A DNA stretch of 64,000 nucleotides from Sphingobium yanoikuyae (lineage in GTDB: Bacteria; Pseudomonadota; Alphaproteobacteria; Sphingomonadales; Sphingomonadaceae). The translations under genes and the position numbers were made by a program. The DNA is taken from positions 186,001 to 250,000 of the forward strand of contig NZ_CP053023.1 of assembly GCF_013001025.1 (NCBI RefSeq), in the 5' to 3' direction. Shown here piece after piece: positions 1 to 64,000 of this stretch; position 1 is the first letter of the stretch; each line of letters starts with the position of its first letter. The notes below the pieces were generated by a model, which worked only from the letters and a program-made list of their open reading frames with translations, was not told where the DNA came from and did not search any database.

Positions 1-1
1 G

Positions 2-1081
2 GCCCGAGAGGAGTTCTACAAGGGGATCAACGACACGCCGCCCGCCTTCACGTCTGAGAATTGCGCCAACACCTTCGGCCATATTTGGGAGAACCGGCGC
101 GGCCTCTATCTGCGCGGCATCGCCAATACCTTTTCGGCGCTGGACCGGCGCTTTCGCTCGCATGATGGCTTCAAGATCGGCAGCCGTCTCATCATTGAAC
201 GCGCCTTGAGCGACAGCCGGTCCTACTGGACCGACTATAATCGACGGGACACTCTGCGCGATGTCGAGCGGGTTTTCCGCGAGCTGGACGAGCTGGGGCC
301 GGTTCCTGAAAGCGCCAGCATCGCGCGCCGCATCACCGATACGCGCGAGGCGACCCCCTTCGTCATCGAGGGCGATTATTTCCGGGTCCGCGTCTTCGGG
401 AACGGTAATCTGCACCTGTGGTTCGAGCGCAAAGACCTCTTGCAGCGGGTGAACCTCTTGCTCGCCGAGCATTATGGCGAAGCAATCGGCGATGCCTACG
501 ACAACACCGAGGCGGACGATGCCCCGCAATTCCACATGACCCACGCCAAGGATTTCGGCGCGTTCATGTCGAGCGATGCCGTCGCGGCGCAGGTTATCCG
601 CCTCGCCGAGATCGGGCGGGGCATGGGTGTGCTGGAACCCAGCGCCGGGACCGGGATGCTGGCGAAGGCCGCGCGCGAGGCTGGCGGAAATGTCGCCTGC
701 ATCGAGATACAGCCGGGCATGGCGCACGAGCTGCGCGTCCTGCACGGCTTCGGCGATGTGCGCGAGGCAGATTTCCTCAGCCTCAAACCGAGGCCGATCT
801 ATGACCGCATCGTCATGAACCCGCCTTTTGATCGCGGGCGTGATTGCGATCATGTCCGCCATGCCTTCGCTTTCCTGAAGCCGGGGGGCGTGCTGATCGC
901 TGTCATGAGCGCCCGCGCCGAGTTTCGGGAGGATGCACGGCACCGCGCGCTCCACAAGATCGTCGATCAGTGCAAGCCGTCCTGGGGCTGGAAGAAGTGG
1001 CACGACCTTCCCGAAGGATCGTTCGCCCACGCCGGAACCAACATCAACACCGTCATTTTGGCAATCCGCAAGCCGGGGTGA
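2..1081 (+). CDS. DUF4942-type protein with adenine-N6 DNA methyltransferase domain (5' end outside window)
   Basis: The frame is open from base 2 to the TGA at 1079-1081, so the gene begins before the window; a TTG at 206 is internal. The visible 359 residues show a DUF4942-like N-terminal part followed by a class I SAM-methyltransferase fold. Motif I VLEPSAGTG starts at visible residue 210 and the catalytic NPPF is at 273-276, the signature of amino-methylating DNA methyltransferases (family knowledge). No restriction partner is visible, so it is probably an orphan methyltransferase of the plasmid. With ArdC at 7776 it fits protection of incoming plasmid DNA (inference). Confidence 0.8.
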   Translation, partial: AREEFYKGINDTPPAFTSENCANTFGHIWENRRGLYLRGIANTFSALDRRFRSHDGFKIGSRLIIERALSDSRSYWTDYNRRDTLRDVERVFRELDELGPVPESASIARRITDTREATPFVIEGDYFRVRVFGNGNLHLWFERKDLLQRVNLLLAEHYGEAIGDAYDNTEADDAPQFHMTHAKDFGAFMSSDAVAAQVIRLAEIGRGMGVLEPSAGTGMLAKAAREAGGNVACIEIQPGMAHELRVLHGFGDVREADFLSLKPRPIYDRIVMNPPFDRGRDCDHVRHAFAFLKPGGVLIAVMSARAEFREDARHRALHKIVDQCKPSWGWKKWHDLPEGSFAHAGTNINTVILAIRKPG

Positions 1082-1258
1082 CGGTGCGACAGAGCATAGA
1101 CAGCGGTTCCGGCAAAAAATCGAAGGCCGGCGCTCCCCGAGGAGCGCCGGCCTCATTCGTTGCTGGTTATCGCGTTCAATATCCAGCATGGATACGATCC
1201 TCACTGATCGGCTGACCAACTTGCGCTATGCTCCTCTTTTTGATGGGGACCATATGCC

Positions 1259-1534
1259 ATGACTGTCCCACCCATCGTTGCGCGCCGTGTCCTGCCTGCC
1301 CCGCAGCGCGAGGCATTGGACCTCATGCTTCGGGCGCTGTTCATTCTGGACTGCGCCGGGGAACTCGGCCCAGGTGCCGCGCTGTCTGGTGCGATCGACG
1401 CCCTGATTGATGCCCCCAACGCGGCCGATATGACGCCGCAGGAGCGCGCCGAGTTTGCGGGGCGGCTCGATGCCTATCAAGCTGCCGTGACGATCGCCCA
1501 GGGCAAGGCCCTGCCCCTCACATTCCACGGCTAA
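1259..1534 (+). CDS. Small protein of unknown function
   Basis: 91 residues, ATG start preceded by GGGGAC 8 bases upstream. It is mostly helical by eye (repeated Ala/Leu, for example LDLMLRALFILDCAGELGPG) with no motif I recognise. It lies between the methyltransferase and the repeated leader that precedes the ParB-like gene. The reverse strand is also open here, but only this frame has a plausible ribosome site. I cannot assign a function. Confidence 0.5.
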   Translation: MTVPPIVARRVLPAPQREALDLMLRALFILDCAGELGPGAALSGAIDALIDAPNAADMTPQERAEFAGRLDAYQAAVTIAQGKALPLTFHG

Positions 1535-1634
1535 TGGCGCAAGATCCGCGCGGCGGACTCTTGCGGCGCTTATAGTCCCGATCCCTTCTCCGCTCCCCGT
1601 CGAATAGATCGGGCGCGCGCTCGGCGCGCGGATC

Positions 1635-1870
1635 GAAGGGGGCGCCGCCCCCCTCTGTGCAAGGGCTGGACCGTCTCCCGCGCGTGCCGCGCGCTCGCTT
1701 GGCGATCGGGGCGGTCTCCCCACCCTTCCGCGCCTGCGGCTTGTGCAGGGCGGGCGATCCCCCTCCCCCCCGATCGGCCCCGGTTTGCACATTCACCCCC
1801 CGCTCTCGGCGAGGGCCAGAAGTCGATGGAGCCATCGCCTTCGGCTTCATTGAGAGAAAGGAACAGCACC
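1635..1870 (+). repeat. Repeated leader, copy A, upstream of the ParB-like gene
   Basis: About 235 bases running up to the ATG at 1871. Nearly the same sequence precedes ArdC (7544-7775) and, on the minus strand, the gene at 22166-22429. Each copy starts with a GGGGGCGCCGCCCCC hairpin and contains CTGTGCAAGGGCTGGACCG (copy C has one change). A CCGCGCCTGCGGCTTGTGC block, a C-rich run, CTCTCGGCGAGGGCCAGAAG, ATCGCCTTCGGCT and a purine-rich ribosome site before ATG follow. Because the similarity stops at the start codon of three unrelated genes, it is a regulatory leader and not a gene duplication. Confidence 0.85.
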
Positions 1871-4027
1871 ATGGTTAAGACTTCCAAGCCCACGATCCTG
1901 CATCTGACGGTCGATCAGCTTCATCGCAGCGACCTCAATGTCCGCAAGAAGCCATCCAGCGCCGCGAGCGATGCCGAGGTTTCCGCTTCGCTGCTGTCCG
2001 TCGGTCTCATTCAGCCGATGGTGGTTATCCCTCGCGAGGCCGGGGGGTATGAGGTGGTGGCCGGGGATCGCCGTCGCCGTCTTCTCACCGCGCTGGCCGA
2101 GGCCGATCCGAGCCGGAAGGGCATGACCTTTCCGTGCATGAAGGTCGATGATTTGAGCAAGGTCACGGAAATCAGCATGGCCGAGAACCGCGCGCGCGAG
2201 GCGATGTCGCTACCCGATGTCTATAAGGGTTTTGCCGCCATTCGGGCCGAGCGCCCCGAAGCAACCCTAGAGGAGCTGGGGGCGATGTTCGGCTATGATG
2301 TGGCCCGAACCGCGCGGATCATGCGGATCGCCAATCTTCACCCGGAAATCATGGACCTCTACAGCGCCGGGGAGATCGGGGACGCCGAGGCGCAGGCATA
2401 TGCCGCGACCGAGGATCGCTCGCTACAGATCGCGGTCTATCGCCAGTTGGAGCAGCAGGCGACCCGGCCTCACGAGAAGAACGCCAATGCCATTCGCAAG
2501 GCGATGAACTCCGGCGACCACGAATTGACGAAGCTCATGCGCTATGTCGGCGTCGATGCCTATCGCGCAGCGGGCGGGGATTTCGAGGCCGACCTGTTTT
2601 CGCAGGATGGTGCGGGGATCGTCCAGAATCCCGATGTGCTTCGCGACCTCGCAGAGCAGCGCGTCGAGGAGGACAAGGATCGGTACGAGCATAACATCGT
2701 CCGCAATGGCCGGATGCTCGGCGAGAAGTGGGGCCTTGCCGACCTGCAGTTTTCGTGGGCCGCTTCCCCGCCGCAGATCAAGCAATATGGCTATCTCTCG
2801 ACCGACCATGAACTTCGCATCCGGGAGCAGAAGCGGGGCGCGTTGCCCAAGGCTACCGCGAAAACCTATGCGTCGATGGAGAAGCGCCTTGCCGCGATGA
2901 TCGGTGAGGATGACGAGCCGCTGCCCGGTCAGGAGGAGGCTTTCGAGAAACTGACGGCCGAGATGGCGGAGCTGGACGCGCAGCGCACCGTCATCCTGCC
3001 CAGCAAGGGCGCGGTCGTGGCCGTGGCGTCCATCGAGAATGACGGCACTTTCGACGTCGAGCTTTGGTTCGCGGATCGAGCTGCCAAGGGCGCGGAATTG
3101 CCCAAGGGGGCGACCGGGCAGCGTGGACCCAAGCCCGAGCCGACACCGGGAGAGGCCGAGCGGGCGCGCTTCGGGCTGTCCAAGGACAATATGCAGGTGA
3201 TGATGCTGATCCGGCGCGACATGATCCGGGCCGAGTTGATGCAGTCGGCTTGCGCGGGTTCGTCGCTTGCGCTCGACTTCATGCTGTTCTCGCAAGCCCG
3301 CACCATTCTCACCCCGACGCCGGGTTATGGGAATACGGTCTATTTCCATGGCGAGCATCAGGGGATCAACGACCTGACGCATGACGAGGACGGTACGACC
3401 AAGATTCACGATCTTGTCGGGAGCCGCCCCGAACGGGCCGCATGGCTGACCACCAAGGAGGGCTTGGCATCGAGCGCGTGGGTTTCGACGCGCGATCCCA
3501 TCGAAGGCTTCATTCTGTTCCGTCAGTTGCCCGCGAGCGAGAAGAACAAGGTGACGGCCATGATCGCCGGACACATGCTCTTGGCTACCACATCGGTCTA
3601 TGCCGAGGGCCGCACCCCCCGCATGGTCCGCGAGCTTGCCAATTGCATCGAGGCGGAGCCGGGTTTCGGGCGTTGGCGCGATGCCGTCGAACTGGATGAG
3701 GCGTTTTTCTCCACCTTCTCGAACAAGGCCCGTCTGGCCCTTCTCGACACTTGGGGGCTGGCGGATCGAGCCAAGGGCATGAAGGGGAACGAAACCGCCG
3801 CCTTCTGCGCCCGCATCGCGAATTGCGACGATCAGGACGCCAAGTTGCTCGGCCTTCATCCCGATGATGTTGCCGAGGCCGTGAACTGGCTTCCCGACTT
3901 CATGGAGAGCGGCAACGTGCCCCCTCTGCCCGTCGAGGAGGAGGAACAGGAAGACGACGAGGGCGACGAGTTTGGGGACGATGAGGATCAGGACGACGAT
4001 CACGAGCAGATCGACGAAGCCGCTTGA
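1871..4027 (+). CDS. Large ParB/Spo0J-family plasmid protein
   Basis: 718 residues. The start at 1871 is chosen over an in-frame ATG at 1826 because 1826 lies inside the repeated leader, and the leader similarity ends at 1871. The N-terminal ParB/Srx fold shows a GDRRRR motif at residues 65-70 and the ENRARE box near 105-110, followed by a helix-turn-helix region of about residues 115-165. The last 30 residues are almost purely acidic. ParB proteins bind parS sites and use CTP (family knowledge), but no ParA lies beside this gene; the nearest is at 17317. At more than twice normal ParB length it may be a ParB-derived DNA-binding accessory protein and not a partition factor. Confidence 0.85.
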   Translation: MVKTSKPTILHLTVDQLHRSDLNVRKKPSSAASDAEVSASLLSVGLIQPMVVIPREAGGYEVVAGDRRRRLLTALAEADPSRKGMTFPCMKVDDLSKVTEISMAENRAREAMSLPDVYKGFAAIRAERPEATLEELGAMFGYDVARTARIMRIANLHPEIMDLYSAGEIGDAEAQAYAATEDRSLQIAVYRQLEQQATRPHEKNANAIRKAMNSGDHELTKLMRYVGVDAYRAAGGDFEADLFSQDGAGIVQNPDVLRDLAEQRVEEDKDRYEHNIVRNGRMLGEKWGLADLQFSWAASPPQIKQYGYLSTDHELRIREQKRGALPKATAKTYASMEKRLAAMIGEDDEPLPGQEEAFEKLTAEMAELDAQRTVILPSKGAVVAVASIENDGTFDVELWFADRAAKGAELPKGATGQRGPKPEPTPGEAERARFGLSKDNMQVMMLIRRDMIRAELMQSACAGSSLALDFMLFSQARTILTPTPGYGNTVYFHGEHQGINDLTHDEDGTTKIHDLVGSRPERAAWLTTKEGLASSAWVSTRDPIEGFILFRQLPASEKNKVTAMIAGHMLLATTSVYAEGRTPRMVRELANCIEAEPGFGRWRDAVELDEAFFSTFSNKARLALLDTWGLADRAKGMKGNETAAFCARIANCDDQDAKLLGLHPDDVAEAVNWLPDFMESGNVPPLPVEEEEQEDDEGDEFGDDEDQDDDHEQIDEAA

Positions 4028-4082
4028 TCCACGGCGGGGGGCTTAGGCCCCCCGCTTCATTCCCGATGACGGAGGCACCACC

Positions 4083-4718
4083 ATGGCCCGCCATTGCGTT
4101 CGCGAACCCCGCTATATCCCACCCGTTCACGTCATAGGCGAGCAGCCCGATCTATTCGGAGGCCCGACCATCAGCCACGCGACCGAGCGCAAGCCGATCA
4201 GCAACAAGTGGATGAGCGACATGACGAAATGGGCCGTGTCGCCATGGCTCGGCGACATGGACCCGGAAAGCGCCCTTGAGCCGGAAACCGTTCTCGAGAC
4301 AGCGCCCGCCCCGCTCCCCGTCTATCTGGTCGCCTGCGTCGCCGCGAAGCTGGACCACGCGGCTGAGGCGCGCGACCTCTACGCCTCCCCTTGGTTCCGC
4401 AAGGCCCGCGCCCATGTCGAGCGCACCGGCGCCCCGTGGCTGATCCTTTCGGCCAAGCATGGCCTGATCGCCCCCAGCGCCGTCATCGAGCCGTATGATG
4501 TCACCCTTGGCGCGATGGGGGCTGGCGCGCGCCGCCTATGGGGCGCCCGTGTGTTGGACGAGCTGGCCCGCGCTGTGGACGCCCGCGCTCCGCTGATCGT
4601 CCTCGCAGGGCGGACTTACCGCGATCCCCTCTGGCCGAGCATCGCCCAGCGGGCGAGCGTGCCGATGGAGGGCATGGGCATCGGCGAGCAACTGGCTTGG
4701 CTCACGCGAGAGGCGTGA
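4083..4718 (+). CDS. DUF6884-like protein with possible clamp-binding motif
   Basis: 211 residues, ATG after GACGGAGGCACCACC, 55 bases downstream of the ParB-like gene. The C-terminal half (about residues 78-205) resembles the DUF6884/YaaA-like fold: LVACVAAKLDH, DLYASPWFRKAR, WLILSAKHGLIAP and EPYDVTL are typical blocks. The N-terminal part carries QPDLFGGPTI at residues 21-30, similar to the QxxLF motif that binds the replication sliding clamp. The same QPDLF-GP-I block occurs in the protein at 8759. The enzymatic role of DUF6884 is not known to me. Confidence 0.65.
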   Translation: MARHCVREPRYIPPVHVIGEQPDLFGGPTISHATERKPISNKWMSDMTKWAVSPWLGDMDPESALEPETVLETAPAPLPVYLVACVAAKLDHAAEARDLYASPWFRKARAHVERTGAPWLILSAKHGLIAPSAVIEPYDVTLGAMGAGARRLWGARVLDELARAVDARAPLIVLAGRTYRDPLWPSIAQRASVPMEGMGIGEQLAWLTREA

Positions 4719-5200
4719 TAGAGTTAGGTCGACCGGGGGGAAGGCGAAAACAACCCCGGTCAATCATGGTGCGGCGGGAGGCTTACCCAAGTCTCCCGCC
4801 CCTTTCGTTCCGGCAGCGCCGGGATCGCACGCGGCCAGGGCCGCGCGGAATCGCTCGCGCGCTTCGCCCTTCGGGCCGCGATCCCTTGGGAAGGGGGCCG
4901 CCCCGGTGCGGCGCGGCAATCGGCGCCGCGCGTGCCGCGCAGCAGCTCCTGTCCAGACCGGCCTGCGGCCGGTGAAGGCAGGGCGTGGCGACGGTGGTGG
5001 GAATATTCCTTCTCTACGACAGTTGGCATTTTACCATGGGTTTCAGCCCCGACCGTCAAGGATCAACGGTCCCCCCAAAATCCTGCGGATTTCGGTTCCC
5101 CCGTTGCCCGCTGTCGCGGCCGCTTCGCGGTCCCTGACCGCCGGGGCCGCTACGCGCCCATGGTCCGACACTCCTGTTCGTCAACGATAAGGAGAACAGG
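4719..5200 (+). other. GC-rich stretch without a convincing gene
   Basis: No reading frame with coding character. An inverted repeat GACCGGGG (4731-4738) / CCCCGGTC (4754-4761) follows the DUF6884 gene but has no T-run, so it is only a possible 3'-end structure. Several short GC palindromes, such as GCGGCCGCTTCGCGG near 5120, follow. The last 20 bases hold the AAGGAG ribosome site of the next gene. Confidence 0.5.
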
Positions 5201-5455
5201 ATGCAAGTGACATTGTTTAAGGCTCTGAAATCAATCAAGGTAGGTGATGACCAAGCTACGGCGGTCGTCGAGCAGCTAGAGGAGTTTATGGCGCTCAAGA
5301 TCAAGGAAGCGAACGCCGCGCTGGAAGCGCAGAACAAGGCGCTGGAGAGCAAGATCGACGGCCTGAAAACGCAGCTTACGATCCTCAGCATCATGCTCGG
5401 GGTCATCAGCCTAGCGTCTCTGGCGGGTCCGATACTCGCCAAGCTCATCAAATGA
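5201..5455 (+). CDS. Small coiled-coil protein with C-terminal membrane anchor
   Basis: 84 residues, ATG with a consensus AAGGAG 7 bases upstream. Residues 20-60 form a heptad-like coiled coil (VVEQLEEFMALKIKEANAAL onward). Residues 62-80 are a hydrophobic segment (LSIMLGVISLASLAGPILA) ending in KLIK, so a tail-anchored inner-membrane protein is likely. It ends just before a GGGAGGGC/GCCCTCCC hairpin. Function unknown. Confidence 0.65.
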   Translation: MQVTLFKALKSIKVGDDQATAVVEQLEEFMALKIKEANAALEAQNKALESKIDGLKTQLTILSIMLGVISLASLAGPILAKLIK

Positions 5456-5460
5456 GCAGC

Positions 5461-5480
5461 GGGAGGGCTTCGGCCCTCCC
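5461..5480 (+). terminator. Hairpin after the coiled-coil gene, probably interrupted by the IS110 element
   Basis: GGGAGGGC-TTCG-GCCCTCCC is a perfect stem with a tetraloop, 6 bases after the stop codon. The T-run expected of an intrinsic terminator is absent on this side, where the IS begins at about 5488. A run of T appears immediately beyond the other IS end (6838-6844). The element may have inserted between stem and T-run. Confidence 0.5.
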
Positions 5481-5487
5481 TTATGGG

Positions 5488-6834
5488 ATGGCCCGCCCCT
5501 TTTCCCCGGCATCAGGTATGATGCCGGTGCTTGAAAAGGAAAGGAGCGGACCGATGTCTATTGTTATCCTTGGCGTTGATTTGGGCAAGAATGCCTGCAG
5601 TGTCGTAGGCGTTGATGCAGCAGGCGCTGTCATCGTGCGTAAGTCGATGCGCCGACAGACACTTATCGATTACGTGACCAAGCTTCCGGCTTGCGTGATT
5701 GCAATGGAGGCGTGCTGTGGTGCCCACAACCTTGGTCGCCTTTTCGCCGCGCAGGGGCACGAAATCAGATTGATGTCGCCGGAGTACGTACGCCCGTATG
5801 TCAAAGCGCAGAAGAATGATGATCGTGATGCGGAGGGGATTGCCGAGGCCGCCTCGCGCCCGACTATGCGCTTCGTCGAACTCAAGACTCAGGAGCAGTT
5901 GGACATCCAGACCCTCCACCGCGTCAGGTCCCGCCTGGTAGCCGAGCGCACAAACCTTATCAACCAACTGCGGGCGATCCTCCTGGAGCGGGGGACCATT
6001 TTTCCGGCCGGCCGGCGCAAGCTGGAGTTGGGCATTGATGCCATGCTGGCCGCCGAAGATACGGCCCTATCACCACGCTTGAAGCAACTGGTGGGTGAAC
6101 TGCGCGCCGAATGGCACGAACTTGATACCAAGGTCGAGGCACTGAACGGCGAGTTTGTCGAACTGGCTCGCAATGATGCAGCTGCCCGGCGGCTCACGTC
6201 CATCCCCGGCATCGGCACGTTGAACGCAACCGCTTTGATTGCAGCCGTGGGCGATGCCAGCAGCTTTGCCAAAGCGCGAGACTTGGGTGCTTGGCTCGGC
6301 TTGGTACCCAGGCAACATACTACCGGCGGCAAGCCCCGGCTGCTCGGCATCTCCAAGCGTGGCAACACCTATTTGCGCACTTTGCTCATCCATGGCGCCC
6401 GGGCAGCATTACCGTCACTGGCGCGCAGCGAAACCCCGCTGGGACGTTGGTTGACAGGAATGATCGAGCGAGGAGTTCATCGCAACGCAATCGTCGTCGC
6501 ATTGGCTAATAAACTGGCGCGGATCGCTTGGGCAGCCCTTCGCAAAGAAGTGAGCTTCGAACGCGGCTATCCAGCAGCGGCATAACGGATCGGCTGCGTG
6601 CTTCTGCGCGCGTAGCCCAACGATGTTTGCAGGAAGGATCGTGAAGATGGCCTGACAGTCGATCGGCGTCTGGAAAGCCCGGGCAAAAAAATGGCACCTG
6701 TTGCCGGTTCCCTTATTGTGGCTCCAGACGTGCGGATGTCCATCTTGGCCACGGGATGCTCCCGTGAGACCGCATACGTTGACGCAGACTGATCAGAACA
6801 CCGTAAAATCCTACTTGCAAACGGGGCGGGCCAT
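5488..6834 (+). mobile_element. IS110-family insertion sequence (IS1111-like, with short inverted repeats)
   Basis: A 1347-base element with 12-base perfect ends: ATGGCCCGCCCC at 5488-5499 and GGGGCGGGCCAT at 6823-6834. It carries one transposase gene. About 240 non-coding bases follow the transposase, as is usual for IS110 elements, whose non-coding end encodes the bridge RNA (family knowledge). No target duplication is evident. Exact ends are inferred from the repeats. Confidence 0.75.
5554..6585 (+). CDS. IS110-family transposase (DEDD recombinase)
   Basis: 343 residues. The ATG at 5554 has AAGGAG 8 bases upstream; an upstream in-frame ATG at 5452 lies outside the element. The N-terminal RuvC-like DEDD domain shows GVDLGKN (Asp near residue 8), AMEACCG and the DDRDAEG block. 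The C-terminal transposase_20 domain has LTSIPGIGTLNATALIAAVG (HhH-like), LGLVPRQHTTGGK and GNTYLRTLLIHGAR with the conserved serine region upstream. It is intact and probably active. Confidence 0.93.
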   Translation: MSIVILGVDLGKNACSVVGVDAAGAVIVRKSMRRQTLIDYVTKLPACVIAMEACCGAHNLGRLFAAQGHEIRLMSPEYVRPYVKAQKNDDRDAEGIAEAASRPTMRFVELKTQEQLDIQTLHRVRSRLVAERTNLINQLRAILLERGTIFPAGRRKLELGIDAMLAAEDTALSPRLKQLVGELRAEWHELDTKVEALNGEFVELARNDAAARRLTSIPGIGTLNATALIAAVGDASSFAKARDLGAWLGLVPRQHTTGGKPRLLGISKRGNTYLRTLLIHGARAALPSLARSETPLGRWLTGMIERGVHRNAIVVALANKLARIAWAALRKEVSFERGYPAAA

Positions 6835-7020
6835 ACGTTTTTTTGCTTCGTTCCGCAAACCCGCCCGCCATGCTGATCGGCATCGAGCCGACACCATGCC
6901 GTGAACGCGCGACGGCGCGTCCCTTCGATCGGCACCGCGACCAGGTGCGCGCCGATCAAGGTGCGCTGCCTTATCGTCAGCGCAAAATGATGATAGGTAG
7001 TCATCGGAAGGAGCCGTGTC
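6586..7020 (+). ncRNA. IS110 non-coding end (possible bridge RNA) and following intergenic DNA
   Basis: Bases 6586-6834 are the non-coding right part of the IS110 element; members of the family encode a bridge RNA in such a segment, but I cannot fold it here. From 6835 to 7020 is host DNA: a run of T (6838-6844), then sequence with no convincing gene and an AAGGAG ribosome site at 7009-7014 for the next gene. Confidence 0.35.
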
Positions 7021-7281
7021 GTGACGATCATCCCTGTTCTGCTGATCCTGGCCGGCATCGTCTTGTGGAAGTTCACGCGGCGAGCTGCCTTCAATCGCCG
7101 GAATGAATATGGCGTGGAGGTCTTTAATTCCTACGGCCACATGCAGGGCCGGCGCTTCATTGAGAAGACGCTTCGCTTCGGTGCTGTGATCTTGGTGCTG
7201 GTTGGCATCGGCCATGCAATTGCTCCGCACCAAGGGTCGTCGTCGGCCGCGCCTGTCGAAACATCGCATCCCAAGAAGTAG
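7021..7281 (+). CDS. Small two-TM membrane protein
   Basis: 86 residues, GTG start chosen because of AAGGAG 6 bases upstream. Residues 3-18 (IIPVLLILAGIVLWKF) and about 52-67 (GAVILVLVGIGHAIA) are membrane segments separated by a basic loop with NRRNEYGVEVFNSYGHMQGR. No family recognised. A repeated 3' element begins 3 bases after its stop. Confidence 0.6.
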   Translation: MTIIPVLLILAGIVLWKFTRRAAFNRRNEYGVEVFNSYGHMQGRRFIEKTLRFGAVILVLVGIGHAIAPHQGSSSAAPVETSHPKK

Positions 7282-7283
7282 TC

Positions 7284-7376
7284 GGGCGCGGGCCTTCGGC
7301 CACGGCTCTATCGCCGCTTCGCTGCGACCGAACCCGCAAAGCGGTTTCGGCCAGAGGTGACGATCCTCGCGTGAAA
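7284..7376 (+). repeat. Repeated 3'-flanking element, copy 1
   Basis: Begins GGGCGCGGGCCTTCGGCCAC directly after the small membrane gene and continues through CGAACCCGCAAAGCGGTTTCG and GTGACGATCCTCGC. The same order of words follows the second SSB gene at 53244-53340. It holds a CGAACCCGCAAAGCGGTTTCG-like hairpin. Both copies sit immediately 3' of a stop codon, so a role in transcript ends is possible. Confidence 0.7.
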
Positions 7377-7543
7377 TCCAATGCCCGAGATCCGCACAGC
7401 GGATCTCGACGCCGATAGTGGCGGCTCCCGAGCGGGGCCGCGGGCGTCGGCTTGGTCTCCGCTTCGCTGCGACCAGGCCGCGCCGATCGAGCTGCCGGCC
7501 TTCGGCCTGATCCTCCGCAGCGGCGCTTTGACGCCGCCGTCAT

Positions 7544-7775
7544 GAAGGGGGCGCCGCCCCCCTCTGTGCAAGGGCTGGACCGTCTCCGCGCGTGACGCGC
7601 TCCGCTTGGCGACCGGGGCGGTCTCCCCACCCTTCCGCGCCTGCGGCTTGTGCAGGGCGGGCGATCCCCCTCCCCCCCGATCGGCCCCATTTGCCCATTC
7701 ACCCCCCGCTCTCGGCGAGGGCCAGAAGTCGATGTGAGCCATCGCCTTCGGCTCTATTCCAGAAAGGGAAACACC
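7544..7775 (+). repeat. Repeated leader, copy B, upstream of ArdC
   Basis: Nearly identical to copy A (1635-1870) and to copy C on the other strand (22430-22659), from the GGGGGCGCCGCCCCC hairpin to the start codon. The 3' end reads CAGAAAGGGAAACACC before ATG. The stretch 7377-7543 before it is a GC-rich mosaic related to 11500-11670 (GCTTGGTCTCCGCTTCGCTG against GCTTGGTCTTCGCTGCGCTA). Confidence 0.88.
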
Positions 7776-8702
7776 ATGAAGCGCAGCACCCCCAGCAACA
7801 CCCAGCGGGCGGACATCTATCAGGAGGTGACGGACCATATCATTTCCCTGCTGGAAAGCGGTTGCCGTCCTTGGTCCCCGTCGTGGACGAGTGGAGCGGC
7901 GACCTTGCCCCGGCGTCACGGGGGCGAAGCCTATCAGGGCATCAATATCCTGTTGCTTTGGTCGCAGGCGATGCGGCGCGGCTACCGCAATCCCACATGG
8001 ATGACCTTCAAGCAGGCTTTGGAGCTTGGTGGGAACGTCCGCAAGGGCGAGCGCGGCTCGATGGTTGTCTATGCCGGAAGCCTCACCCCGAAGGGCGGCG
8101 AGGACAGCCCTGCCGATGGCGAAGGCGAGCGGCGTATCCCCTTCCTGAAACGCTATGTCGTTTTCAACGTCGAGCAGATCGAGGGGCTTCCCGAGGGCAA
8201 ATATCCCACCCCGGAGCCGGTCATTCAGAACCGGGACGAGCGCGACGCTGACCTTGATCGGGCTTTCGCCGCCTATGGCGTGGCGATCACCGAGCAGGAG
8301 GGCGGGGCCTATTATAATGAGCAGGCCGATCGCATCACAATGCCGCTTTACGAGAGTTTCACCAGCGGCAACGCTTTCTATGCGACCCTTGCCCATGAGG
8401 GAATCCATGCCAGCGGTCACAAGAGCCGGTTGGACCGCGAGACGCTGCATAAATATGGCGAAAGCATCGCGACGAGGGCGAAGGAGGAACTTGTGGCCGA
8501 GATCGGGGCCGCCTTCCTTTGCGCCGCCCTTGGCATGGAGCCGACCGAACGGGAGGACCACGCCGCCTATATCGACCATTGGTTGAGCGCCCTTCGGCAC
8601 GACAAACGGGCGATCTTTCAGGCCGCGACCGCAGCACAGGCCGCCAGCAATTTCATCCTCGCCGCCATGGACGCGGACGAGGCCCAGCGCGCCGCAGCGT
8701 GA
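7776..8702 (+). CDS. ardC: ArdC-family antirestriction protein with zincin metallopeptidase domain
   Basis: 308 residues. The start at 7776 follows an AGAAAGGGA ribosome site; an upstream in-frame ATG at 7650 is inside the leader repeat. The N-terminal ArdC-like ssDNA-binding domain spans about residues 10-140 (PWSPSW, AYQGINILLLW, NPTWMTFKQA, VRKGERG). The C-terminal zincin-like domain has HEGIH at 207-211 and a third histidine in ASGH. ArdC proteins protect incoming plasmid DNA from restriction (family knowledge). Next gene starts 57 bases downstream. Confidence 0.92.
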   Translation: MKRSTPSNTQRADIYQEVTDHIISLLESGCRPWSPSWTSGAATLPRRHGGEAYQGINILLLWSQAMRRGYRNPTWMTFKQALELGGNVRKGERGSMVVYAGSLTPKGGEDSPADGEGERRIPFLKRYVVFNVEQIEGLPEGKYPTPEPVIQNRDERDADLDRAFAAYGVAITEQEGGAYYNEQADRITMPLYESFTSGNAFYATLAHEGIHASGHKSRLDRETLHKYGESIATRAKEELVAEIGAAFLCAALGMEPTEREDHAAYIDHWLSALRHDKRAIFQAATAAQAASNFILAAMDADEAQRAAA

Positions 8703-8758
8703 TCGAGGGGGGCGGCCCAGCGCCGCCCACCTCCTCCCCGTCACCATAGGACAGGCAG

Positions 8759-9691
8759 ATGAGCGCCTTCGACTTCCAGCAATTCCGCGCGGCGCTTGAT
8801 GCCCTTTTGCCCGTCGAGCGGGCGCAGGCCGTCTTTCCAGCACTCCGGTCCTTGCCCATCGGCGCGCGCGTCGGGCGCTATGTCCGAGAGCCGGGAGCCG
8901 ACAAGTGGCGCTGCGAATACACATCGACCCGCCATAATCGCGCCGGGGAGGAGCTGACCTCCCACCATCGCACCATGACCTCTGCCTGGTCGATTGCGAT
9001 GGACGTGGGTTTTCCATCGAAACACCGGGAAGCGGAGATCGAAGAGATCGCGCGCGCGGCTCATGCCGTGATGCTCGCGCAGGGTCTCACCCGGCTCCCC
9101 GAGCGCGGCAGCGCCGAGGATGACGCGGCAATGGCGGAACTCTCCACCGATGAAGCGGCCGAGATCGTTGAGATCGAGCGCGAGGCGGTCGCTCCGGCAC
9201 CGGCCACGAAGGATGATATCTGGCGTCGCCAATATCGGGAGGACATGGCTCGCAAGCGGACGATGGGGGTACAGCCCGACCTATTCGATGGACCGTCGAT
9301 CACCCACTATCACCGTCTTCCTCGCCGTCCCGCCTTTACGATGCCGCCCCGCGAAACGCTCGCCGCGAAGCTGGAGCGGATCAAGGGCAATCCGCTTGCA
9401 ACCTTTGGTCCTCCGGGCGATCGCCAGCCACTATCGCCCATGGAGAAGGAGAAGCTTTTGCGTTCGGCCGCGAACTGGCTTCGCGTCGGGCAGCGCGTGC
9501 GGGTCAAGGACTCCATGCGGTCGGTCGATGGCAGCATCGAGCGGCGCGTTCTCGGCCGCGAGGGCGTCATTTGGCGCCTGTGCAGCGTGATCTTTGACGA
9601 TCACACCTATGTCTTCCTCGATCCCGTAAGAGGCGAACGCAGCGAAAAGGTGGTGTTTATCGAAATTCGCGACTTGGAGCCTATCGAATAG
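8759..9691 (+). CDS. Plasmid protein of unknown function with QPDLF motif
   Basis: 310 residues, ATG, 57 bases after ArdC and probably co-transcribed with it. N-terminal part (residues 1-110) is of unknown fold with VGRYVREPGADKWRCEY and HRTMTSAWSIAMDVGFP. The middle holds VQPDLFDGPSITHY, matching the QPDLF-GP-I block of the protein at 4083. The C-terminal 80 residues (LRVGQRVRVKDSMRSVDGSI onward) look like a small beta-barrel. The repeated QPDLF block suggests sliding-clamp binding (inference). Confidence 0.6.
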   Translation: MSAFDFQQFRAALDALLPVERAQAVFPALRSLPIGARVGRYVREPGADKWRCEYTSTRHNRAGEELTSHHRTMTSAWSIAMDVGFPSKHREAEIEEIARAAHAVMLAQGLTRLPERGSAEDDAAMAELSTDEAAEIVEIEREAVAPAPATKDDIWRRQYREDMARKRTMGVQPDLFDGPSITHYHRLPRRPAFTMPPRETLAAKLERIKGNPLATFGPPGDRQPLSPMEKEKLLRSAANWLRVGQRVRVKDSMRSVDGSIERRVLGREGVIWRLCSVIFDDHTYVFLDPVRGERSEKVVFIEIRDLEPIE

Positions 9692-9832
9692 GCAGGCCGA
9701 ATCCGCTCGGCGCCCCCGATTTGGTCGCCTCTTAAGCCGCGAAAATCGGGACCAAATTGGCCGATTTTCTTGCCTTTTTCACCCATTTCCGCTAGACCGT
9801 TGTGCCAGCCCGATTGTTGAAAGGATCGAGCC

Positions 9833-10057
9833 ATGAACGCGAACACGCCCTTCCCCGCACCGCGTCCCGCCATCAGCGCGGCCGAGCGGGCGCGCCGCGA
9901 AAAGGCGGTCAGCTTCGCCCGTGGCAGCGTCCGCTACGAGGGCGGAATCCTCACCGATGAGATCGAGCGGATCAACGCCCGTTTCATCGCCGGCGAGCTG
10001 ACCACGGAGGAGTTTGTCAGCGCGGTTGGAGCATCCGACACCGCTCGCCTTGGTTGA
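9833..10057 (+). CDS. vbhA: VbhA-like antitoxin of Fic toxin
   Basis: 74 residues, ATG with AAAGGA 7 bases upstream. It carries the inhibitory helix motif (S/T)xxxE(G/N) as S32-VRY-E36-G37. In VbhA this inserts the glutamate into the Fic active site and blocks ATP gamma-phosphate binding (family knowledge). The C-terminal FIAGELTTEEFVSAVG is typical of the VbhA fold. It overlaps the Fic gene by 44 bases, in the order antitoxin then toxin. Confidence 0.88.
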   Translation: MNANTPFPAPRPAISAAERARREKAVSFARGSVRYEGGILTDEIERINARFIAGELTTEEFVSAVGASDTARLG

Positions 10058-11105
10058 ACAAAACGAAGCCGCGCGCACTTATGCGCGCATTGTTGAACTC
10101 GCCCTGGACCCGGTTCGGGGCGAGTTTGACGTTGACCATCTGCGCGAGGTTCATCGCCGCATCTTTCAGGATTTGCCGCACCACGGCCCCGGCGAGTTTC
10201 GGCCCGATGCACCGGGCCACTTCAAGCAGCGCGCGCTAGAAGCGAGCAGCGCCCGCATCGTTGTGCCGTATGCGCTGCGATCCGAGACGGATCAGCATCT
10301 AGGCCCGACGCTTGCCGCCCTGCAGGGCGGCAAGGCGCTATCCGGCCTCGACACGCTGGAGATGTCCGAGGCCATGGCGCAGACCTATGCGCGGCTCGAT
10401 TATCTCCACCCCTTCCGCGAAGGGAATAGCCGCACCCTTCGCAGCTTCACCGAACAGCTCGCTCGCGAGAACGGGCACGAACTGGATTGGGGCACCACCA
10501 ACGTCAGCGCCAAGTCGCGCGATGACCTTTATGTCGCGCGCGACGTGGCGGTTATGAATCTCCGCTATCCCGACCTCACCGAAGAGAAGGTGTTGAGCTT
10601 GGAGACGCCCGAGGAATATCGGGCGGGCGTGTTGATGCTTCAGCAGCTTCACACCTACCGGCATCATGATCCCTTGCAGGAGATCATTCGCAAGTCCTTG
10701 GAGCGGGGCCGCGATCAGGAGCCTTACGACCGGCGCATGACGGTGCTGGACGCGGCGCGCGAGATCGGCGCGGTCGCGCCGATCGCCGCGAACCAGGCCG
10801 CGCGCAACGCGGAGGAGGCGAGGCTTGCCGTGTTGCGTCAGAAGGCCCCGGCGGCGACCGAGCAGCAGGCCATAGAGCGGCGCGAGTGGATCGCGCGGGA
10901 AGGTAATATGGCGGCCCTCTCCGAGCGGCTAGGGCAGATCGAGAGCGGCTACATCACGATACGGCACGATCCCGGCGCCCCGGCTCTCGATCGCCTTGCT
11001 GCGCTCGCCGACGGCATCGGCCGCGAGCTGGCCCAACAACGCTCCGCCCCTTCCCCGTCGATCATCCCTATGCGGCCTAACGGCCGAGACGATATCGAGA
11101 GATAG
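10014..11105 (+). CDS. Fic-domain AMPylating toxin (VbhT-like)
   Basis: 363 residues if the TTG at 10014 is used; TTG 10050 or ATG 10081 are alternatives, and the start inside vbhA favours coupled translation. The Fic core runs to about residue 210 with HPFREGNSR at 132-140. The catalytic histidine, phenylalanine and arginine are kept, but the second glycine of the common GNGR is serine, a variant also found in active Fic proteins. FRPDAPGHFKQR supplies the nucleotide flap. The C-terminal 150 residues are helical and charged with no BID domain recognised. Fic enzymes transfer AMP to target proteins, gyrase and topo IV in VbhT (family knowledge); the target here is unknown. Confidence 0.88.
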   Translation: MSARLEHPTPLALVEQNEAARTYARIVELALDPVRGEFDVDHLREVHRRIFQDLPHHGPGEFRPDAPGHFKQRALEASSARIVVPYALRSETDQHLGPTLAALQGGKALSGLDTLEMSEAMAQTYARLDYLHPFREGNSRTLRSFTEQLARENGHELDWGTTNVSAKSRDDLYVARDVAVMNLRYPDLTEEKVLSLETPEEYRAGVLMLQQLHTYRHHDPLQEIIRKSLERGRDQEPYDRRMTVLDAAREIGAVAPIAANQAARNAEEARLAVLRQKAPAATEQQAIERREWIAREGNMAALSERLGQIESGYITIRHDPGAPALDRLAALADGIGRELAQQRSAPSPSIIPMRPNGRDDIER

Positions 11106-11118
11106 CCTCTGAAGGCGG

Positions 11119-11460
11119 CTACCGGGACCGATCAGCACCGGCTTGTGCAAGCGGCACGAGAGCGCGCGCGTCGCGAGCTGGCGCCCGTTCCTCGCACTCG
11201 CTCGCCTGTCCAAGCATGATCCATGCGCGGCCATAGGTCCGGGCCGCCATATAGAACACGCTCCCGGAGCAAGCGACGATGCTGCACCGATCCACACGGC
11301 CGATTAGGCTTGCGGTGCCGCCGAATTTCGCGGCCATGGCTTCCAGATCAACACGCTGTTGAATCCCGCAGGCACAGCATTGCGAGCGCGCGAGCGCGTT
11401 GGAGCCGATGAGGGCGCCGATGGATCGCGCCCAGCGCGGGAAGAGCGGTTCGATCGCCAT
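11119..11460 (-). CDS. Small zinc-ribbon-like protein
   Basis: 113 residues on the minus strand, convergent with the Fic gene. Pattern CCACG at residues 28-32 and CSIVAC about 30 residues later, with DLEAMAAKFGG between them, looks like two half-knuckles of a C4 zinc ribbon. The protein at 14107-14397 has the same architecture (C-x2-CG, then C-x2-C). Function unknown. I prefer this frame because the cysteine spacing is not expected by chance. Confidence 0.55.
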   Translation of the reverse strand: MAIEPLFPRWARSIGALIGSNALARSQCCACGIQQRVDLEAMAAKFGGTASLIGRVDRCSIVACSGSVFYMAARTYGRAWIMLGQASECEERAPARDARALVPLAQAGADRSR

Positions 11461-11884
11461 TCCCGCATTTCTACATAGGCCCGCTATGGGCGTCCATAAT
11501 GACGCGAGATCCGCTGCGCGGATCGCGGCGCTGATCGAGATCGGCCCCGTGGCCGGTGCCGCGAGCGCGGGCTTGGTCTTCGCTGCGCTACGCTACGACC
11601 AGGCCCGCGCTGGTCGAGCTGTCCGGCCTTCAGCCGCGATGATCGAGCGCCGCTTTGGCGTCGCCGGCAACAAGGGGTCGTCGCTCCCTCTGTGCAGGGG
11701 CTGGACCGTCTCGGCCGCGTTCCGCTGCCTCCCTTGGCGATCGGGCGGTATCCCCGGCCTTCCCTCCACGTTGTTCCGCAGGTAGTCTTTTGCCCTCTCC
11801 CCTCACTCGCTTCGCGTGGGTAGAAGAGGACAGGCCACCAGGACCGAGACAAAACGACGTCGAACCATCGTAAAGGCGACTAAG
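11461..11884 (+). repeat. Degenerate fourth leader copy (D) and mosaic intergenic DNA
   Basis: From 11500 the sequence parallels the block at 7377-7543. From 11671 it parallels the repeated leader: CTCCCTCTGTGCAGGGGCTG and GGACCGTCTC are kept, followed by CCCTTGGCGATCGGGCGGTA. After about 11770 similarity fades and a different end (CTCACTCGCTTCGCGTGGGT) leads to the gene at 11885. No coding frame is convincing. This is a diverged copy in the same position relative to a start codon. Confidence 0.6.
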
Positions 11885-12262
11885 ATGCCAAACAGAATCC
11901 CGCTCGATCCGGCTTTGCGGGCGGGCTTTGACGAGACATCCAACGACCAGCGCAGCAAGGCAGAACTGGATGCGTGGTGGGACCATCCCTTTGGCCGGAC
12001 CCGCCCTGACGGTCGCATCGACGTGCGTTGCCTCAATGGCGGAGCGCATGACAGAAGCTCCGCCCTTGGCGTCGCCGACTCCTATGACGAAGCATGTGCC
12101 TTGGCAGAGGAAAAGCAGGCCAACTGGGTCCGGCAGCGGGAACAGCCGATCCCTTCCTGTCGGGACGGGAAAATCATCATGGTTCGGCAGCCGCAGAGGC
12201 CCGATGAACAGGAAGTCATTTTGGGGGAATATCAGCCAGAGCAGGAATCGAGTGGAGCCTAA
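11885..12262 (+). CDS. Conserved-looking protein of unknown function
   Basis: 125 residues. The ATG at 11885 follows GTAAAGGCGACTAAG; an in-frame ATG at 11816 lies within the leader-like region and is less likely. Contains WWDHPFGRTRPDGRIDVRCL and GVADSYDEACALAEEKQANW, an alpha/beta pattern without known motifs. Convergent with umuC 30 bases downstream. Its degenerate copy of the shared leader groups it with ParB, ArdC and the gene at 22166. Confidence 0.6.
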   Translation: MPNRIPLDPALRAGFDETSNDQRSKAELDAWWDHPFGRTRPDGRIDVRCLNGGAHDRSSALGVADSYDEACALAEEKQANWVRQREQPIPSCRDGKIIMVRQPQRPDEQEVILGEYQPEQESSGA

Positions 12263-12292
12263 TCCTCCATTTTGCTTATCCCCATCGCGACG

Positions 12293-13555
12293 TTACCTCG
12301 CTATCGGTATCTGATTGATGTCCGTCGTCCACGACGGGCTCTTATGGCTGCGCTTGGTATCGAATCCTCGCGCGCCAAAGCCTTGCGCAGCGAGCTGGAC
12401 CGTGCCGCGCCCATAGCGATCATTGAGGCCATCCATCGCCGCAAGCAGGGCGGGCGCGCGAGGATCGGCGACGGCGAAAAGATCGCCTTGCCCCGCGCCT
12501 TCCGGCACCAGCTCCTCCAGCAGCACGCCGCACTTCGTATAGACACCCCCCGGCTGATACATTGCCTCCATCATCTTGCCGGCGAGTCCGGCGATGATGC
12601 GCGGATCGTTGCTGGGCGGCGACAAGCGCGTCTGACGGCTCGCAGATGGCGGGTTGGGTCGGTAGCGCGAGCCGTGGGCGAATACGATCAGGCGCGTCGC
12701 CATGAGGGCCTGGTGCCGTATCTTCTCGGCCGCGCGCACCGCGCGCCGCACCATTGCCTCGCGCAGCTCGGCGAGATCGGTGACAGGCGCGCCAAACTGG
12801 CGCGTGACGGCCGTCGCCTTGCTCGCCTCCGGCTCGGGCTTGAAATCGTCGCACTCGATACCGTTCAGTTCGCGCACGAGGCGTTCCAGAACGACCGTGC
12901 CGACATCGCGCGCGACGGCCGGAGGAAGAGCCGCCAGATCGGCCGCTGTGCGGACCCCAAGGGGATGAAGGCGAACGGAAAGCGCTTTTGCGACGCCCCA
13001 GACCTCATGGACCGGCCACTCGGCGAAGAGGCGCGCGCGTAGCTCCTTGTCATGGAGATCCACGACACCGCCCCACACCTTTTCCGTGGCCTTGGCGAGC
13101 GCGTTCGCGACCTTGGACAAGGCCCGCGTCGGGCCGAGCCCGATGCGGGTGGGAAGCCCTGTGGTGCGGGCGATGGCCTCGCGCAACCTGTGCGCCGCAG
13201 CCACGTCACCCAACCCATTCGGCAGGACGGGGAGACGGTAGAAGCTTTCGTCGATCGAGTAGATCTCCACGATGTCGCTATGCTCCGCGATCACCGCGTT
13301 GAAGCGACGGTTCATGTCGGCATAGAGTTCGTAGTTGGATGATCGGACCTCGATTCCGTGTCGCTTGATGATGTCGCGGATTTTGAAAAACGGCTCGCCC
13401 ATCTTGATATGGAGGGCCTTGGCCTCCTCGCTCCGCGCTATCGCGCAGCCGTCGTTGTTGGACAGGACGACGACCGGCACACGGCGCAGCCTGGGATCGA
13501 ATACCCTTTCAGAGCTGACGTAGAAGTTTGCGATATCGACGATCGCGTAGGTCAT
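12293..13555 (-). CDS. umuC: Y-family translesion DNA polymerase (UmuC-like)
   Basis: 420 residues, E. coli UmuC length. Catalytic metal ligands are present: Asp7 in AIVDIANFY and Asp102-Glu103 in YSIDES. Palm, finger and thumb blocks (NNDGCAIARS, FFKIRDIIKRHG, VRSSNYELYADM, HEVWGVAKALSVRL) are intact. Near the C-terminus QGDLF at 356-360 is a clean beta-clamp-binding motif. The start lies 9 bases after the umuD stop, so the two form an operon under the LexA box at 14044. It should copy past lesions when activated; whether it can be activated depends on the odd UmuD partner. Confidence 0.95.
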   Translation of the reverse strand: MTYAIVDIANFYVSSERVFDPRLRRVPVVVLSNNDGCAIARSEEAKALHIKMGEPFFKIRDIIKRHGIEVRSSNYELYADMNRRFNAVIAEHSDIVEIYSIDESFYRLPVLPNGLGDVAAAHRLREAIARTTGLPTRIGLGPTRALSKVANALAKATEKVWGGVVDLHDKELRARLFAEWPVHEVWGVAKALSVRLHPLGVRTAADLAALPPAVARDVGTVVLERLVRELNGIECDDFKPEPEASKATAVTRQFGAPVTDLAELREAMVRRAVRAAEKIRHQALMATRLIVFAHGSRYRPNPPSASRQTRLSPPSNDPRIIAGLAGKMMEAMYQPGGVYTKCGVLLEELVPEGAGQGDLFAVADPRAPALLAAMDGLNDRYGRGTVQLAAQGFGARGFDTKRSHKSPSWTTDINQIPIAR

Positions 13556-13564
13556 CGGCCGCGC

Positions 13565-14002
13565 CTACCGCTGGTAGTCGCGGACACCGGCGCGCACCAC
13601 GCCCCATATCTCCGTCTGATCGTCCGCCATCTGTTCCGGGTAGCTCTGGCGGCTGTTGCGTGCCTCCAGATACGGCACGCGGCCTCGATAGACGAGCTGG
13701 CGGCAGACGAATCCGCCCGCGACGATCGCAATCACGATGTCCCCGCTTCGCGGGGGCACATCGCGATCGACCACAACCACGTCGCGATCCGCGATGCCGG
13801 CATCGACCATGCTGGACCCGTCGATACGGAAGACAAAACTGCCGGCCCGGTTGAGCCTCAGCAGTTCGGCCAGGTTGATGGCGTCCTCTTCCCAATCCTG
13901 GGCGGGACTTGGAAAGCCAGCTCCCGCAACGCCGATCGGCCTAAGCCGGAGCCCCGGCGCCATATCGGCGAGCGGGACCGGCTGCGCGGTCGGCAGCATC
14001 AT
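13565..14002 (-). CDS. umuD: UmuD-like protein with catalytic lysine replaced by arginine
   Basis: 145 residues from the ATG at 14002, close to the 139 of E. coli UmuD. Upstream in-frame ATGs at 14032 and 14041 would lie next to the LexA box. The cleavage region GAGFPSPAQDW is kept (Ala-Gly bond before FPSPA) and the nucleophile serine sits in DGSSMVDAGI. In the block that reads GEFTVKKL in E. coli, this protein reads GGFVCRQL (13692-13715 on the minus strand), so the general-base lysine (Lys97) is arginine, codon CGC. Self-cleavage to UmuD' is therefore doubtful. Co-transcribed with umuC. Confidence 0.9.
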   Translation of the reverse strand: MMLPTAQPVPLADMAPGLRLRPIGVAGAGFPSPAQDWEEDAINLAELLRLNRAGSFVFRIDGSSMVDAGIADRDVVVVDRDVPPRSGDIVIAIVAGGFVCRQLVYRGRVPYLEARNSRQSYPEQMADDQTEIWGVVRAGVRDYQR

Positions 14003-14043
14003 GTTCAGAATCCCTGTCTCTTGCTCCCTCATAACGCGCATAG

Positions 14044-14058
14044 GAACATATTGGGAAC
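14044..14058 (-). promoter_or_regulatory. LexA (SOS) box, alphaproteobacterial type
   Basis: On the minus strand GTTC-CCAATAT-GTTC, an exact match to the alphaproteobacterial LexA operator GTTC-N7-GTTC. It ends 42 bases before the chosen umuD ATG, a standard operator position. It predicts LexA repression and damage induction of umuDC. Confidence 0.9.
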
Positions 14059-14106
14059 ACGCCTTGTTGGCGGTTCGTCGCTTTTCCACAATCGCGTCGC
14101 TTTCCT

Positions 14107-14397
14107 TTACCTCCGCAGGCGCGCCACGACCGCTTTCCATTCGGCCTCGCTGCACGGGCCGAAGTCCATCGACGGGGACGTTTCGGTAGGCGTCAGCATG
14201 GTCGGGTGACGCCGGCAGACGCTGCAACGCATGTGATCGGCGACTTTGGTCATCGTCGCATCCCAACGATGAATGGCGAACCATCGCCAAAGTTTCGGCC
14301 CATCGACAATGCCGACATGGCCGCAATTCCCACACTCCGCTTTCACGTTCATGGATGCTAGGCGGAGATCGTCCAGCCTGTTGAAGTTGGCGACCAT
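14107..14397 (-). CDS. Small zinc-ribbon-like protein
   Basis: 96 residues. ECGNCG near residue 21 and RCSVC near residue 57 give a C-x2-C pair pattern with an intervening WRWFAIHRWDATM helix, resembling the protein at 11119-11460. The ATG directly abuts the stop of the upstream gene (TAAATG), so translation is probably coupled. It ends about 50 bases before the umuD LexA box. Function unknown. Confidence 0.65.
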   Translation of the reverse strand: MVANFNRLDDLRLASMNVKAECGNCGHVGIVDGPKLWRWFAIHRWDATMTKVADHMRCSVCRRHPTMLTPTETSPSMDFGPCSEAEWKAVVARLRR

Positions 14398-14595
14398 TTA
14401 TCCAAGGCTGATATTGCGCTTCGCCATTTCCAAGGCGGCGATCTCACCGATCGCGCTATCGCCGCCCGAAAATATGTCGGCGAGGTCCAGCAGATCGTCA
14501 TCGGTGAGCACCGTGATCGAGGTCTCGATTTCAGCGATGCGCTTGAGTGCGCGCGATCCGCGATCGGCGCGCCATTTGGTCCGGTCTTTGGGCAT
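14398..14595 (-). CDS. Small protein of unknown function
   Basis: 65 residues, ATG start, stop codon immediately followed by the next gene's ATG. Basic N-terminus (MPKDRTKWRADRGSRALKRI), then an acidic helical part (LTDDDLLDLADIFSGGDSAI). No family recognised. Part of a minus-strand run of short genes between 15638 and 14107. Confidence 0.55.
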   Translation of the reverse strand: MPKDRTKWRADRGSRALKRIAEIETSITVLTDDDLLDLADIFSGGDSAIGEIAALEMAKRNISLG

Positions 14596-14630
14596 GGCCG
14601 CCTTCTAGCAGGCGTCGGATTGATTGTAAG

Positions 14631-14828
14631 CTAGTCTGCAACCCTGAGCATTGGACCCTGCCCCAATGCAACGCAGATCGCCGCCCATGTTCGCTGAGCT
14701 TGAGGATCAATGGCCTGGGCTTGGTCGCGCTGTAAGGCCGCCACCTCACCGGCGCGGGCTCCGAAGCAAGCAGTCATGGACTGCGCGTAGCGAAGAATGA
14801 TGTCGGAGCGGGATTGAGCGCTGTGCAT
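14631..14828 (-). CDS. Small protein of unknown function
   Basis: 65 residues from the ATG at 14828 (a TTG at 14834 is possible). It begins 2 bases after the stop of the upstream gene, which supports an operon. Sequence MHSAQSRSDIILRYAQSMTA then mixed helix; no motif. Confidence 0.4.
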   Translation of the reverse strand: MHSAQSRSDIILRYAQSMTACFGARAGEVAALQRDQAQAIDPQAQRTWAAICVALGQGPMLRVAD

Positions 14829-14830
14829 AC

Positions 14831-15094
14831 TCAAGAGGACGATGCGGCTTCGCTGCTACCCGCGCTTTCATGGAAGAGAGCCGCCACGCCCTCCCCCACA
14901 GCGACCCGGTAGCCGAACAGCGCCTCCGCGGCGAAATCGGTCTCCCCATTTCGGAGCCGGTCCGCGATCTCATCCAGATCTTGCAGCATGTCGTTCACCG
15001 TTGCAGTCTTGGGCGCCTGCAGCTCGATCACGATCCGCTTGAGGGGGTAATTGGAAAGATCGCGATCGTCGATCGGACGATGCAGGCTTGGCAT
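14831..15094 (-). CDS. Small protein of unknown function
   Basis: 87 residues. The ATG at 15094 has GAGGAAAG 3-4 bases upstream and lies 11 bases after the preceding stop; the frame is open further upstream but the longer version would overlap the neighbour. Contains NYPLKRIVIELQAPKTATVN and a helix DMLQDLDEIADRLRNGETDF. No family recognised. Confidence 0.55.
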   Translation of the reverse strand: MPSLHRPIDDRDLSNYPLKRIVIELQAPKTATVNDMLQDLDEIADRLRNGETDFAAEALFGYRVAVGEGVAALFHESAGSSEAASSS

Positions 15095-15105
15095 GTGCTT
15101 TCCTC

Positions 15106-15495
15106 TCAATTCCGAGAGCGTTTCCGCATCTCTAGGCGGGCGGCTTCCTGCTGCAAACCACGGCGCTTCCAATAGGCCGGCACGCCGATCGCGATGCCGA
15201 AGGCAAGGACGAGAAATGGGAAAGAGGCCGCGAGCCGCACCATCGGCAAAATCGCATCATGCGGAAGGCCCACCCCCCGATAGATTGGTCCCGCTGCCAA
15301 TGCCGCTATAATGGCGCCAGGCATTGCCATAACAGTACGCGACCACGCCTGAGATACGCGGCTGTCCAAGGCGTTGAAACGGACGCGGAGCTGGAGCTGG
15401 TGCGCGGCGCTGAACGGATTCTCGCAGACAAGGAACCCGCCGAGTACGAAGTGGTCGATGATTCTGACTGCTTTGGTCTTGTCCGCCCTCACCAT
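15106..15495 (-). CDS. Two-TM membrane protein of unknown function
   Basis: 129 residues from the ATG at 15495, with GGAG 9 bases upstream. Hydrophobic segments near residues 56-72 (VMAMPGAIIAALAAGPI) and 91-109 (AASFPFLVLAFGIAIGVPA) are followed by a basic tail. The ATGGTGA overlap with the preceding short frame suggests translational coupling. No family recognised. Confidence 0.6.
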   Translation of the reverse strand: MVRADKTKAVRIIDHFVLGGFLVCENPFSAAHQLQLRVRFNALDSRVSQAWSRTVMAMPGAIIAALAAGPIYRGVGLPHDAILPMVRLAASFPFLVLAFGIAIGVPAYWKRRGLQQEAARLEMRKRSRN

Positions 15496-15638
15496 AGGAT
15501 ATTGCTCCAAACCATGCCGTCCGCACCATACCCTAGATAGTCTATGCTCATTGTGGCTTCTTTCAATCCGAAGAGCCGAGCGTCTCCCGGATGGCCCTCC
15601 CTCAAGGTGGCAAAGACGGCTGCTTGCAAGGGCGACAT
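15489..15638 (-). CDS. Possible short ORF coupled to the membrane protein gene
   Basis: 49 residues from the ATG at 15638 (MSPLQAAVFATLREGHPGDA onward). Its stop overlaps the next start as ATGGTGA, a 7-base overlap typical of coupled genes. The ribosome site is weak and no homology is recognised, so it remains tentative. Its start lies within the GTCAAC/GTTGAC repeat region of the recombinase. Confidence 0.35.
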   Translation of the reverse strand: MSPLQAAVFATLREGHPGDARLFGLKEATMSIDYLGYGADGMVWSNILW

Positions 15639-15641
15639 GAT

Positions 15642-15667
15642 GTCAACAAAACGGTGGTTTAGTTGAC
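15642..15667. promoter_or_regulatory. Inverted repeat, candidate recombinase subsite 1
   Basis: GTCAAC (15642-15647) and GTTGAC (15662-15667) with 14 bases between, 26 bases in all. The size suits a serine-resolvase subsite or its operator. The same arms recur at 15749-15790. Confidence 0.6.
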
Positions 15668-15748
15668 TGACAACCACGAACCCTGCGCTAAAAAGAATCT
15701 CCAGCATTTTCAGGGATTGTGCAGCGCACAAAAACTGGCGAATTTGCG

Positions 15749-15790
15749 GCTGTCAACTAAATACAAAAAATTGCACATTTGGTTGACAGC
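15749..15790. promoter_or_regulatory. Inverted repeat, candidate recombinase subsite 2/operator
   Basis: Arms GCTGTCAACTAAAT (15749-15762) and ATTTGGTTGACAGC (15777-15790) pair at 13 of 14 positions around an A-rich centre. It lies 50 bases upstream of the serine recombinase start. Together with 15642-15667 it looks like a res site that also controls the gene. Confidence 0.65.
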
Positions 15791-15839
15791 GATTCCGACG
15801 CCGATCAGAACAAAGCGACTATATCACAAAGGGCCGATT

Positions 15840-16472
15840 ATGAAACTCGGATATGCCCGTGTCAGCACTGGCGAACAGAACCTAGCCCTACAGATCGACG
15901 CGCTCCGCGCGGCGGGTGCGGAGGCCATCTTTGAGGACAAGGGCATCAGCGGGTCGATGGTCCTTAAACCCGCATACGGAGATATGTTGCGCCAGGTGCG
16001 TGCCGGTGACGAGATCATGGTGTGGCGACTGGACCGCCTTGGTCGGTCCCTCCCCGCTCTGATTGGTGAGCTGGAATTGCTTGCGGGGCTGGACGTAGGG
16101 TTTCGATCGCTCACAGAGCAGATCGAGACGGTGACGCCGGCAGGGCGTCTCTTCTTCCATATGGTTGGTGCCTTCGCTCAGTTCGAGCGGGACGTGATCC
16201 GGGAGCGCACGAATGCCGGCCTCCAGTCGGCGCGCCGCGCAGGCAAGAAACTCGGCCGTCCCGCATTGATCGGCGACGAGCAATGGACGCAGGCCAAGAC
16301 CTTGATGGCCGAGCCGACGAACATGGGCGCAGCGGCTGTCGCGAAGCTGTTGGGCGTAAGCCGTCAGGCCATCTATAAACGGCTCGACAAGGACAAGGCC
16401 GCACAGGGAGGCGAGCTGGCAGCCCTCCCCTCCCCTCCCCGTCAGACCGAGAGGGCCAAGAAAGCGGCGTGA
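15840..16472 (+). CDS. Serine recombinase (resolvase/invertase family)
   Basis: 210 residues. The ATG at 15840 gives the family's MKLGYARVSTGEQ start, with catalytic Ser9. LDRLGRSL, the TPAGRLFFHMVGAFAQFERD core and the RAGKKLGRP hinge follow, then a C-terminal helix-turn-helix (GAAAVAKLLGVSRQAIYKRL). An Ala/Pro/Lys-rich tail follows. Full length and probably active, as a plasmid multimer resolvase or DNA invertase. Candidate recognition repeats lie directly upstream. Confidence 0.93.
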   Translation: MKLGYARVSTGEQNLALQIDALRAAGAEAIFEDKGISGSMVLKPAYGDMLRQVRAGDEIMVWRLDRLGRSLPALIGELELLAGLDVGFRSLTEQIETVTPAGRLFFHMVGAFAQFERDVIRERTNAGLQSARRAGKKLGRPALIGDEQWTQAKTLMAEPTNMGAAAVAKLLGVSRQAIYKRLDKDKAAQGGELAALPSPPRQTERAKKAA

Positions 16473-16739
16473 TGGTCGTCATCTAATCCACCCAATCGAC
16501 GGGTCTGCCTGTCTGCGTGGCGATCGAGTTCCAGCGCCGAGCTTCCTTCACGGCGTTGCTGTCTGACGCACCTGGGCGTCTATCCCTGCCTAATGCGGGT
16601 TCGGTCTGCGCCCCAAGCAGAAAACCGGCGCTGCGCGCCTACGGTTTCCGCAAGCGGACCCTCCGTTTTTCAGCTTGCCCGCGTCAGGGGTGCCGCCCCG
16701 GAAAAGTGCGTCAGCAACGACGTATGAAGGAATGGCATT
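16473..16739 (+). other. Intergenic region upstream of ssb with hairpin
   Basis: No convincing gene. AAACCG/CGGTTT arms around a GCGC core near 16623-16649 form a hairpin, followed by a second purine/pyrimidine block ending CCGTTTTTC. The final bases hold the AAGGAA ribosome site for ssb. Confidence 0.4.
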
Positions 16740-17075
16740 ATGAGGAACATCGCTGAATTTCGCATCATCGGTCGCGTCGGTCGCATCGAGGTTCTGGACA
16801 AGGTGGCTTATATCAACGTCGCCGCTAACTATGGCCGCAAGGTCAATGGTGAGTGGCAGGACGATACCCACTGGAACCGCGTCACCGTCTTCGGCAAGGG
16901 CATCGAGCGCGTTCAGAAGATGGGCTCCGGCGACTTGGTACACATCACGGGCCGGGTCCGTCAGACGCAGTATGATCGTCAGGGCGAGACGGTCTATGGC
17001 GTGGACCTGATCGCCGACGCCTTCGCCACCCTCGCCTATAACGGCAAGCCTGCCGAGGATGACGGCGAGGATTAA
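16740..17075 (+). CDS. ssb: Single-stranded DNA-binding protein (plasmid SSB-like)
   Basis: 111 residues, ATG with AAGGAA upstream. OB-fold pattern: NIAEFRIIGRVG, AYINVAANYG, THWNRVTVFGKGIERVQ, DLVHITGRVRQTQYDRQGET. An acidic tail (AEDDGED) resembles the SSB C-terminus but lacks the terminal Phe. A paralogue lies at 52904. Followed by a 12-base-arm inverted repeat and the parA region. Confidence 0.9.
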   Translation: MRNIAEFRIIGRVGRIEVLDKVAYINVAANYGRKVNGEWQDDTHWNRVTVFGKGIERVQKMGSGDLVHITGRVRQTQYDRQGETVYGVDLIADAFATLAYNGKPAEDDGED

Positions 17076-17106
17076 GGTCGATGCGGGGCGGCAGAGCCCG
17101 CCCCGC

Positions 17107-17279
17107 TCGATTGCTAAAAGGATTTCCATTTAGCAATCGAAAGGCAATCGCAAGGCGTGCGAGTGGCTTGCGCTATCCAATGTAAATCGCAAGGCTGGCG
17201 AAAGGCAATGGACATGCCTTGTGACAGGCTTTAGATTGCCGTTCGCAATCACTGTCGAAATCCAATGGCTTTCGATTGG
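17107..17279. promoter_or_regulatory. Repeat cluster upstream of parA (candidate centromere/operator)
   Basis: TCGATTGCTAAA (17107-17118) and TTTAGCAATCGA (17129-17140) form a perfect 12-base inverted repeat with a 10-base loop. Direct repeats AATCGAAAGGC (17135), AATCGCAAGGC (17146) and AATCGCAAGGC (17185) follow. GATTGC/GCAATC arms (17234-17250) and CCAAT/ATTGG arms (17262-17279) come next. Such clusters before parA are usual for partition sites and autoregulation; the repeat unit itself I do not recognise. Confidence 0.65.
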
Positions 17280-17316
17280 ATCGCTTTAGGATTGATCGAT
17301 TAGTGAAGGGTCGAAG

Positions 17317-18000
17317 ATGGCGGTTATCTCGATAGGCAATCCGAAGGGCGGTGCCGGCAAGACGACGCTCGCGCTTGTCCTTGCTGACACGCTCGCGACA
17401 AACGGGGCGCGCGTCACCGTTATTGACGCTGATCCCAACGCCATCATCGAAAAGTGGGCACAGAAGCGGGAGAGGGCGGGGAGGGATTTGCCCTATCGCG
17501 TGATCCCAAGGCCGACCCAGGCGGAAATGATTAGCACCATCGACCGCGTTTCGAACGAAGACGAGTTCGTCATCGTGGACCTTGAGGGATCAGCTTCGCA
17601 GATGACCTCGCGGGCGCTGGCGCGGTCGCACATGGTCCTCGTGCCGTTCAATCTTTCTCCGATCGATGCGGAGCTGGCGGCGCAAGCCGTCAGGGCGATC
17701 AAAGAGGAGGAGGAAGCGCTGCGAAGGAGCATCCCGTTCCGCCTTGTCAGGAGCCGAACGAACGCAGCCATCGCGACCAAAACGGCCAAGCGGATCGTCG
17801 ATGCTATCAACGCGGCCGAGCTGCCATTACTCGATACGTCGCTCGTTGAGCGCGCAGCCTATCGCGACATTTTCGAGTTCGGGTTGCTGCTATCCGAGCT
17901 GGATAAGGGCTCCGGGCAACAGGTCGAGAACGCGATCAAGAACGCTGGCGAGTTGGCGCAATCCGTCGTGGCTGCGCTGCGAGAGGAGTATCCCGCATGA
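17317..18000 (+). CDS. parA: ParA-family partition ATPase (VirC1/ParA type)
   Basis: 227 residues, short ParA without an N-terminal HTH. Deviant Walker [12 protein letters not shown] at residues 7-17 with signature Lys10, Walker A' DADPNAI near 41, Walker B FVIVDLEG near 88. It should bind non-specific DNA with ATP and pull plasmid cargo. It overlaps the next gene by 4 bases (ATGA), forming a parA-partner operon with repeats upstream as candidate parS. Confidence 0.93.
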
Positions 18001-18350
18001 CCGACTTCGGTTTCAGCAAGAGCGGCGAGAAACCAAAGGAGGAGGGTGCCGCACCCGCCAAACTGGACCTTGGCGGGATGCCCAAGGGGCCGATCGTCAA
18101 CGACCCTATGAGGGAACGCGAGGCGATGGACCGAGCCGAGCGGGTGGGATTTACGGATCGCGGTCAGGGCAGGGGTGTGCTTCGCCGGAAGCGCGTCGCC
18201 CAGCCTACGGCGACGGTCTATGTGAAGGGACCGGAGGAGCTGATCGAGTGGTTTATCGCCTACACCGAGGAGAAAGGCCACCAAGCCTATTGGAAGTCGA
18301 TCGAGGACTTCCGGGCCATCGTGGAGGGGAATAGGCGGGGCGAACGGTGA
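17997..18350 (+). CDS. Small partner protein of ParA (probable DNA-binding partition factor)
   Basis: 117 residues, ATGA overlap with parA. Disordered basic N-terminus ([20 protein letters not shown]) and a compact C-terminal half ([37 protein letters not shown]). The position is that of ParB/ParG-type centromere-binding proteins; the fold is not recognised, so the role is inferred from context. Confidence 0.65.
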
Positions 18351-18412
18351 CGGCTGCGATCGTCGGACAAAGAGACCATCGCAACCGGATATGATGCCCG
18401 CGAAACCTCGGG

Positions 18413-18601
18413 TCATGTCGTCCTGTCGGATTCCATCGGTGTGACTTCGGTGATGTCGCCCGCAGTCAGGAGGTCGGATAGCTTCACGTCCGATCGGAGC
18501 GGACGTGCGACGCCAAAAGGCACCGGGTCAGTGAGCATTGCGGGCAGATCGCCAAGATGATCGGCGAAGGAGAGGGGTTTCGGCTTGCGTCGATTCTTCA
18601 T
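18413..18601 (-). CDS. Small protein of unknown function
   Basis: 62 residues, ATG, 25 bases downstream of the coiled-coil gene on the same strand. Basic start MKNRRKPKPLSFADHLGDLP then DPVPFGVARPLRSDVKLSDL. Function unknown; likely in operon with 18627-18893. Confidence 0.45.
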   Translation of the reverse strand: MKNRRKPKPLSFADHLGDLPAMLTDPVPFGVARPLRSDVKLSDLLTAGDITEVTPMESDRTT

Positions 18602-18626
18602 CCGCGAATGTTCCTTCCGATGGATC

Positions 18627-18893
18627 TTAGGCCGCAGTCAATGATGCCAGATGAGCGGCTACGGCCTTAGCGCCATGCTGCGAGATTGCCGTTGCAATGG
18701 CTTTTGCCTCCGCCTTTTCCATGGCTGCGATCTTGATCTTGTCGAGGGCAGAAATGAGAGTGGGCCTGCCAGCATCCCGAGCCGCAGCCTCAGCGGCCTT
18801 CTCCTGCGCATCTAGTTCGGCCAACTCGGCTTGGAGCTTTTCACGACGCTCCTTGATGCTGGCAAGATCGGGCTTGGAAGATGTGCGAGCCAT
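18627..18893 (-). CDS. Small coiled-coil protein
   Basis: 88 residues from the ATG at 18893, with GGAG 8 bases upstream; the longer open frame lacks a ribosome site. Strong coiled coil at residues 9-40 (SIKERREKLQAELAELDAQE), then helical LDKIKIAAMEKAEAKAIATA. Divergent from the mobilisation genes. Similar small coiled-coil proteins are often found beside relaxase genes; role unknown. Confidence 0.6.
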   Translation of the reverse strand: MARTSSKPDLASIKERREKLQAELAELDAQEKAAEAAARDAGRPTLISALDKIKIAAMEKAEAKAIATAISQHGAKAVAAHLASLTAA

Positions 18894-19237
18894 GAGGTTA
18901 CTCCGATTGCGATGGCAGGATTTGACGGCCGGATCATGCCGAATGAGGGTTGAGAAAGCCAGATGTGTGTTATGCTCTCGGTCGCAAAAAACTAAACGAA
19001 TGACGCGCGCCAAAGGCGCACAGCTTGATTGATGAAGCCTCGCCGTGGGCCGAGGTGGCGAGGGGAGGGAAGGGCGCCGAAAACAGGCACCTCCTCCTCC
19101 ACGTCTTTATCGGTTTGGGCTTGAGAAATGGAGGTTCGAGGGGTAGGTAGAAGCAAGGTTTAGGTATGGCAGGATATGCCACATGGCACCAATGTAATAC
19201 ATTGGCTGATGTGGTGCCGCTGCACGGGGCTGTAGGG
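18894..19237. other. Intergenic region before the mobilisation genes (candidate oriT area)
   Basis: 344 bases between divergent genes, no convincing coding frame. It contains a GCGCC-AAA-GGCGC hairpin (19007-19019) and a 17-base palindrome at 19189. Relaxase origins of transfer usually lie in such a region next to the MobC-like gene, but I see no nic consensus that I can name. Confidence 0.4.
19189..19205. promoter_or_regulatory. Perfect 17-base palindrome, probable operator of the mobilisation operon
   Basis: CCAATGTA-A-TACATTGG, perfect 8-base arms, centred about 40 bases upstream of the chosen MobC-like start. The downstream protein has two ribbon-helix-helix domains, which usually bind such palindromes and repress their own operon. 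Confidence 0.65.
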
Positions 19238-19819
19238 ATGATGGTAAGTCTGCGTTTGAAGGAAGAGCTGATCGCCGAGATCGACCGCATCGCTTCCGCA
19301 AATGGGCAAACCCGCAGTGCGTGGATCGCGAACGTCCTTTCGCGGGCAGCGCTTTCTCCCGAGAACGATGATCTTCCAATCGGCGTAGAGGAGGGACGGG
19401 GACATCCTGACGATCAGGTTCGCGTGACGGTGCGCCTCCATCGCAGCGAGATCGAGGCAATTGACAGGATTGGTACGCCGCTACGTCTCACCCGCAATGA
19501 ATGGATCAAGCGAGCGCTACGATGGCAGCTTTGGGACAAAGCTGGGATGCTTCGTCTCGCGCCGGTTACACAGACAGAGATCGGTAAGGTACGTAAGCAG
19601 GTGCTGGCGATAGGCCGAAACATCAACCAAGCCGTCCATGCGATGAACGCGGCCAATCAGCCGGAGAGCACGCTTAACCTGGCCCGGATCGCCGAACCGT
19701 TCCTGGAAACCTGCGCGGACCTGAAGGCCCTTCTGTTCGCAACGCGGCGAGAGCTGTCCTCATATGTTGGGGGCGAAGTGGGCTATTGGACCGGGGCATT
19801 TAAGGATGCCGGGAAGTGA
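19238..19819 (+). CDS. Double ribbon-helix-helix mobilisation protein (MobC-like)
   Basis: 193 residues from the ATG at 19238 (GGGCTGTAGGG before it); an in-frame ATG at 19166 would put the palindrome inside the gene. The first RHH is about residues 3-38 (VSLRLKEELIAEIDRIASAN), the second about 62-100 (VRVTVRLHRSEIEAIDRI). A MobC-like part follows with KQVLAIGRNINQAVHAMNAA. It overlaps the relaxase start as GTGA. It probably binds oriT DNA to assist the relaxase and controls the operon. Confidence 0.8.
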   Translation: MMVSLRLKEELIAEIDRIASANGQTRSAWIANVLSRAALSPENDDLPIGVEEGRGHPDDQVRVTVRLHRSEIEAIDRIGTPLRLTRNEWIKRALRWQLWDKAGMLRLAPVTQTEIGKVRKQVLAIGRNINQAVHAMNAANQPESTLNLARIAEPFLETCADLKALLFATRRELSSYVGGEVGYWTGAFKDAGK

Positions 19820-21240
19820 GTTTCCGGCTCTCCCCCGGCACGCTCGATTCCATGGCGGGCGTCTATGCGCCTCCCAAGAAGTATCGGATGGGATCAGGTG
19901 GCGGAAAGGGCAAGAGTGCGAAGTCGGGTGACGCGATACTTGTCTTTGCGCTCGCCGCTATGGTTCCGAAATCGTCGCATTCGGGGACGGCGTTCCGTCC
20001 CAGCTCGCAGACGAAACACGCCTTTGGAACAGGCTCACATGCGGGCGTCAGCGGGCGTGCAATCGCGGCGATGGATCGCACCGCGCGACGATCGCCAGAG
20101 GTGATGGTCCGTATCACGGGACGTCAACATGGCGGTGGGCACGTCCTCGCAAACTTTTCTTATATCAGCCGCCTTGGGCATGGAGCGGAGAAGCAAGTGC
20201 CGCTCTATACGAGTGATGGCGACATTCTCCACGACGGGAAGGACATGCAAATTCTTGCCCAGGATTGGCAGGAATGGGAGATGGGAGATGATGCGCGTCG
20301 CAAGGGCGCTACGTCCATTTCCATGATCCTTTCCATGCCTGCGGGCACCGATCCCGAGCGGTTGAGAGAGGCGGCGCTGGACTTCGCACGCGAAGAGTTT
20401 GCGAACCGATCATGGGTGGCGTCGCTCCATGTCGATCGCGACCATCCCCACGTTCACCTCACTTTCGCGCGCCGCGATCATGATGGCCGCCGTTTCCATC
20501 CGAGCCGCGATGACCTCTTTCGCTATCGGCAGCGGTTTGCGGCGAAGCTGCGAGATCGAGGTATTGAGGCGAACGCCACTCCTGCGAGAGCGCGGGGCAT
20601 CGACCCGAAGCATGAGCCGATCGCGGCGAAGAAAGTGCGGGAGAAGGGGCAGGTTCCGCGCGTGGACAAAAGCCGTGCCGAACGCGCGCGGAGCTTCCGC
20701 GACCGAGGCATTCCCGATCCGGTGAACGCTGTCCTTGCCAATCAGCGGGCGACGGTGTTGACGGCCTATGAGCGGTCGATTGCGGAGCTGTCATCGTCCC
20801 CCTCGCTCGCCGATCAGGCGATCGCCAAGAGCCTTGAGAAATTCGTCGCTTCCATGCCGGCGCCGGAACCCAATTCGGTGCGGGCGGATCGATTGGCGAG
20901 GGGCGAGCGCGATGCTCCATCTCAGCCTGGTCGCGACGGAGGTGTGACCCCGGCGCTAGATCCGGTTGCCGCTGCGCTCGCGCGGGCGAAGGCGATGCGC
21001 GAGCAGATCGAGGCGGGCAAGAGCGACTTGTCGGCGCGCGAGCAGCCGCAGAGCGGCGCAAATGCCGAGCGTCCTTCTGGTGTATCGGATCGTCTGCGCT
21101 CGCTGATGGACGAGGCCAGTCGGTCGGCTCCGGCGCCGGAGCCTGGCAAGGCGGATGACATCATGCGACAGACCCAGGAGCGGGATCGAGAGCAACGCGA
21201 GCGCGATCGGGCACGCGATAAGGATGGACCACGGCGATGA
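19816..21240 (+). CDS. MOBP-type relaxase (VirD2/TraI-like mobilisation nuclease)
   Basis: 474 residues, GTG start overlapping the previous stop (GTGA). The nuclease domain has a candidate catalytic Tyr116 in ANFSYISRLG and the three-His motif LHVDRDHPHVHL at 204-215 (His205, His212, His214). The C-terminal third is charged and repetitive (QERDREQRERDRARDKDG). It should nick oriT and pilot the strand through a conjugation channel. As the window's own type IV secretion genes are only debris, transfer would need a helper plasmid or genes outside the window. Confidence 0.9.
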   Translation: MSFRLSPGTLDSMAGVYAPPKKYRMGSGGGKGKSAKSGDAILVFALAAMVPKSSHSGTAFRPSSQTKHAFGTGSHAGVSGRAIAAMDRTARRSPEVMVRITGRQHGGGHVLANFSYISRLGHGAEKQVPLYTSDGDILHDGKDMQILAQDWQEWEMGDDARRKGATSISMILSMPAGTDPERLREAALDFAREEFANRSWVASLHVDRDHPHVHLTFARRDHDGRRFHPSRDDLFRYRQRFAAKLRDRGIEANATPARARGIDPKHEPIAAKKVREKGQVPRVDKSRAERARSFRDRGIPDPVNAVLANQRATVLTAYERSIAELSSSPSLADQAIAKSLEKFVASMPAPEPNSVRADRLARGERDAPSQPGRDGGVTPALDPVAAALARAKAMREQIEAGKSDLSAREQPQSGANAERPSGVSDRLRSLMDEASRSAPAPEPGKADDIMRQTQERDREQRERDRARDKDGPRR

Positions 21241-22124
21241 CCACGGAAGGCAACGACGTCATCATGGCGGCTGTGCTGGACGCCCTTACGATGGTGCAGG
21301 GCCAGCTCGACACGATCGCGAAGAGCAACGCGCGGATTGAGGCGACGCACAAGGACATTCTCCATCGGCTCGACACGATCGACGCCGGTCAGGCGGGCGT
21401 TACGGACTTGGTGCCGGTGTTGGAGACGATCCTTGGGCGGTTGATCGAGGACCGCGACGTGAACCGCGCGGGCTTTGCGAAGACGGCCGAGGTTGCCGCG
21501 TTCGCCTATGCCGCAGCTATGGGCAACCGGATGCCTCTGCCCGTCGAGGTGGCGGATGATCCGTTGCTCGAACGCTTCATGCTCCTTCAACCCCCCGATC
21601 ATGTCGCAGAGGGCCGCGCCCTGGTGGAATGGCGGCGCACGATCAAGAGCGCCGGCACGGCCGAGCTGGTCGATGTCTTGAGCCGCCAATATGAACCATC
21701 GCCCACCGACACGCCCGAGGCGCGGGTGCTGCGCTATCAGCTCGCGGCACTCACCCGCGCGGAGATCGATGGCCGCGGCGATGCGTTGCCGGCGTTGCCG
21801 CACGGCACGGTAGCGCAAGATCGGTCCTCGCAAGCGCGCAAGGCGCGTTCGGAGGATCTAGCGCGGGTGTGGCGCGCTGGCCCAAGCGTCGCACTGTTCG
21901 CGGAGGCCGAGCTTGCCCCGACGCTGGACCTTTTCGCCAAGGCAGAGCGCGAGCGCGAAGGGACGATCGGCGAGGCGCAGCTTTCGGCCGAGCTGGCGGC
22001 GCTGCATGGCGAGTTGGGCGATCGGATCGAGGCGGGCGAGCGCCCGTCGCTTCCAAGAGGGCGGGAGACGAACGCCGGCGAGCGGTCGAGCGCGATCGAG
22101 GCCGATAACAGCAGGCGGCGCTAG
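21237..22124 (+). CDS. Relaxase-linked protein of unknown function
   Basis: 295 residues, ATGA overlap with the relaxase gene, so the third gene of the mobilisation operon. N-terminal coiled coil with ALTMVQGQLDTIAKSNARIE, then helical segments (FAKTAEVAAFAYAAAMGNRM) and an Arg/Glu-rich C-terminus. No family recognised; a relaxosome accessory role is inferred from position. Confidence 0.65.
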   Translation: MTTEGNDVIMAAVLDALTMVQGQLDTIAKSNARIEATHKDILHRLDTIDAGQAGVTDLVPVLETILGRLIEDRDVNRAGFAKTAEVAAFAYAAAMGNRMPLPVEVADDPLLERFMLLQPPDHVAEGRALVEWRRTIKSAGTAELVDVLSRQYEPSPTDTPEARVLRYQLAALTRAEIDGRGDALPALPHGTVAQDRSSQARKARSEDLARVWRAGPSVALFAEAELAPTLDLFAKAEREREGTIGEAQLSAELAALHGELGDRIEAGERPSLPRGRETNAGERSSAIEADNSRRR

Positions 22125-22165
22125 GGGCCTCCTCGCGGTTGTCAGCTTGAGTGGTCGAGCTTCGG

Positions 22166-22429
22166 CTACGGCACACGATCTTCGCACGAGCCTGGCTCAA
22201 GACCTGATCCTACACGTACCATGTTGGTCAGAAATTCGGCAAAATGCCGGCCTTCGTCCAAGTCGATCCACAGGGGTTGGAAGGGGCCTTCAATCCTATC
22301 TAGCCACTCTCGCAGCTTTGCTCGGTTGTCGGCAGCGTTCTCACGTTCGACAAGCGCGCTCGCTATCGCGGCTGCCTGCATGGAATAGCCGACATTGGGC
22401 AGGCCGGCAGGAAAACTCGTAACACCCAT
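22166..22429 (-). CDS. Small protein under the shared leader
   Basis: 87 residues from the ATG at 22429, the point where leader copy C ends. Contains SMQAAAIASALVERENAADN and FQPLWIDLDEGRHFAEFLTN. No family recognised. Its expression should follow that of ParB-like and ArdC genes that carry the same leader. Convergent with the relaxase operon. Confidence 0.65.
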   Translation of the reverse strand: MGVTSFPAGLPNVGYSMQAAAIASALVERENAADNRAKLREWLDRIEGPFQPLWIDLDEGRHFAEFLTNMVRVGSGLEPGSCEDRVP

Positions 22430-22659
22430 TATTGTCCCTTTCTGGAATAGAGCCGAAGGCGATGGCTCACATCGACTTCTGGCCCTCGCCGAGAGCGGGG
22501 GGTGAATGGGCAAATGGGGCCGATCGGGGGGGAGGGGGATCGCCCGCCCTGCACAAGCCGCAGGCGCGGAAGGGTGGGGAGACCGCCCCGATCGCCAAGC
22601 GGAGCGCGCCCGCGCGGAGACGGTCCAGCCCTTGTCCAGAGGGGGGCGGCGCCCCCTTC
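22430..22659 (-). repeat. Repeated leader, copy C (minus strand)
   Basis: Reverse complement of copies A and B over its whole length, from the GGGGGCGCCGCCCCC hairpin (22659 side) to CAGAAAGGGACAATA before the ATG at 22429. It is closer to copy B than to copy A. A further perfect hairpin AGCGCCGC-TAAA-GCGGCGCT lies just upstream at 22666-22685. Confidence 0.88.
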
Positions 22660-22717
22660 ATCCCAAGCGCCGCTAAAGCGGCGCTCGAATAACGTGGTTG
22701 GCCGCCCCCTAGCGCAA

Positions 22718-22981
22718 TTAGCGCAACTGGCTGTCCTTGCTGCCCCGGCGATTGATGCCGGTGAAGGTCGGGCGCTTATCGCGTTCGCTTTGACAGGCGA
22801 CACAGGTTCTTACGCCGGGTATGGCCGTGCGGCGTTTCGCCGGGATTTCGTCGCCGCACACCTCGCAGTCGGTGCTACCCTCGCCGGAAGGCAGACGCGA
22901 TCGGGCGGCGAAAACCGCGTCCATGATCGTTGCATCAATCTGGTCCTGCACCGCACTATCGGGTGCCCATCCATTTGCCAT
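22718..22981 (-). CDS. DksA/TraR-family C4 zinc-finger protein
   Basis: 87 residues from the ATG at 22981 (GGAG 8 bases upstream). An N-terminal helix (DSAVQDQIDATIMDAVFAAR) leads into the four-cysteine zinc finger CEVCG...CVACQ of TraR/DksA proteins. Short TraR-like members bind RNA polymerase in the secondary channel and alter promoter choice without ppGpp (family knowledge). A FrmR-type operator lies 95 bases upstream, in the orientation seen before cydA, so formaldehyde control is possible. Confidence 0.85.
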   Translation of the reverse strand: MANGWAPDSAVQDQIDATIMDAVFAARSRLPSGEGSTDCEVCGDEIPAKRRTAIPGVRTCVACQSERDKRPTFTGINRRGSKDSQLR

Positions 22982-23075
22982 CGCCACAAGCTCCTCGATT
23001 TTGACCTTGGGGGTCAGATAGTCGGGGGCGCATGGGCCAAGCACGCGACTATCCAGCACAGCACCCGAATATAGG

Positions 23076-23092
23076 GTACTCCCTACCAGTAT
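23076..23092. promoter_or_regulatory. FrmR/CsoR-type operator, copy 1
   Basis: GTACTCCCTACCAGTAT, matching ATACTCCCCACCAGTAT at 26749 at 15 of 17 positions, and the following CAAGG is also shared. CsoR/RcnR/FrmR proteins bind a C/G tract flanked by A/T-rich inverted repeats. It lies between the bestrophin gene end and the TraR-like gene. Confidence 0.65.
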
Positions 23093-23108
23093 CAAGGAGT
23101 GTGCAAAT

Positions 23109-24005
23109 TTAGCTCAGGACAGATTTATGGGGTTCCAGTGGCGGGGGTAGATCCTCTTCGCCAAGCAGCGACAACATATCCCGCTCGATTGTCCGCTTCA
23201 TCGCATACAGCGGCAGACAGTTTGGCTCGACGCCGAACGGGTCTTCCAGCTCGTGACCCAGCGCATCGAGGCCGAAAAAGGTATAGGCGGTGAGGAGCAC
23301 CGGCAGGAGCGTCCACCAGTCGAGTGATCCTGCGAGCGCGAAGGGAAGCATCACGCAAAAGATAAGTGCGGTGCGATGGAGCAGCAGAGAATAGGCGAAC
23401 GGCACGGGCGTCGTGGATATCCGCTCACAAGCGCCCTGAACCTTGCCGAAGGATCGCATGTCTTCTGCCACGACGGCATAGTGAATCGGCGTAATGACGC
23501 CAGTCTGCTTTAGCTCGAGCAGCCTGCGCCCCATACGATCGAGCACGAGGTTCGTGACGTTCGGGCTCTTTGTCGCCGGGCCGATATCGACCCACGGCGC
23601 AATGGCGGCGATTTCATCCTCGCCGCGAAGGCGTGCGGTGAGGCCGCAGGCAAAGCCACATATGCTATGGAGCAACGCGCGCCGATCCTCGTCAGGGAGA
23701 AGCGATGTCTCGCGCGCGAACGAACGGGCCGAGATAATTAGCTCGCCCCAAAGCTGCCGCCCCTCCCACCATCGCGCATAGCAGGCATTGTTGCGGAAGC
23801 TCATGAAGATCGAGAGCGCGATACCGATCAGGGTGAAAGGGATCGTCGAAATCCGCGCGAAAATGCCGGGATGGGCTTGGGCGGCCAGGATGGCGATCAC
23901 ACTGACGACCGCGATCGCCGCCAGCCTCCGTGCGATGCGCGGCAGGATCGAGCCATGCACGGTGAAAATGATATCTTGGAAGCTCGGTTGCGATCGAACG
24001 ATCAT
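23109..24005 (-). CDS. Bestrophin-family (RFP-TM/UPF0187) membrane channel
   Basis: 298 residues. Typical family blocks: NNACYARWWEGRQLWGELII, ARSFARE, VPFAYSLLLHR, FFGLDALGHELEDPFGVEPN and CLPLYAMKRTIERD. Four membrane segments, near residues 28-45, 50-70, 205-225 and 230-250. Bacterial bestrophins are pentameric ion channels (family knowledge). It is downstream of the cyd genes on the same strand, 67 bases after the DUF2474 frame, so probably in their operon. Confidence 0.88.
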   Translation of the reverse strand: MIVRSQPSFQDIIFTVHGSILPRIARRLAAIAVVSVIAILAAQAHPGIFARISTIPFTLIGIALSIFMSFRNNACYARWWEGRQLWGELIISARSFARETSLLPDEDRRALLHSICGFACGLTARLRGEDEIAAIAPWVDIGPATKSPNVTNLVLDRMGRRLLELKQTGVITPIHYAVVAEDMRSFGKVQGACERISTTPVPFAYSLLLHRTALIFCVMLPFALAGSLDWWTLLPVLLTAYTFFGLDALGHELEDPFGVEPNCLPLYAMKRTIERDMLSLLGEEDLPPPLEPHKSVLS

Positions 24006-24072
24006 ATTCCGTGGAATGTCCTTCGCCTGTTTGCCAGCATTTCCATCGGCAGCTCGTCGAAACGAGCTGCCG

Positions 24073-24189
24073 TCAGGGTTTGAGGATGAAGCGAATGACC
24101 TGCGCGACAGCCCCCAGCGCCAAAACGCTGGCCGCCCAGATTAAGACCATCCAGGCGAGCCGTCGACCGAGAGGTTTAGGCTCGTCCAT
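24073..24189 (-). CDS. DUF2474 small subunit of bd-type oxidase (CydX-like)
   Basis: 38 residues, too short for most gene finders. The ATG overlaps the cydB stop as TGATG, so translation is coupled. Sequence MDEPKPLGRRLAWMVLIWAA continues as one membrane helix ending FILKP. DUF2474 proteins sit at the 3' end of cydAB/cioAB operons and resemble the CydX/CydS single-helix subunits that stabilise the oxidase (family knowledge). Confidence 0.85.
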   Translation of the reverse strand: MDEPKPLGRRLAWMVLIWAASVLALGAVAQVIRFILKP

Positions 24190-25199
24190 CAATGATACCC
24201 ATGCGTGCCGACCTTACCGCGGAACACCCAATAGGCCCACGCGGTATAGCCGAGAATGATCGGAATGATGACGGCCGCACCCGCCAGCATGAAGAGCTGG
24301 CTTTGCGGGGGAGCGGCTGCATCCCAGATCGTGACGGCGCGGGGAACAACATAGGGGTAGATACTGATCCCCAGCCCAACGAAACCGAGAAAGAACAGGC
24401 CAAGCGCCATAATGAAGGGCAGGCGCTCCGCGCCGCGCTTCAGGCTCCAGAAGAAGGTTGCAGCGCAGATCGCCACCAGCAGAGGAACCTGCGCGGTGAG
24501 AAGCACGCCGGGCATCGCAAACCAGCGTCGCCAATAGTCATAGGTCAGGAACGGCGTCGCCGCACTGACGGCGAAAAGCGCGAGTAGCGTCGCCCCGCCG
24601 AGCCAAAATGCCAGTCGACGGGCGCGTTCCTGGCCCGGCCCTTCGGTTTTCCAGACCAGCCAGGCCGCGCCTAGAAGCGCATATCCGATCACGACTGCCG
24701 CGCCGGTCAAGAGGCTGAACGCGCTCAACCAATCCAGCCATCCCCCTGCATAGGCATCGGCCTCGACCCGCACGCCTTGCAGGATCGCGCCCAGCGTGAT
24801 CCCCTGCGAGAACGCCGCGAGAACGGACCCAAAGCTGAAGGCGACATCCCAGAAGGGACGATGGCGCGGATCTCGCCAGCGAAACTCGAATGCGACCCCG
24901 CGAAACACGAGACCGAGCAACATCGCGATGATGAGCGGGTAGGTCGCGGGAAGGATGATGGCGTAGGCAAGAGGAAAGGCCGCGAAGAGACCGCCTCCGC
25001 CCAGCACGAGCCATGTTTCATTGCCATCCCAGACCGGCGCGATCGAGTTCATTGCCTGATCGCGCTCTCCTCCGACCGAAAGGTTCGGAAAGAGGATGCC
25101 GATCCCCAGATCGAACCCGTCCATCACGACATAGGCGAAGACAGCAAAGCCGATGATACCGGCCCAGATTATGGTGAGATCGAGGTGCTCCACGTTCAT
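24189..25199 (-). CDS. cydB: Cytochrome bd-type quinol oxidase subunit II
   Basis: 336 residues, eight or nine membrane helices. Family blocks YVVMDGFDLGIGILFP, PVWDGNETWLVLGGGGLFAA and the FRG-rich FEFRWRD loop near residue 100 are present. Overlaps cydA by 4 bases (coordinates 25196-25199). With CydA it oxidises quinol and reduces oxygen to water at the inner membrane without pumping protons. Confidence 0.95.
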   Translation of the reverse strand: MNVEHLDLTIIWAGIIGFAVFAYVVMDGFDLGIGILFPNLSVGGERDQAMNSIAPVWDGNETWLVLGGGGLFAAFPLAYAIILPATYPLIIAMLLGLVFRGVAFEFRWRDPRHRPFWDVAFSFGSVLAAFSQGITLGAILQGVRVEADAYAGGWLDWLSAFSLLTGAAVVIGYALLGAAWLVWKTEGPGQERARRLAFWLGGATLLALFAVSAATPFLTYDYWRRWFAMPGVLLTAQVPLLVAICAATFFWSLKRGAERLPFIMALGLFFLGFVGLGISIYPYVVPRAVTIWDAAAPPQSQLFMLAGAAVIIPIILGYTAWAYWVFRGKVGTHGYH

Positions 25200-26614
25200 G
25201 CCTCCCGTCCGGTTGATGCCACGACGCCGCTTGCCGGCGTGATGCCCGCCGCGCGTTGCGGCACCTTGGACGGTTCCGGTTCACCGGCTGCGGGCGGCTT
25301 TGCCATCATCCGGAGCAAATAATAGGTGCCGGCCCCGAACGCGCCGAAATAGACGAGGATGAAAGCGACGAGGGACGCCGCGACAGCCGGAGCGGCCAGG
25401 GGGGAGTGGGACTCCGCGGTTCGCAGCAGGCCGTATACGGTGAAGGGCTGTCGGCCTACTTCCGTCGTCACCCATCCTGCTATGACCGCGACAAAGCCTG
25501 ACGGACCAAGCGCGAGAGCGGCGCGGTGCAGCCAGCGCCAGTCATAGAGCTTGCCGCGCCAGCGGGCGAGCAGGCTCCAGAGGCCCAACCCAAGCATGGC
25601 GAGGCCCATCGCCACCATGATCCGAAACGACCAGAAGACGATCGGCGTGGGCGGCCAGCGATCGCGCGGGAAGTCGTTGAGGCCGGGGAGGGGCGCTTTG
25701 GGATCGTGCTTGAGGATCAGCGATCCCAGATAGGGGATTTCGATCTTGCCGTGGACCACCGCATCCTTGTTGCTCGGGAGGCCGAAAAGGATGAGCGAAG
25801 CGCCCTCGGGGCTGGCCTCATAATGACCTTCCATCGCGAGAACTTTTGTCGGCTGATGCTCAAGCGTGTTGAGGCCGTGCTGATCGCCCGCGAGAATCTG
25901 GATCGGCGCCACAAGCGCCGCCATCCACATCGCCATGGAGAACATCTTGCGCGCGCCGGGATTCGCGCGGTCGCGCAGAAGGTGCCATGCTCCTACGGCC
26001 CCGACGACCATTGCCGTGGTCAGGTAGGCGCCGATGACGGTATGGACGAGGCGATAGGGAAAGCTCGCGTTGAAGATGATCGGAAGCCACGAACCTGCGG
26101 GCACGAACTGGCCCTTGGCATTGATCGCATAGCCTGCCGGCGTCTGCATCCAGCTATTCACGGAAATGATCCAGGTCGCCGAGATGAGCGTCCCGACGGC
26201 GACCATGCAGGTCGCGAAAAAATGCGGGCCCCTGCCTACCTTGTTGATGCCGAACAGCATCACGCCAAGGAAACCGGCTTCAAGGAAGAACGCGGTCAGA
26301 ACCTCATAGGCCATGAGCGGGCCGATGACCGGACCGGCCTTGGCCGAAAATACCGACCAGTTCGTCCCGAACTGGTAGGACATCACCACGCCCGAGACCA
26401 CACCCATGCCGAACGCGACGGCGAAGATCTTGAGCCAGTAGCGATAGAGGTTCGCATACACACCGCTGCCGGTCTTCAACCACAACCCTTCAAGCACCAT
26501 GAGATAGCTTGCCGTGCCGATGGAGAAGGCCGGGAAGATGAAGTGGAATGAGACCGTGAACGCGAATTGCGCCCGGGCCAGGATTACCGGATCGAGATTC
26601 TCAATCACCAACAT
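25196..26614 (-). CDS. cydA: Cytochrome bd-type quinol oxidase subunit I (CIO-like)
   Basis: 472 residues, shorter than E. coli CydA (522), consistent with a short quinol loop of the cyanide-insensitive (CioA) group. Haem-ligand His24 is in SFHFIFPAFSIG; FPYRLVHTVIGAYL carries the second histidine; QPTKVLAMEGHYE and GRQPFTVYGLLRT are conserved. First gene of cydA-cydB-DUF2474-bestrophin. An FrmR-type operator lies about 135 bases upstream, linking the oxidase to formaldehyde sensing. Confidence 0.95.
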   Translation of the reverse strand: MLVIENLDPVILARAQFAFTVSFHFIFPAFSIGTASYLMVLEGLWLKTGSGVYANLYRYWLKIFAVAFGMGVVSGVVMSYQFGTNWSVFSAKAGPVIGPLMAYEVLTAFFLEAGFLGVMLFGINKVGRGPHFFATCMVAVGTLISATWIISVNSWMQTPAGYAINAKGQFVPAGSWLPIIFNASFPYRLVHTVIGAYLTTAMVVGAVGAWHLLRDRANPGARKMFSMAMWMAALVAPIQILAGDQHGLNTLEHQPTKVLAMEGHYEASPEGASLILFGLPSNKDAVVHGKIEIPYLGSLILKHDPKAPLPGLNDFPRDRWPPTPIVFWSFRIMVAMGLAMLGLGLWSLLARWRGKLYDWRWLHRAALALGPSGFVAVIAGWVTTEVGRQPFTVYGLLRTAESHSPLAAPAVAASLVAFILVYFGAFGAGTYYLLRMMAKPPAAGEPEPSKVPQRAAGITPASGVVASTGREA

Positions 26615-26748
26615 TCCTCCCTGTTTTGTCCCGCCGATGTTCGTCCGATTGTCCTCTGCAGAGGCTTTGCGATTCGAACACAGGGCTTGGGGGCCGGACG
26701 CGCGCCATTTCCTTTGGTGCAGCGATCCGATCGGGCCGGCAATATATC

Positions 26749-26765
26749 ATACTCCCCACCAGTAT
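26749..26765. promoter_or_regulatory. FrmR/CsoR-type operator, copy 2
   Basis: ATACTCCCCACCAGTAT: perfect ATACT/AGTAT ends around a C-tract, exactly the CsoR/RcnR/FrmR architecture. It lies in the 318-base region between the divergent cydA and frmR genes, about 135 bases upstream of cydA and 168 bases upstream of frmR. A second site lies next to frmR. Confidence 0.8.
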
Positions 26766-26885
26766 CAAGGGGGTAGGAACCCAGGTCTGGCGTTCGATGT
26801 TTCTGGAGGCGTAGGGGAAGGTTCAGGCTCGCTTCGGCCGAAATTTGAGGTGTCAGCGCGGCGCAAGGCACAGGATAGGGTTGAA

Positions 26886-26905
26886 ACTCCCCCCCTGTAT
26901 AGTAT
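26886..26905. promoter_or_regulatory. FrmR-type operator adjoining frmR
   Basis: ACTCCCCCCCTGTATAGTAT, 27 bases upstream of the frmR ATG: a C7 tract followed by an AGTAT end as in the other sites, less symmetrical. Likely the autoregulatory site of frmR. Confidence 0.65.
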
Positions 26906-26932
26906 GTGCATATCAACAGTCAGGAAAGCGCG

Positions 26933-27223
26933 ATGCCACATTCACCAGAAGAGAAGAAGCGGGCCATAACACGCCTGCGTCGCATCAAGGGGCAGGCGGA
27001 AGCGCTTGAACGCGCGATCGAGGCCGGAACGGATTGCGCCCCTTTGCTCCAACAGATTGTGGCGATGCGGGGCGCCACCAACGGGTTGATGGCAGAAGTG
27101 ATGGAAGGCCATCTCCGTGAGACCTTCGGCCCCGCCAACGGCGCGCATGGGGAAAATGGAGCCAGCCCATTCGACGACGACATGGAGGGTATAATGCGGA
27201 TATTGCGAACCTATCTTAAGTAG
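26933..27223 (+). CDS. frmR: Formaldehyde-responsive repressor FrmR (CsoR/RcnR family)
   Basis: 96 residues. The start at 26933 (AGGAAAG upstream) is preferred over GTG 26906 because it places Pro2 directly after Met, as the E. coli mechanism needs. Pro2, Cys35 and His60 are all present at identical numbers; in E. coli FrmR formaldehyde bridges Pro2 to Cys35 of a neighbouring subunit (family knowledge). RLRRIKGQAEALERAIEAG and the QQIVAMRGATNGLMAEVMEG helix are typical. Regulates itself and, by operator matches, frmA, cydA and perhaps the TraR-like gene. Confidence 0.93.
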   Translation: MPHSPEEKKRAITRLRRIKGQAEALERAIEAGTDCAPLLQQIVAMRGATNGLMAEVMEGHLRETFGPANGAHGENGASPFDDDMEGIMRILRTYLK

Positions 27224-27488
27224 GTCTTAGAAACCGCAGTACCTGTATATAGATTTATAAGAACAATTTTTTACCGATCGGCAATATAATGACGGTGCGC
27301 CCAATTTTCGCGTGGTACGACTTATGGGTTGGTATTTTCATAGATCGCCCTAAGCGGCGTATCTACATTTTTCCAGTTCCATGCTTTGGTATTTTCATTC
27401 AGCTTCGCGTGCCACCGGCATCATAACTTGATTGCGGGACTGCAATTTGTGGTTCCACTGGAAAATCGCAACTGGATGAGAACACGTT
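27224..27488 (+). other. AT-richer intergenic region
   Basis: 265 bases between frmR and the LysR gene, visibly richer in A/T than the surroundings. No gene, hairpin terminator or named operator recognised; presumably contains the LysR gene promoter. Confidence 0.4.
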
Positions 27489-28409
27489 ATGATCGTCAAG
27501 AATTTCGGATATCTGATTGCGCTCGATCAGGAAGGCCATTTCGGTAGGGCAGCCAAGAGCTGCAACGTGTCGCAGCCCACGCTTTCCGCCGGCATCAAGC
27601 AGCTCGAACAGGACTTGGGTGTGGAGATCGTGCGGCATGGCCGGCGTTATGACGGACTCACATCGGAAGGTGAGACTGTGCTGGCCTGGGCGAAGAAGAT
27701 CGAGAGCAACTGCGAGGGGCTGGAGCGCGACCTTTCGGCCCAGAAACGTGGGCTGGAAGGTCAAATTCGCCTGGGCGTGCTGTCGGCCACGTCGATCATG
27801 GCATCGATCCTCAGCCTTGCCCTCGCTGAAAGGATGCCGCTCCTCGAACAGTGCATTTGCACAGCGCAAACCTCGTCGCTGACCAAAGCCTTGCTGACGC
27901 ATGAAATGGACATGGCGCTGGTCTATCTCGAAGACATATCTGAGGAGGACTTTGACACGCACCTTCTCTACCGGGAGCGGATCGTCGTTTTCCAGGCATC
28001 CGGCGACCCGCTCCCGCGACAGGTTTCATGGGATCATGTCGCCGAGCTGCCTTTGTGCATCTTGGACTGCGCGCTACCCAAAGCCGCGCGTTCTAGACTC
28101 GGGCACCGTGCCGCAAAGTCGATCAGGACCAACAATGTCGATGTTCTCGCTGCCCATATCGCAAGTGGGCGATATGCCACCGTCCTTCCGCAATCTCTCG
28201 CAACCTATTTTGCTCGGATTTCCGACATTCGGGCGGTTGAAGTCGCAGGTGAGGGCGCAGATGCCGCTGTTGGATTGGCCATGCCCAGAAATGGGGTGAA
28301 ATCGACACCCACAGCCGCGCTGTTCGAAATAGTCCGCGCACCCGAGACAATGGCCTCGATAGAGGCCGCTCTGGACCTGTACCGCCAGTTCCAACCCGAA
28401 GGGGGCTGA
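27489..28409 (+). CDS. LysR-family transcriptional regulator
   Basis: 306 residues. N-terminal winged HTH (NFGYLIALDQEGHFGRAAKS, QPTLSAGIKQLEQDLG) and effector domain from about residue 95. The effector domain includes LPLCILDCALPKAAR and HIASGRYATVLPQ, reminiscent of regulators found beside formate dehydrogenase genes, which would suit a formaldehyde/formate locus (low-confidence comparison). Convergent with the SDR gene across a perfect hairpin. Targets unknown. Confidence 0.85.
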   Translation: MIVKNFGYLIALDQEGHFGRAAKSCNVSQPTLSAGIKQLEQDLGVEIVRHGRRYDGLTSEGETVLAWAKKIESNCEGLERDLSAQKRGLEGQIRLGVLSATSIMASILSLALAERMPLLEQCICTAQTSSLTKALLTHEMDMALVYLEDISEEDFDTHLLYRERIVVFQASGDPLPRQVSWDHVAELPLCILDCALPKAARSRLGHRAAKSIRTNNVDVLAAHIASGRYATVLPQSLATYFARISDIRAVEVAGEGADAAVGLAMPRNGVKSTPTAALFEIVRAPETMASIEAALDLYRQFQPEGG

Positions 28410-28443
28410 CCGTTCATGCCGTGCTATCGCAGCATGAACGGTC
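28408..28443. terminator. Bidirectional hairpin between convergent genes
   Basis: Perfect 12-base arms GACCGTTCATGC (28408-28419) and GCATGAACGGTC (28432-28443) with a 12-base loop, overlapping the LysR stop and ending 11 bases before the SDR stop. No T-run, so termination strength is uncertain. Confidence 0.6.
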
Positions 28444-28453
28444 GCGCGACCCA

Positions 28454-29128
28454 CTATTCGACGTAGATCATTTTCTTGGTCATCCCGCCGTCGACCACAA
28501 GCGTTTGCCCGGTAACAAAGCCGGCGGACGCCAGATATAGCACGGCCTCGGCAATGTCCTGGGGGCGACCGACCCGGCCAACCGGATGCTGCGCCTCGTC
28601 CTCGGCGCGCAGATTCGTGTCATTGGTGATCCAACCAGGTGCGATTGTATTGACCCGGATTTTGGCGCCAAGTTGCACCGCCAGCGCCTGCGCGAGTGCC
28701 ACCATGCCACCTTTCGCAGCGGCATAGGCAAAGTCGATGCCTTGGGACATCAACGCGCGGGTGGAAGCCATCATGACAATCGAACTGCCATCGGTGAGCA
28801 GGGGCAATGCCGCTCGCGACATCAGAAAGGCCCCGGTCAGATGGCTGCCAATGGTGCTGTTCCACTGGTCGAGCGAGGTGTCACCGAGCTGCATGAATGT
28901 GTCGTAAACAAGCCCACCATTGTTGACGAGCAAGTCCAGTCGATCCCAGCCAAGGGCACGAAAAGCCTCGGCTACGGACTCTTCGCTGGCAAGATCGCAA
29001 TGGATCTGTTGACCGATCGCTCCTTCCTTCAAATCGAAGGATGCCACCTCCCAACCTTCATCCAATAAGGCGGAACATATAGCCTGACCGATTAGCCCCG
29101 ATCCTCCTGTTACAATAGCGCGTTTCAT
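28454..29128 (-). CDS. Short-chain dehydrogenase/reductase (SDR)
   Basis: 224 residues, classical SDR but short. Rossmann start AIVTGGSGLIGQAI, NNGG near residue 69, catalytic Ser in MMASTRA, YAAAK (Tyr-x3-Lys) near 136-140, and the C-terminal GQTLVVDGGMT. Asp37 after strand 2 (SFDLKEG) suggests NAD preference. Substrate unknown. It lies in the formaldehyde region but shows no direct link except position. Confidence 0.88.
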   Translation of the reverse strand: MKRAIVTGGSGLIGQAICSALLDEGWEVASFDLKEGAIGQQIHCDLASEESVAEAFRALGWDRLDLLVNNGGLVYDTFMQLGDTSLDQWNSTIGSHLTGAFLMSRAALPLLTDGSSIVMMASTRALMSQGIDFAYAAAKGGMVALAQALAVQLGAKIRVNTIAPGWITNDTNLRAEDEAQHPVGRVGRPQDIAEAVLYLASAGFVTGQTLVVDGGMTKKMIYVE

Positions 29129-29530
29129 AAGAACTCCTTTCTGTCAGAGGATGATAGAGAGACCGGCACCATTGCGCCAACACAACTCAAGTCCAGAGAA
29201 CGGGCGCATAGGGCGTCACCCTGATAGACTTCAACTGCGCCTTGTCTTCCAGAAACATTATGCTTGCTGCAATGGAATATGATATATCATCTTGTTGCAT
29301 TGCGGCAGTCATTCTCCTGTAGCTTGGTCATAGGAATTTCCGATCTTGGGATAGAATCTTCGAGTTTGCTCCGAAGGAGAAGCGCCGCCATTCTGCCAAG
29401 ACGGTAATGATGAGACTGGCAACGACACTACTATGCTGCGCTGAATTAATTCGGTGCGGCATGTTGATCCGTGTCAAGTCCTACTCTCGTCAATACTTGG
29501 GGGGGCGTGAAAAAACGCAGGAGATATCTG
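29129..29530. other. Divergent intergenic region before fdhA
   Basis: About 400 bases, A/T-richer. It contains the palindrome ATGATATATCAT (29279-29290) flanked by outer TGCAA/TTGCA words, a possible operator for the divergent SDR and fdhA genes. The fdhA ribosome site AGGAG is at 29519-29523. No FrmR-type site is seen here. Confidence 0.45.
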
Positions 29531-30742
29531 ATGGCTACAGGCAACCGGATCGTAACCTTCGAGAAACCGATGGAAATGAAGGTCAACACCTTCAAATTCC
29601 CGGAGCTGATTACTCCACAGGGCAAAAAAGCTCCCCACGGCGCCATTCTCAAGATCGTCACCACGAACATCTGCGGCAGCGACCTTCACATCTACCGAGG
29701 TTCGTTTGAAGTCCCCAAGGGGATGACGATGGGCCACGAAATGACCGGCGAGGTGATCGAGGTCGGCTCCGACGTCGAATATATCAAGGTCGGCGATATC
29801 GTGTCCGTTCCCTTTAACGTCGGCTGCGGACGCTGCTACAACTGCAAGCACATGCGCTCGGACGTGTGCGAGCACACCAACCCCGAAGTCGACTGCGGCG
29901 CCTATGGCTTTAACCTGGGTGGATGGACCGGGGGGCAGGGGGATTACCTGTTCGTGCCCTATGCAGACTTCAATCTGCTGGCTTTCCCCGACAAGGACGC
30001 GGCCATGGCGAAGATCCGTGATCTGACGCTCCTTTCGGACGTGTTGCCGACCGCGTTCCACGGGTTCGCCGCTCCCGACTGGCCGGCGCAACCGGCCTAT
30101 ATCGTCGGCGAGAATGTGCTGATCTTCGGCGCGGGGCCTGTCGGCCGCGCGGGCGCCGCCTGTGCGAAGCTCCTCGGTGCCGGCGCCATCATCGTCGCCG
30201 ACTTCATTCAGGAGCGGCTCGATCTGCTCAAGCCGCACGGCGTCGAGACCATCAACCTGTCGGACGGCATTCCGATCGAAGATCATCTGGAGCGGATCAC
30301 CGGCAAGCGCGAGGCCGATCGCGTCATCGACTATGTGGGCCTCGACTGTCGCGGGTTCGGGGCGGAGTCCGACCAGATCGTCGAGAACGCCGTCACCAAC
30401 GCCCTGCTGAAATATGTCCGCTTCGGCGGGATGACCAGCACGGTCGGCGTATATTGCCCCAATCCGATCTCCAAGAATCGGGACAACAAGAAGGGCAGCA
30501 TGGAAGTCGATTGGGCCAGTGGCTGGATCAAGTCGCCGCGGATGTCGGCAGGCCAGTCGCCGACGGCCAATTACAACCACGCCCTCATGCGGGCCATCCT
30601 GAACGATCGGATGCCCTATCTGACTCCGATGATGAACACGAAGATCATCAAGCTGGAGGACGCGCCGGCGGCCTACAAGGAGTTCGATGACGGATCGGCG
30701 TTCAAGTACGTCATCGATCCGCACGGCTCTGTGGCGGCCTGA
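29531..30742 (+). CDS. fdhA: Glutathione-independent formaldehyde dehydrogenase (zinc MDR family)
   Basis: 403 residues, close to the 399 of the Pseudomonas putida enzyme. The ATG at 29531 has AGGAG 7 bases upstream. Catalytic zinc ligands Cys48 (NICGSD), His69-Glu70 (GHE); structural zinc cysteines 99, 102, 105 and 113. Rossmann motif LIFGAGPVGRAGAACAKLLG. This group keeps NAD tightly bound and dismutates or oxidises formaldehyde without glutathione (family knowledge). It provides a route parallel to FrmA/FrmB. A perfect hairpin follows it. Confidence 0.93.
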   Translation: MATGNRIVTFEKPMEMKVNTFKFPELITPQGKKAPHGAILKIVTTNICGSDLHIYRGSFEVPKGMTMGHEMTGEVIEVGSDVEYIKVGDIVSVPFNVGCGRCYNCKHMRSDVCEHTNPEVDCGAYGFNLGGWTGGQGDYLFVPYADFNLLAFPDKDAAMAKIRDLTLLSDVLPTAFHGFAAPDWPAQPAYIVGENVLIFGAGPVGRAGAACAKLLGAGAIIVADFIQERLDLLKPHGVETINLSDGIPIEDHLERITGKREADRVIDYVGLDCRGFGAESDQIVENAVTNALLKYVRFGGMTSTVGVYCPNPISKNRDNKKGSMEVDWASGWIKSPRMSAGQSPTANYNHALMRAILNDRMPYLTPMMNTKIIKLEDAPAAYKEFDDGSAFKYVIDPHGSVAA

Positions 30743-30750
30743 CCATCTAA

Positions 30751-32196
<1,446 letters not shown>

Positions 32197-32247
32197 TCCC
32201 TCAACTCTAACCTTCAATTTCAATAGTTAACCTCAAGGAAGAATATC

Positions 32248-32646
32248 ATGGCTGATCCCGTTATCTCCGGCAACGGCGTGTTCTCGCACGTCTTCATCGG
32301 CGCGGCCGATGTCGAGCAGTCGGCAGCGTTCTACGACGCCGCTCTGGGCGCCCTGGGCGTCAAGAACCTCGGCCCCTTCGGCAATGGTTGGGTGCTCTAC
32401 GGCCGCGAAAAGCCTGCTTTCATCATTGCCCGTCCCGGCAATGGCGAAGCGCCCTCCAGCAACGGCGTGACGGTCGGCTTCGCCGCCGCGACGCCCGCCG
32501 AAGTGGACGCTTTCCACGCGGCCGGCCTCGCCGCTGGTGGCACCGACGAGGGCCAGCCCGGCCCGCGGGGCCACCTGCCGGGTGCCTATGCGGCCTATCT
32601 GCGCGATCCGGCGGGCAACAAGGTCTGCTCGTACACCTTCATCTAA
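32248..32646 (+). CDS. VOC-family (glyoxalase-like) protein
   Basis: 132 residues, ATG after CAAGGAAGAATATC. One vicinal-oxygen-chelate fold: FSHVFIGAADVEQSAAFYDA, GNGWVLYGREKPAFII, and a C-terminal YAAYLRDPAGNKVCSYTF. Metal-ligand candidates are His14 and the glutamate of VD/GTDEG blocks. Placed between frmA and frmB, it may handle formaldehyde-glutathione adducts or methylglyoxal; a spontaneous-adduct helper role is inference. Confidence 0.8.
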   Translation: MADPVISGNGVFSHVFIGAADVEQSAAFYDAALGALGVKNLGPFGNGWVLYGREKPAFIIARPGNGEAPSSNGVTVGFAAATPAEVDAFHAAGLAAGGTDEGQPGPRGHLPGAYAAYLRDPAGNKVCSYTFI

Positions 32647-32793
32647 AGCCGGAAGGTGAGGGCGATACCGGCAACCCTATGACTGGCTGTCGCCGGCGCT
32701 GGAACAGGCGCCGGCGCTTCCCCCCGCACCACAGCCAGGAAAAGGGCGCCTATCACCACACCGTCCACCAACCGTCGAAGCAAGGAAACAAAA

Positions 32794-33624
32794 ATGGAAC
32801 GTGTCGAACATCACGCCAGCTTCGGCGGTTGGCAGGACGTCTATCAGCATGACTCGATCAGCCTGGGTTGCCCGATGAAGGTCGGCGTCTATCTGCCTCC
32901 CCAGGTGAAGGACGGTCGCGTGCCGGTGCTGTATTGGCTGTCCGGCCTGACTTGCACCGAACAGAATTTCATTACGAAGGCTGTCGCGCAGCGTTTCGCT
33001 GCCGAGCACGGGATCATCCTCGTCGCGCCGGACACGAGCCCGCGAGGCGAAGGCGTGGCCGACGATCCCAGCTATGATCTGGGACAGGGCGCCGGCTTCT
33101 ACGTCAACGCGACTGAGGAACCTTGGGCTGCCCACTACCGCATGTACGATTATGTCGTCGAGGAATTGCCGGCGCTGATCGAAGCCACATTTCCGGCCGA
33201 TGATCGCCGGGCGATTGCCGGTCATTCGATGGGCGGGCACGGCGCACTCGTTGCCGCTCTGCGCAATCCGGGGCGCTATCGCAGCGTATCGGCCTTTTCG
33301 CCGATCGTCGCGCCGAGCCAGGTGCCTTGGGGCGAGCGCGCTCTGACGGCCTATCTCGGAGACGATCGCGCCGGGTGGAAGCATTACGACACCATCGAAC
33401 TCATCAAGTCCGCCAGCGAGCGCCTGCCGTTGCTCGTCGATCAGGGCATGGATGATGAGTTTCTGGATCGCGAGCTGCGCCCGGATCTGCTGAAGGCGGC
33501 CTGCGAGGCTGCGGGGCACCCGCTGATCCTCAACCTGCGACCCGGCTACGATCACAGCTATTATTTCATCGCTAGCTTCATCGGCGAGCATATCGGCCAT
33601 CATGCCAAGGCGCTGTTCCAATGA
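32794..33624 (+). CDS. frmB: S-formylglutathione hydrolase
   Basis: 276 residues, esterase D family. Nucleophile Ser145 in GHSMGGHGA; LYWLSGLTCTEQNF forms the oxyanion region; DQGMDDEFL and YDHSYYF supply the acid and histidine. It releases formate and glutathione, completing the FrmA route. Its stop overlaps the NDH-2 start as ATGA, tying detoxification and respiration into one transcript. Confidence 0.96.
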   Translation: MERVEHHASFGGWQDVYQHDSISLGCPMKVGVYLPPQVKDGRVPVLYWLSGLTCTEQNFITKAVAQRFAAEHGIILVAPDTSPRGEGVADDPSYDLGQGAGFYVNATEEPWAAHYRMYDYVVEELPALIEATFPADDRRAIAGHSMGGHGALVAALRNPGRYRSVSAFSPIVAPSQVPWGERALTAYLGDDRAGWKHYDTIELIKSASERLPLLVDQGMDDEFLDRELRPDLLKAACEAAGHPLILNLRPGYDHSYYFIASFIGEHIGHHAKALFQ

Positions 33625-34976
33625 GCGCGGCGGCATCCTCGGCCATGCGCGAAATCGCGTCCAGCAATGACCCCGCCTCCGGTCGCCATCGCGTGGTGGT
33701 CGTGGGCGCGGGCTTCGGCGGCCTCGAAACCGTCCAGCGGCTCGCGGGGAGCGGCGTTGACATCACCCTTGTCGATCGCCGCAACCACCATCTTTTTCAG
33801 CCGCTGCTCTATCAGGTCGCGGGCGCGTCGCTGTCGCCATCGGAGATCGCCTGGCCGATCCGCTCGCTCTTCGCCAAGCGCAAGGACGTTCGGACTCTGC
33901 TCGGTGAGGTCGAAGGCGTGGACACGGGCAACCGGCGCGTCGTTCTCGAAGACGGCTCGACGCTTGGCTATGACACACTCGTCATCGCGACGGGCGCGCG
34001 GCATTCCTATTTCGGGCATGACCAATGGGAGCCTTATGCTCCGGGCCTCAAATCGCTCGAAGATGCGACCACCATTCGCCGGCGCCTTCTCGTCGCGTTC
34101 GAAGAAGCCGAGCGCGAGAGCGATCCCGCGCGCCGTGCGGCCTTGCAGACCTTCGTTATCATCGGCGGCGGGCCTACCGGCGTCGAACTGGCCGGCACGA
34201 TCGCGGAGCTTGCCCGTCTGACACTGGTGCGCGATTTCCGGTCGATCGATCCGCGCGCGACGCGGGTGGTGCTGGTCGAAGCCGGGCAGCGGCTCCTGCA
34301 GGTCTTCCCGGAAGATCTGTCGGCCTATACCGCTCAGGCGCTTGAAAAGCTCGGTGTCGAAATCAAGCTCGGCAAGCCGGTCACGGAATGTTCCGAGCAT
34401 GGGGTCGTGGTCGACGGTGTGCCTATTCCCGCTGAAACGATTTTGTGGGCAGCAGGCGTTCAGGCCTCGCCCGCCGCGCGCTGGCTGAACGCTGAAGCCG
34501 ATCGCGCGGGCCGCGTGGTCGTCGGGCCGGACCTGACAGTGCCAGGACACCCCGACATTTTCGTGATCGGCGATACCGCAGCCTCGAACGGGTATGACGG
34601 CAAGCCGGTGCCCGGTCTCGCGCCGGCTGCAAAGCAGGCCGGACAATATGTGGCCCGGCTGATCCGCCAGCGCTTTAAGGGGCAGAATGCTTCGGAACCG
34701 TTCCGTTACCGGCATCAAGGCAATCTGGCGACGATCGGCCGCAGCCTTGCGGTCGTCGATATGGGCGGGTTCAAATTGCGCGGTGTTCTGGCGTGGTGGA
34801 TGTGGAAACTGATCCACATCTACTTCCTGATCGGGACGCAAAATCGGATGAGTGTTGCACTAAGCTGGATGTGGACCCACGGCATAGGATATCGTGGCTC
34901 GCGTCTGATTACTTACAGCGATCTCGCTCAGCACGATGCCGGGCAGGACCATGACAAGGGGAGGGAAGGCGATTGA
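33621..34976 (+). CDS. Type II NADH dehydrogenase (NDH-2)
   Basis: 451 residues. Two dinucleotide folds: VVVVGAGFGGLETVQRLAGS (FAD) and FVIIGGGPTGVELAGTIAEL (NADH). The second FAD motif is IFVIGDTAA. AAKQAGQYVARLI and a C-terminal amphipathic/hydrophobic segment (WWMWKLIHIYFLIG) for membrane attachment follow. It passes electrons from NADH to quinone without proton pumping. Coupled to frmB by ATGA overlap, it could re-oxidise NADH made by FrmA and FdhA, feeding the bd oxidase. Confidence 0.9.
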   Translation: MSAAASSAMREIASSNDPASGRHRVVVVGAGFGGLETVQRLAGSGVDITLVDRRNHHLFQPLLYQVAGASLSPSEIAWPIRSLFAKRKDVRTLLGEVEGVDTGNRRVVLEDGSTLGYDTLVIATGARHSYFGHDQWEPYAPGLKSLEDATTIRRRLLVAFEEAERESDPARRAALQTFVIIGGGPTGVELAGTIAELARLTLVRDFRSIDPRATRVVLVEAGQRLLQVFPEDLSAYTAQALEKLGVEIKLGKPVTECSEHGVVVDGVPIPAETILWAAGVQASPAARWLNAEADRAGRVVVGPDLTVPGHPDIFVIGDTAASNGYDGKPVPGLAPAAKQAGQYVARLIRQRFKGQNASEPFRYRHQGNLATIGRSLAVVDMGGFKLRGVLAWWMWKLIHIYFLIGTQNRMSVALSWMWTHGIGYRGSRLITYSDLAQHDAGQDHDKGREGD

Positions 34977-36295
34977 GTGAAGAGGGCAGCGCCGAGAACA
35001 GCGGTTCAACTGTCTATGGAATGCCCACCTATGAGAATAGGCGGGTTGCCATCGACGAGGTTCATGCGCGCCCTTATTTGCTGATAGATGCGCCGCGTGC
35101 CCTGGTGCAGCTCGCCTTCATGAACGAGGGCAATCTGACGAAGGACAAGGCGACCCTCGCGGAAATATCGAGCCGGATGGGCGCCCCGCTGCCGGATCAG
35201 GACACACCTCTTCATGGCCTGACCTGGGATCAGGGTAAATTGCACTGTGAGAAGCACACCGAGTTCTCGACCTACTTGTGGAGTGCGCCCCTCGATCCGG
35301 GCACCGGGGAGCTGGCGGGTGAAGATCCGTTCAAGCACGGCTTTACGCCGCCCGGGCCGGTCATTTGCGGCGTCCGCCTGGACGTTGTTACGTGGACCGA
35401 AGAGACCGCGACCTATATCGATCGCTTCGACCCGATCAGCCGGTGTCATTCGCTCGTCGAGGATGGCATGGCCGATATCGTCACCGATTTCCGTCAGGAC
35501 GCCGATGGGCTAACCCGCATCCTCATCCTCGATCGCGGTTTGACGCCGATCCGGCTTGGCGCGCTGGCACAGCGGCTCCTCGAAATCGAGACCTATCGGA
35601 CGCTGGCCCTGCTCGGCATCCCACTGACCCAATCGCTGGGGCCGCATCTGCGCAGCATAGAGAAGCGCCTTGCCGCCATCACCAACGAGATGCGCAAATC
35701 TGCACGCCGCGACAGCGAGGGGCTACTTTCCCGGCTGACCGACCTTTCGGCCGAGCTGGAGGCGGACACGGCGTCCAGCCTCTACCGCTTCGGTGCGAGC
35801 CGTGCCTATTATGAAATCGTCGAGGAGCGGCTTGCAGCGCTCGGCGAAACCTTCGTCCCGGGCTGCTATCGCTGGCGCAACTTCCTCCATCGCAGGATCG
35901 CGCCCGCCATGCGGACCTGTCGCGTGATCGAGGAACGGCAAGCCAATCTCTCCGACAAGCTGGCGCGCGCGACCACGCTGCTGCGGTCGTGGATCGATGT
36001 GCAACTCGAACGCCAGAACAGCGATCTGCTGGCCTCGATGGACAATCGGGCGAAGCTGCAATTGCAGCTTCAACAGACCGTGGAAGGCCTGTCTGTCGCG
36101 GCGATCTCCTATTATGTGATCGGCCTGCTCTCCTATCTCATCAAGGGCATACCGGGGATTCACGACATGGTGGCGCCCGAGCTGGTGATCGCCGCTCTGG
36201 TTCCCCTTGCCGTCCTTGGTGTCTGGTGGACCGTTCGACAGATCAGGAACGCGCACAGCGACCATGGACCGCCGCCCGCAAAAAAGCAGATATGA
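34973..36295 (+). CDS. DUF3422 membrane protein
   Basis: 440 residues, TTG start overlapping the NDH-2 stop (TTGA). Family start RRVAIDEVHARPYLLIDAPR, long helical middle (RLAAITNEMRKSARRDSEGL) and two C-terminal membrane segments around residues 375-425 (AAISYYVIGLLSYLIKGIPG, LVIAALVPLAVLGVWWTV). Similar in plan to CorA-like or respiratory accessory proteins, but function is not established. Last gene of the frmA transcript; a link to NDH-2 is inference. Confidence 0.88.
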   Translation: MSEEGSAENSGSTVYGMPTYENRRVAIDEVHARPYLLIDAPRALVQLAFMNEGNLTKDKATLAEISSRMGAPLPDQDTPLHGLTWDQGKLHCEKHTEFSTYLWSAPLDPGTGELAGEDPFKHGFTPPGPVICGVRLDVVTWTEETATYIDRFDPISRCHSLVEDGMADIVTDFRQDADGLTRILILDRGLTPIRLGALAQRLLEIETYRTLALLGIPLTQSLGPHLRSIEKRLAAITNEMRKSARRDSEGLLSRLTDLSAELEADTASSLYRFGASRAYYEIVEERLAALGETFVPGCYRWRNFLHRRIAPAMRTCRVIEERQANLSDKLARATTLLRSWIDVQLERQNSDLLASMDNRAKLQLQLQQTVEGLSVAAISYYVIGLLSYLIKGIPGIHDMVAPELVIAALVPLAVLGVWWTVRQIRNAHSDHGPPPAKKQI

Positions 36296-36357
36296 TCCCT
36301 TTATCGCCTCCGTGCGTCTAGCGCGCGCCGGGGGCGAAACCGGCAGGAGGATTTCCA

Positions 36358-38334
36358 GTGTCGACCGATGTTTTCATACTGCACTCGCAATACACGCCGG
36401 CAGGCGATCAGCCCGAAGCGATCGCGCGCCTGATCGCCGGCGTCGAAGAGGGGGCACATCACCAGACCCTCAAGGGCATCACGGGCTCGGGCAAGACCTT
36501 CACGATGGCGAACATCATCCATCGTCTGAAGCGCCCCACCTTGATCCTTGCCCCCAACAAGACGCTGACATCGCAGCTCTATGACGAGATGCGGCGATTT
36601 TTCCCTGAAAACGCCGTGGAGTATTTCGTCTCCTATTACGACTATTTCCAACCGGAAGTGTATCTGCCGGGCCGCGATGAGTTCATTCCGAAGGATTCCT
36701 CGATCAACGAGCATCTGGAACGGTTGCGCCTGTCGACGACAAAATCGCTGATCGAGCGCCGCGATACGATCGTCGTCGCCTCGGTATCGTCGATCTACGG
36801 CATGGGCGATCCCGACAATTATCGCGCGCTCCAGGTTCCGCTGACCGAGGGCGCGCGGTTGGGACAGGAAGAGCTTTTCCGCAGCCTGGCGCGCCTGCAA
36901 TATGATCGGGCCGAGCATAAGCTGAAGCGCGGCACTTATCGCGCTGATGGCGACGCTGTTGAGATTTACCCGGCGGATTCGGAATATAAGGCGCTGCGCG
37001 TCGGTTTGGCAAACGGCGTGATCGCGTCGCTCCAATGGTTCGATGCGGCGACCGGCAAGCCGATGGAAAGCGCCGATCACTATCTTGTCTCGCCCAAGAC
37101 TGTTCTGGCGGCGACCGCAGATCAGGCCCGCAAGGCCGCCACGGCGATCCTCGAAGAGTTGGAAACGCAGGTCGAACGGCTGACCAGCGAAAACCGCCTG
37201 ACGGAAGCGGCGCGCCTCTATGATCGCATCACCAACGATGCCGAGATGTTGCGCGAGGTCGGATATTGCTCGGGCATGGAAAATTACGCCTGCTATCTGA
37301 GCGGTCGTGACCCTGCGCTCCCGCCCATAACCCTGCTCGACTATCTGCCCAAGGACGGGCTGCTGTTCGTCGACGAATCGCATGTGATGATCCCACAGAT
37401 CTCGGCGATGTTCCGGGGCGACCAGGCCCGCAAGGATACGCTGATCGATTATGGCTTCCGCCTGCCGTCTTCGAAGGACAGCCACCCCCTGAGCTTCCAC
37501 GAGTTCGAACAGGTCAAGCCGCAGACGATCTTCGTGTCCGCCACCCCCGGCGCTTATGAGGTAAAGGCCTCGCAAGGCAGGGTGGTTGAACAGATCGTGC
37601 GGCCGACCGGCCTGCTCGATCCGAAGGTGGAAGTCCGCCCGTCCCAAGGCGCGCGTGACGATTTGCTACGCGAGATCGCGCAGCGCACGCAGCGCGATGA
37701 GCGCGTGCTGGTTACGACGCTGACCAAGGTTGCGACCGAGGAGCTGCACGCTTTCCTCGAAAGCGAAGGCATTCGCGCGCGTTACATGCACTCTGACATC
37801 AAGGTCGAGGATAGGGTCGCGATCATCGAGGGCCTGCGCGTGGGCGAGTTCGACGTGCTGATCGGGATCAGTTTGCTGCGCGAAGGGCTCGACATCCCAG
37901 AAGCGTCGCTGATTGCGATCTTCGATGCAGACCGCGCGGGCTTCCTGCGCTCGGCCCAGGCGCTGATCCAGATGATCGGCCGCGTCGCGCGCAATGTGAA
38001 CGGCACCGCTGTCCTCTACGCCGATATGGTGACGCCGGCGATGCGGGCCGCGATCGATGAGACCGAGAGCCGGCGACAGCGCCAGATCGCCTTCAACGAG
38101 GAGAACGACGTCACACCGCTCTCGTCGGTTCGCGGCCTGGCGTCGGCGCAGCCCTACGGGCAAGAGCCGTCGGTCCATTCGGAAGCCTTCTGCGAGAACC
38201 TGTACGAGCTTTGCGACCGGATCACGGAGAAGGAACAGGCGCTGCTCGCGGCGGTGGATCACGGCCAAGAGGATCGGGCCGAGACGATCCGGGGCGAGCT
38301 GGACGGCCTCTACCGTCAGTTCATTTATCTGTGA
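36358..38334 (+). CDS. uvrB: Plasmid-borne UvrB paralogue
   Basis: 658 residues, GTG start after GGCAGGAGG. Complete UvrB: Walker A GITGSGKT near residue 40, beta-hairpin region FVSYYDYFQPEVYLPGRDEF, UvrA-binding domain 2 (RGTYRADGDAVEIYPADSEY), helicase motifs DESH, SATPG and QMIGRVARN. The C-terminus ends LYRQFIYL after a UVR-like helix pair. UvrB verifies damage and recruits UvrC. Directly followed by a UvrA2 gene 22 bases downstream. Confidence 0.94.
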   Translation: MSTDVFILHSQYTPAGDQPEAIARLIAGVEEGAHHQTLKGITGSGKTFTMANIIHRLKRPTLILAPNKTLTSQLYDEMRRFFPENAVEYFVSYYDYFQPEVYLPGRDEFIPKDSSINEHLERLRLSTTKSLIERRDTIVVASVSSIYGMGDPDNYRALQVPLTEGARLGQEELFRSLARLQYDRAEHKLKRGTYRADGDAVEIYPADSEYKALRVGLANGVIASLQWFDAATGKPMESADHYLVSPKTVLAATADQARKAATAILEELETQVERLTSENRLTEAARLYDRITNDAEMLREVGYCSGMENYACYLSGRDPALPPITLLDYLPKDGLLFVDESHVMIPQISAMFRGDQARKDTLIDYGFRLPSSKDSHPLSFHEFEQVKPQTIFVSATPGAYEVKASQGRVVEQIVRPTGLLDPKVEVRPSQGARDDLLREIAQRTQRDERVLVTTLTKVATEELHAFLESEGIRARYMHSDIKVEDRVAIIEGLRVGEFDVLIGISLLREGLDIPEASLIAIFDADRAGFLRSAQALIQMIGRVARNVNGTAVLYADMVTPAMRAAIDETESRRQRQIAFNEENDVTPLSSVRGLASAQPYGQEPSVHSEAFCENLYELCDRITEKEQALLAAVDHGQEDRAETIRGELDGLYRQFIYL

Positions 38335-38356
38335 CGCGCCGGGTGAAAGTGACCGA

Positions 38357-41011
38357 ATGAGCAAGGATCAGGAGCCTCAAACCACCCCCGGCAAGGAACG
38401 CGCGCCGCGATCCGGCTTCGTACAAGTGCGCGGCGCGCGGCAGAACAACCTCAAGAATGTTGATGTGGACGTTCCGCGCGATGCCTTCGTGGTGTTCACC
38501 GGCATATCGGGATCGGGCAAGTCGAGCCTCGCCTTCGGCACCCTCTATGCCGAGGCACAGCGCCGCTATCTGGAATCGGTCGCGCCCTACGCCCGCCGCC
38601 TGATCGATCAGGCCGGCGTGCCGGAGGTTGACGCCATCGACGGGTTGCCGCCCGCGGTCGCGTTGCAGCAGCAGCGCGGCTCGGCCAATGCGCGGTCTTC
38701 GGTTGGCAGCGTGACGACGCTCTCCAGCCTGGTGCGGATGCTCTATTCGCGCGTCGGAGAATATCCGCGCAATCAGCCGATGCTCTATGCGGAGGACTTC
38801 TCCCCCAACACCGTGGCCGGGGCCTGCCCGACCTGCCACGGCATCGGGCGCGTCTATGACGCGACCGAAGAGACGATGGTGCCCGACGACAGTCTCACCA
38901 TTCGCGATCGGGCGATCGCGGCATGGCCGCCGGCGTGGCACGGCCAGAACCTGCGCGATATCCTTGTGTCGCTCGGCTATGATGTCGACACGCCATGGCG
39001 CGATCTTCCGAAGAAGGATCGTGACTGGATACTCTTCACCGACGAGACGCCGACGGTGCCGGTCTATGCGGGTCTGACGCCCGAACAGACGCGCGTTGCC
39101 CTCAAGCGTCGTATGGAGCCGAGCTATCAGGGCACCTTCACCGGCGCCCGTCGCTACGTGCTGGAGACCTTCGCCAACACCAAAAGCGCGCTGATGAAGA
39201 AGCGTGTCTCGCAATATATCATCGGCCGCGATTGCCCGACCTGCGACGGCAAGCGCCTGAAGCGCGAGGCCCTGTCGGTGAAGTTTGCCGGCCTGGACAT
39301 CGCCGAGTTTGGCGACCTGACGGTGCTGAAGCTCCGGGACTTGCTCACGCCCGTCGCCCATGGCGAGTATGGTAGCGCCTCGACGACCCTGAAGGGCCAT
39401 GTTCTCGGCAAGGCGGCCCGCGATGCGGCGGTTGAACGTAGGGTCGCGGCGGGAGGCTCGGCACACAAGGCAGCGCCTGACGTGCGCCGCACGCCCAATC
39501 TTTCCGATGAGAAGCGGGTCGCCGCGCAGCGTCTCGCATCCGAGCTGCTCGAACGGCTAGGCCCGCTGATCGACCTTGGCCTTGGCTACATCTCGCTCGA
39601 CCGCAGCACGCCGACGCTTTCCTCCGGCGAGCTGCAACGCCTGCGCCTTGCCACTCAATTGTCGTCACAGCTTTTCGGCGTGGTCTATGTGCTGGACGAG
39701 CCATCGGCGGGGCTGCACCCGGCAGACGGCGAAGCGTTGCTGACCATCCTTGAGCGGCTGAAGGCGGCGGGCAACTCGCTGTTCGTTGTCGAGCATGATC
39801 TTGACGTGATCCGCCATGCCGAATGGCTGGTCGATGTGGGGCCAGGTGCCGGCGAAAAGGGCGGCGAAGTGCTCTACAGCGGCCCGATCGCAGGGCTTGC
39901 CGGCGTCGAGGCGTCGATCACCCGTCGCTATCTGTTCGCAGAACCTGACGCCCATGACCGGACCCCGCGCGAAGCAAAAGCATGGCTCCGTCTTGAAGGT
40001 GTGACCCGCAACAATCTTCACGGGCTCGACGTCGCGCTACCGATTGGCTGCTTCACCGCCGTCACCGGGGTTTCAGGATCGGGCAAGTCCAGTCTTGTCA
40101 GCCAGGCACTTCCGGAGCTTGTGACGGAACAACTCGGCGGCACGCCGGCTGCCGAGGAGGAGGATACCGATCCGCTGCTCGATGTTGCGCGGGAAGAGAC
40201 CGAAGGCCGCATCGTTGCGGGCATGGAGCATGTGCGCAGGCTGGTGCGGGTCGATCAGAAGCCGATCGGCCGCACTCCACGCTCGAACCTCTCCACCTAC
40301 AGCGGCCTGTTCGATCATGTGCGCAAGATCTTCGCGAACACCCCACTGGCGCGCCGGCGCCACTACAGCCCGGGCAGGTTCTCCTTCAACGTCGCACAGG
40401 GCCGCTGCCCGGTGTGCGAGGGTGAGGGCTTCGTCATGGTGGAGCTGTTGTTCCTGCCCAGCGTCTATGCGCCCTGCTCGACCTGCCATGGCAGCCGCTA
40501 CAATCCGCAGACGCTCGAAGTCGAATGGAACGGCCGCAACATCGCCCAGGTGCTTGAGCTGACGGTGGACGAGGCGTGCGACTTCTTCGCGAGCGAACCG
40601 TCCGTCATGCGCTCGCTCGATGTGCTGCGGGAGATTGGCCTCGGCTATCTGAGGCTTGGACAGCCGGCGACGGAACTGTCGGGCGGCGAGGCCCAGCGCA
40701 TCAAGCTCGCGACCGAGCTGCAACGCGCCCAGCGTGGCAACACCATCTACATCCTCGACGAGCCGACTTCGGGGCTTCACCCTTCCGACGCTGATCGGCT
40801 GATGCGGCACCTGCAGGGCCTTGTCGATGTCGGCAATACGGTCGTCGTCGTCGAGCATGACATGCGAGCTATTTCACAGGTGGATTGGGTGATCGATCTG
40901 GGGCCTGGCGCTGGCGAAGATGGTGGCCGGATCATCGCGAGCGGCGTCCCTCACGATGTTGCCGAAGCGCAAGGCAGCCTGACCGCGCCTTATCTAAAGG
41001 CGGCGCTTTAG
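38357..41011 (+). CDS. Class II UvrA (UvrA2), lacking the UvrB-binding domain
   Basis: 884 residues from the ATG at 38357, against about 940 in UvrA1. Two ABC modules: Walker [10 protein letters not shown] near 49 and GVSGSGKSS near 571; signatures LSSGELQR and LSGGEAQR; zinc-type clusters CPTCHG (near 156), CPTCDGK and [14 protein letters not shown]. The sequence passes straight from [20 protein letters not shown] to CPTCHG, where UvrA1 has its UvrB-binding domain of more than 100 residues. UvrA2 proteins are linked to tolerance of DNA-damaging drugs (family knowledge). Confidence 0.92.
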
Positions 41012-41046
41012 CCGCTTGGACGCCGGCGACAGGGGGGAGTGGGACT

Positions 41047-41118
41047 ATGGTGAGTCTTGTCGATTGGGGTGTGGCGATCCCGATGATCGAGCACCGGCCA
41101 TGTCTTGCTGGGATGTGA
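41047..41118 (+). pseudogene. Relic copying the start of the PRC-barrel gene
   Basis: A 23-codon frame whose ribosome region and first codons (AGTGGGACT-ATG, then MVSLVDW) mirror those of the gene at 43108 (GGTGGGACA-ATG, MISLVGW). Similarity ends after about ten codons. It looks like a fragment left by duplication or rearrangement around the encapsulin operon; it could also be a chance short peptide. Confidence 0.4.
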
Positions 41119-41155
41119 TAGCGATGGTCCTGCCCGACCATTCAGGGAGTTGAAC

Positions 41156-42241
41156 GTGCCTTCTACCGTCTCTCAAGATGTTACCGCTCGTTCCCAGGCC
41201 GTCGATGCCCGGCTTACCCGCGCTGCGATCTTTCTGGTCGTCTCGATGGGCGCCGGGGAGAAGCCGGAAGCGGGGGTGCGGGGTCTTTGCGCCATCCTGT
41301 CGTCGCTGGTTCGTGGCGTGGGCTTCCGGGCGGCAGACGGCGGACTTTCCTGCATCATGGGGATCGGCTCCGATGCTTGGGACCGGCTATTCGGAGCGCC
41401 GCGGCCGAAGGAACTGCATCCGTTCCGGGAAATCCGCGGCGTCCATCATGCGCCTTCGACGCCCGGCGACCTGCTGTTTCACATTCGCGCCGCGCGTCAG
41501 GATTTGTGTTTCGAGATGGCGGCGCAGATCGTGAAGCGTCTCGCCGGCTTCGCCTCGGTGACGGACGAGGTGCATGGCTTCCGCTACTTCGACGATCGCG
41601 ACCTGCTGGGATTTGTCGACGGGACGGAAAACCCCGTCGAGCAGGGAGCCAGAGATGCCACGGTGATCGGGGCGGCGGACGATCCGGTCTTCGCTGGCGG
41701 CAGCTATGTGATCGTCCAGAAATACCTCCACGACCTCGACAAGTGGAACGCGATTCCCGTGGAGCAGCAGGAGAAGATCGTAGGGCGCGAGAAGCTGTCG
41801 GACATCGAGCTGGACGAGGCGGCCAAGCCGAGCTTCGCGCATAACGTGCTCACCAACATCGAGGAGGACGGCGAGCAACTCCAGATCCTGCGCGATAACA
41901 TGCCGTTCGGCGATGTTGGTAAGGGCGAGTTCGGCACCTATTTCATCGGTTACGCCCGCTCGCCGACCCGCATCGAGCGGATGCTCGACAATATGTTCAT
42001 CGGTTTGCCACCCGGCAATTACGATCGCTTGCTCGATGTTAGCCGGGCCGTGACCGGCTCGCTTTATTTCGTGCCGTCGGCTGATTTTCTGGACGAGGTA
42101 ACGCCGGAGCCAGCCACGGCCGATGGCGATGAGGCGGTAGCCGAGGCGCCCGCATCCACGGCGCCGGCACCGGAGCCCTCGTCAGCATCGGATGGATCGC
42201 TGCGCATTGGATCACTCAAAGATGAGGCAGGACATGAATAA
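41156..42241 (+). CDS. Dye-decolourising (DyP-type) haem peroxidase, encapsulin cargo
   Basis: 361 residues. The GTG at 41156 has AGGGAG upstream. GFVDG at 152-156 supplies the catalytic Asp155; His229 in PSFAHNVLTN is the proximal haem ligand; FIGYARSPTRIERMLDNMF holds the distal arginine region. The C-terminus is a long Ala/Pro/Glu linker ending in SLRIGSLK (348-355), the classical encapsulation-targeting peptide. It overlaps the shell gene by 8 bases. It should be packed inside the encapsulin shell and oxidise substrates with peroxide. Confidence 0.95.
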   Translation: MPSTVSQDVTARSQAVDARLTRAAIFLVVSMGAGEKPEAGVRGLCAILSSLVRGVGFRAADGGLSCIMGIGSDAWDRLFGAPRPKELHPFREIRGVHHAPSTPGDLLFHIRAARQDLCFEMAAQIVKRLAGFASVTDEVHGFRYFDDRDLLGFVDGTENPVEQGARDATVIGAADDPVFAGGSYVIVQKYLHDLDKWNAIPVEQQEKIVGREKLSDIELDEAAKPSFAHNVLTNIEEDGEQLQILRDNMPFGDVGKGEFGTYFIGYARSPTRIERMLDNMFIGLPPGNYDRLLDVSRAVTGSLYFVPSADFLDEVTPEPATADGDEAVAEAPASTAPAPEPSSASDGSLRIGSLKDEAGHE

Positions 42242-43055
42242 CCTCCATCGCGAACTCGCCCCCATCTCCGACGCCGCTTGGGCGCAAATCGACCAAGAAG
42301 CGACCCGAACTCTCAAGCGCTATCTGGCCGCGCGCCGCGTCGTGGACGTGCCGGAACCGAAGGGGGCCACGCTCGCGGCCGTGGGAACGGGCCACACCAA
42401 GCCGATCGATGCGCCCAGCGATGGCGTCCAAGCCGTGCGGCGTGCGGTCAACGCCGTGGTCGAACTGCGCGTGCCCTTCACGCTGACCCGCGCGGCGATC
42501 GACGATGTGGAGCGCGGCTCCGAGGATTCGGACTGGCAACCGCTCAAGGAAGCCGCCCGCACGATCGCCTTTGCCGAAAATCGCGCGATCTTTGATGGCT
42601 ATGCCGCTGCCGATATCGGCGGCATCCGTCCCGGCGCGAGCAACGAGCCGGTGCCGCTGCCCACGGCCGTCGCCGGATATCCCGCCATCGTCGCCCAAGC
42701 CGTCGATCGGTTGCGCCTTGCCGGGGTCGAGGGGCCTTATCGACTGGTGCTGGGCGATGATCCGTTCACCGCGATCAGCGGCGGCAGCGAGGAGGGCTAT
42801 CCGGTGCTCCAGCACATCAATCGTCTGGTGGACGGCGATATCATCTGGGCGCCGGGCATCATGGGCGGCGTCGTCCTGACAACGCGGGGCGGCGATTTCG
42901 AACTCGATCTCGGACAGGATTTGTCGATCGGCTATCTCAGCCACACCGCCGAGGCGGTCGAGCTGTACCTGCAAGAGAGCTTCACCTTCCGGCTGTTGAC
43001 GAGCGAGGCGGCTGTTTCGCTCCCGACAACGGAAGCGTCGGCGCAGCCGGCGTGA
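42234..43055 (+). CDS. Family 1 encapsulin shell protein
   Basis: 273 residues, ATG at 42234 overlapping the DyP stop. HK97-type shell protein: MNNLHRELAPISDAAWAQID, LKRYLAARRVVDVPEPKGAT, AFAENRAIFDGY, INRLVDGDIIWAPGIMGGVV and DLSIGYLSHTAEAVELYLQE. The expected product is a 60-subunit T=1 compartment around 24 nm across (family knowledge). The N-terminal pocket binds the SLRIGSLK tail of the peroxidase encoded upstream. A slight C-terminal extension (SLPTTEASAQPA) is unusual but minor. Confidence 0.95.
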   Translation: MNNLHRELAPISDAAWAQIDQEATRTLKRYLAARRVVDVPEPKGATLAAVGTGHTKPIDAPSDGVQAVRRAVNAVVELRVPFTLTRAAIDDVERGSEDSDWQPLKEAARTIAFAENRAIFDGYAAADIGGIRPGASNEPVPLPTAVAGYPAIVAQAVDRLRLAGVEGPYRLVLGDDPFTAISGGSEEGYPVLQHINRLVDGDIIWAPGIMGGVVLTTRGGDFELDLGQDLSIGYLSHTAEAVELYLQESFTFRLLTSEAAVSLPTTEASAQPA

Positions 43056-43107
43056 AGGCGTTGCCGGTTGCGCCGCCCGCACGCGGGCCGCAGCGAGGGG
43101 TGGGACA

Positions 43108-43689
43108 ATGATAAGTCTCGTCGGTTGGATCGCCACGATCGCGACGATGATCGCGGCGATGATGACGGCTTCCAACCTGGGCGCGCGCGTGACGGGCTGG
43201 GGCTTCGTGGTGTTCAGCATCAGCTCGGTTTGCTGGACCACATTGGGCTACGCCACAGGACAGACAGCCTTGGTTGCCACCAATGGATTCCTGATGCTGA
43301 CGAACCTAGTTGGTATCTGGCGATGGTTGGGGCAGCAGACCAAATATGAGGATGGCGGCCGATCGGCCGAAACAGCCAGCCAAAGATCCGATACGCCGAA
43401 CCTGTTCACCGCGACCGGCCTGATCGGCATGGCGGTTGATGACAAGAGCGGGATGAATCTGGGCCGGGTTGTCGAGGCCCTTATCGAATGTTCGACCGGC
43501 AGGATAAACTATGTGGTGATCTCGGACGAGCGATATGCCGGTCTTGAAGAGACATTGCGAGCGGTGCCGCTCGAATCCCTCAGGATCGGCTACACGCGCA
43601 TGACGCTGTTGCTGGACGGCCCGAGCTTCCTGTCACAGCCCGGCCTCAAAAGTCGTGACTGGCCCGCCTTCGCTCCGATCAATCCCTAG
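43108..43689 (+). CDS. Membrane protein with C-terminal PRC-barrel domain
   Basis: 193 residues. Residues 1-75 contain two or three membrane helices (VGWIATIATMIAAMMTASNL, FVVFSISSVCWTTLGYATG, NGFLMLTNLVGIWRWL). Residues 95-185 form a PRC-barrel (GLIGMAVDDKSGMNLGRVVE, NYVVISDERYAG, AVPLESLRIGYTRMTLLLDG). It follows the encapsulin gene by 52 bases. PRC barrels bind RNA or protein partners; function here unknown. A broken copy of its 5' end lies at 41047. Confidence 0.82.
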   Translation: MISLVGWIATIATMIAAMMTASNLGARVTGWGFVVFSISSVCWTTLGYATGQTALVATNGFLMLTNLVGIWRWLGQQTKYEDGGRSAETASQRSDTPNLFTATGLIGMAVDDKSGMNLGRVVEALIECSTGRINYVVISDERYAGLEETLRAVPLESLRIGYTRMTLLLDGPSFLSQPGLKSRDWPAFAPINP

Positions 43690-43700
43690 CAAGCGATCGC

Positions 43701-43997
43701 TCACACCAATTGGAGCGCGCGATCATGATCTTGACCGGGGCCAAGAAAGCGCAGGATCAGGATACGGTGGGCTTCTGGCCGGTAGAGGATGCCATAGCGG
43801 CGATAGGAACGGCGACGGATACCGTAGCGCTCATAGCGAGGCACCAGAGGATAGCCTTGGGGCAGATCGGCAAGGCGACGGGCCGCCTCACGCAATTCCT
43901 CAACAAAGCTGATGGCTCTCGCGGGATTGTCCTTTTCGATATGCTCGGCGATGTGATCGAGGTCGGCCAGCGCATCCGGCGTCAGGATGACTTTCAT
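43701..43997 (-). CDS. parE: ParE/RelE-family toxin
   Basis: 98 residues. ParE fold: KVILTPDALADLDHIAEHIE, ARRLADLPQGYPLVPRYERY, GILYRPEAHRILILRFLGPG. It overlaps the antitoxin gene by 4 bases (ATGA). ParE toxins poison DNA gyrase; other RelE-fold members cleave mRNA (family knowledge), and sequence alone favours ParE. Convergent with the PRC-barrel gene, 11 bases apart. Confidence 0.9.
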   Translation of the reverse strand: MKVILTPDALADLDHIAEHIEKDNPARAISFVEELREAARRLADLPQGYPLVPRYERYGIRRRSYRRYGILYRPEAHRILILRFLGPGQDHDRALQLV

Positions 43998-44272
43998 TGC
44001 GGCTGAGCGCTTGCCCGTGTCCGAATCCTGTCGATGATAGCATCGCAGGCGTCGTCGAGGTCGTGGGTGCGCCCCGCCTCGGCATCGGCAAGGCCGCGTT
44101 CGATCGAGGCGTCAAGATCATGCAGCCACCGTTCGACATCCTGCGTCTCGCCCTGATCGCGCCGAATGAGATCGCGAACATAATCACTCACGCTGGCATA
44201 ATGCCCGCTGTCGATGCGGCGCTGGACGTAATCCCGCATAGGGTCCGGAAGGGAGACGTTCATCGAAGCCAT
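43994..44272 (-). CDS. parD: ParD-type antitoxin
   Basis: 92 residues. N-terminal ribbon-helix-helix MNVSLPDPMRDYVQRRIDSG, VSDYVRDLIRRDQ, followed by an acidic C-terminal segment that should wrap the toxin. First gene of the pair. Palindrome ATGGCA/TGCCAT at 44292-44308 just upstream is its probable operator. Confidence 0.9.
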   Translation of the reverse strand: MASMNVSLPDPMRDYVQRRIDSGHYASVSDYVRDLIRRDQGETQDVERWLHDLDASIERGLADAEAGRTHDLDDACDAIIDRIRTRASAQPQ

Positions 44273-44291
44273 AAATCACCTCACTACCATT

Positions 44292-44308
44292 ATGGCAAAA
44301 ACTGCCAT
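44292..44308. promoter_or_regulatory. Probable ParD operator
   Basis: ATGGCA-AAAAC-TGCCAT, 6-base arms, 20 bases upstream of the parD ATG. RHH antitoxins usually repress through such a palindrome. Confidence 0.6.
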
Positions 44309-44388
44309 CGGTTTCAAGGCGCCTGCCTCTCTTGTGCAGCCGATCCGCCTTCGCGTCACCGCACCGACGAGGGTAAGATCACATAACG

Positions 44389-45087
44389 CTAAGCGACCTT
44401 TGGCTCGCCTACCATGACAATATGTTGGAAAAGCTTGCTGGTGCGTTCCCCGGCAGGCGCGGCCATGGCGGCGGCGATCGCGGCTTGGTTCAAGCGATGG
44501 TGGGTCGGGGCCGTGCCTCCGCCTCCGGATTGCGGCCCAGGACCATGAGCAGGCGGGGCCGAGCCAAGGGCGCCATTATCATCCGCCTCGGCCGCGGCGA
44601 TCACCCGCAGGCTGTTTATCGGTGCGGTGGGATCGGGTCGAATGTTCGGCATTTGCGGTGCGGGGATCTTGGTCAGCGCGACCATGGCCTTCTCCGTATA
44701 ATAGCGGATTTTCTTGCCATAGACGGGCGGGATGCCGAGGCGCAGGACGATCATGTCCTTTTCGGGGAGCTGCATCAGCTCTTGAGGAAGCATCAGGGGC
44801 CGGCGCTGATCGGATTCCGATACCGAGCCGCCCCCACGGCCCCACATGCCGAAGGAGCGCGACTTGGCGCGAAACGTATAAGTGCCAAGCCGTTCGGAAA
44901 TATCCTTCGCATCATCGTTGGTCGCGGGGCGCATGACCATTTGGACGCCGCAGTTGGATTCAATCTCCGTGGCGACTTTCGGCCCATAGACGTTCTCGAG
45001 CTGCGCTCCGCTCTGGATGACGGGGAGGAGGCGAATGCCATAGCCGGCGACATAGCTGAAGCCATTGGCGATCACCGACGCGCGGCC
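44389..45087 (-). pseudogene. 3' fragment of a VirD4/TraG-type coupling protein
   Basis: About 232 residues of the C-terminal part: GRASVIANGFSYVAGYGIRL, LPVIQSGAQLENVYG, NCGVQMVMRPATNDDAKDIS, QELMQLPEKDMIVLRLG. The Walker A and most of the ATPase domain are missing. The frame is open further upstream only because it reads out of frame through the VirB1 remnant. The junction at about 45087-45089 marks a deletion that removed the intervening type IV secretion genes or brought two ends together. Confidence 0.88.
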
Positions 45088-45088
45088 G

Positions 45089-45382
45089 AAGATTGGTGCA
45101 AGGATCGAACACCTCTTCGACCGAGACCCCGAGGCGCGCGAAATTGGCCGAATTGACCTGGGCCAAGCCGACATCGACGGTGTAGCCAGCAGCGACATAG
45201 CGACGGACGATCGCTGCGCCTTCAGCGACGGAGCCGGCACGAACGCGCGGCCCCTTGTTGACGTTGATCTTGAGGGAGTCGCCGCTACTCTCCGTCATGA
45301 CGAGCGGCACAACCGCTTCGGTCGCGATTTCCGGCGCGCATTGCTGCGCCAGCGTGGCAATGGCGGCGACCGCGTAGATCAT
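45089..45382 (-). pseudogene. 5' fragment of a VirB1-type lytic transglycosylase
   Basis: 98 residues remain: catalytic Glu31 in VMTESSGDS, VDVGLAQVNSANFARLGVSV and EVFDPCTNL are intact; then the frame runs into VirD4-derived DNA out of frame. The usual C-terminal half is lost. Its ATG overlaps the preceding stop (ATGA), showing it was once in an operon with the secreted protein and the M15 peptidase. Confidence 0.85.
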
Positions 45383-45732
45383 TGCTGTGTCACCGTCTGG
45401 TATCGCGTGTCGAGCGCGTAGCTCGACACGGCACCGTCTGACTGCGTGACCGTCAGATTATAGCCGTGCTTCACCTTCTTGGTGCGAATGCCGACGCCCG
45501 TGCATGTCGGGAACGAGCCGCCCATGGCGAGGACATTCCAGAGCTTCGTGATAGGCGGGACGCACTGCGCATATTTCGTGGGGGAGCCGGGGGTGGCGAG
45601 GCAGAGAACCACCTGGCAACCCCAATCCGACGCATAGGCCGGTTGCGGCGCGGCGACCGCCACAATCCCAGCGCCGCACAAGGAAAGCGCCCCCGAGGCG
45701 CCCCCCAGCTTGTTCAACAATCGCCCGATCAT
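45379..45732 (-). CDS. Small secreted protein of the type IV secretion locus
   Basis: 117 residues. A signal peptide (LSLCGAGIVAVAAPQPAYA) is followed by a cysteine-containing mature part: DWGCQVVLCLATPGSP, YAQCVPPITKLW, GGSFPTCTGVG. This cysteine pattern is typical of small periplasmic proteins encoded next to VirB1; the exact role is unknown to me. ATGA overlaps join it to both neighbours. Confidence 0.7.
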   Translation of the reverse strand: MIGRLLNKLGGASGALSLCGAGIVAVAAPQPAYASDWGCQVVLCLATPGSPTKYAQCVPPITKLWNVLAMGGSFPTCTGVGIRTKKVKHGYNLTVTQSDGAVSSYALDTRYQTVTQQ

Positions 45733-46532
45733 GAACCACCTCCATGAGATACGCGCCACTCTTCCGCCGCGAATACGTCCCATCGGGGCGGCGCTTTCTC
45801 GGTGGGTTGCAGGGCCGACACGGGCGCGGAGGGCGCATCGGTTCCAGAGATTGCAGATGGACGGCGAACGTCGGCACTGGCGACATTGACGATCCAGTCC
45901 TCGTCCTCTTCGACGGGCCGGATGCGGTCGATGACCTGTCCAGGGCGCGCGAACGCGATATGCCAATGATTGGAGTGACCCCGATCCCCCGGCCCAAGCA
46001 GCTCTATGAGCCGGATGCCGCTTTGCCCCATAAGGGCGCGGATTTGGTCGCGCGTGATCGAGTTGACGCCGGCAGCAGGGACGAAATCCACGGCTTGCCC
46101 GAATTTGTGCCAGCTATAACGCGCCCCGTATGTCGCGTTCATGGGCCTGATTGTGTCGGTGATGCGGGCGGCAAACGCCCGCCGTAGCAGCGCTGTTACC
46201 CCCGATACCGTAGCCGTGGTGGGGATGGAGGCCCGTTGCGAACCATCATCGACCTGCGCCAGCGCGCACGGGTCGAACACGGATGCCGGAGTGATGCCGT
46301 ATGTCGCGAAGTCCCGGCCCTTGATCGCAAGCGGTCCGGCATCGAAGTCCGCGCCGAGCGCAAGCAGATCACGCACTGTCGCTTCTGCGTCGGCCTCATT
46401 GTCGGGCTGACGGGTCAGCGAGGCGCCCGTGTGAACGATGATCGCGTAGGGCGGTGCCGGGGTGGTCACGGCAGCGCCCAACCCTGCTGCGCAGAGCTGA
46501 ATCGCCTTTGCCGTAAGCACCGCTGGAAGCAT
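45729..46532 (-). CDS. M15-like D,D-peptidase with a vestigial VirB1-like N-terminal domain
   Basis: 267 residues. The C-terminal half has the M15 zinc site: SWHKFGQAVDF (His, Asp) and HSNHWHIAF (HxH). The N-terminal 110 residues align by eye with the VirB1 neighbour: YGITPASVFDPCALAQ matches LGVSVEEVFDPCTNL, and AIKGRDFA matches AQVNSANFA. The catalytic ESSGD motif is replaced by HTGASL, so the transglycosylase part is probably inactive. It likely opens peptidoglycan for a conjugation channel that is now lost. Confidence 0.82.
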   Translation of the reverse strand: MLPAVLTAKAIQLCAAGLGAAVTTPAPPYAIIVHTGASLTRQPDNEADAEATVRDLLALGADFDAGPLAIKGRDFATYGITPASVFDPCALAQVDDGSQRASIPTTATVSGVTALLRRAFAARITDTIRPMNATYGARYSWHKFGQAVDFVPAAGVNSITRDQIRALMGQSGIRLIELLGPGDRGHSNHWHIAFARPGQVIDRIRPVEEDEDWIVNVASADVRRPSAISGTDAPSAPVSALQPTEKAPPRWDVFAAEEWRVSHGGGS

Positions 46533-46703
46533 GAACGCCTGCTCCGTCAGATACAGTCCATAAAAAATAGTGGACGATACTGACGATCATGGCAACACTC
46601 AATCGCATCCGGGGAATTGGATTTTGAGCCGTTACGAAGGTGTGTTCATCTCCCCTCCCCTCGTTCACCATGTTGCCGAGACAGCAAGCCTAGCATAGAA
46701 AAC

Positions 46704-47420
46704 ATGGCTTTTAGGGGAGCCGGAGCCTTTGGGCTGACGGCCCCTTTCGGTGAGGCGTATCGCGCAAAGGGCAGAAGATTGAGAACAACCGTCGCTTTCC
46801 TTGCGGAAACACCCGGTTCGGCGACCCTGGAAGATCAAAAGGCGGTCCTAAGCCCTGATGACATCGTTGTGGAGGCGGGGAAAAAGAGTTTCAACCAGCT
46901 CGGCGAACTGCTCGCACGCAACGGCATCAAGCTCGCCTCTGGAGATCGGATCAAGGTCTTCGACCTATCATGCCTGGCGCTTTCAACGAACATGCTCATT
47001 CGCGTGCTGGCTAAGACGTTGCGTGCCGGCATCAGCGTTGAGATCGTGTCACAAAAGCTTGTCATCGAACCCGGTGCGACAAGCGAGATGCACGTTTTGC
47101 TTGATACCCTGGACGGCCATTACAGGCATATCCATGGTATCAAGACCCACCCGGCAGACACCGCGCCCCAGGGTCGCAAACGCCTTCTCGATCCCGACAA
47201 ACTTCCCGAGATAAGGGCAAAGCTCGACAAGCCGGGAGCGACCGCGACCGACGTGGCGCAGGAGCTAGGAGTCGCGAGATCCACGCTTTTCAACTACCTC
47301 GAACGATACGACAGGGAGCGGCGCATCAGTCGGGGCAAGAAGGTTGTAAAGGGGGGTGTTGAGGGCCGCGGCGATGATGCTCATGTCCCGAAGCGTGATG
47401 CGGATAAAAGACCCGTTTAG
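46704..47420 (+). CDS. Resolvase-like protein without catalytic serine, with C-terminal HTH
   Basis: 238 residues from the ATG at 46704; TTG 46779, with AAAGGGCAGAAGA upstream, is an alternative and would start exactly at the fold. The N-terminal part follows the serine-recombinase pattern (DQKAVLSPDDIVVEAGKKSF, GDRIKVFDLSCLALSTNMLI, LRAGISVEIVSQKLVIEPG), but the ARVS serine block reads VAFLAETPG. The C-terminus has an HTH (ATDVAQELGVARSTLFNYLE). Probably a DNA-binding regulator derived from a resolvase. Its last 156 bases overlap an opposite XRE gene. Confidence 0.7.
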   Translation: MAFRGAGAFGLTAPFGEAYRAKGRRLRTTVAFLAETPGSATLEDQKAVLSPDDIVVEAGKKSFNQLGELLARNGIKLASGDRIKVFDLSCLALSTNMLIRVLAKTLRAGISVEIVSQKLVIEPGATSEMHVLLDTLDGHYRHIHGIKTHPADTAPQGRKRLLDPDKLPEIRAKLDKPGATATDVAQELGVARSTLFNYLERYDRERRISRGKKVVKGGVEGRGDDAHVPKRDADKRPV

Positions 47421-47549
47421 CATATTCTGGATACGCTTGGCCGGGATTGCGCTACGCTCGGCCAGTTCTTCAGTCGAAATCCCGGTCTCATTAAGCAACA
47501 CTTTCACACGATCCCCGAATCGGGACCGCAAAACGACGCCTTTAGCCAC
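47265..47549 (-). CDS. XRE-type helix-turn-helix regulator
   Basis: 94 residues. HTH region GDRVKVLLNETGISTEELAE, RSAIPAKRIQNMLNGSFIRI, then DMSIIAAALNTPLYNLLAP. Convergent overlap with the resolvase-like gene by 156 bases, so one of the two may end earlier in practice. Possibly controls the neighbouring replication region. Confidence 0.65.
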   Translation of the reverse strand: MAKGVVLRSRFGDRVKVLLNETGISTEELAERSAIPAKRIQNMLNGSFIRITLRDMSIIAAALNTPLYNLLAPTDAPLPVVSFEVVEKRGSRDS

Positions 47550-47701
47550 ACAAACTCCCTCGGTTCCCCCCCGATAGGCCCCTGTGGTTCGGTCGCGACC
47601 TCTTCTTCCGTGGCGTCTCGTGAGGTGGCGCCGATTGATCTATGTGTGTCTAATTCATGTCGCGACCGCAGTGCAATGATATTCCGTCGCAATAAGTATG
47701 T

Positions 47702-47974
47702 TCATTTTGGAGGGTTTTTGGCGCTTTCCTCGTCACATGGGCGGATCATATCCCATGCCTCAGCGCCTACGGCTTCCGCCAGCTTGACCATCATGTCGAG
47801 GGTAGGATTGGCTCTTCCGCGCTCGATGAAGGAAATATATGCAGCCGTGATGCCGGTCTGCTCGAACAGTTGCGCTTGCGTATAGCCGAGCGAGAGTCGG
47901 CGTTCCTTCAGCCGCTTCCCGAAAAGCTGCGCAGCAGGTGTTCCAACCTCCTCCAGTTGGAGATACTTCGGCAT
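47702..47974 (-). CDS. XRE-family transcriptional regulator
   Basis: 90 residues from the ATG at 47974 (a longer start at 48025 is possible; neither has a strong ribosome site). Canonical HTH_3: FGKRLKERRLSLGYTQAQLF, EQTGITAAYISFIERGRANP, TLDMMVKLAEAVGAE. Divergent from the rep operon at 48132, so a candidate copy-control regulator. Confidence 0.85.
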   Translation of the reverse strand: MPKYLQLEEVGTPAAQLFGKRLKERRLSLGYTQAQLFEQTGITAAYISFIERGRANPTLDMMVKLAEAVGAEAWDMIRPCDEESAKNPPK

Positions 47975-48096
47975 CCAAAAGGTCTCTATCGGTGCGACAT
48001 CACGGCCGATTGGCCGTGTTCTCAATGCTACAGCTTATATCGGGAACGGTTCGTCGCGCGAGAAAAATTAATTTACAGCATCGCGTGCGGGAGCGT

Positions 48097-48124
48097 TTGA
48101 CAGAATCGTCATTCGCTCATTAAT
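48097..48124 (+). promoter_or_regulatory. Sigma-70-type promoter of the rep operon
   Basis: TTGACA (48097-48102), 16-base spacer, ATTAAT (48119-48124). The expected transcription start, about 7 bases further on, coincides with the ATG at 48132, suggesting a leaderless mRNA. Confidence 0.6.
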
Positions 48125-48131
48125 TGGACTC

Positions 48132-48566
48132 ATGGCACGCCCGCGCACCAAGACTCGGAGAATGACCGTAAAGGAGCTTGTCCGGCAACAGCGGGGCGAG
48201 CTTTATGCGACAGGGCACCAGAATCTCAACATGGCGCTGCCTTCGGGGCTGATCGACGAGATCGACACCTTGAAGAAGCGGTATCGGCTGCGCTCTCGCG
48301 ATGCCGTCGTCGCCCGGATCATCCGCAAGTGCATGGCGACCGTCAGTCCCGACGACTTCGTGCAGCGTGCGGCCGATGGCGATGCGACGCTGCGCCGCAT
48401 TTCGCCGATCGTCGCGAACGAACTGGCTGACTATGTGCAGCAGGTTCAACGCCGCTTTCGGAATATGCCTTATGGCCCTGTCTTCGAAATGATTTTCGCC
48501 GAGATTGGCAGCGACCTTTCCAACCCTGCTGTCCAGCTTGAACTCATCCAAGGCGGTGAGCAGTGA
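48132..48566 (+). CDS. Small DNA-binding-like protein upstream of repA
   Basis: 144 residues. A basic start (MARPRTKTRRMTVKELVRQQ) precedes an RHH-like segment (NMALPSGLIDEIDTLKKRYR, SRDAVVARIIRKCM). The second half is helical. Its TGA overlaps the ATG of a 43-codon frame (TGATG), which in turn overlaps repA (ATGA). Probably a copy-number or replication accessory factor; no Shine-Dalgarno site fits the ATG, consistent with a leaderless start. Confidence 0.7.
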   Translation: MARPRTKTRRMTVKELVRQQRGELYATGHQNLNMALPSGLIDEIDTLKKRYRLRSRDAVVARIIRKCMATVSPDDFVQRAADGDATLRRISPIVANELADYVQQVQRRFRNMPYGPVFEMIFAEIGSDLSNPAVQLELIQGGEQ

Positions 48567-48697
48567 TGGTGAGCCGCTCGGCCTCGATCGCGGCCGAGCG
48601 CGTGCAGTTAGAGTCGGCCGGAATGGTTCTCGAAAGCACGAAGATCGCCTCCCCGTTCGTGCTTTCGGGGACCATTAGAAAGGCGGCGCCGGCATGA
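48566..48697 (+). CDS. 43-codon coupling ORF across the repA operator
   Basis: Starts on the stop codon of the previous gene (TGATG) and ends on the repA start (ATGA), so both junctions are of the translational-coupling type. It runs through the inverted iteron pair 48623-48675, whose arms encode MVLESTK and FVLSGTI. It may act as a leader peptide whose translation governs repA, like the tap-type leaders of other plasmids (comparison by arrangement only). Confidence 0.6.
   Translation: MVSRSASIAAERVQLESAGMVLESTKIASPFVLSGTIRKAAPA
48623..48675. promoter_or_regulatory. Inverted iteron pair (repA operator)
   Basis: ATGGTTCTCGAAAGCACGAA (48623-48642) faces TTCGTGCTTTCGGGGACCAT (48656-48675). The arms pair at 17-18 of 20 positions. 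The same 20-base word occurs as direct repeats after repA. Inverted copies before the rep gene and direct copies in the origin are the standard plan of iteron plasmids. Confidence 0.85.
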
Positions 48698-49554
48698 CGA
48701 CGCTCCCTACGACTCAGGGCGAGCTTTTCAGCCTTGATAGCCCGTTGCTCACCGAGGTCCGCGGCGAGCGATCATTGATGGCCTATCCATTCTTTGCGCT
48801 GACTAAAACGGCGTGGATGAAGCCGCTGGCCTATAGGACGGACGCCGTTTCCATCGAGATTGGGCCGGGTCCGCGCGGTGTCGCGACTATCTACGACAAG
48901 GAAGTCCTGCTTTATATTGCGAGTCTGCTTGTAGCAAAGCTCGACTCGGGCGAGAAAGTCTCGCAGGACTTCTACTTTACCGCGCACGACCTGTTTCGCG
49001 TAACCGGGGTCAACAGCTCAGCCCGATCCTACGCCCGCCTATCGGACGCGCTTGAGCGTCTGCAAGGCACGCAGATCAAGACCAACATCGAGGCTGGTGG
49101 CGAGGGCGAGGCGGGTTTCTTCTCCTGGCTCTCCGAAGCGCGGTTGACCTATACCAAGACGCGCACCGGCGATCGGCGTCTCAAGGCGGTCCGCGTCCGG
49201 CTCTGCGACTGGCTCTATCGCGCGATCTTGCGTGACCGGGAAGTTCTCGATTACTCGCCGAATTACTTTCAGATCGGGCCTGTTGAACGCCGTCTTTATG
49301 AAGTCGCGCGCGCTTCGTGCGCAAATGGCGCTATTGACGTCGATATCGAAGACCTACGTCTGCAAATTGGGTATCAAAATCCCGTAAAGAATTTTCGCCA
49401 TGCTTTGAAGGGCATAGCGGAAGAGGACTCTATACCCGATTATCGCATCGTATTAGGTGATAATACCAACGAGGACGTTAAGAGAAAGCGCGGCCCTCGC
49501 GCCGGCTCCGCCAAGGTGACGATCATCCCGAGGACCACCGCACCCCCATGCTGA
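48694..49554 (+). CDS. repA: Plasmid replication initiator (RPA / replication protein A family)
   Basis: 286 residues, ATG overlapping the coupling ORF. Matches RPA-type initiators: SLMAYPFFALTKTAWMKPLA, VSIEIGPGPRGVATIYDKEV, LLYIASLLVAKLDSGE, VTGVNSSARSYARLSDALER, LQGTQIKTNIEAGGEGEAGF and YFQIGPVERRLYEVARASC. It should bind the CTCGAAAGCACGA iterons to open the origin downstream and repress its own promoter through the inverted pair. This family marks a class of sphingomonad megaplasmids (knowledge of the group). Confidence 0.93.
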   Translation: MTTLPTTQGELFSLDSPLLTEVRGERSLMAYPFFALTKTAWMKPLAYRTDAVSIEIGPGPRGVATIYDKEVLLYIASLLVAKLDSGEKVSQDFYFTAHDLFRVTGVNSSARSYARLSDALERLQGTQIKTNIEAGGEGEAGFFSWLSEARLTYTKTRTGDRRLKAVRVRLCDWLYRAILRDREVLDYSPNYFQIGPVERRLYEVARASCANGAIDVDIEDLRLQIGYQNPVKNFRHALKGIAEEDSIPDYRIVLGDNTNEDVKRKRGPRAGSAKVTIIPRTTAPPC

Positions 49555-49605
49555 TCGCGGTGCGCCTGGCTAGTGATTCGGTCAAACCCGATAGCCGCGC
49601 ACAGA

Positions 49606-49710
49606 ATGGTTCTCGAAAGCACGAACAAACGGTTCTCGAAAGCACGAAGGGGGCGCCTTTCGGTTTCCGAAAGCACGAGTTTTTGTGCCTTCGGTTCTCG
49701 AAAGCACGAG
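49606..49710 (+). other. Replication origin iterons (oriV)
   Basis: Four direct repeats of GGTTCTCGAAAGCACGAA-type: 49606-49625, 49629-49648, 49660-49679 (TTTCC variant) and 49691-49710. Start-to-start spacings are 23, 31 and 31 bases. They begin 51 bases after the repA stop. From 49711 to 50000 I see a likely terminator-free GC-rich stretch with no gene and no further iteron. Confidence 0.9.
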
Positions 49711-50000
49711 TTTCCGATGCTTCCGCGCTCCCGCGCGGGCTGTCATTCATTGTCATGAAATTGCGGGGCCGAAGGGCGGCCCCCGCCAATCCAAGGGGTA
49801 TGTGGGCCGTGAGCACATAAACGAATGCCCGGCACGAAGGCCGGGCACCCGATGAACTAGGAGCATCGTCGCCAAACGATGCCAAGGGCCATCAGACAGC
49901 CCCTCTCCTAGAGCATTTCGAGCGCAGGCTCAAGGGATGCGCGATTCGCGCCACGCATCTGCTTTGTTCGCTGACGGCCCCTTGCACGAGGGGACGAACG

Positions 50001-51044
50001 ATGGACTTTACCCTGCGACAATCGACGGTGCCGGCTGACTCCGTGGTGGACGAGCTGCGCGCCGAAGGGATTTCCTACGAAGACATTCGCACCGCACTGG
50101 ACTTGCAGGCTACCCAGCGGCAGTCCGGCGTGCCGGTTCTGCCCCTGCGCGTGATATGTGGGCTTGAGCAGCACAAGAGCACCAGCAGCAATGTCCTCCT
50201 CAACGCGACCCGCGCGATCGTCGGCACCCCCAAGGGGGGGCGGCCGACTGGCGGGCTCCACATCACGCGCCGCAAAATATGGGCGAACAGCGTCCGGACC
50301 GAAAGCGCCGAGGAGGCCGACTTCGCCCAGCGCCTCGGGAACGATCTTCGCAAGCGGCTCTATGTCGCCGGCGAGCTGACCTTCAACCTTGGTCGCAAGC
50401 TGGCGAGCGAAGCCCGCGCTGGCCTGCGTACCCTTACGGAGAGGGAGGAGGCCCTGGTTCAATTCACGCAGTCGTGTCAGCGCGTCCTCACGGCCATGCT
50501 GCGGCGTGAGCAGGGCCGAAAAGGCTGGCTGACCCCCGATTATGAGGCGATCATGTCGTGGACCGGCCTCTCGCGTTCGACCGTGCATCGCTCGCTCGGC
50601 ATCCTGAAGGCGATCGGCCTGGTCGACTGGATCAGGCGCTTCATCTACTCGCGTGACGACACGAACGGCGCGCGCTCCGAGCAGACCTCCAACCTTTATC
50701 GCTTCGCGCTTCCCCAATGGCTGGCGAAGCTGATCGGCCTTCACGTCCCCATCCCTGACGACGAGGAGGTGCGCCGCGAAACCGTTCTGGAGGATCATGC
50801 GGCGATGCTCGCCAATACGTCGGGCGGCGAACGGCGTCGGCTGATGCCTGAAGATCCCAAGGCCCGCACCGACCTCGCCAATGCCGCCTTCCGGCTCGAT
50901 CAGCGTCAACGTCTCGAACTCGCAGCCCGTGAGTGTCAGAAAAACACTGCTCCTCTTAGGAAGTCTATATATTCTAAGAAGGGAGAAGCGGAATCGGCCT
51001 GGACGGCCGATACGTTTAGCCCTGACGGGCCCCGCCTAGCCTAA
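50001..51044 (+). CDS. Winged-helix plasmid replication-associated protein
   Basis: 347 residues, ATG after GGGGACGAACG. Central winged helix (LTPDYEAIMSWTGLSRSTVH, RSLGILKAIGLVDWIRRF) preceded by a basic helical region. Position directly downstream of the iterons and before a primase suggests a replication or copy-control role; the family is not certain to me. The C-terminus is disordered. Confidence 0.7.
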   Translation: MDFTLRQSTVPADSVVDELRAEGISYEDIRTALDLQATQRQSGVPVLPLRVICGLEQHKSTSSNVLLNATRAIVGTPKGGRPTGGLHITRRKIWANSVRTESAEEADFAQRLGNDLRKRLYVAGELTFNLGRKLASEARAGLRTLTEREEALVQFTQSCQRVLTAMLRREQGRKGWLTPDYEAIMSWTGLSRSTVHRSLGILKAIGLVDWIRRFIYSRDDTNGARSEQTSNLYRFALPQWLAKLIGLHVPIPDDEEVRRETVLEDHAAMLANTSGGERRRLMPEDPKARTDLANAAFRLDQRQRLELAARECQKNTAPLRKSIYSKKGEAESAWTADTFSPDGPRLA

Positions 51045-51310
51045 CCGCATCGCCAAAACCGCAACCTCACCGACTGGATCAACTGTCGGACCGTCGCCTG
51101 CGGCGCCGGAATGCTCCCCAGCGGGAGCAAGCGGCTTGACCTGCGCTCAAATGGCGACCGTCGTGGCTCCCGATCGTCGAAATCGGGATCGAAGGCGACG
51201 AGATCGCGCGTTTGATAGGCCAGAGGGAAATACTGGCGCTCAATTTCGCGCTCGGACGCGCCTCGGCGGATCGCCATCCCATCACCCGTCGGCGAAAAAT
51301 CTCTGTCCAT
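51041..51310 (-). CDS. Small protein of unknown function
   Basis: 89 residues on the minus strand, overlapping the end of the plus-strand neighbour by 4 bases and divergent from the primase gene. Sequence MDRDFSPTGDGMAIRRGASE then YFPLAYQTRDLVAFDPDFDD. Looks coding by composition but has no recognised family. Confidence 0.45.
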   Translation of the reverse strand: MDRDFSPTGDGMAIRRGASEREIERQYFPLAYQTRDLVAFDPDFDDREPRRSPFERRSSRLLPLGSIPAPQATVRQLIQSVRLRFWRCG

Positions 51311-51329
51311 TTTCGTCCTATATTGTTAT

Positions 51330-52205
51330 TTGGACACCATGACGCACACGCCGGAAACAGCAGCGCGTAAGATCGTCGCGGACCTGAAGGGCACATGGCA
51401 TCGCAAGCATGGCATGGTCCGGTGCCCCGCGCACGCTGACAAGACGGCTTCGCTGTCCGTCACGCCGGGCCGCAAGGCAGTCCTTTTCCATTGTTTCGCC
51501 GGCTGCACCCAGGACGAGATCATCTCGGCGCTGCGCGACCAGCGTATCAATCCGGCGATCGACGCGCCCAGCTCGGCGCCGGAAGCCCCCGCGCGCGACC
51601 TCACTCCGCTCGCCGAGGATATTTGGACCCGCGCCATGCCGATCGCCGGCACCCCGGCCCAGCTCTACGCGGACGGGCGCGGCATCGGCCACACCACGAT
51701 CGCCCGATATTCGCCAAGCGTCATGACCTATGAGCGAGGCCGCAGATTGCTCCTGCCGGCGCTGCTCGTACCGATGCACGAGGGCCGGAGATTTCGGGCG
51801 CTCCTGCGCATATTCATCGATCGCGATGGCCAGAAGGCCCGCGCCCTGGAGGAGCCCAAGCGCACGCTCGCCGACCCGCGCGGCAGTGTCGTCCAGATCG
51901 GCGCCCCGCCCGATGATACGATGAACCTGGCCGAAGGCTATGAGGACGCCGAATCCGCGATCGTGCTCAACGACCTTTCCGGCTGCGCGGCCGTGTGCGG
52001 CGTCGAACGCTATCGCGAGATCTACATTCCCGACCATGTGCGTCGCATCGTGATTTACTCGCAGCACGGAAAGGCCGCGGCCGAGGGGATCGAGCGCGGC
52101 CGGGAAAACCTCACCCGCAATGGCCGATCGGTGGTCATCGTCCCCCCTCCCCCCCGTTGCGACTGGAACGACGCCTTGATGGCGAAGCTGGCTGCCCGCG
52201 CTTGA
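51330..52205 (+). CDS. DNA primase-like protein (CHC2 zinc finger plus Toprim)
   Basis: 291 residues. A zinc-finger region CPAHADKTASLSV...FHCFAGC near residues 32-58 resembles bacterial and phage primases. A Toprim_3-type domain follows from about 190 (NLAEGYEDAESAIVLND, AVCGVERYREI, IYSQHGKAAAEGIERGRENL). The usual catalytic DxD of Toprim appears altered (YSQHGKA where YxDxDxAG is expected). It probably synthesises primers on transferred or replicating strands, or is a regulatory relative. Overlaps the next gene at TTGA. Confidence 0.8.
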   Translation: MDTMTHTPETAARKIVADLKGTWHRKHGMVRCPAHADKTASLSVTPGRKAVLFHCFAGCTQDEIISALRDQRINPAIDAPSSAPEAPARDLTPLAEDIWTRAMPIAGTPAQLYADGRGIGHTTIARYSPSVMTYERGRRLLLPALLVPMHEGRRFRALLRIFIDRDGQKARALEEPKRTLADPRGSVVQIGAPPDDTMNLAEGYEDAESAIVLNDLSGCAAVCGVERYREIYIPDHVRRIVIYSQHGKAAAEGIERGRENLTRNGRSVVIVPPPPRCDWNDALMAKLAARA

Positions 52206-52852
52206 GAGCGCGGGCGCTTCTCGGCGGCTTCGCGATACTCGTGGCCGTTATGCTTTGGCACCGGCCTTCGGCCGATCACCGTGCCCCACGGCCGAACGAT
52301 CCGACCGGCTGCGCCGCGACAGGAGCGACGCAATTTTGTGATGCCGTCGCCGGCTTCTCAAAATCGCTCCGCAGTCCGATCTTGCCCTTCAATCGCGCGA
52401 GCATCCTTCCGCCCCCCGAAGTCACCGGCGCCGTCGATCCGGCCATCAATCAGGCCAATATCGACGCCACGATTTGCCGGCCCGGATATGCGAAAGCGGC
52501 GCGGCCTCCCTATTCGATCACCGGGCCGATGAAGCGCCGCCTTATGGATCAGCAGCATCCTGGCGAAAGCATGGCTAACTATGAGCTTGACCACCTGATC
52601 CCCATTTCCATCGGCGGCGCTCCGCTCGACATGAAGGATTTGTGGCTGCAACCGCGTCTCGGGCAGGCGAACGCGGCGGACAAGAACGTCCTGGCGTATG
52701 TGCTTTGGCGGTTGGTCTGCACGCATCAGGTGCCACTCGAAACCGCGCAACAGGCAATTAGCCGGGATTGGACGAAGGCGTATCAGACCTACGCAACGCC
52801 GGAAAACATCGCGAAATACCATTTCCGTCATGATGAACAGCGAGCGGATTAG
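52202..52852 (+). CDS. Secreted or membrane-anchored HNH-like nuclease domain protein
   Basis: 216 residues from TTG 52202, which overlaps the primase stop. An N-terminal hydrophobic segment (ALLGGFAILVAVMLWH) acts as signal or anchor. The C-terminal part contains NYELDHLIPISIGGAPLDMK followed by LWLQPR, the E-x-D-H-L-x-P pattern of HNH-type nucleases. Possibly an entry or periplasmic nuclease; no inhibitor gene is seen. Confidence 0.7.
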   Translation: MRARALLGGFAILVAVMLWHRPSADHRAPRPNDPTGCAATGATQFCDAVAGFSKSLRSPILPFNRASILPPPEVTGAVDPAINQANIDATICRPGYAKAARPPYSITGPMKRRLMDQQHPGESMANYELDHLIPISIGGAPLDMKDLWLQPRLGQANAADKNVLAYVLWRLVCTHQVPLETAQQAISRDWTKAYQTYATPENIAKYHFRHDEQRAD

Positions 52853-52903
52853 CTCAATTATTTCCCGTTTTCTTCGTGTCATTTGTTGAAGGAGGAGAAG
52901 ACT

Positions 52904-53236
52904 ATGCCGAGGAACATCGCAGAATTTCGGGTTATCGGGAATGTGGGCAATAAGCGCGAGCGCGACAAGGTGACGTATGTAAGCGTCGGCGCGACCTACA
53001 ATCGCCGGGATGGTGAGGAGTGGAAGAGCGAGACGCTCTGGAATAGCGTGGTGTGCTTCTCAAATGTCGCCCAGCAGGCCGCAAATGCGGAGAAGGGAGA
53101 CCTGGTGCATGTGACGGGCCGCGTGCGCGAAAGCAGCCATGGTGAGCCCGACAATCTGCAATATCGGACGGAATTGATCGCCGATACCTTCTCGATCCTG
53201 GCAAAGTCCGACAAGCAGGATCAGGATCAGCAATAA
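52904..53236 (+). CDS. Second single-stranded DNA-binding protein (SSB paralogue)
   Basis: 110 residues from the ATG at 52904, with AAGGAGGAG upstream. OB fold: MPRNIAEFRVIGNVG, TYVSVGATYN, SETLWNSVVCFSNVAQQAAN, DLVHVTGRVRESSHGEPDNL. Clearly related to the SSB at 16740 but diverged, especially in the DNA-binding loops. Two SSB-like genes on one replicon suggests separate roles in replication and conjugation (inference). A repeated 3' element follows. Confidence 0.88.
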   Translation: MPRNIAEFRVIGNVGNKRERDKVTYVSVGATYNRRDGEEWKSETLWNSVVCFSNVAQQAANAEKGDLVHVTGRVRESSHGEPDNLQYRTELIADTFSILAKSDKQDQDQQ

Positions 53237-53243
53237 GATGCAA

Positions 53244-53340
53244 GGGCGGGGGCGGCCTTCGGCACGGCTCTATCTACGCTGCGCTCCGACCGAACCCGCA
53301 AGCGGTTTCGTCCCATCCGGGTGACGATCCTCGCCTGAAA
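53244..53340 (+). repeat. Repeated 3'-flanking element, copy 2
   Basis: GGGCGGGGGCGGCCTTCGGC, CACGGCTCTATC, CGAACCCGCAAGCGGTTTCG and GTGACGATCCTCGC in the same order as 7284-7376, again directly after a stop codon. After it, GAGATCCGCGTCGCGGATCG (53430-53449) recalls words near 7384 and 11503. Confidence 0.7.
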
Positions 53341-53397
53341 CGGACGGCAAGCCTTCGGGCTTGCCGGCTCCCTATTCCCGCCTGCCCAGAGAGTGCA

Positions 53398-53417
53398 GCG
53401 GTTCTCGAAAGCACGAA
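53398..53417 (+). other. Isolated iteron
   Basis: GCGGTTCTCGAAAGCACGAA, identical in its core to the oriV iterons 3.7 kb away, next to the Tn3 remnant. It may be a copy-control (handcuffing) site or left over from a rearranged origin. Confidence 0.75.
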
Positions 53418-53535
53418 CGAGGTGAAGCGAGATCCGCGTCGCGGATCGCGGCGCTGATGTGCGCGGCCCCAAGTTGGCGTCACCTCAAGGTTTGTGCGCC
53501 AGACAACGATTTGGCGGACATAATGAGAACACTGG

Positions 53536-56427
53536 CTATGCCACGAGTTTGAAGCGGGCCATGGGATCGTTGAGGGTGCGGAACTCGCCAGGGGAGAGCC
53601 GGTTTGCCCTTTGCCACAGATAGTCGCCGGTCAAACTGATATGCACCCAGCCCATCGGCGAGAGATGGGCAAGCAGCGCATCATCGAAGGTGCCGCCGGA
53701 TGATTGGAGATGCTGGGCGGCCCTGTCCATATAGACGGTGTTCCAGTAAGAAATCGCCGCGATCAGCAGATTGAGGCCCGATGCCCGATATTCCTGATTC
53801 TCGATCGAGCGATCGGTGAACCGCCCCTGTCGGTTGGTGTAGATCGCGGCGGCAAGGGTATGACGTGCTTCGCCTTTATTGAGGCCGGCCTGGCAGGCGC
53901 GACGCAAGTCGGGCTGTTCAAGCCAGTCGAGCGCAAATAGCGTCCGCTCGATGCGGCCGAGTTCGGCCAGCGCAAAATCCAGCCTGTTCTGGCGCTTGTA
54001 GGCGGCCAGCTTGCGCAGGATCGCGGAGGGCGCAACGGCTCCTTCCTTAATGGAGGCGACGATCCTGACGATGTCATCCCAATCGGCTTCGATCGCCGCC
54101 GTCTTGATCGTGCGGCCCATGAGGCTTTCGATGCCTTTGTAGGTCGAAGGCGCGGCGATCGAGCCGAGTTTCCGGTCGGCGATGTCGCGCAGACGGGGCA
54201 CGAACCGGAAGCCGAGAAGATGGCAAAGGGCAAAGACATGGTCCGTCGCGCCGCCGGTATCAGTGTAATGCTCATGCAGCGGTAGCGCGCCGGCGCCGAG
54301 CATCAGGCCATCCAGCACGTAGGGGGCCTCGCCGGCGGTGGCCGACATGATCCGCGATCCGAACGAGGCAAAATGATCGGACAGGTGGGAGTAGATCTTC
54401 AGGCCCGGCTCGCTGCCATATTTCGCATTGATGTCGGCCGCCGCCGATCGGTTGCGGCCCGAGCGGAAGAACTGCCCATCGGAGGATGAACTAGTGCCGG
54501 CTCCCCAATGGCGCGTGAAAGGAAGATCATGGTGCGCGGCAACGATCATCCCCAACGCGGCCTGATAGTTTTCGGGCGACAAATACCAGTTGTGGGTCCA
54601 GGCAAGCTGGGCGTAGCTCACCCCGTCGCTGGCGTTGGCCATGCGCTCTAGACCCAGATTCGATCCATCAGCGAGAATGGCGGCGAGGATCGCGTGCGGG
54701 TTGTCATGCTCCTTGCCGGACCGAAGATCGCGAAATGCGCTCAGGAACCCGGTGCGCTCGGCCACCTCGACCAGGAGTTCGGTGATCCGCACGCGCGGAA
54801 GCAAGGCGTCGAGCCTGCGATCGAGAGCCTCCGCCTCGGGTGGAGTGATCGCCGGCATGGGTTGCAGCTTGAGCCGGTCGCGTTCGAGCGCCACGCCCGC
54901 GAGCCTGTTCGCCTTGAGTTGCTTGGCGAAACGGCGCAGCCGCCAGTCGAGCGTCCTTGCCCGCTCCTCCAGATAGGCGGCCGCATCGGTCTGGAATGGC
55001 AGGCTGTCGGCCACCTTATCGGCATCGCGTCGACTCAGCAAATAGGTGTCGAAGCGGCGATAATTGCGGGTTCCTTCGACCCATATGTCGCCGGCGCGCA
55101 ACCGATCGCGCAGCGTGGCCATGATGGCCGTCTCGTATCGCCGGCGATCGACCTGGCCACCTTCGGTGATGAGGCGCTTCCACTGCCGGTTGGCGAATGG
55201 GAGCGGAACGCCCTCGGGCAGGCTGCGGGCCTTGCGGGCATTGGTATCGCGGATGACCTCGATGGCCTTGACCAGTTGCGATCCGCTCCCCGATGCCTTG
55301 AACGTGAATGTATCGAGGAAAGCCGGGCTGAACCGCCGCAGCGTCGCATAGCGACCAGTCGCCGCGACAAGCGCATCTTCGCCCGCCAGCTCGGCCAGCG
55401 CATCGACCTGCGATTTGGCTGCGACCAGTCTGTGCCAGCCTACCGCTTCGTCGATCAGTTCGAGCGGATTACCGCCATGTTCGACCGCCTCTCCCAGCGC
55501 GGCGATCGTCGCGCCGAACAGCCGCATAAGTTCGCCGACCGAGCGGATGCTGTCCTGATAGCGCCTTTCCCGCCCGCGCCGCGCCCGTGTGAACAGGCTT
55601 CCGACAAGCCTGTCGAACATCTGGATCGCACCATCGGCGAGCCTGGCATCGAGGTCGATGACCGCCGCGATCAGCGTCGCGCGGCGCCTGTTAAGGCTAT
55701 AATCGGAGAGCAGGAACGCCGGCGCAACGCCACCTTCGCGCATGAACTGCGCGAACCGGAAGTCGGGGATTTTCGCGCCGATCGCCGGGTCGATGCCGAT
55801 TCCGCGCACATAGCGTAGCCGTTCCAGCAGCCCGTTGATGTTCGCCGTGGTGGGCGCTTCCTCGAAATTGCGCAGCCAGGCCAGCGGCGTCATGCCGAAG
55901 TCGCTGTTGTTGACGATCAGATCATCGATCCGCGCCAGTTCGGCATGACCCAGGCTTTCGACAATGAGCGCCGCCGCGGCTTTGCGGGCGCGTGCCCTGC
56001 CGGCGAGGCCCGCACGTTCGAGCGTGTCTGCCGATGGAAGAATGAAGCGTTCCTGCTTCAGCCCCTCCATCAATGCGCGGACAATAGGTTCGCCCCGATC
56101 GGTCCGCTCCGCAGCTCTTGCGGCGAGATCGAGCGCGAGCGGTATATCCCCTCGCCGAAAAGGGTGTAGCCCCAGATGCCGTGCCGCAAGGTCGGCATGA
56201 TCGTTACGTGTTTGCGCGCGCTGGCCATAGTCGGCGAACGCATCAACATCGACGAAGAGCTGGGCGGCGAGATAGTGAAGGACCGCATCGGGGACGTCGA
56301 CGTCGGGCTGCAAACCGAAGCCGGGATGCCGCATAAGCGCGATCTGCGTTGCCAGACCGAGGCGGTTGGCAGGGCGATAGCGGCGACCGACCAGTTCGAG
56401 ATCCTCGGCGGCAAGGGTATAGTGGCC
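53536..56427 (-). pseudogene. tnpA: Tn3-family transposase, 5'-truncated by IS6100
   Basis: About 960 residues of a Tn3-type DDE transposase: HYTLAAEDLELVGRRYRPAN, DVPDAVLHYLAAQL, then the DDE_Tnp_Tn3 domain (DGSNLGLERMANAS, DGQFFRSGR, ATDHVFALCHLLGFRFVPRL, NTVYMDRA). The first 20-30 residues and the start codon are gone: the open frame runs into IS6100 at 56428. No resolvase gene lies beside it and I could not name a 38-base terminal repeat downstream. Probably non-functional. Confidence 0.88.
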
Positions 56428-57307
56428 GGCTCTGTTGCAAAAATCGTGAAGCTTGAGCATGCTTGGCGGAGATTGGACGGACGGAACGATGACGGATTTC
56501 AAGTGGCGCCATTTCCAGGGTGATGTGATCCTGTGGGCGGTGCGCTGGTATTGTCGCTATCCGATCAGCTATCGCGACCTTGAGGAAATGCTGGCGGAAC
56601 GCGGCATTTCGGTCGACCATACGACGATCTATCGCTGGGTCCAGTGCTACGCCCCGGAGATGGAGAAGCGGCTGCGCTGGTTCTGGCGGCGTGGCTTTGA
56701 TCCGAGCTGGCGCCTGGATGAAACCTACGTCAAGGTGCGGGGCAAGTGGACCTACCTGTACCGGGCAGTCGACAAGCGGGGCGACACGATCGATTTCTAC
56801 CTGTCGCCGACCCGCAGCGCCAAGGCAGCGAAGCGGTTCCTGGGCAAGGCCCTGCGAGGCCTGAAGCACTGGGAAAAGCCTGCCACGCTCAATACCGACA
56901 AAGCGCCGAGCTATGGTGCAGCGATCACCGAATTGAAGCGCGAAGGAAAGCTGGACCGGGAGACGGCCCACCGGCAGGTGAAGTATCTCAATAACGTGAT
57001 CGAGGCCGATCACGGAAAGCTCAAGATACTGATCAAGCCGGTGCGCGGTTTCAAATCGATCCCCACGGCCTATGCCACGATCAAGGGATTCGAAGTCATG
57101 CGAGCCCTGCGCAAAGGACAGGCTCGCCCCTGGTGCCTGCAGCCCGGCATCAGGGGCGAGGTGCGCCTTGTGGAGAGAGCTTTTGGCATTGGGCCCTCGG
57201 CGCTGACGGAGGCCATGGGCATGCTCAACCACCATTTCGCAGCAGCCGCCTGATCGGCGCAGAGCGACAGCCTACCTCTGACTGCCGCCAATCTTTGCAA
57301 CAGAGCC
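56428..57307 (+). mobile_element. IS6100 (IS6 family), complete, 880 bp
   Basis: Ends GGCTCTGTTGCAAA (56428) and its inverted copy TTTGCAACAGAGCC (ending 57307) enclose exactly 880 bases, the known IS6100 length. The 8 bases flanking it differ (TAGTGGCC and TCGAAAAT), so there is no target duplication. It therefore sits at a recombination or deletion junction between a Tn3 gene and an IS3 fragment. Confidence 0.95.
56489..57253 (+). CDS. tnp6100: IS6100 transposase (DDE, IS6 family)
   Basis: 254 residues from the ATG at 56489 (an upstream in-frame ATG at 56453 is sometimes used). The DDE domain contains WRLDETYVKVRGKWTYLYRA, LNTDKAPSYG and NNVIEADHGKLK, preceded by an HTH (ISYRDLEEMLAERGISVDHT). 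Intact, so able to drive further IS6-type cointegrate formation and deletions. Confidence 0.96.
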   Translation: MTDFKWRHFQGDVILWAVRWYCRYPISYRDLEEMLAERGISVDHTTIYRWVQCYAPEMEKRLRWFWRRGFDPSWRLDETYVKVRGKWTYLYRAVDKRGDTIDFYLSPTRSAKAAKRFLGKALRGLKHWEKPATLNTDKAPSYGAAITELKREGKLDRETAHRQVKYLNNVIEADHGKLKILIKPVRGFKSIPTAYATIKGFEVMRALRKGQARPWCLQPGIRGEVRLVERAFGIGPSALTEAMGMLNHHFAAAA

Positions 57308-57519
57308 TCGAAAATTACTTCCTGCCAGGTGATCTCGAGGCTCAGATCGAGGCCTTTGTCGAGCACTATAATCACCAGCGCTACCACGAGAGCCTGAACA
57401 ACGTGACGCCCGCCGACGCCTACTTCGGCAGGGCCGCAGCCATCATCAAACAGCGTGAAAGGATCAAGCGGCAGACCATCGAGCATCGGCGCTTGCAACA
57501 CCGCAAGCTCGCCGCGTAA
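57308..57519 (+). pseudogene. 3' fragment of an IS3-family transposase (OrfB)
   Basis: About 70 C-terminal residues of an integrase-type transposase: ENYFLPGDLEAQIEAFVEHY, NHQRYHESLNNVTPADAYFG, then a basic tail. It begins exactly at the IS6100 end. The IS3 right terminus probably lies between 57540 and 57595, where the LysR fragment begins. Confidence 0.82.
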
Positions 57520-57584
57520 CATCAACCCCCAGACGAGGCCCGCACTCCGCTAATTTACGCCGCAATCCGTGCCGAATGTTCTGA

Positions 57585-57923
57585 CGACGGACAGAATGCA
57601 TCGCAGGTACAGCGGGCGCCTGGCATTTTAAGGTTCACGATCAGAAAATCACCCATCGCCCGAAGGGACGTTTCGGGTGCAATAGCGGGCATGCGGTCAT
57701 GGAGGCCTGCGTTTCAGGTCTCGGTGACTGTCAGCTTCCCGATTTCTACGTCATGCCTTTTCTACAGCACGGTATGGTAGAGCTGTTGCTGGAATATGCT
57801 CAGCCCGATGACGAACCGATCTGGGCTGTTTATCCACAGCGCCGACATCTTTTGCCGAAGGTTCAGCAGGTAGTCGATTGCCTTGTTCAGGAACTCGGTC
57901 CTGCGATGAATAGCCGAAAGTGA
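57585..57923 (+). pseudogene. 3' fragment of a LysR-family regulator
   Basis: About 110 C-terminal residues of a LysR effector domain: GAWHFKVHDQK, CNSGHAVMEACVSGLGDCQL, PDFYVMPFLQHGMVELL, DDEPIWAVYPQRRHLLPKVQ. The HTH half is absent, cut off at the IS3 end. It faces the cat operon but cannot regulate it in this form. Confidence 0.8.
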
Positions 57924-58353
57924 CAGCAAGATGCTTGGGGATGGGCGCCTTGCTAACTGCGATTAATCACTGCCGCATGTAACCTGTGATCAACTTAACG
58001 AACTCAGTGTCACATGCCCAGCTTTACTTTGAACTAAGCATAGGGGAGTTAATGAAGTGCCGGATTGCACCCCAATGTTCCTGCCGGTTAGAATATACAC
58101 TTTCTGTCCCCGATAGAAATGACATCCTTTTGAGGACAGCAGGGTTGCGTGGAACCTTCGGGATAGCGCAATGCAGACCCTGCTGATGGCGTGACGTTTG
58201 AGTTGGCGCCGTCGAGCCGGCGTCCATTGATCTTCGCGGGAGCATCCGGCATCGGATAGCCTGGGGCGCGCGGGCTGATCCTGGCGGGCAGGGGCATAGG
58301 TGTTCCGCTGCCGGTGATGCGGCGCATTCGCCTGGATCTGCTTTGCCGCCCAC
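57924..58353. other. Non-coding interval between the mobile-element scar and pcaD
   Basis: 430 bases. The first half is A/T-richer than the neighbours, the second half GC-rich. Open frames exist on both strands but none shows a motif or ribosome site I trust. Likely the remains of genes disrupted during the rearrangement plus the 3' end of the cat transcript. Confidence 0.4.
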
Positions 58354-59169
58354 CTACAATGAATCGATGCCGACGACAGTTTCAGCCCGCAGAAAGTCCG
58401 ACACCTGCGTACCGAATTCGGCGGGGCGCTCCACATTGGCGAGATGCGCTGTGTTCAGCATGGCGAGCCGGCAGCGGGGGATCGTGGCGGCCAATGCTTC
58501 GCTATGCGGTGGCGGCGTGGCTGGATCTTGGCTACCACCAATGATGAGGGTTTCATTCCGGATCAGCGCGATAGTGGAACGCATGTCCATGTCCCGTATG
58601 GCGGCGCAACAGCCAGCATAGCCCTGGCTATCGGTCGATTGGAGCATCGCGACTATCGGCGCGATGGCGTCGGGTGAGCTTGCCACGAAGTCGGCGGTGA
58701 ACCATCGCTCAAGCGACGCCGAGGTGAGGGGCGCCATGCCGCTTTCGCGCACCAGGGCGATCCGGGCGTCCCATGCCGAAGGCGGCCCCATGAAACTTGA
58801 GGTGTTGGCCAGAACCAGCCGGCGGACCCGATGTCCTTCGCGGATGCCCAGCCATTGGCCGGTCATGCCGCCAAGCGAAAGGCCGCAAAAATCAATCGTT
58901 TCTATCTCCAGCTGGTCGAGAAGTTCGATGACGTCTCGACCCAGCCGATCGAGCGAATAGCCGCCGACGGGCGCATCCGACGCGCCGTGGCCGCGCTGAT
59001 CATAGCGCAGCATTCTGAAATGGGCGCTCCAGGCGGCAAGCTGCGGTTCCCACATCTGCATGTCAGTGCCCAGGGAGTTGGACAGCAGCAGGATCGGGGC
59101 ACCTTCTTTACCATCGAACCGATAGGCGATGCGGCAGCCGTCTCCCGTAATAATGAACTGCTTTTCCAT
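58354..59169 (-). CDS. pcaD: 3-oxoadipate enol-lactonase
   Basis: 271 residues, alpha/beta hydrolase. Nucleophile Ser98 in CGLSLGG, LLLSNSLGTDMQMWEPQLAA (oxyanion region), RYDQRGHGASD, and acid/base blocks GSQDPATPP and NTAHLANVERPAEF. It hydrolyses 3-oxoadipate enol-lactone to 3-oxoadipate, the common end of the catechol and protocatechuate branches. Last gene of catB-catC-catA-pcaD, separated from catA by a hairpin-containing 82-base gap. Confidence 0.95.
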   Translation of the reverse strand: MEKQFIITGDGCRIAYRFDGKEGAPILLLSNSLGTDMQMWEPQLAAWSAHFRMLRYDQRGHGASDAPVGGYSLDRLGRDVIELLDQLEIETIDFCGLSLGGMTGQWLGIREGHRVRRLVLANTSSFMGPPSAWDARIALVRESGMAPLTSASLERWFTADFVASSPDAIAPIVAMLQSTDSQGYAGCCAAIRDMDMRSTIALIRNETLIIGGSQDPATPPPHSEALAATIPRCRLAMLNTAHLANVERPAEFGTQVSDFLRAETVVGIDSL

Positions 59170-59202
59170 CGCCTTCGCCCTATCAATTCCGTTCGTGCTT
59201 AA

Positions 59203-59232
59203 CCGCCCCTCCCCACAGATGGGGAAGGGCGG
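59203..59232. terminator. Hairpin between catA and pcaD
   Basis: CCGCCCCTCCCC (59203-59214) pairs with GGGGAAGGGCGG (59221-59232), one mismatch, 6-base loop. On the plus strand it is followed by CTTTTGTT; on the minus strand, the direction of the cat operon, the tail is weak. It may reduce read-through into pcaD or stabilise the catA end. Confidence 0.6.
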
Positions 59233-59251
59233 CTTTTGTTAAGGTCGCTTG

Positions 59252-60142
59252 TCAGACGGCCAAGCGGCTGCGAGCGGAGAAGCTTTCATCCGTTGCCTCA
59301 GCAGACTTCTGCAACTGGAAGTCGAACGCGATATGGACGGTGTCGCCCTGACGGTTCGGGACTGGCAGCAGACCTTCGCGGGTGCCGAACGCAAAGTCGT
59401 CGGCTGCGAACGGATCGTCACCGAAATTGATCTGCGTCGTCAGCGTGCGATAGCCCGGCGCTTCTACGAAGAAATGCACGTGGGCAGGACGGTTGCCGTG
59501 ACGGCCGACGGCTTTCATCAGCTGATCGGTCGCGCCGCCGGGGGGCACGCTGTAGCCATTGGGCATCTTCGAATGGAAGGAATAGCGCCCGTCCTTGCCG
59601 AGCTTGATCCGGCGGCGGTTATTGAACGGCGTCTGCTCGCGCGTGGGGTCGAAATGCGAATACCAACCCATCGAATTGGCGTGCCAGACATGCAGAATGG
59701 CATCGGTGACGGGCTCACCATTCGGGCCGGTGACGGTGCCGGACATGTACAGCGTGCCGGTATCGTCCGCGTCGTCGGAAAGGTTGACGTCACCTTCGAC
59801 CAGCGGCGCGCCCGCGACATAGAGCGGCCCTTCAATGGTGCGCGGCGTGCCGCCCGACAGCCCGGCTTCCGCGTCCTTGGCATCCATGTAGAGGTCAAGG
59901 AAATGTTCCAGGCCAACGCCCGGCACGATCAGGCCGAATTCACCGGCGCCCTTCTGGAAAAAGTCTATCGCTTTCCAGAATTCGCTTTCGTTGATGTCAT
60001 GCTTGACGATGACCGTCATCACCGCTTCGACGAGGTCGCGGGTAATGGCCTTGAGCCGACGGTCGCCGCCCTCCACATCGACGCCGCTGGCGCGGTCGAG
60101 AAGAGTTTGGACGGGTTGAGTCTTCACAAAATCAGTATTCAT
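59252..60142 (-). CDS. catA: Catechol 1,2-dioxygenase
   Basis: 296 residues from the ATG at 60142, with AGGAGAG upstream. Intradiol dioxygenase with an N-terminal helical dimerisation domain. Fe(III) ligands are visible: Tyr161 (NSMGWY), Tyr197 (MPNGYSVP), His221 and His223 (RPAHVHFF). EGPLYVAGAP and ILHVWHANSMGW are conserved. It cleaves catechol to cis,cis-muconate. It lies 25 bases after catC in the operon. Confidence 0.96.
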   Translation of the reverse strand: MNTDFVKTQPVQTLLDRASGVDVEGGDRRLKAITRDLVEAVMTVIVKHDINESEFWKAIDFFQKGAGEFGLIVPGVGLEHFLDLYMDAKDAEAGLSGGTPRTIEGPLYVAGAPLVEGDVNLSDDADDTGTLYMSGTVTGPNGEPVTDAILHVWHANSMGWYSHFDPTREQTPFNNRRRIKLGKDGRYSFHSKMPNGYSVPPGGATDQLMKAVGRHGNRPAHVHFFVEAPGYRTLTTQINFGDDPFAADDFAFGTREGLLPVPNRQGDTVHIAFDFQLQKSAEATDESFSARSRLAV

Positions 60143-60167
60143 CTGATCTCTCCTGGGAATATGATTC

Positions 60168-60458
60168 TTAGCGATCGTCTTCATGAATCGACGAAGGATG
60201 TCGGCACAGCGGCGCCACGCGGATATCCATGAACGGAAACAGAGGCAAAGTCATCAGCAGATCGTGAAGTTCTGCATTGCTTTCGACATCGAAGATACTG
60301 ACATTGGCATATTGCCCGGCAACGCGCCAGATGTGCCGCCACTTACCGGCACGCTGAAGCTCCTGAGAAAGCGCCTTTTCAGCCGCCTTCAGTTCGTCAA
60401 GCCGCGCCGGATCGTAATCCAGCGGAATATTGACATCCATTTCAACCTTGAAAAGCAT
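60168..60458 (-). CDS. catC: Muconolactone delta-isomerase
   Basis: 96 residues from the ATG at 60458 (MLFKVEMDVNIPLDYDPARL), one base after the catB stop. Family blocks EKALSQELQRAGKWRHIWRV, SIFDVESNAELHDLLMTLPL and PFMDIRVAPL are present. Full length. It converts muconolactone to 3-oxoadipate enol-lactone. Confidence 0.96.
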   Translation of the reverse strand: MLFKVEMDVNIPLDYDPARLDELKAAEKALSQELQRAGKWRHIWRVAGQYANVSIFDVESNAELHDLLMTLPLFPFMDIRVAPLCRHPSSIHEDDR

Positions 60459-60459
60459 T

Positions 60460-61617
60460 TCAACCAGCCTTTGCTGTAGGAATCGATATGGTGGCGCGGG
60501 ACGCGTCGCGCCGCAGGAACGACAAGCGATCATCGTCCAGCTCCACGCCAAGGCCCGGCCCCTTGGGCACGGCCAGCGAGAAGTCCGAATAATCCAACGG
60601 CTCTTGCAGAATTTCCTCCGTCAGCAGCAAGGGGCCGAAAAGCTCCGTGCCAAAGGACAGTTGCGGGAAGGTTGCGAAGACATGGGCAGACGCGATCGTG
60701 CCGATGCCCGCTTCCAGCATGGTGCCGCCATAGAGCGCGATCCCGGCCGCGTCGGCGATCGCCTGCACCTGCTTTGCGGCGAAAAGACCGCCCGACTGCT
60801 CGATCTTCACGGCAAAGACATCGGCGGCTGCCTGGTTGGCATGATCATAAGCGGTCGTAGGGCCTTGCAGCCCTTCATCGGCCATGATCGGAATCGCCGA
60901 CCGCGCGGCCAGGCGTGCCATGCCGGCGAGATTATGCCGGATAAGCGGCTGTTCAACCAGGTCGCAGCCGACTTCCGCCAGCATCGCAACGCCGGTGCGT
61001 GCCGTGGTTTCATCCCACGCCATGTTGACATCCACGCGAACGCTGGCGCGGTCGCCAAGCGCTTTCTTGATGGCGCCGACATGGGCGACATCGTCCGCCA
61101 CGGGCCGCTTGCCGATCTTCAGCTTGAAGGCATTGTGCCGTCCGCTGGCGATCATCTGCTCGGCTTCTTCGATATCCTTGCCGGTGTCGCCGCTGGCGAG
61201 GGTCCAGAGGACGGGCAGGCGATCGCGGACGCGGCCGCCGAGCAGTTCGCTGACCGGCAGGCCCGCACGCTTGCCCTGCGCGTCGAGCAGCGCGGTTTCG
61301 ACGGCGCATTTGGCGAAATTATTGCCGACGACATGCTTGGCGATTTGCGCCATCGCGATGGCCGGCCGGGTGGGATCGCAGGCCTGCAATATCGGGGCGA
61401 TATAGGCGTCGATGTTCGTCTTTATGCTTTCGGGGCTTTCAGGGCCGTAAGCCAAGCCGCCGATCGTCGTTGCCTCGCCCGTGCCGACGATGCCGTCGGA
61501 ACAGTGGACGCGCACGATGCAAAGCGTCTGCCTGTGCATCGTCGCCATTGCCAGCACGTGCGGCCGGATAGTGGGTACGTCGACGATGAACGTGTCGACG
61601 CGATCAATTGTCACCAT
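60460..61617 (-). CDS. catB: Muconate cycloisomerase
   Basis: 385 residues from the ATG at 61617 (AAAGG upstream); the frame is open far into catR but that part is antisense. Enolase superfamily: catalytic Lys165/Lys167 in FKLKIGK, metal ligands Asp196 (RVDVN), Glu222 (VEQPL) and Asp247 (MADEG), and Lys in KIEQSGG. It lactonises cis,cis-muconate to muconolactone. First gene of catBCA-pcaD and divergent from catR. Confidence 0.95.
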   Translation of the reverse strand: MVTIDRVDTFIVDVPTIRPHVLAMATMHRQTLCIVRVHCSDGIVGTGEATTIGGLAYGPESPESIKTNIDAYIAPILQACDPTRPAIAMAQIAKHVVGNNFAKCAVETALLDAQGKRAGLPVSELLGGRVRDRLPVLWTLASGDTGKDIEEAEQMIASGRHNAFKLKIGKRPVADDVAHVGAIKKALGDRASVRVDVNMAWDETTARTGVAMLAEVGCDLVEQPLIRHNLAGMARLAARSAIPIMADEGLQGPTTAYDHANQAAADVFAVKIEQSGGLFAAKQVQAIADAAGIALYGGTMLEAGIGTIASAHVFATFPQLSFGTELFGPLLLTEEILQEPLDYSDFSLAVPKGPGLGVELDDDRLSFLRRDASRATISIPTAKAG

Positions 61618-61689
61618 TGTCGGGTACCTTTCCATGAATGAAATAGCGGGTTGAACGGGATTCCAGAAAGACTTAGTCCGCATCCTATG

Positions 61690-61704
61690 ATACCGGAGTA
61701 GTAT
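61690..61704. promoter_or_regulatory. Candidate CatR binding site (LysR T-N11-A box)
   Basis: ATAC-CGGAGTA-GTAT, a symmetrical LysR box in the 90-base catR-catB gap, 73 bases upstream of the catB start and only 3 bases before the catR ATG. This position would allow activation of catB and repression of catR. Confidence 0.7.
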
Positions 61705-61707
61705 AGT

Positions 61708-62616
61708 ATGGAACTGCGCCACCTTCGATCGTTCATGGCCGTCGCGGCCGAGCAGAATTTCACCCGAGCCGCAGACCGCCTTGGTATCGCGCAGCCGCCG
61801 CTGAGCCGGCATATCAAGGAACTGGAGCAGGACCTGGGCGTGGCGCTGTTCGACCGGGGTAGCCGGCCGGTGCGCCTGACCGAGGCGGGCCGCATCCTGC
61901 ATCAACAGGCAGCGCAGATATTGGCGAGCATCGACCAGATCCCCAAGACCATGCAGCAATATGCGTCCGCGCAGCAGCCGCGCTTCGTCATGGGCGTGGT
62001 GGGATCCATCATGCACGGCGCGCTGGCCGAGATGGTGCGGCGGTTCCGCGCCCATGCGGCGGACACGGACGTCGAGCTGGTGGAGATGACGACGATCCAG
62101 CAGGTCGCGGCGCTGAAGGCGGGCCGGATCGACGCCGGCCTTGGCCGCGTGCGCGTGGACGACCCGGCGATCCGCCGCGAGATATTGTTCCAGGAACCGC
62201 TGGTGGCGGCGCTTTCGCCCACCGACTTGCCGGCGCAGCCGGACACCGAGGTCAGCCTGGAGGCGCTGGCCGCCGGCACGCTGATCATCTACCCCAGCCA
62301 GCCGCGCCCCAGCTATGCCGACCAGCTGCTGACGATCATGCGCGACCATGGATGCAACCCCCGCCGGATCATCGAAGTGCGCGAAGTGCAGACCGCGCTG
62401 GGCCTGGTCGCCGCCCAGTCGGGCCGCGCCATCGTCCCGGCGTCGATGCAGAACATCCAGCGCGCGGACATATGCTATGTGCCGATAGCCGAGCGGCCAA
62501 CATCGCCGATCATATTGAGCCAGCGCCACGCCGATACGACCGACCGCGCGGTGCTGATCCGGGATATCGGCCATGCGATCTTCAGGGAGATCGAGGCCGA
62601 GACGGCGCGATCCTGA
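61708..62616 (+). CDS. catR: LysR-family activator of the cat genes
   Basis: 302 residues. HTH MELRHLRSFMAVAAEQNFTR, RAADRLGIAQPPLSRHIKEL, typical of the CatR/CatM/BenM group. The effector domain follows with VGSIMHGALAEMVRRFR and GLGRVRVDDPAIRRE. Divergent from catB; expected co-inducer is cis,cis-muconate (family knowledge). No Shine-Dalgarno site precedes the ATG because the T-N11-A box occupies that space. Only 3 bases separate its stop from the convergent IclR gene stop. Confidence 0.92.
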   Translation: MELRHLRSFMAVAAEQNFTRAADRLGIAQPPLSRHIKELEQDLGVALFDRGSRPVRLTEAGRILHQQAAQILASIDQIPKTMQQYASAQQPRFVMGVVGSIMHGALAEMVRRFRAHAADTDVELVEMTTIQQVAALKAGRIDAGLGRVRVDDPAIRREILFQEPLVAALSPTDLPAQPDTEVSLEALAAGTLIIYPSQPRPSYADQLLTIMRDHGCNPRRIIEVREVQTALGLVAAQSGRAIVPASMQNIQRADICYVPIAERPTSPIILSQRHADTTDRAVLIRDIGHAIFREIEAETARS

Positions 62617-62619
62617 GGA

Positions 62620-63393
62620 TCAGGCCGGGCGCAGCAGCCCGGCGGTACGTCGCAGCGCCGGCAGCAGGCGCGCCTGCACATCGTCCATCGACACGCGCGC
62701 CGCCGACATGCCGACGTTCAGCGCCGCCATCACCCTGCCCCGGTCGATCACCGGAACCGCGATGGAGCGTAGCCCCAGTTCCAGTTCCTGATCGACCAGC
62801 GCGTAACCGTCCGCCGCCGCCCGCCTGATCGTCACCAGCAACCGGGGAATGTCGACGATGGTATGCGGCGTCAGCGCGCGCACCTGCGTCCGGGCGAAAT
62901 AGGCGTCCTGCTCTTCATGCGATCGCCCGGCCAACAGCACCCGGCCCATGGAGGTGGGATAGAGTGGCAGGGTACTGCCGACCTTCAGCCCCACCGCCAT
63001 GATGCGGGACGCTTCGGACCGCGCCACATAGCAGAGGGCGTCATCCTCCATCACGCCCAACGAACAGGATTCCCCCAGTTCATCGCGCAGCGAATCGAGC
63101 AGCGGCTGGGCGCGCACGGCAAAGGCGGTCAGCGAGAGGTAGGGATGGCCGAGCGCCGTCGTCTTGCGCCGCACCGAATAGCCGCGCAGATCATGGCCGA
63201 CATAGCCAAGCTGATGCAGGGTATAGAGGCACCGCCGCACCGCCGCGCGGCTGAACCCCAGCGCCCGGCTGGCTTCGGCGATGGACACCGGCCGTTCACG
63301 TTGCGCCACATATTGCAGCACGGCGAGGCCACGGGCGAGTGAGGCCATATATTCGGGATCACCCGGCCTTTCGATGTCGCGCGGCGCTTCCAC
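62620..63393 (-). CDS. pcaR: IclR-family regulator (PcaR-like)
   Basis: 257 residues. Winged HTH ARGLAVLQYVAQRERPVSIA, EASRALGFSRAAVRRCLYTL, then IclR effector domain (RVLLAGRSHEEQDAYF, DQELELGLRSIAVPVIDRGR, AALNVGMSAARVSM). The PcaR/PobR/PcaU group responds to 3-oxoadipate or aromatic acids. Divergent from pcaI, with two CCGATTATCGG palindromes between, which supports PcaR function. Confidence 0.9.
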   Translation of the reverse strand: MEAPRDIERPGDPEYMASLARGLAVLQYVAQRERPVSIAEASRALGFSRAAVRRCLYTLHQLGYVGHDLRGYSVRRKTTALGHPYLSLTAFAVRAQPLLDSLRDELGESCSLGVMEDDALCYVARSEASRIMAVGLKVGSTLPLYPTSMGRVLLAGRSHEEQDAYFARTQVRALTPHTIVDIPRLLVTIRRAAADGYALVDQELELGLRSIAVPVIDRGRVMAALNVGMSAARVSMDDVQARLLPALRRTAGLLRPA

Positions 63394-63410
63394 GGCAGCT
63401 CCAAAAATAA

Positions 63411-63440
63411 CCGATTATCGGACAGGACGCCGATTATCGG
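63411..63440. promoter_or_regulatory. Tandem PcaR-type operators
   Basis: Two identical palindromes CCGATTATCGG at 63411-63421 and 63430-63440, 19 bases apart (about two helical turns), abutting a TTGACT -35-like element. The reverse strand reads CGATAATCG, the core I recall for the Pseudomonas putida PcaR operator. Confidence 0.85.
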
Positions 63441-63500
63441 TTGACTCAGGCGCGCGCAACCTCTGTTTCGCGCGGGAGCATCCGCACGGAGTTGAAGAGC

Positions 63501-64000
63501 GTGATTGACAAGAGCATGAGTTCCGCCGCGGCGGCCGTGGCCGACATTCGGGACGGCGCATCGGTAATGATCGGCGGCTTTGGCACGGCAGGCATGCCCG
63601 ACGAACTGATCGACGCGCTGATCGCGCGCGGCGTCGGCAACCTGACCATCATCAACAACAATGCCGGCAATGGCGAAACCGGCGTCGCCGCGCTGATCAA
63701 GGCCGGGCGCGTGCGCAAGATCATCTGTTCCTTCCCGCGCCAGTCGGATTCGCACCATTTCGACGCGCGCTACCGCGCTGGCGAAATCGAGCTGGAACTG
63801 GTGCCGCAGGGCAATCTGGCCGCGCGCATCCAGGCCGCCGGCGCCGGGCTGGGCGCGATCTTCACGCCGACCGGATACGGCACGTTGCTGGCAGAGGGCA
63901 AGGAAACCCGCGAGATCGACGGCAAGCAATATGTGCTGGAACATCCCATCCAGGCCGATTTCGCGCTGATCAAGGCGCATCGCGGCGACCGCTGGGGCAA
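63501..64000 (+). CDS. pcaI: 3-oxoadipate CoA-transferase subunit alpha (3' end outside window)
   Basis: 166 codons visible from GTG 63501 (GGAG 8 bases upstream; TTG 63492 is less likely). SMSSAAAAVADIRDGASVMI, GGFGTAGMPDELIDALIARG, NNNAGNGETGVAALIKAGRV, SFPRQSDSHHFD, PTGYGTLLAEGKETREIDGK are diagnostic. It activates 3-oxoadipate with succinyl-CoA; the beta subunit pcaJ and a thiolase are expected to follow beyond the window. Confidence 0.95.
   Translation, partial: MIDKSMSSAAAAVADIRDGASVMIGGFGTAGMPDELIDALIARGVGNLTIINNNAGNGETGVAALIKAGRVRKIICSFPRQSDSHHFDARYRAGEIELELVPQGNLAARIQAAGAGLGAIFTPTGYGTLLAEGKETREIDGKQYVLEHPIQADFALIKAHRGDRWG

What the first reader, a model, noticed from the sequence alone, without database searches (positions are those of the whole stretch)
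1635..1870. A leader of about 230 bp is repeated upstream of three unrelated plasmid genes, with a degenerate fourth copy
Seen: copies at 1635-1870 (ParB-like), 7544-7775 (ArdC) and 22430-22659 on the minus strand (unknown 87-residue protein) are nearly identical, end exactly at the start codons and contain the same GGGGGCGCCGCCCCC hairpin and internal blocks. A worn copy at 11671-11884 precedes another unknown gene. The genes differ, so the unit under selection is the leader. Inference: a cis-acting regulatory RNA or shared promoter that coordinates early-entry functions (antirestriction, ParB-like, unknowns), or a single-stranded promoter active on conjugative entry. I know of no named element with this sequence.
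Basis: partly seen in the sequence, partly recalled or inferred. Interest (0 to 1): 0.8.

Follow-up and report, generated by a model that had tools for sequence, protein, structure and literature searches.

The report
Candidate single-strand promoter of plasmid early genes
A repeated DNA leader in front of unrelated plasmid genes belongs to a widespread, unnamed element that can fold into a hairpin and probably helps switch on defence-blocking genes while the plasmid is still a single strand entering a new cell; this is inferred from sequence, not yet tested.

Summary
The repeat is real: three near-identical ~230-nt leaders plus a worn copy, and one more full copy just left of the window. It is a local case of a widespread element for which I found no name. 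Its heart is an 82-nt hairpin (H1) whose outer stem varies freely yet stays complementary, with nearly constant loops. I compared 145 distinct copies, 115 of them from a pattern scan, from Alpha-, Beta- and Gammaproteobacteria. The chosen start codon lies 86-116 nt after the core in 105 of 133 copies. Genes that follow include ArdC, ArdA, ParB-like, DUF932, DUF3768 and RadC. On 39 plasmids 53 of 62 element places share the relaxase gene's strand, 49 of them 5-30 kb on its 5' side, so the transferred strand would be the template. Mispairs in the stems are mostly A.C, rarely G.U, on the coding strand: against an mRNA hairpin, moderately for folding of the template strand. Best reading: a leading-region single-strand promoter that works like Frpo/ssi, without detected homology to it. 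Against: no transcription data; misoriented copies in about four lineages; the energy difference between strands is mostly base composition; the window's own copies do not fold into H1 as their minimum-energy structure.

The parts
1635..1870 (+). Leader copy 1, before the ParB-like gene
1638..1652 (.). Upstream hairpin H0, GGGGGCGCCGCCCCC, of copy 1
   Evidence: a stem of 6 bp or more upstream in 100 of 149 rows against 23 of 149 shuffled
1699..1780 (+). H1 hairpin of copy 1 (coding-strand frame; proposed to fold on the minus strand)
   Evidence: model R1, 82.2 bits, E 1.1e-15
1871..4027 (+). ParB-like gene
   Evidence: ORF (listed from an upstream start), annotated ParB/RepB/Spo0J family in pDE2
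7544..7775 (+). Leader copy 2, before ArdC
7606..7687 (+). H1 hairpin of copy 2
   Evidence: model R1, 77.8 bits, E 1.2e-14
7702..7755 (+). Second and third inverted repeats (H2, H3) between H1 and the ribosome-binding site; limits approximate
   Evidence: sequence; comparison across copies
7776..8702 (+). ArdC gene (zincin-like metallopeptidase)
   Evidence: ORF; annotation of the same gene in pDE2
11671..11884 (+). Worn copy; left half of H1 kept, right arm lost
   Evidence: not reported by R1
11885..12262 (+). Small gene of unknown function after the worn copy
   Evidence: no Pfam match; annotated hypothetical in pDE2
19169..19176 (-). Possible nic site TATCCTGC; overlaps the first codons of the ORF at 19166
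   Evidence: The pattern alone is not significant: 11 in the window, 7.5 expected. Its place before the relaxase genes recurs
19166..19819 (+). Ribbon-helix-helix gene beside the relaxase gene
   Evidence: ORF; annotation in pDE2
19816..21240 (+). Relaxase gene (MOBP by typing of pDE2)
22430..22659 (-). Leader copy 3, opposite orientation, on the far side of the relaxase gene
22517..22598 (-). H1 hairpin of copy 3
   Evidence: model R1, 82.2 bits, E 1.1e-15
22166..22429 (-). 87-residue ORF of unknown function after copy 3
   Evidence: no match in NCBIfam or Pfam; annotated hypothetical in pDE2

Best explanation
The leader is a leading-region single-strand promoter. In conjugation the strand nicked at oriT enters first, and it is the template strand of the leading-region genes. 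While it is single-stranded, H1 folds on it: an outer stem of free sequence, an asymmetric bubble (AGGGGGA on the folded strand), an inner stem, a second internal loop and a tip. A polymerase recognises the bubble and loops and starts an mRNA, so that ArdC, ArdA, ParB-like, DUF932 and similar proteins are made before the second strand exists; conversion to duplex removes H1 and shuts the genes off. Shown here: the conserved covarying structure, the spacing to the start codon, the gene classes, co-orientation with the relaxase gene, and the avoidance of G.U on the coding strand. Inferred: that the minus strand is the transferred one, that H1 folds on it in the cell, that RNA is made there, that conversion shuts it off, and what the polymerase is.
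For: Covariation: 87.7% of cells paired, score 0.376 against 0.116 shuffled (0 of 500 reach it) and at most 0.123 for slid partners, 30 copies. Spacing: 105 of 133 copies, 43 of 61 clusters, at 86-116 nt. Genes: ArdC, ArdA, RadC, DUF932 and others. Orientation: 53 of 62 places on 39 plasmids share the relaxase strand; 17 relaxase groups mostly same, 1 opposite, 1 tied. Nic-like motif before the relaxase genes on the expected strand in the window and in L011, L017 and L010, a variant in L020. Wobble: 80 A.C against 12 G.U in 67 clusters; the A.C share exceeds that expected from column shuffles, nominal p 0.003 in P1 and 0.008 in P2. F has the same kind of layout: two leaders 90% identical before unrelated leading genes, with SSB, ParB-like, DUF932, PsiB and an antirestriction protein mostly on one strand.
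Against: No transcription data. Nine of 62 places are misoriented: copy 3 and its relatives, a composite plasmid, two Caulobacter and two Bradyrhizobium records; copy 3 still precedes an ORF on its own strand, as a gene-bound duplex element would. T-strand folding energy is better in 62 of 70 clusters, but shuffles explain most of it (36 of 70 below their own shuffled mean). In P1, A.C is no better tolerated than other mismatches (0.45 against 0.37 of expectation), and in P2 G.U is not more avoided than others (0.24 against 0.14). H2 and H3 show no strand preference in mispairs. The window's copies 1 and 2 do not give H1 as their minimum-energy DNA structure (z -0.62 and -0.14); z was below -2 in 4 of 10 copies folded. 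No sigma-70 boxes were found in window 7300-7800, though shuffles also gave 0.0.
Confidence: 0.58

Rival explanations
1. A structured 5' leader of the mRNA: H1 folds in the transcript from an ordinary duplex promoter further upstream and controls transcription or translation.
For: Fixed spacing to the start codon and position before it; with RNA parameters the coding strand forms P1 in 130 and P2 in 104 of 149 rows.
Against: In P1 G.U is at 0.16 of expectation, more avoided than other mismatches at 0.37 (nominal p 0.003); the pair next to the inner GGG is G-C in 33, A.C in 32 and never G.U in 67 clusters. No Rfam match.
Confidence: 0.1
2. A duplex promoter or operator bound by a plasmid or host regulator, perhaps with cruciform extrusion of H1 under supercoiling.
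For: Misoriented copies follow the orientation of the gene where one exists (copy 3); one regulator could serve scattered genes.
Against: P1 letters differ freely between lineages but stay complementary, not expected of a sequence-read duplex site; no sigma-70-like boxes in the one region scanned, a weak test.
Confidence: 0.13
3. A single-strand initiation site for DNA priming (host DnaG or a plasmid primase) that starts second-strand synthesis on the transferred strand.
For: Strand orientation; toprim-domain genes near copies in L010, L011 and L024. Frpo itself is described as making primer RNA too (title of the cited 1997 paper).
Against: A priming site needs no fixed distance to a start codon, yet 105 of 133 copies keep it.
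Confidence: 0.12
4. A structured RNA transcribed away from the gene, from the strand opposite to it.
For: A.C on the coding strand is G.U in such an RNA.
Against: Spacing is tied to the gene. Tips show one GNRA tetraloop and no UNCG among 65 distinct short tips by automatic assignment, a weak argument without a control.
Confidence: 0.03
5. A mobile repeat that happens to land in intergenic regions.
For: Several copies per plasmid, resembling each other.
Against: Fixed spacing to start codons and compensatory changes. Target-site duplications were not examined.
Confidence: 0.02

Closest known systems
Frpo / ssi single-strand promoters of F and ColIb-P9 (passages of PMC9849209, PMC11541004, PMC12826799)
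   Same: Leader repeated before unrelated leading-region genes; antirestriction, ParB-like and DUF932 genes nearby; transferred strand as template; hairpin on it (for our element the last two are inferred).
   Different: R1 finds nothing in F or seven related leaders; best direct BLAST match is 34 nt at 82%, E 0.002 in a 36-kb search. Frpo hairpins are described as carrying canonical -10 and -35 boxes; none were recognised here.
EGeRS1 of the pLS20 family (passages of PMC8708921)
   Same: Conserved inverted-repeat-rich leaders before ardC and other establishment genes of one plasmid, each next to a ribosome-binding site.
   Different: 420-750 bp, Bacillus; its authors rule out a single-strand promoter because the transferred strand is the non-template strand, opposite to what is inferred here. 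Sequences were not compared.
radC motif (RF01754) and STAXI motif of Weinberg et al. 2010 (passages of PMC2864571)
   Same: STAXI lies near SSB, integrase, topoisomerase and antirestriction genes, and its authors weigh a single-stranded-DNA role. For the radC motif only the table row was seen; its plasmid-gene context is recalled.
   Different: No Rfam match in the window or in nine loci scanned.
N4 virion RNA polymerase promoters (recalled, from no call)
   Same: Hairpin promoter on the template strand with a small loop.
   Different: A short hairpin read by a phage polymerase; no such polymerase was looked for here.

Membership tests
Frpo/ssi single-strand promoters | Lies in the leading region, repeated before unrelated genes | tested here: met
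   49 of 62 places are co-oriented and 5-30 kb on the 5' side of the relaxase gene; several copies per plasmid. That this side leads is inferred
Frpo/ssi single-strand promoters | Transferred strand is the template of the downstream genes | tested here: inconclusive
   53 of 62 places fit and nic-like motifs lie on the expected strand, but nic was not mapped and the motif alone is at chance frequency
Frpo/ssi single-strand promoters | Stable hairpin on the transferred strand | tested here: inconclusive
   Covariation and wobble support it; the energy difference is mostly composition; window copies do not fold so by energy
Frpo/ssi single-strand promoters | Sequence homology to known Frpo | tested here: not met
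   R1: 0 matches in F and seven related leaders; direct BLAST best E 0.002 over 34 nt; a Thiothrix copy has no match in E. coli genomes; none of the 60 PLSDB records is enterobacterial
Frpo/ssi single-strand promoters | Canonical -35 and -10 boxes | tested here: not met
   Pattern scan of window 7300-7800: 0 found, shuffles 0.0, so weak; by eye no such boxes in the aligned core
Frpo/ssi single-strand promoters | RNA synthesis from single-stranded template, early and transient expression | not testable with these tools
   needs experiments
Cis-regulatory mRNA leader | Helix conserved with G.U in the RNA | tested here: not met
   12 G.U against 80 A.C in 67 clusters; P1 G.U at 0.16 of expectation, other mismatches 0.37
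radC (RF01754) or STAXI (RF01728) motif | Match to the family's covariance model | tested here: not met
   No match at the element. The genome search with RF01754 rang nowhere, controls included, and says nothing
EGeRS1 | Transferred strand is the non-template strand | tested here: inconclusive
   Geometry points the other way here, with nic not mapped
Transposable repeat | Position independent of start codons | tested here: not met
   105 of 133 copies at 86-116 nt
Transposable repeat | Target-site duplications | not tested
   flanks were not examined for duplications

The most novel reading that the evidence does not exclude
A second, independently evolved class of single-strand promoters on conjugative elements of several proteobacterial classes. 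It is recognised by its shape and an almost invariant AGGGGGA bubble instead of sigma-70 boxes, and so is read by an unusual mode of the host RNA polymerase or by another enzyme such as a plasmid primase, making one element both early promoter and primer site.
Probability: 0.3. Interest if true: 0.88.

Novelty: new variant of a known kind. Interest (0 to 1): 0.72.

Why it matters
In the papers seen here single-strand promoters are described for F-like and ColIb-type plasmids. If this element does the same job, early expression of antirestriction genes from the entering strand was invented more than once. The model R1 and a simple pattern would then mark leading regions, transfer direction and unknown anti-defence genes in alphaproteobacterial plasmids and integrated elements. 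The apparent lack of sigma-70 boxes makes the question of what reads such a promoter directly testable.

Tried and rejected
Rfam: no match at the element; the RF01754 genome search rang nowhere, controls included, and is uninformative. Energy of the two strands looked promising (62 of 70 clusters) but shuffles showed it to be mostly composition, so it is not used as support. H2 and H3 as strand-specific hairpins: no asymmetry (H2 13 A.C and 13 G.U; H3 19 and 23). Frpo as a control for the fold: nine aligned leaders, too alike and one poorly aligned, consensus energy -88.3 on the transferred against -75.5 on the other strand; only concordant. First counts used 149 rows with four double reads; final counts use 145 rows and 67 clusters, while still used the larger set. 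A first reading by eye of a MerR-like gene behind the misoriented Caulobacter copy was not borne out: only short frames there. The nic pattern by itself is at chance frequency in the window.

Papers: five searches aimed at this element or its kind listed no report of it; two of them showed only part of their hits (20 of 97, 30 of 45). One search looked for the radC motif. Only passages were seen of PMC11541004, PMC9849209, PMC8708921, PMC12826799 and PMC2864571.

Full report
OBSERVATION. A further copy with one difference in 233 nt from the 7544 copy ends 1.1 kb left of the window on the same 282,770-bp contig. The plasmid pDE2 of Sphingobium baderi, which matches 67% of window 1-20000 at 99.7%, carries the same set. 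There the genes that follow are annotated DUF3768, ParB-like, zincin-like metallopeptidase (ArdC) and, for the misoriented copy, a hypothetical protein.

EXTENT. Blastn against PLSDB finds relatives in 60 records (107 places), mostly Sphingomonadaceae, with a shorter core in Cereibacter, Rhizobium, Thiothrix (Gamma) and Nitrosospira (Beta). Two wider queries found 78 and 65 records. Plasmids typed MOBP, MOBQ and MOBF carry it. A covariance model of 30 copies (R1) rings in 13 of 199 genomes of the family, 8 of 289 of the class and 9 of 299 of the phylum, own genome included each time, so only a minority of genomes carry it. Its hits include AT-rich versions with outer stems such as AAGAAAAACG/CGTTTTTCTT that keep TTTCCCC and mostly GGGNGATCCCCCT. 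Because the genome pattern contained GTGCAGNNCGGGYGATCCCCCTCC, constancy of those letters in the 115 of 145 copies that come from that scan is by construction. Their near-constancy is evidence only in the 30 copies found by BLAST and nhmmer and in the model hits.

ANATOMY, in the coding-strand frame. H1 has an outer stem P1 of 12 pairs in the model; a bubble of T-N against TCCCCCT; an inner stem P2 (CCC-N-N-CCT with AGG-N-N-GGG), extended in the predicted consensus by T-C/G-A around a bulged pyrimidine; an internal loop of TCC against GTGC; and a tip of at most 22 nt in 95 of 145 copies, longer and variable in the rest. On 30 copies 87.7% of cells pair (shuffled 71.0%), 104 cells change on both sides (shuffled 37.3), and the covariation score is 0.376 (shuffled 0.116, 0 of 500 reach it; slid partners at most 0.123). 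The bare count of pairs changed on both sides, 13 of 22, is less striking (shuffled 11.2, 22 of 500 reach it). Downstream lie two more inverted repeats, H2 and H3, then a purine-rich ribosome-binding site and the start codon. Upstream, 100 of 149 rows have a stem of 6 bp or more (23 of 149 shuffled).

SPACING AND GENES. In 133 copies with enough DNA downstream the chosen ORF starts 86-116 nt after the core in 105, and in 43 of 61 clusters. The script takes the longest ORF, so some outliers are mis-picks: for L011 it took 282 nt, while the annotated gene starts about 106 nt after the core. ORFs of 200 aa or more follow in 101 of 133 copies, against 24 of 133 in the opposite direction upstream. 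The 126 non-redundant ORFs fall into 27 single-linkage groups. Pfam was run on representatives of 20 of the 27: 11 have a family, 9 have none. The largest groups are ParB-like (37 ORFs; HTH_ParB just over its cut-off), ArdC (28), DUF932 (12) and a group represented by DUF3768 (10). ArdA (two groups), DUF4942, RadC, DUF1419, DUF2958 and DUF3846 also occur. Model hits not bound by the pattern again precede ArdC (L026, L036, L042) and ArdA (L034, L050).

COMPARISON WITH F. The F region beside traM encodes SSB, ParB-like, DUF932, PsiB and an antirestriction protein, mostly on one strand. Its two leaders, before ssb and before the gene upstream of DUF932, are 90% identical over 528 columns. Company and layout are thus alike, but the sequence is not: R1 finds nothing in F or seven related leaders, and direct BLAST gives at best 34 nt at 82% (E 0.002 in a 36-kb search).

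STRAND GEOMETRY. On 39 plasmids with a listed relaxase, 53 of 62 element places are on the relaxase strand, 49 of them 5.0-29.4 kb on its 5' side. By relaxase group, set by eye, 17 are mostly same, 1 opposite and 1 tied; 17 of 18 gives sign-test p 7e-5. The window has TATCCTGC on the minus strand at 19169-19176. CAGGATA stands before the relaxase genes of L011, L017 and L010, and CGGGATA in L020. The resemblance to the RP4-type nic is recalled, and the pattern is at chance frequency in the window (11 against 7.5 expected); only its recurring place argues for it. If it is nic, and as relaxase genes typically enter last (a passage of PMC11541004), the minus strand is transferred and leads into copies 1 and 2 and the extra copy, for which it is the template. 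Exceptions: copy 3 and its relatives in three plasmids, two places on a 505-kb plasmid, one copy 0.8 kb from the relaxase in each of two Caulobacter plasmids, and two Bradyrhizobium records. Copy 3 precedes an 87-residue ORF on its own strand. The Caulobacter copy in L017 has only short frames there and may be a relic.

WHICH STRAND FOLDS. In 67 clusters the mispairs of P1 and P2 include 80 A.C and 12 G.U in the coding-strand frame. The arms are skewed in composition, so expectations were taken from column shuffles. P1: A.C 0.45, G.U 0.16, other 0.37 of expectation. P2: A.C 0.90, G.U 0.24, other 0.14. The A.C share is above expectation (nominal p 0.003 and 0.008; cells are not independent). 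In P1 G.U is avoided more than other mismatches (nominal p 0.003); in P2 it is not (all). The pair next to the inner GGG is G-C in 33, A.C in 32 and never G.U in 67 clusters. A.C on the coding strand is G.T on the template strand. This speaks against an mRNA helix and moderately for a template-strand helix. An RNA read from the opposite strand would fit too, but does not explain the spacing. Among 65 distinct short tips an automatic assignment gives 26 GNA triloops on the template strand; that such loops are unusually stable in DNA is recalled, and no control was run.

ENERGY. With DNA parameters P2 forms in 118 of 149 rows on the template strand against 78 on the coding strand, and the template strand folds better in 62 of 70 clusters, against 37 and 31 of 69 for two coding controls. 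Shuffles show that most of this is composition: -2.91 observed, -2.34 shuffled, and only 36 of 70 clusters are below their own shuffled mean. The two F leaders exceed theirs (-14.2 against -1.9, sd 3.9; -8.6 against -1.6, sd 3.3). Of ten copies folded as single DNA strands, four have z below -2; window copies 1 and 2 do not (z -0.62 and -0.14) and do not show H1 as minimum-energy structure. The structure therefore rests on comparison, not on energy.

MECHANISM AND NOVELTY. The simplest reading is a leading-region single-strand promoter that works like Frpo. It is not filed as a member, since homology and canonical boxes were tested and not found (the box scan is weak). P1 is too variable to carry a fixed -10 box, so recognition should rest on the bubble, P2 and the loops. 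What reads it is unknown; a priming site, or a combined promoter and primer site, remains possible. Five paper searches listed no report of it; subscription papers and preprints are not in that library. I rate it a new variant of a known kind, with a real chance of being a separate class.

Noticed in passing
window 7596-7769 and 22435-22608: Copies 2 and 3 form a 174-nt inverted repeat at 99% around the segment with oriT and relaxase; recombination between them would invert it and change which strand leads.
   Followed up: no
window 5461-6843: IS110-family element (98% to an annotated IS110 transposase) between the ParB-like and ArdC genes; pDE2, 99.7% identical around it, has no annotated transposase at the corresponding place.
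   Followed up: no
window 12293-14001: Y-family polymerase and S24 peptidase (UmuDC-like) genes in the leading region, by comparison with other plasmids.
   Followed up: no
L029, L035, L046-L048, L052, L058, L063, L075-L077: Many rhizobial, Brevundimonas and other copies have a tip some 30-40 nt longer than the short form, with variable sequence inside.
   Followed up: no
L017:10326-10405 (-) and NZ_CP013003.1 near 58975: In two Caulobacter plasmids a misoriented copy lies 0.8 kb from the relaxase gene, next to the presumed oriT.
   Followed up: partly
L066, L124: Copies on contigs of two Saprospiraceae (Bacteroidota) MAGs; true transfer or misbinned plasmid contigs.
   Followed up: no
L130:2446-3633 (-), L053, L110, L112, L039: A 395-396-residue protein follows the element in several genomes; the representatives scanned, L130 and L039, match no Pfam family and could be unknown early genes.
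   Followed up: partly
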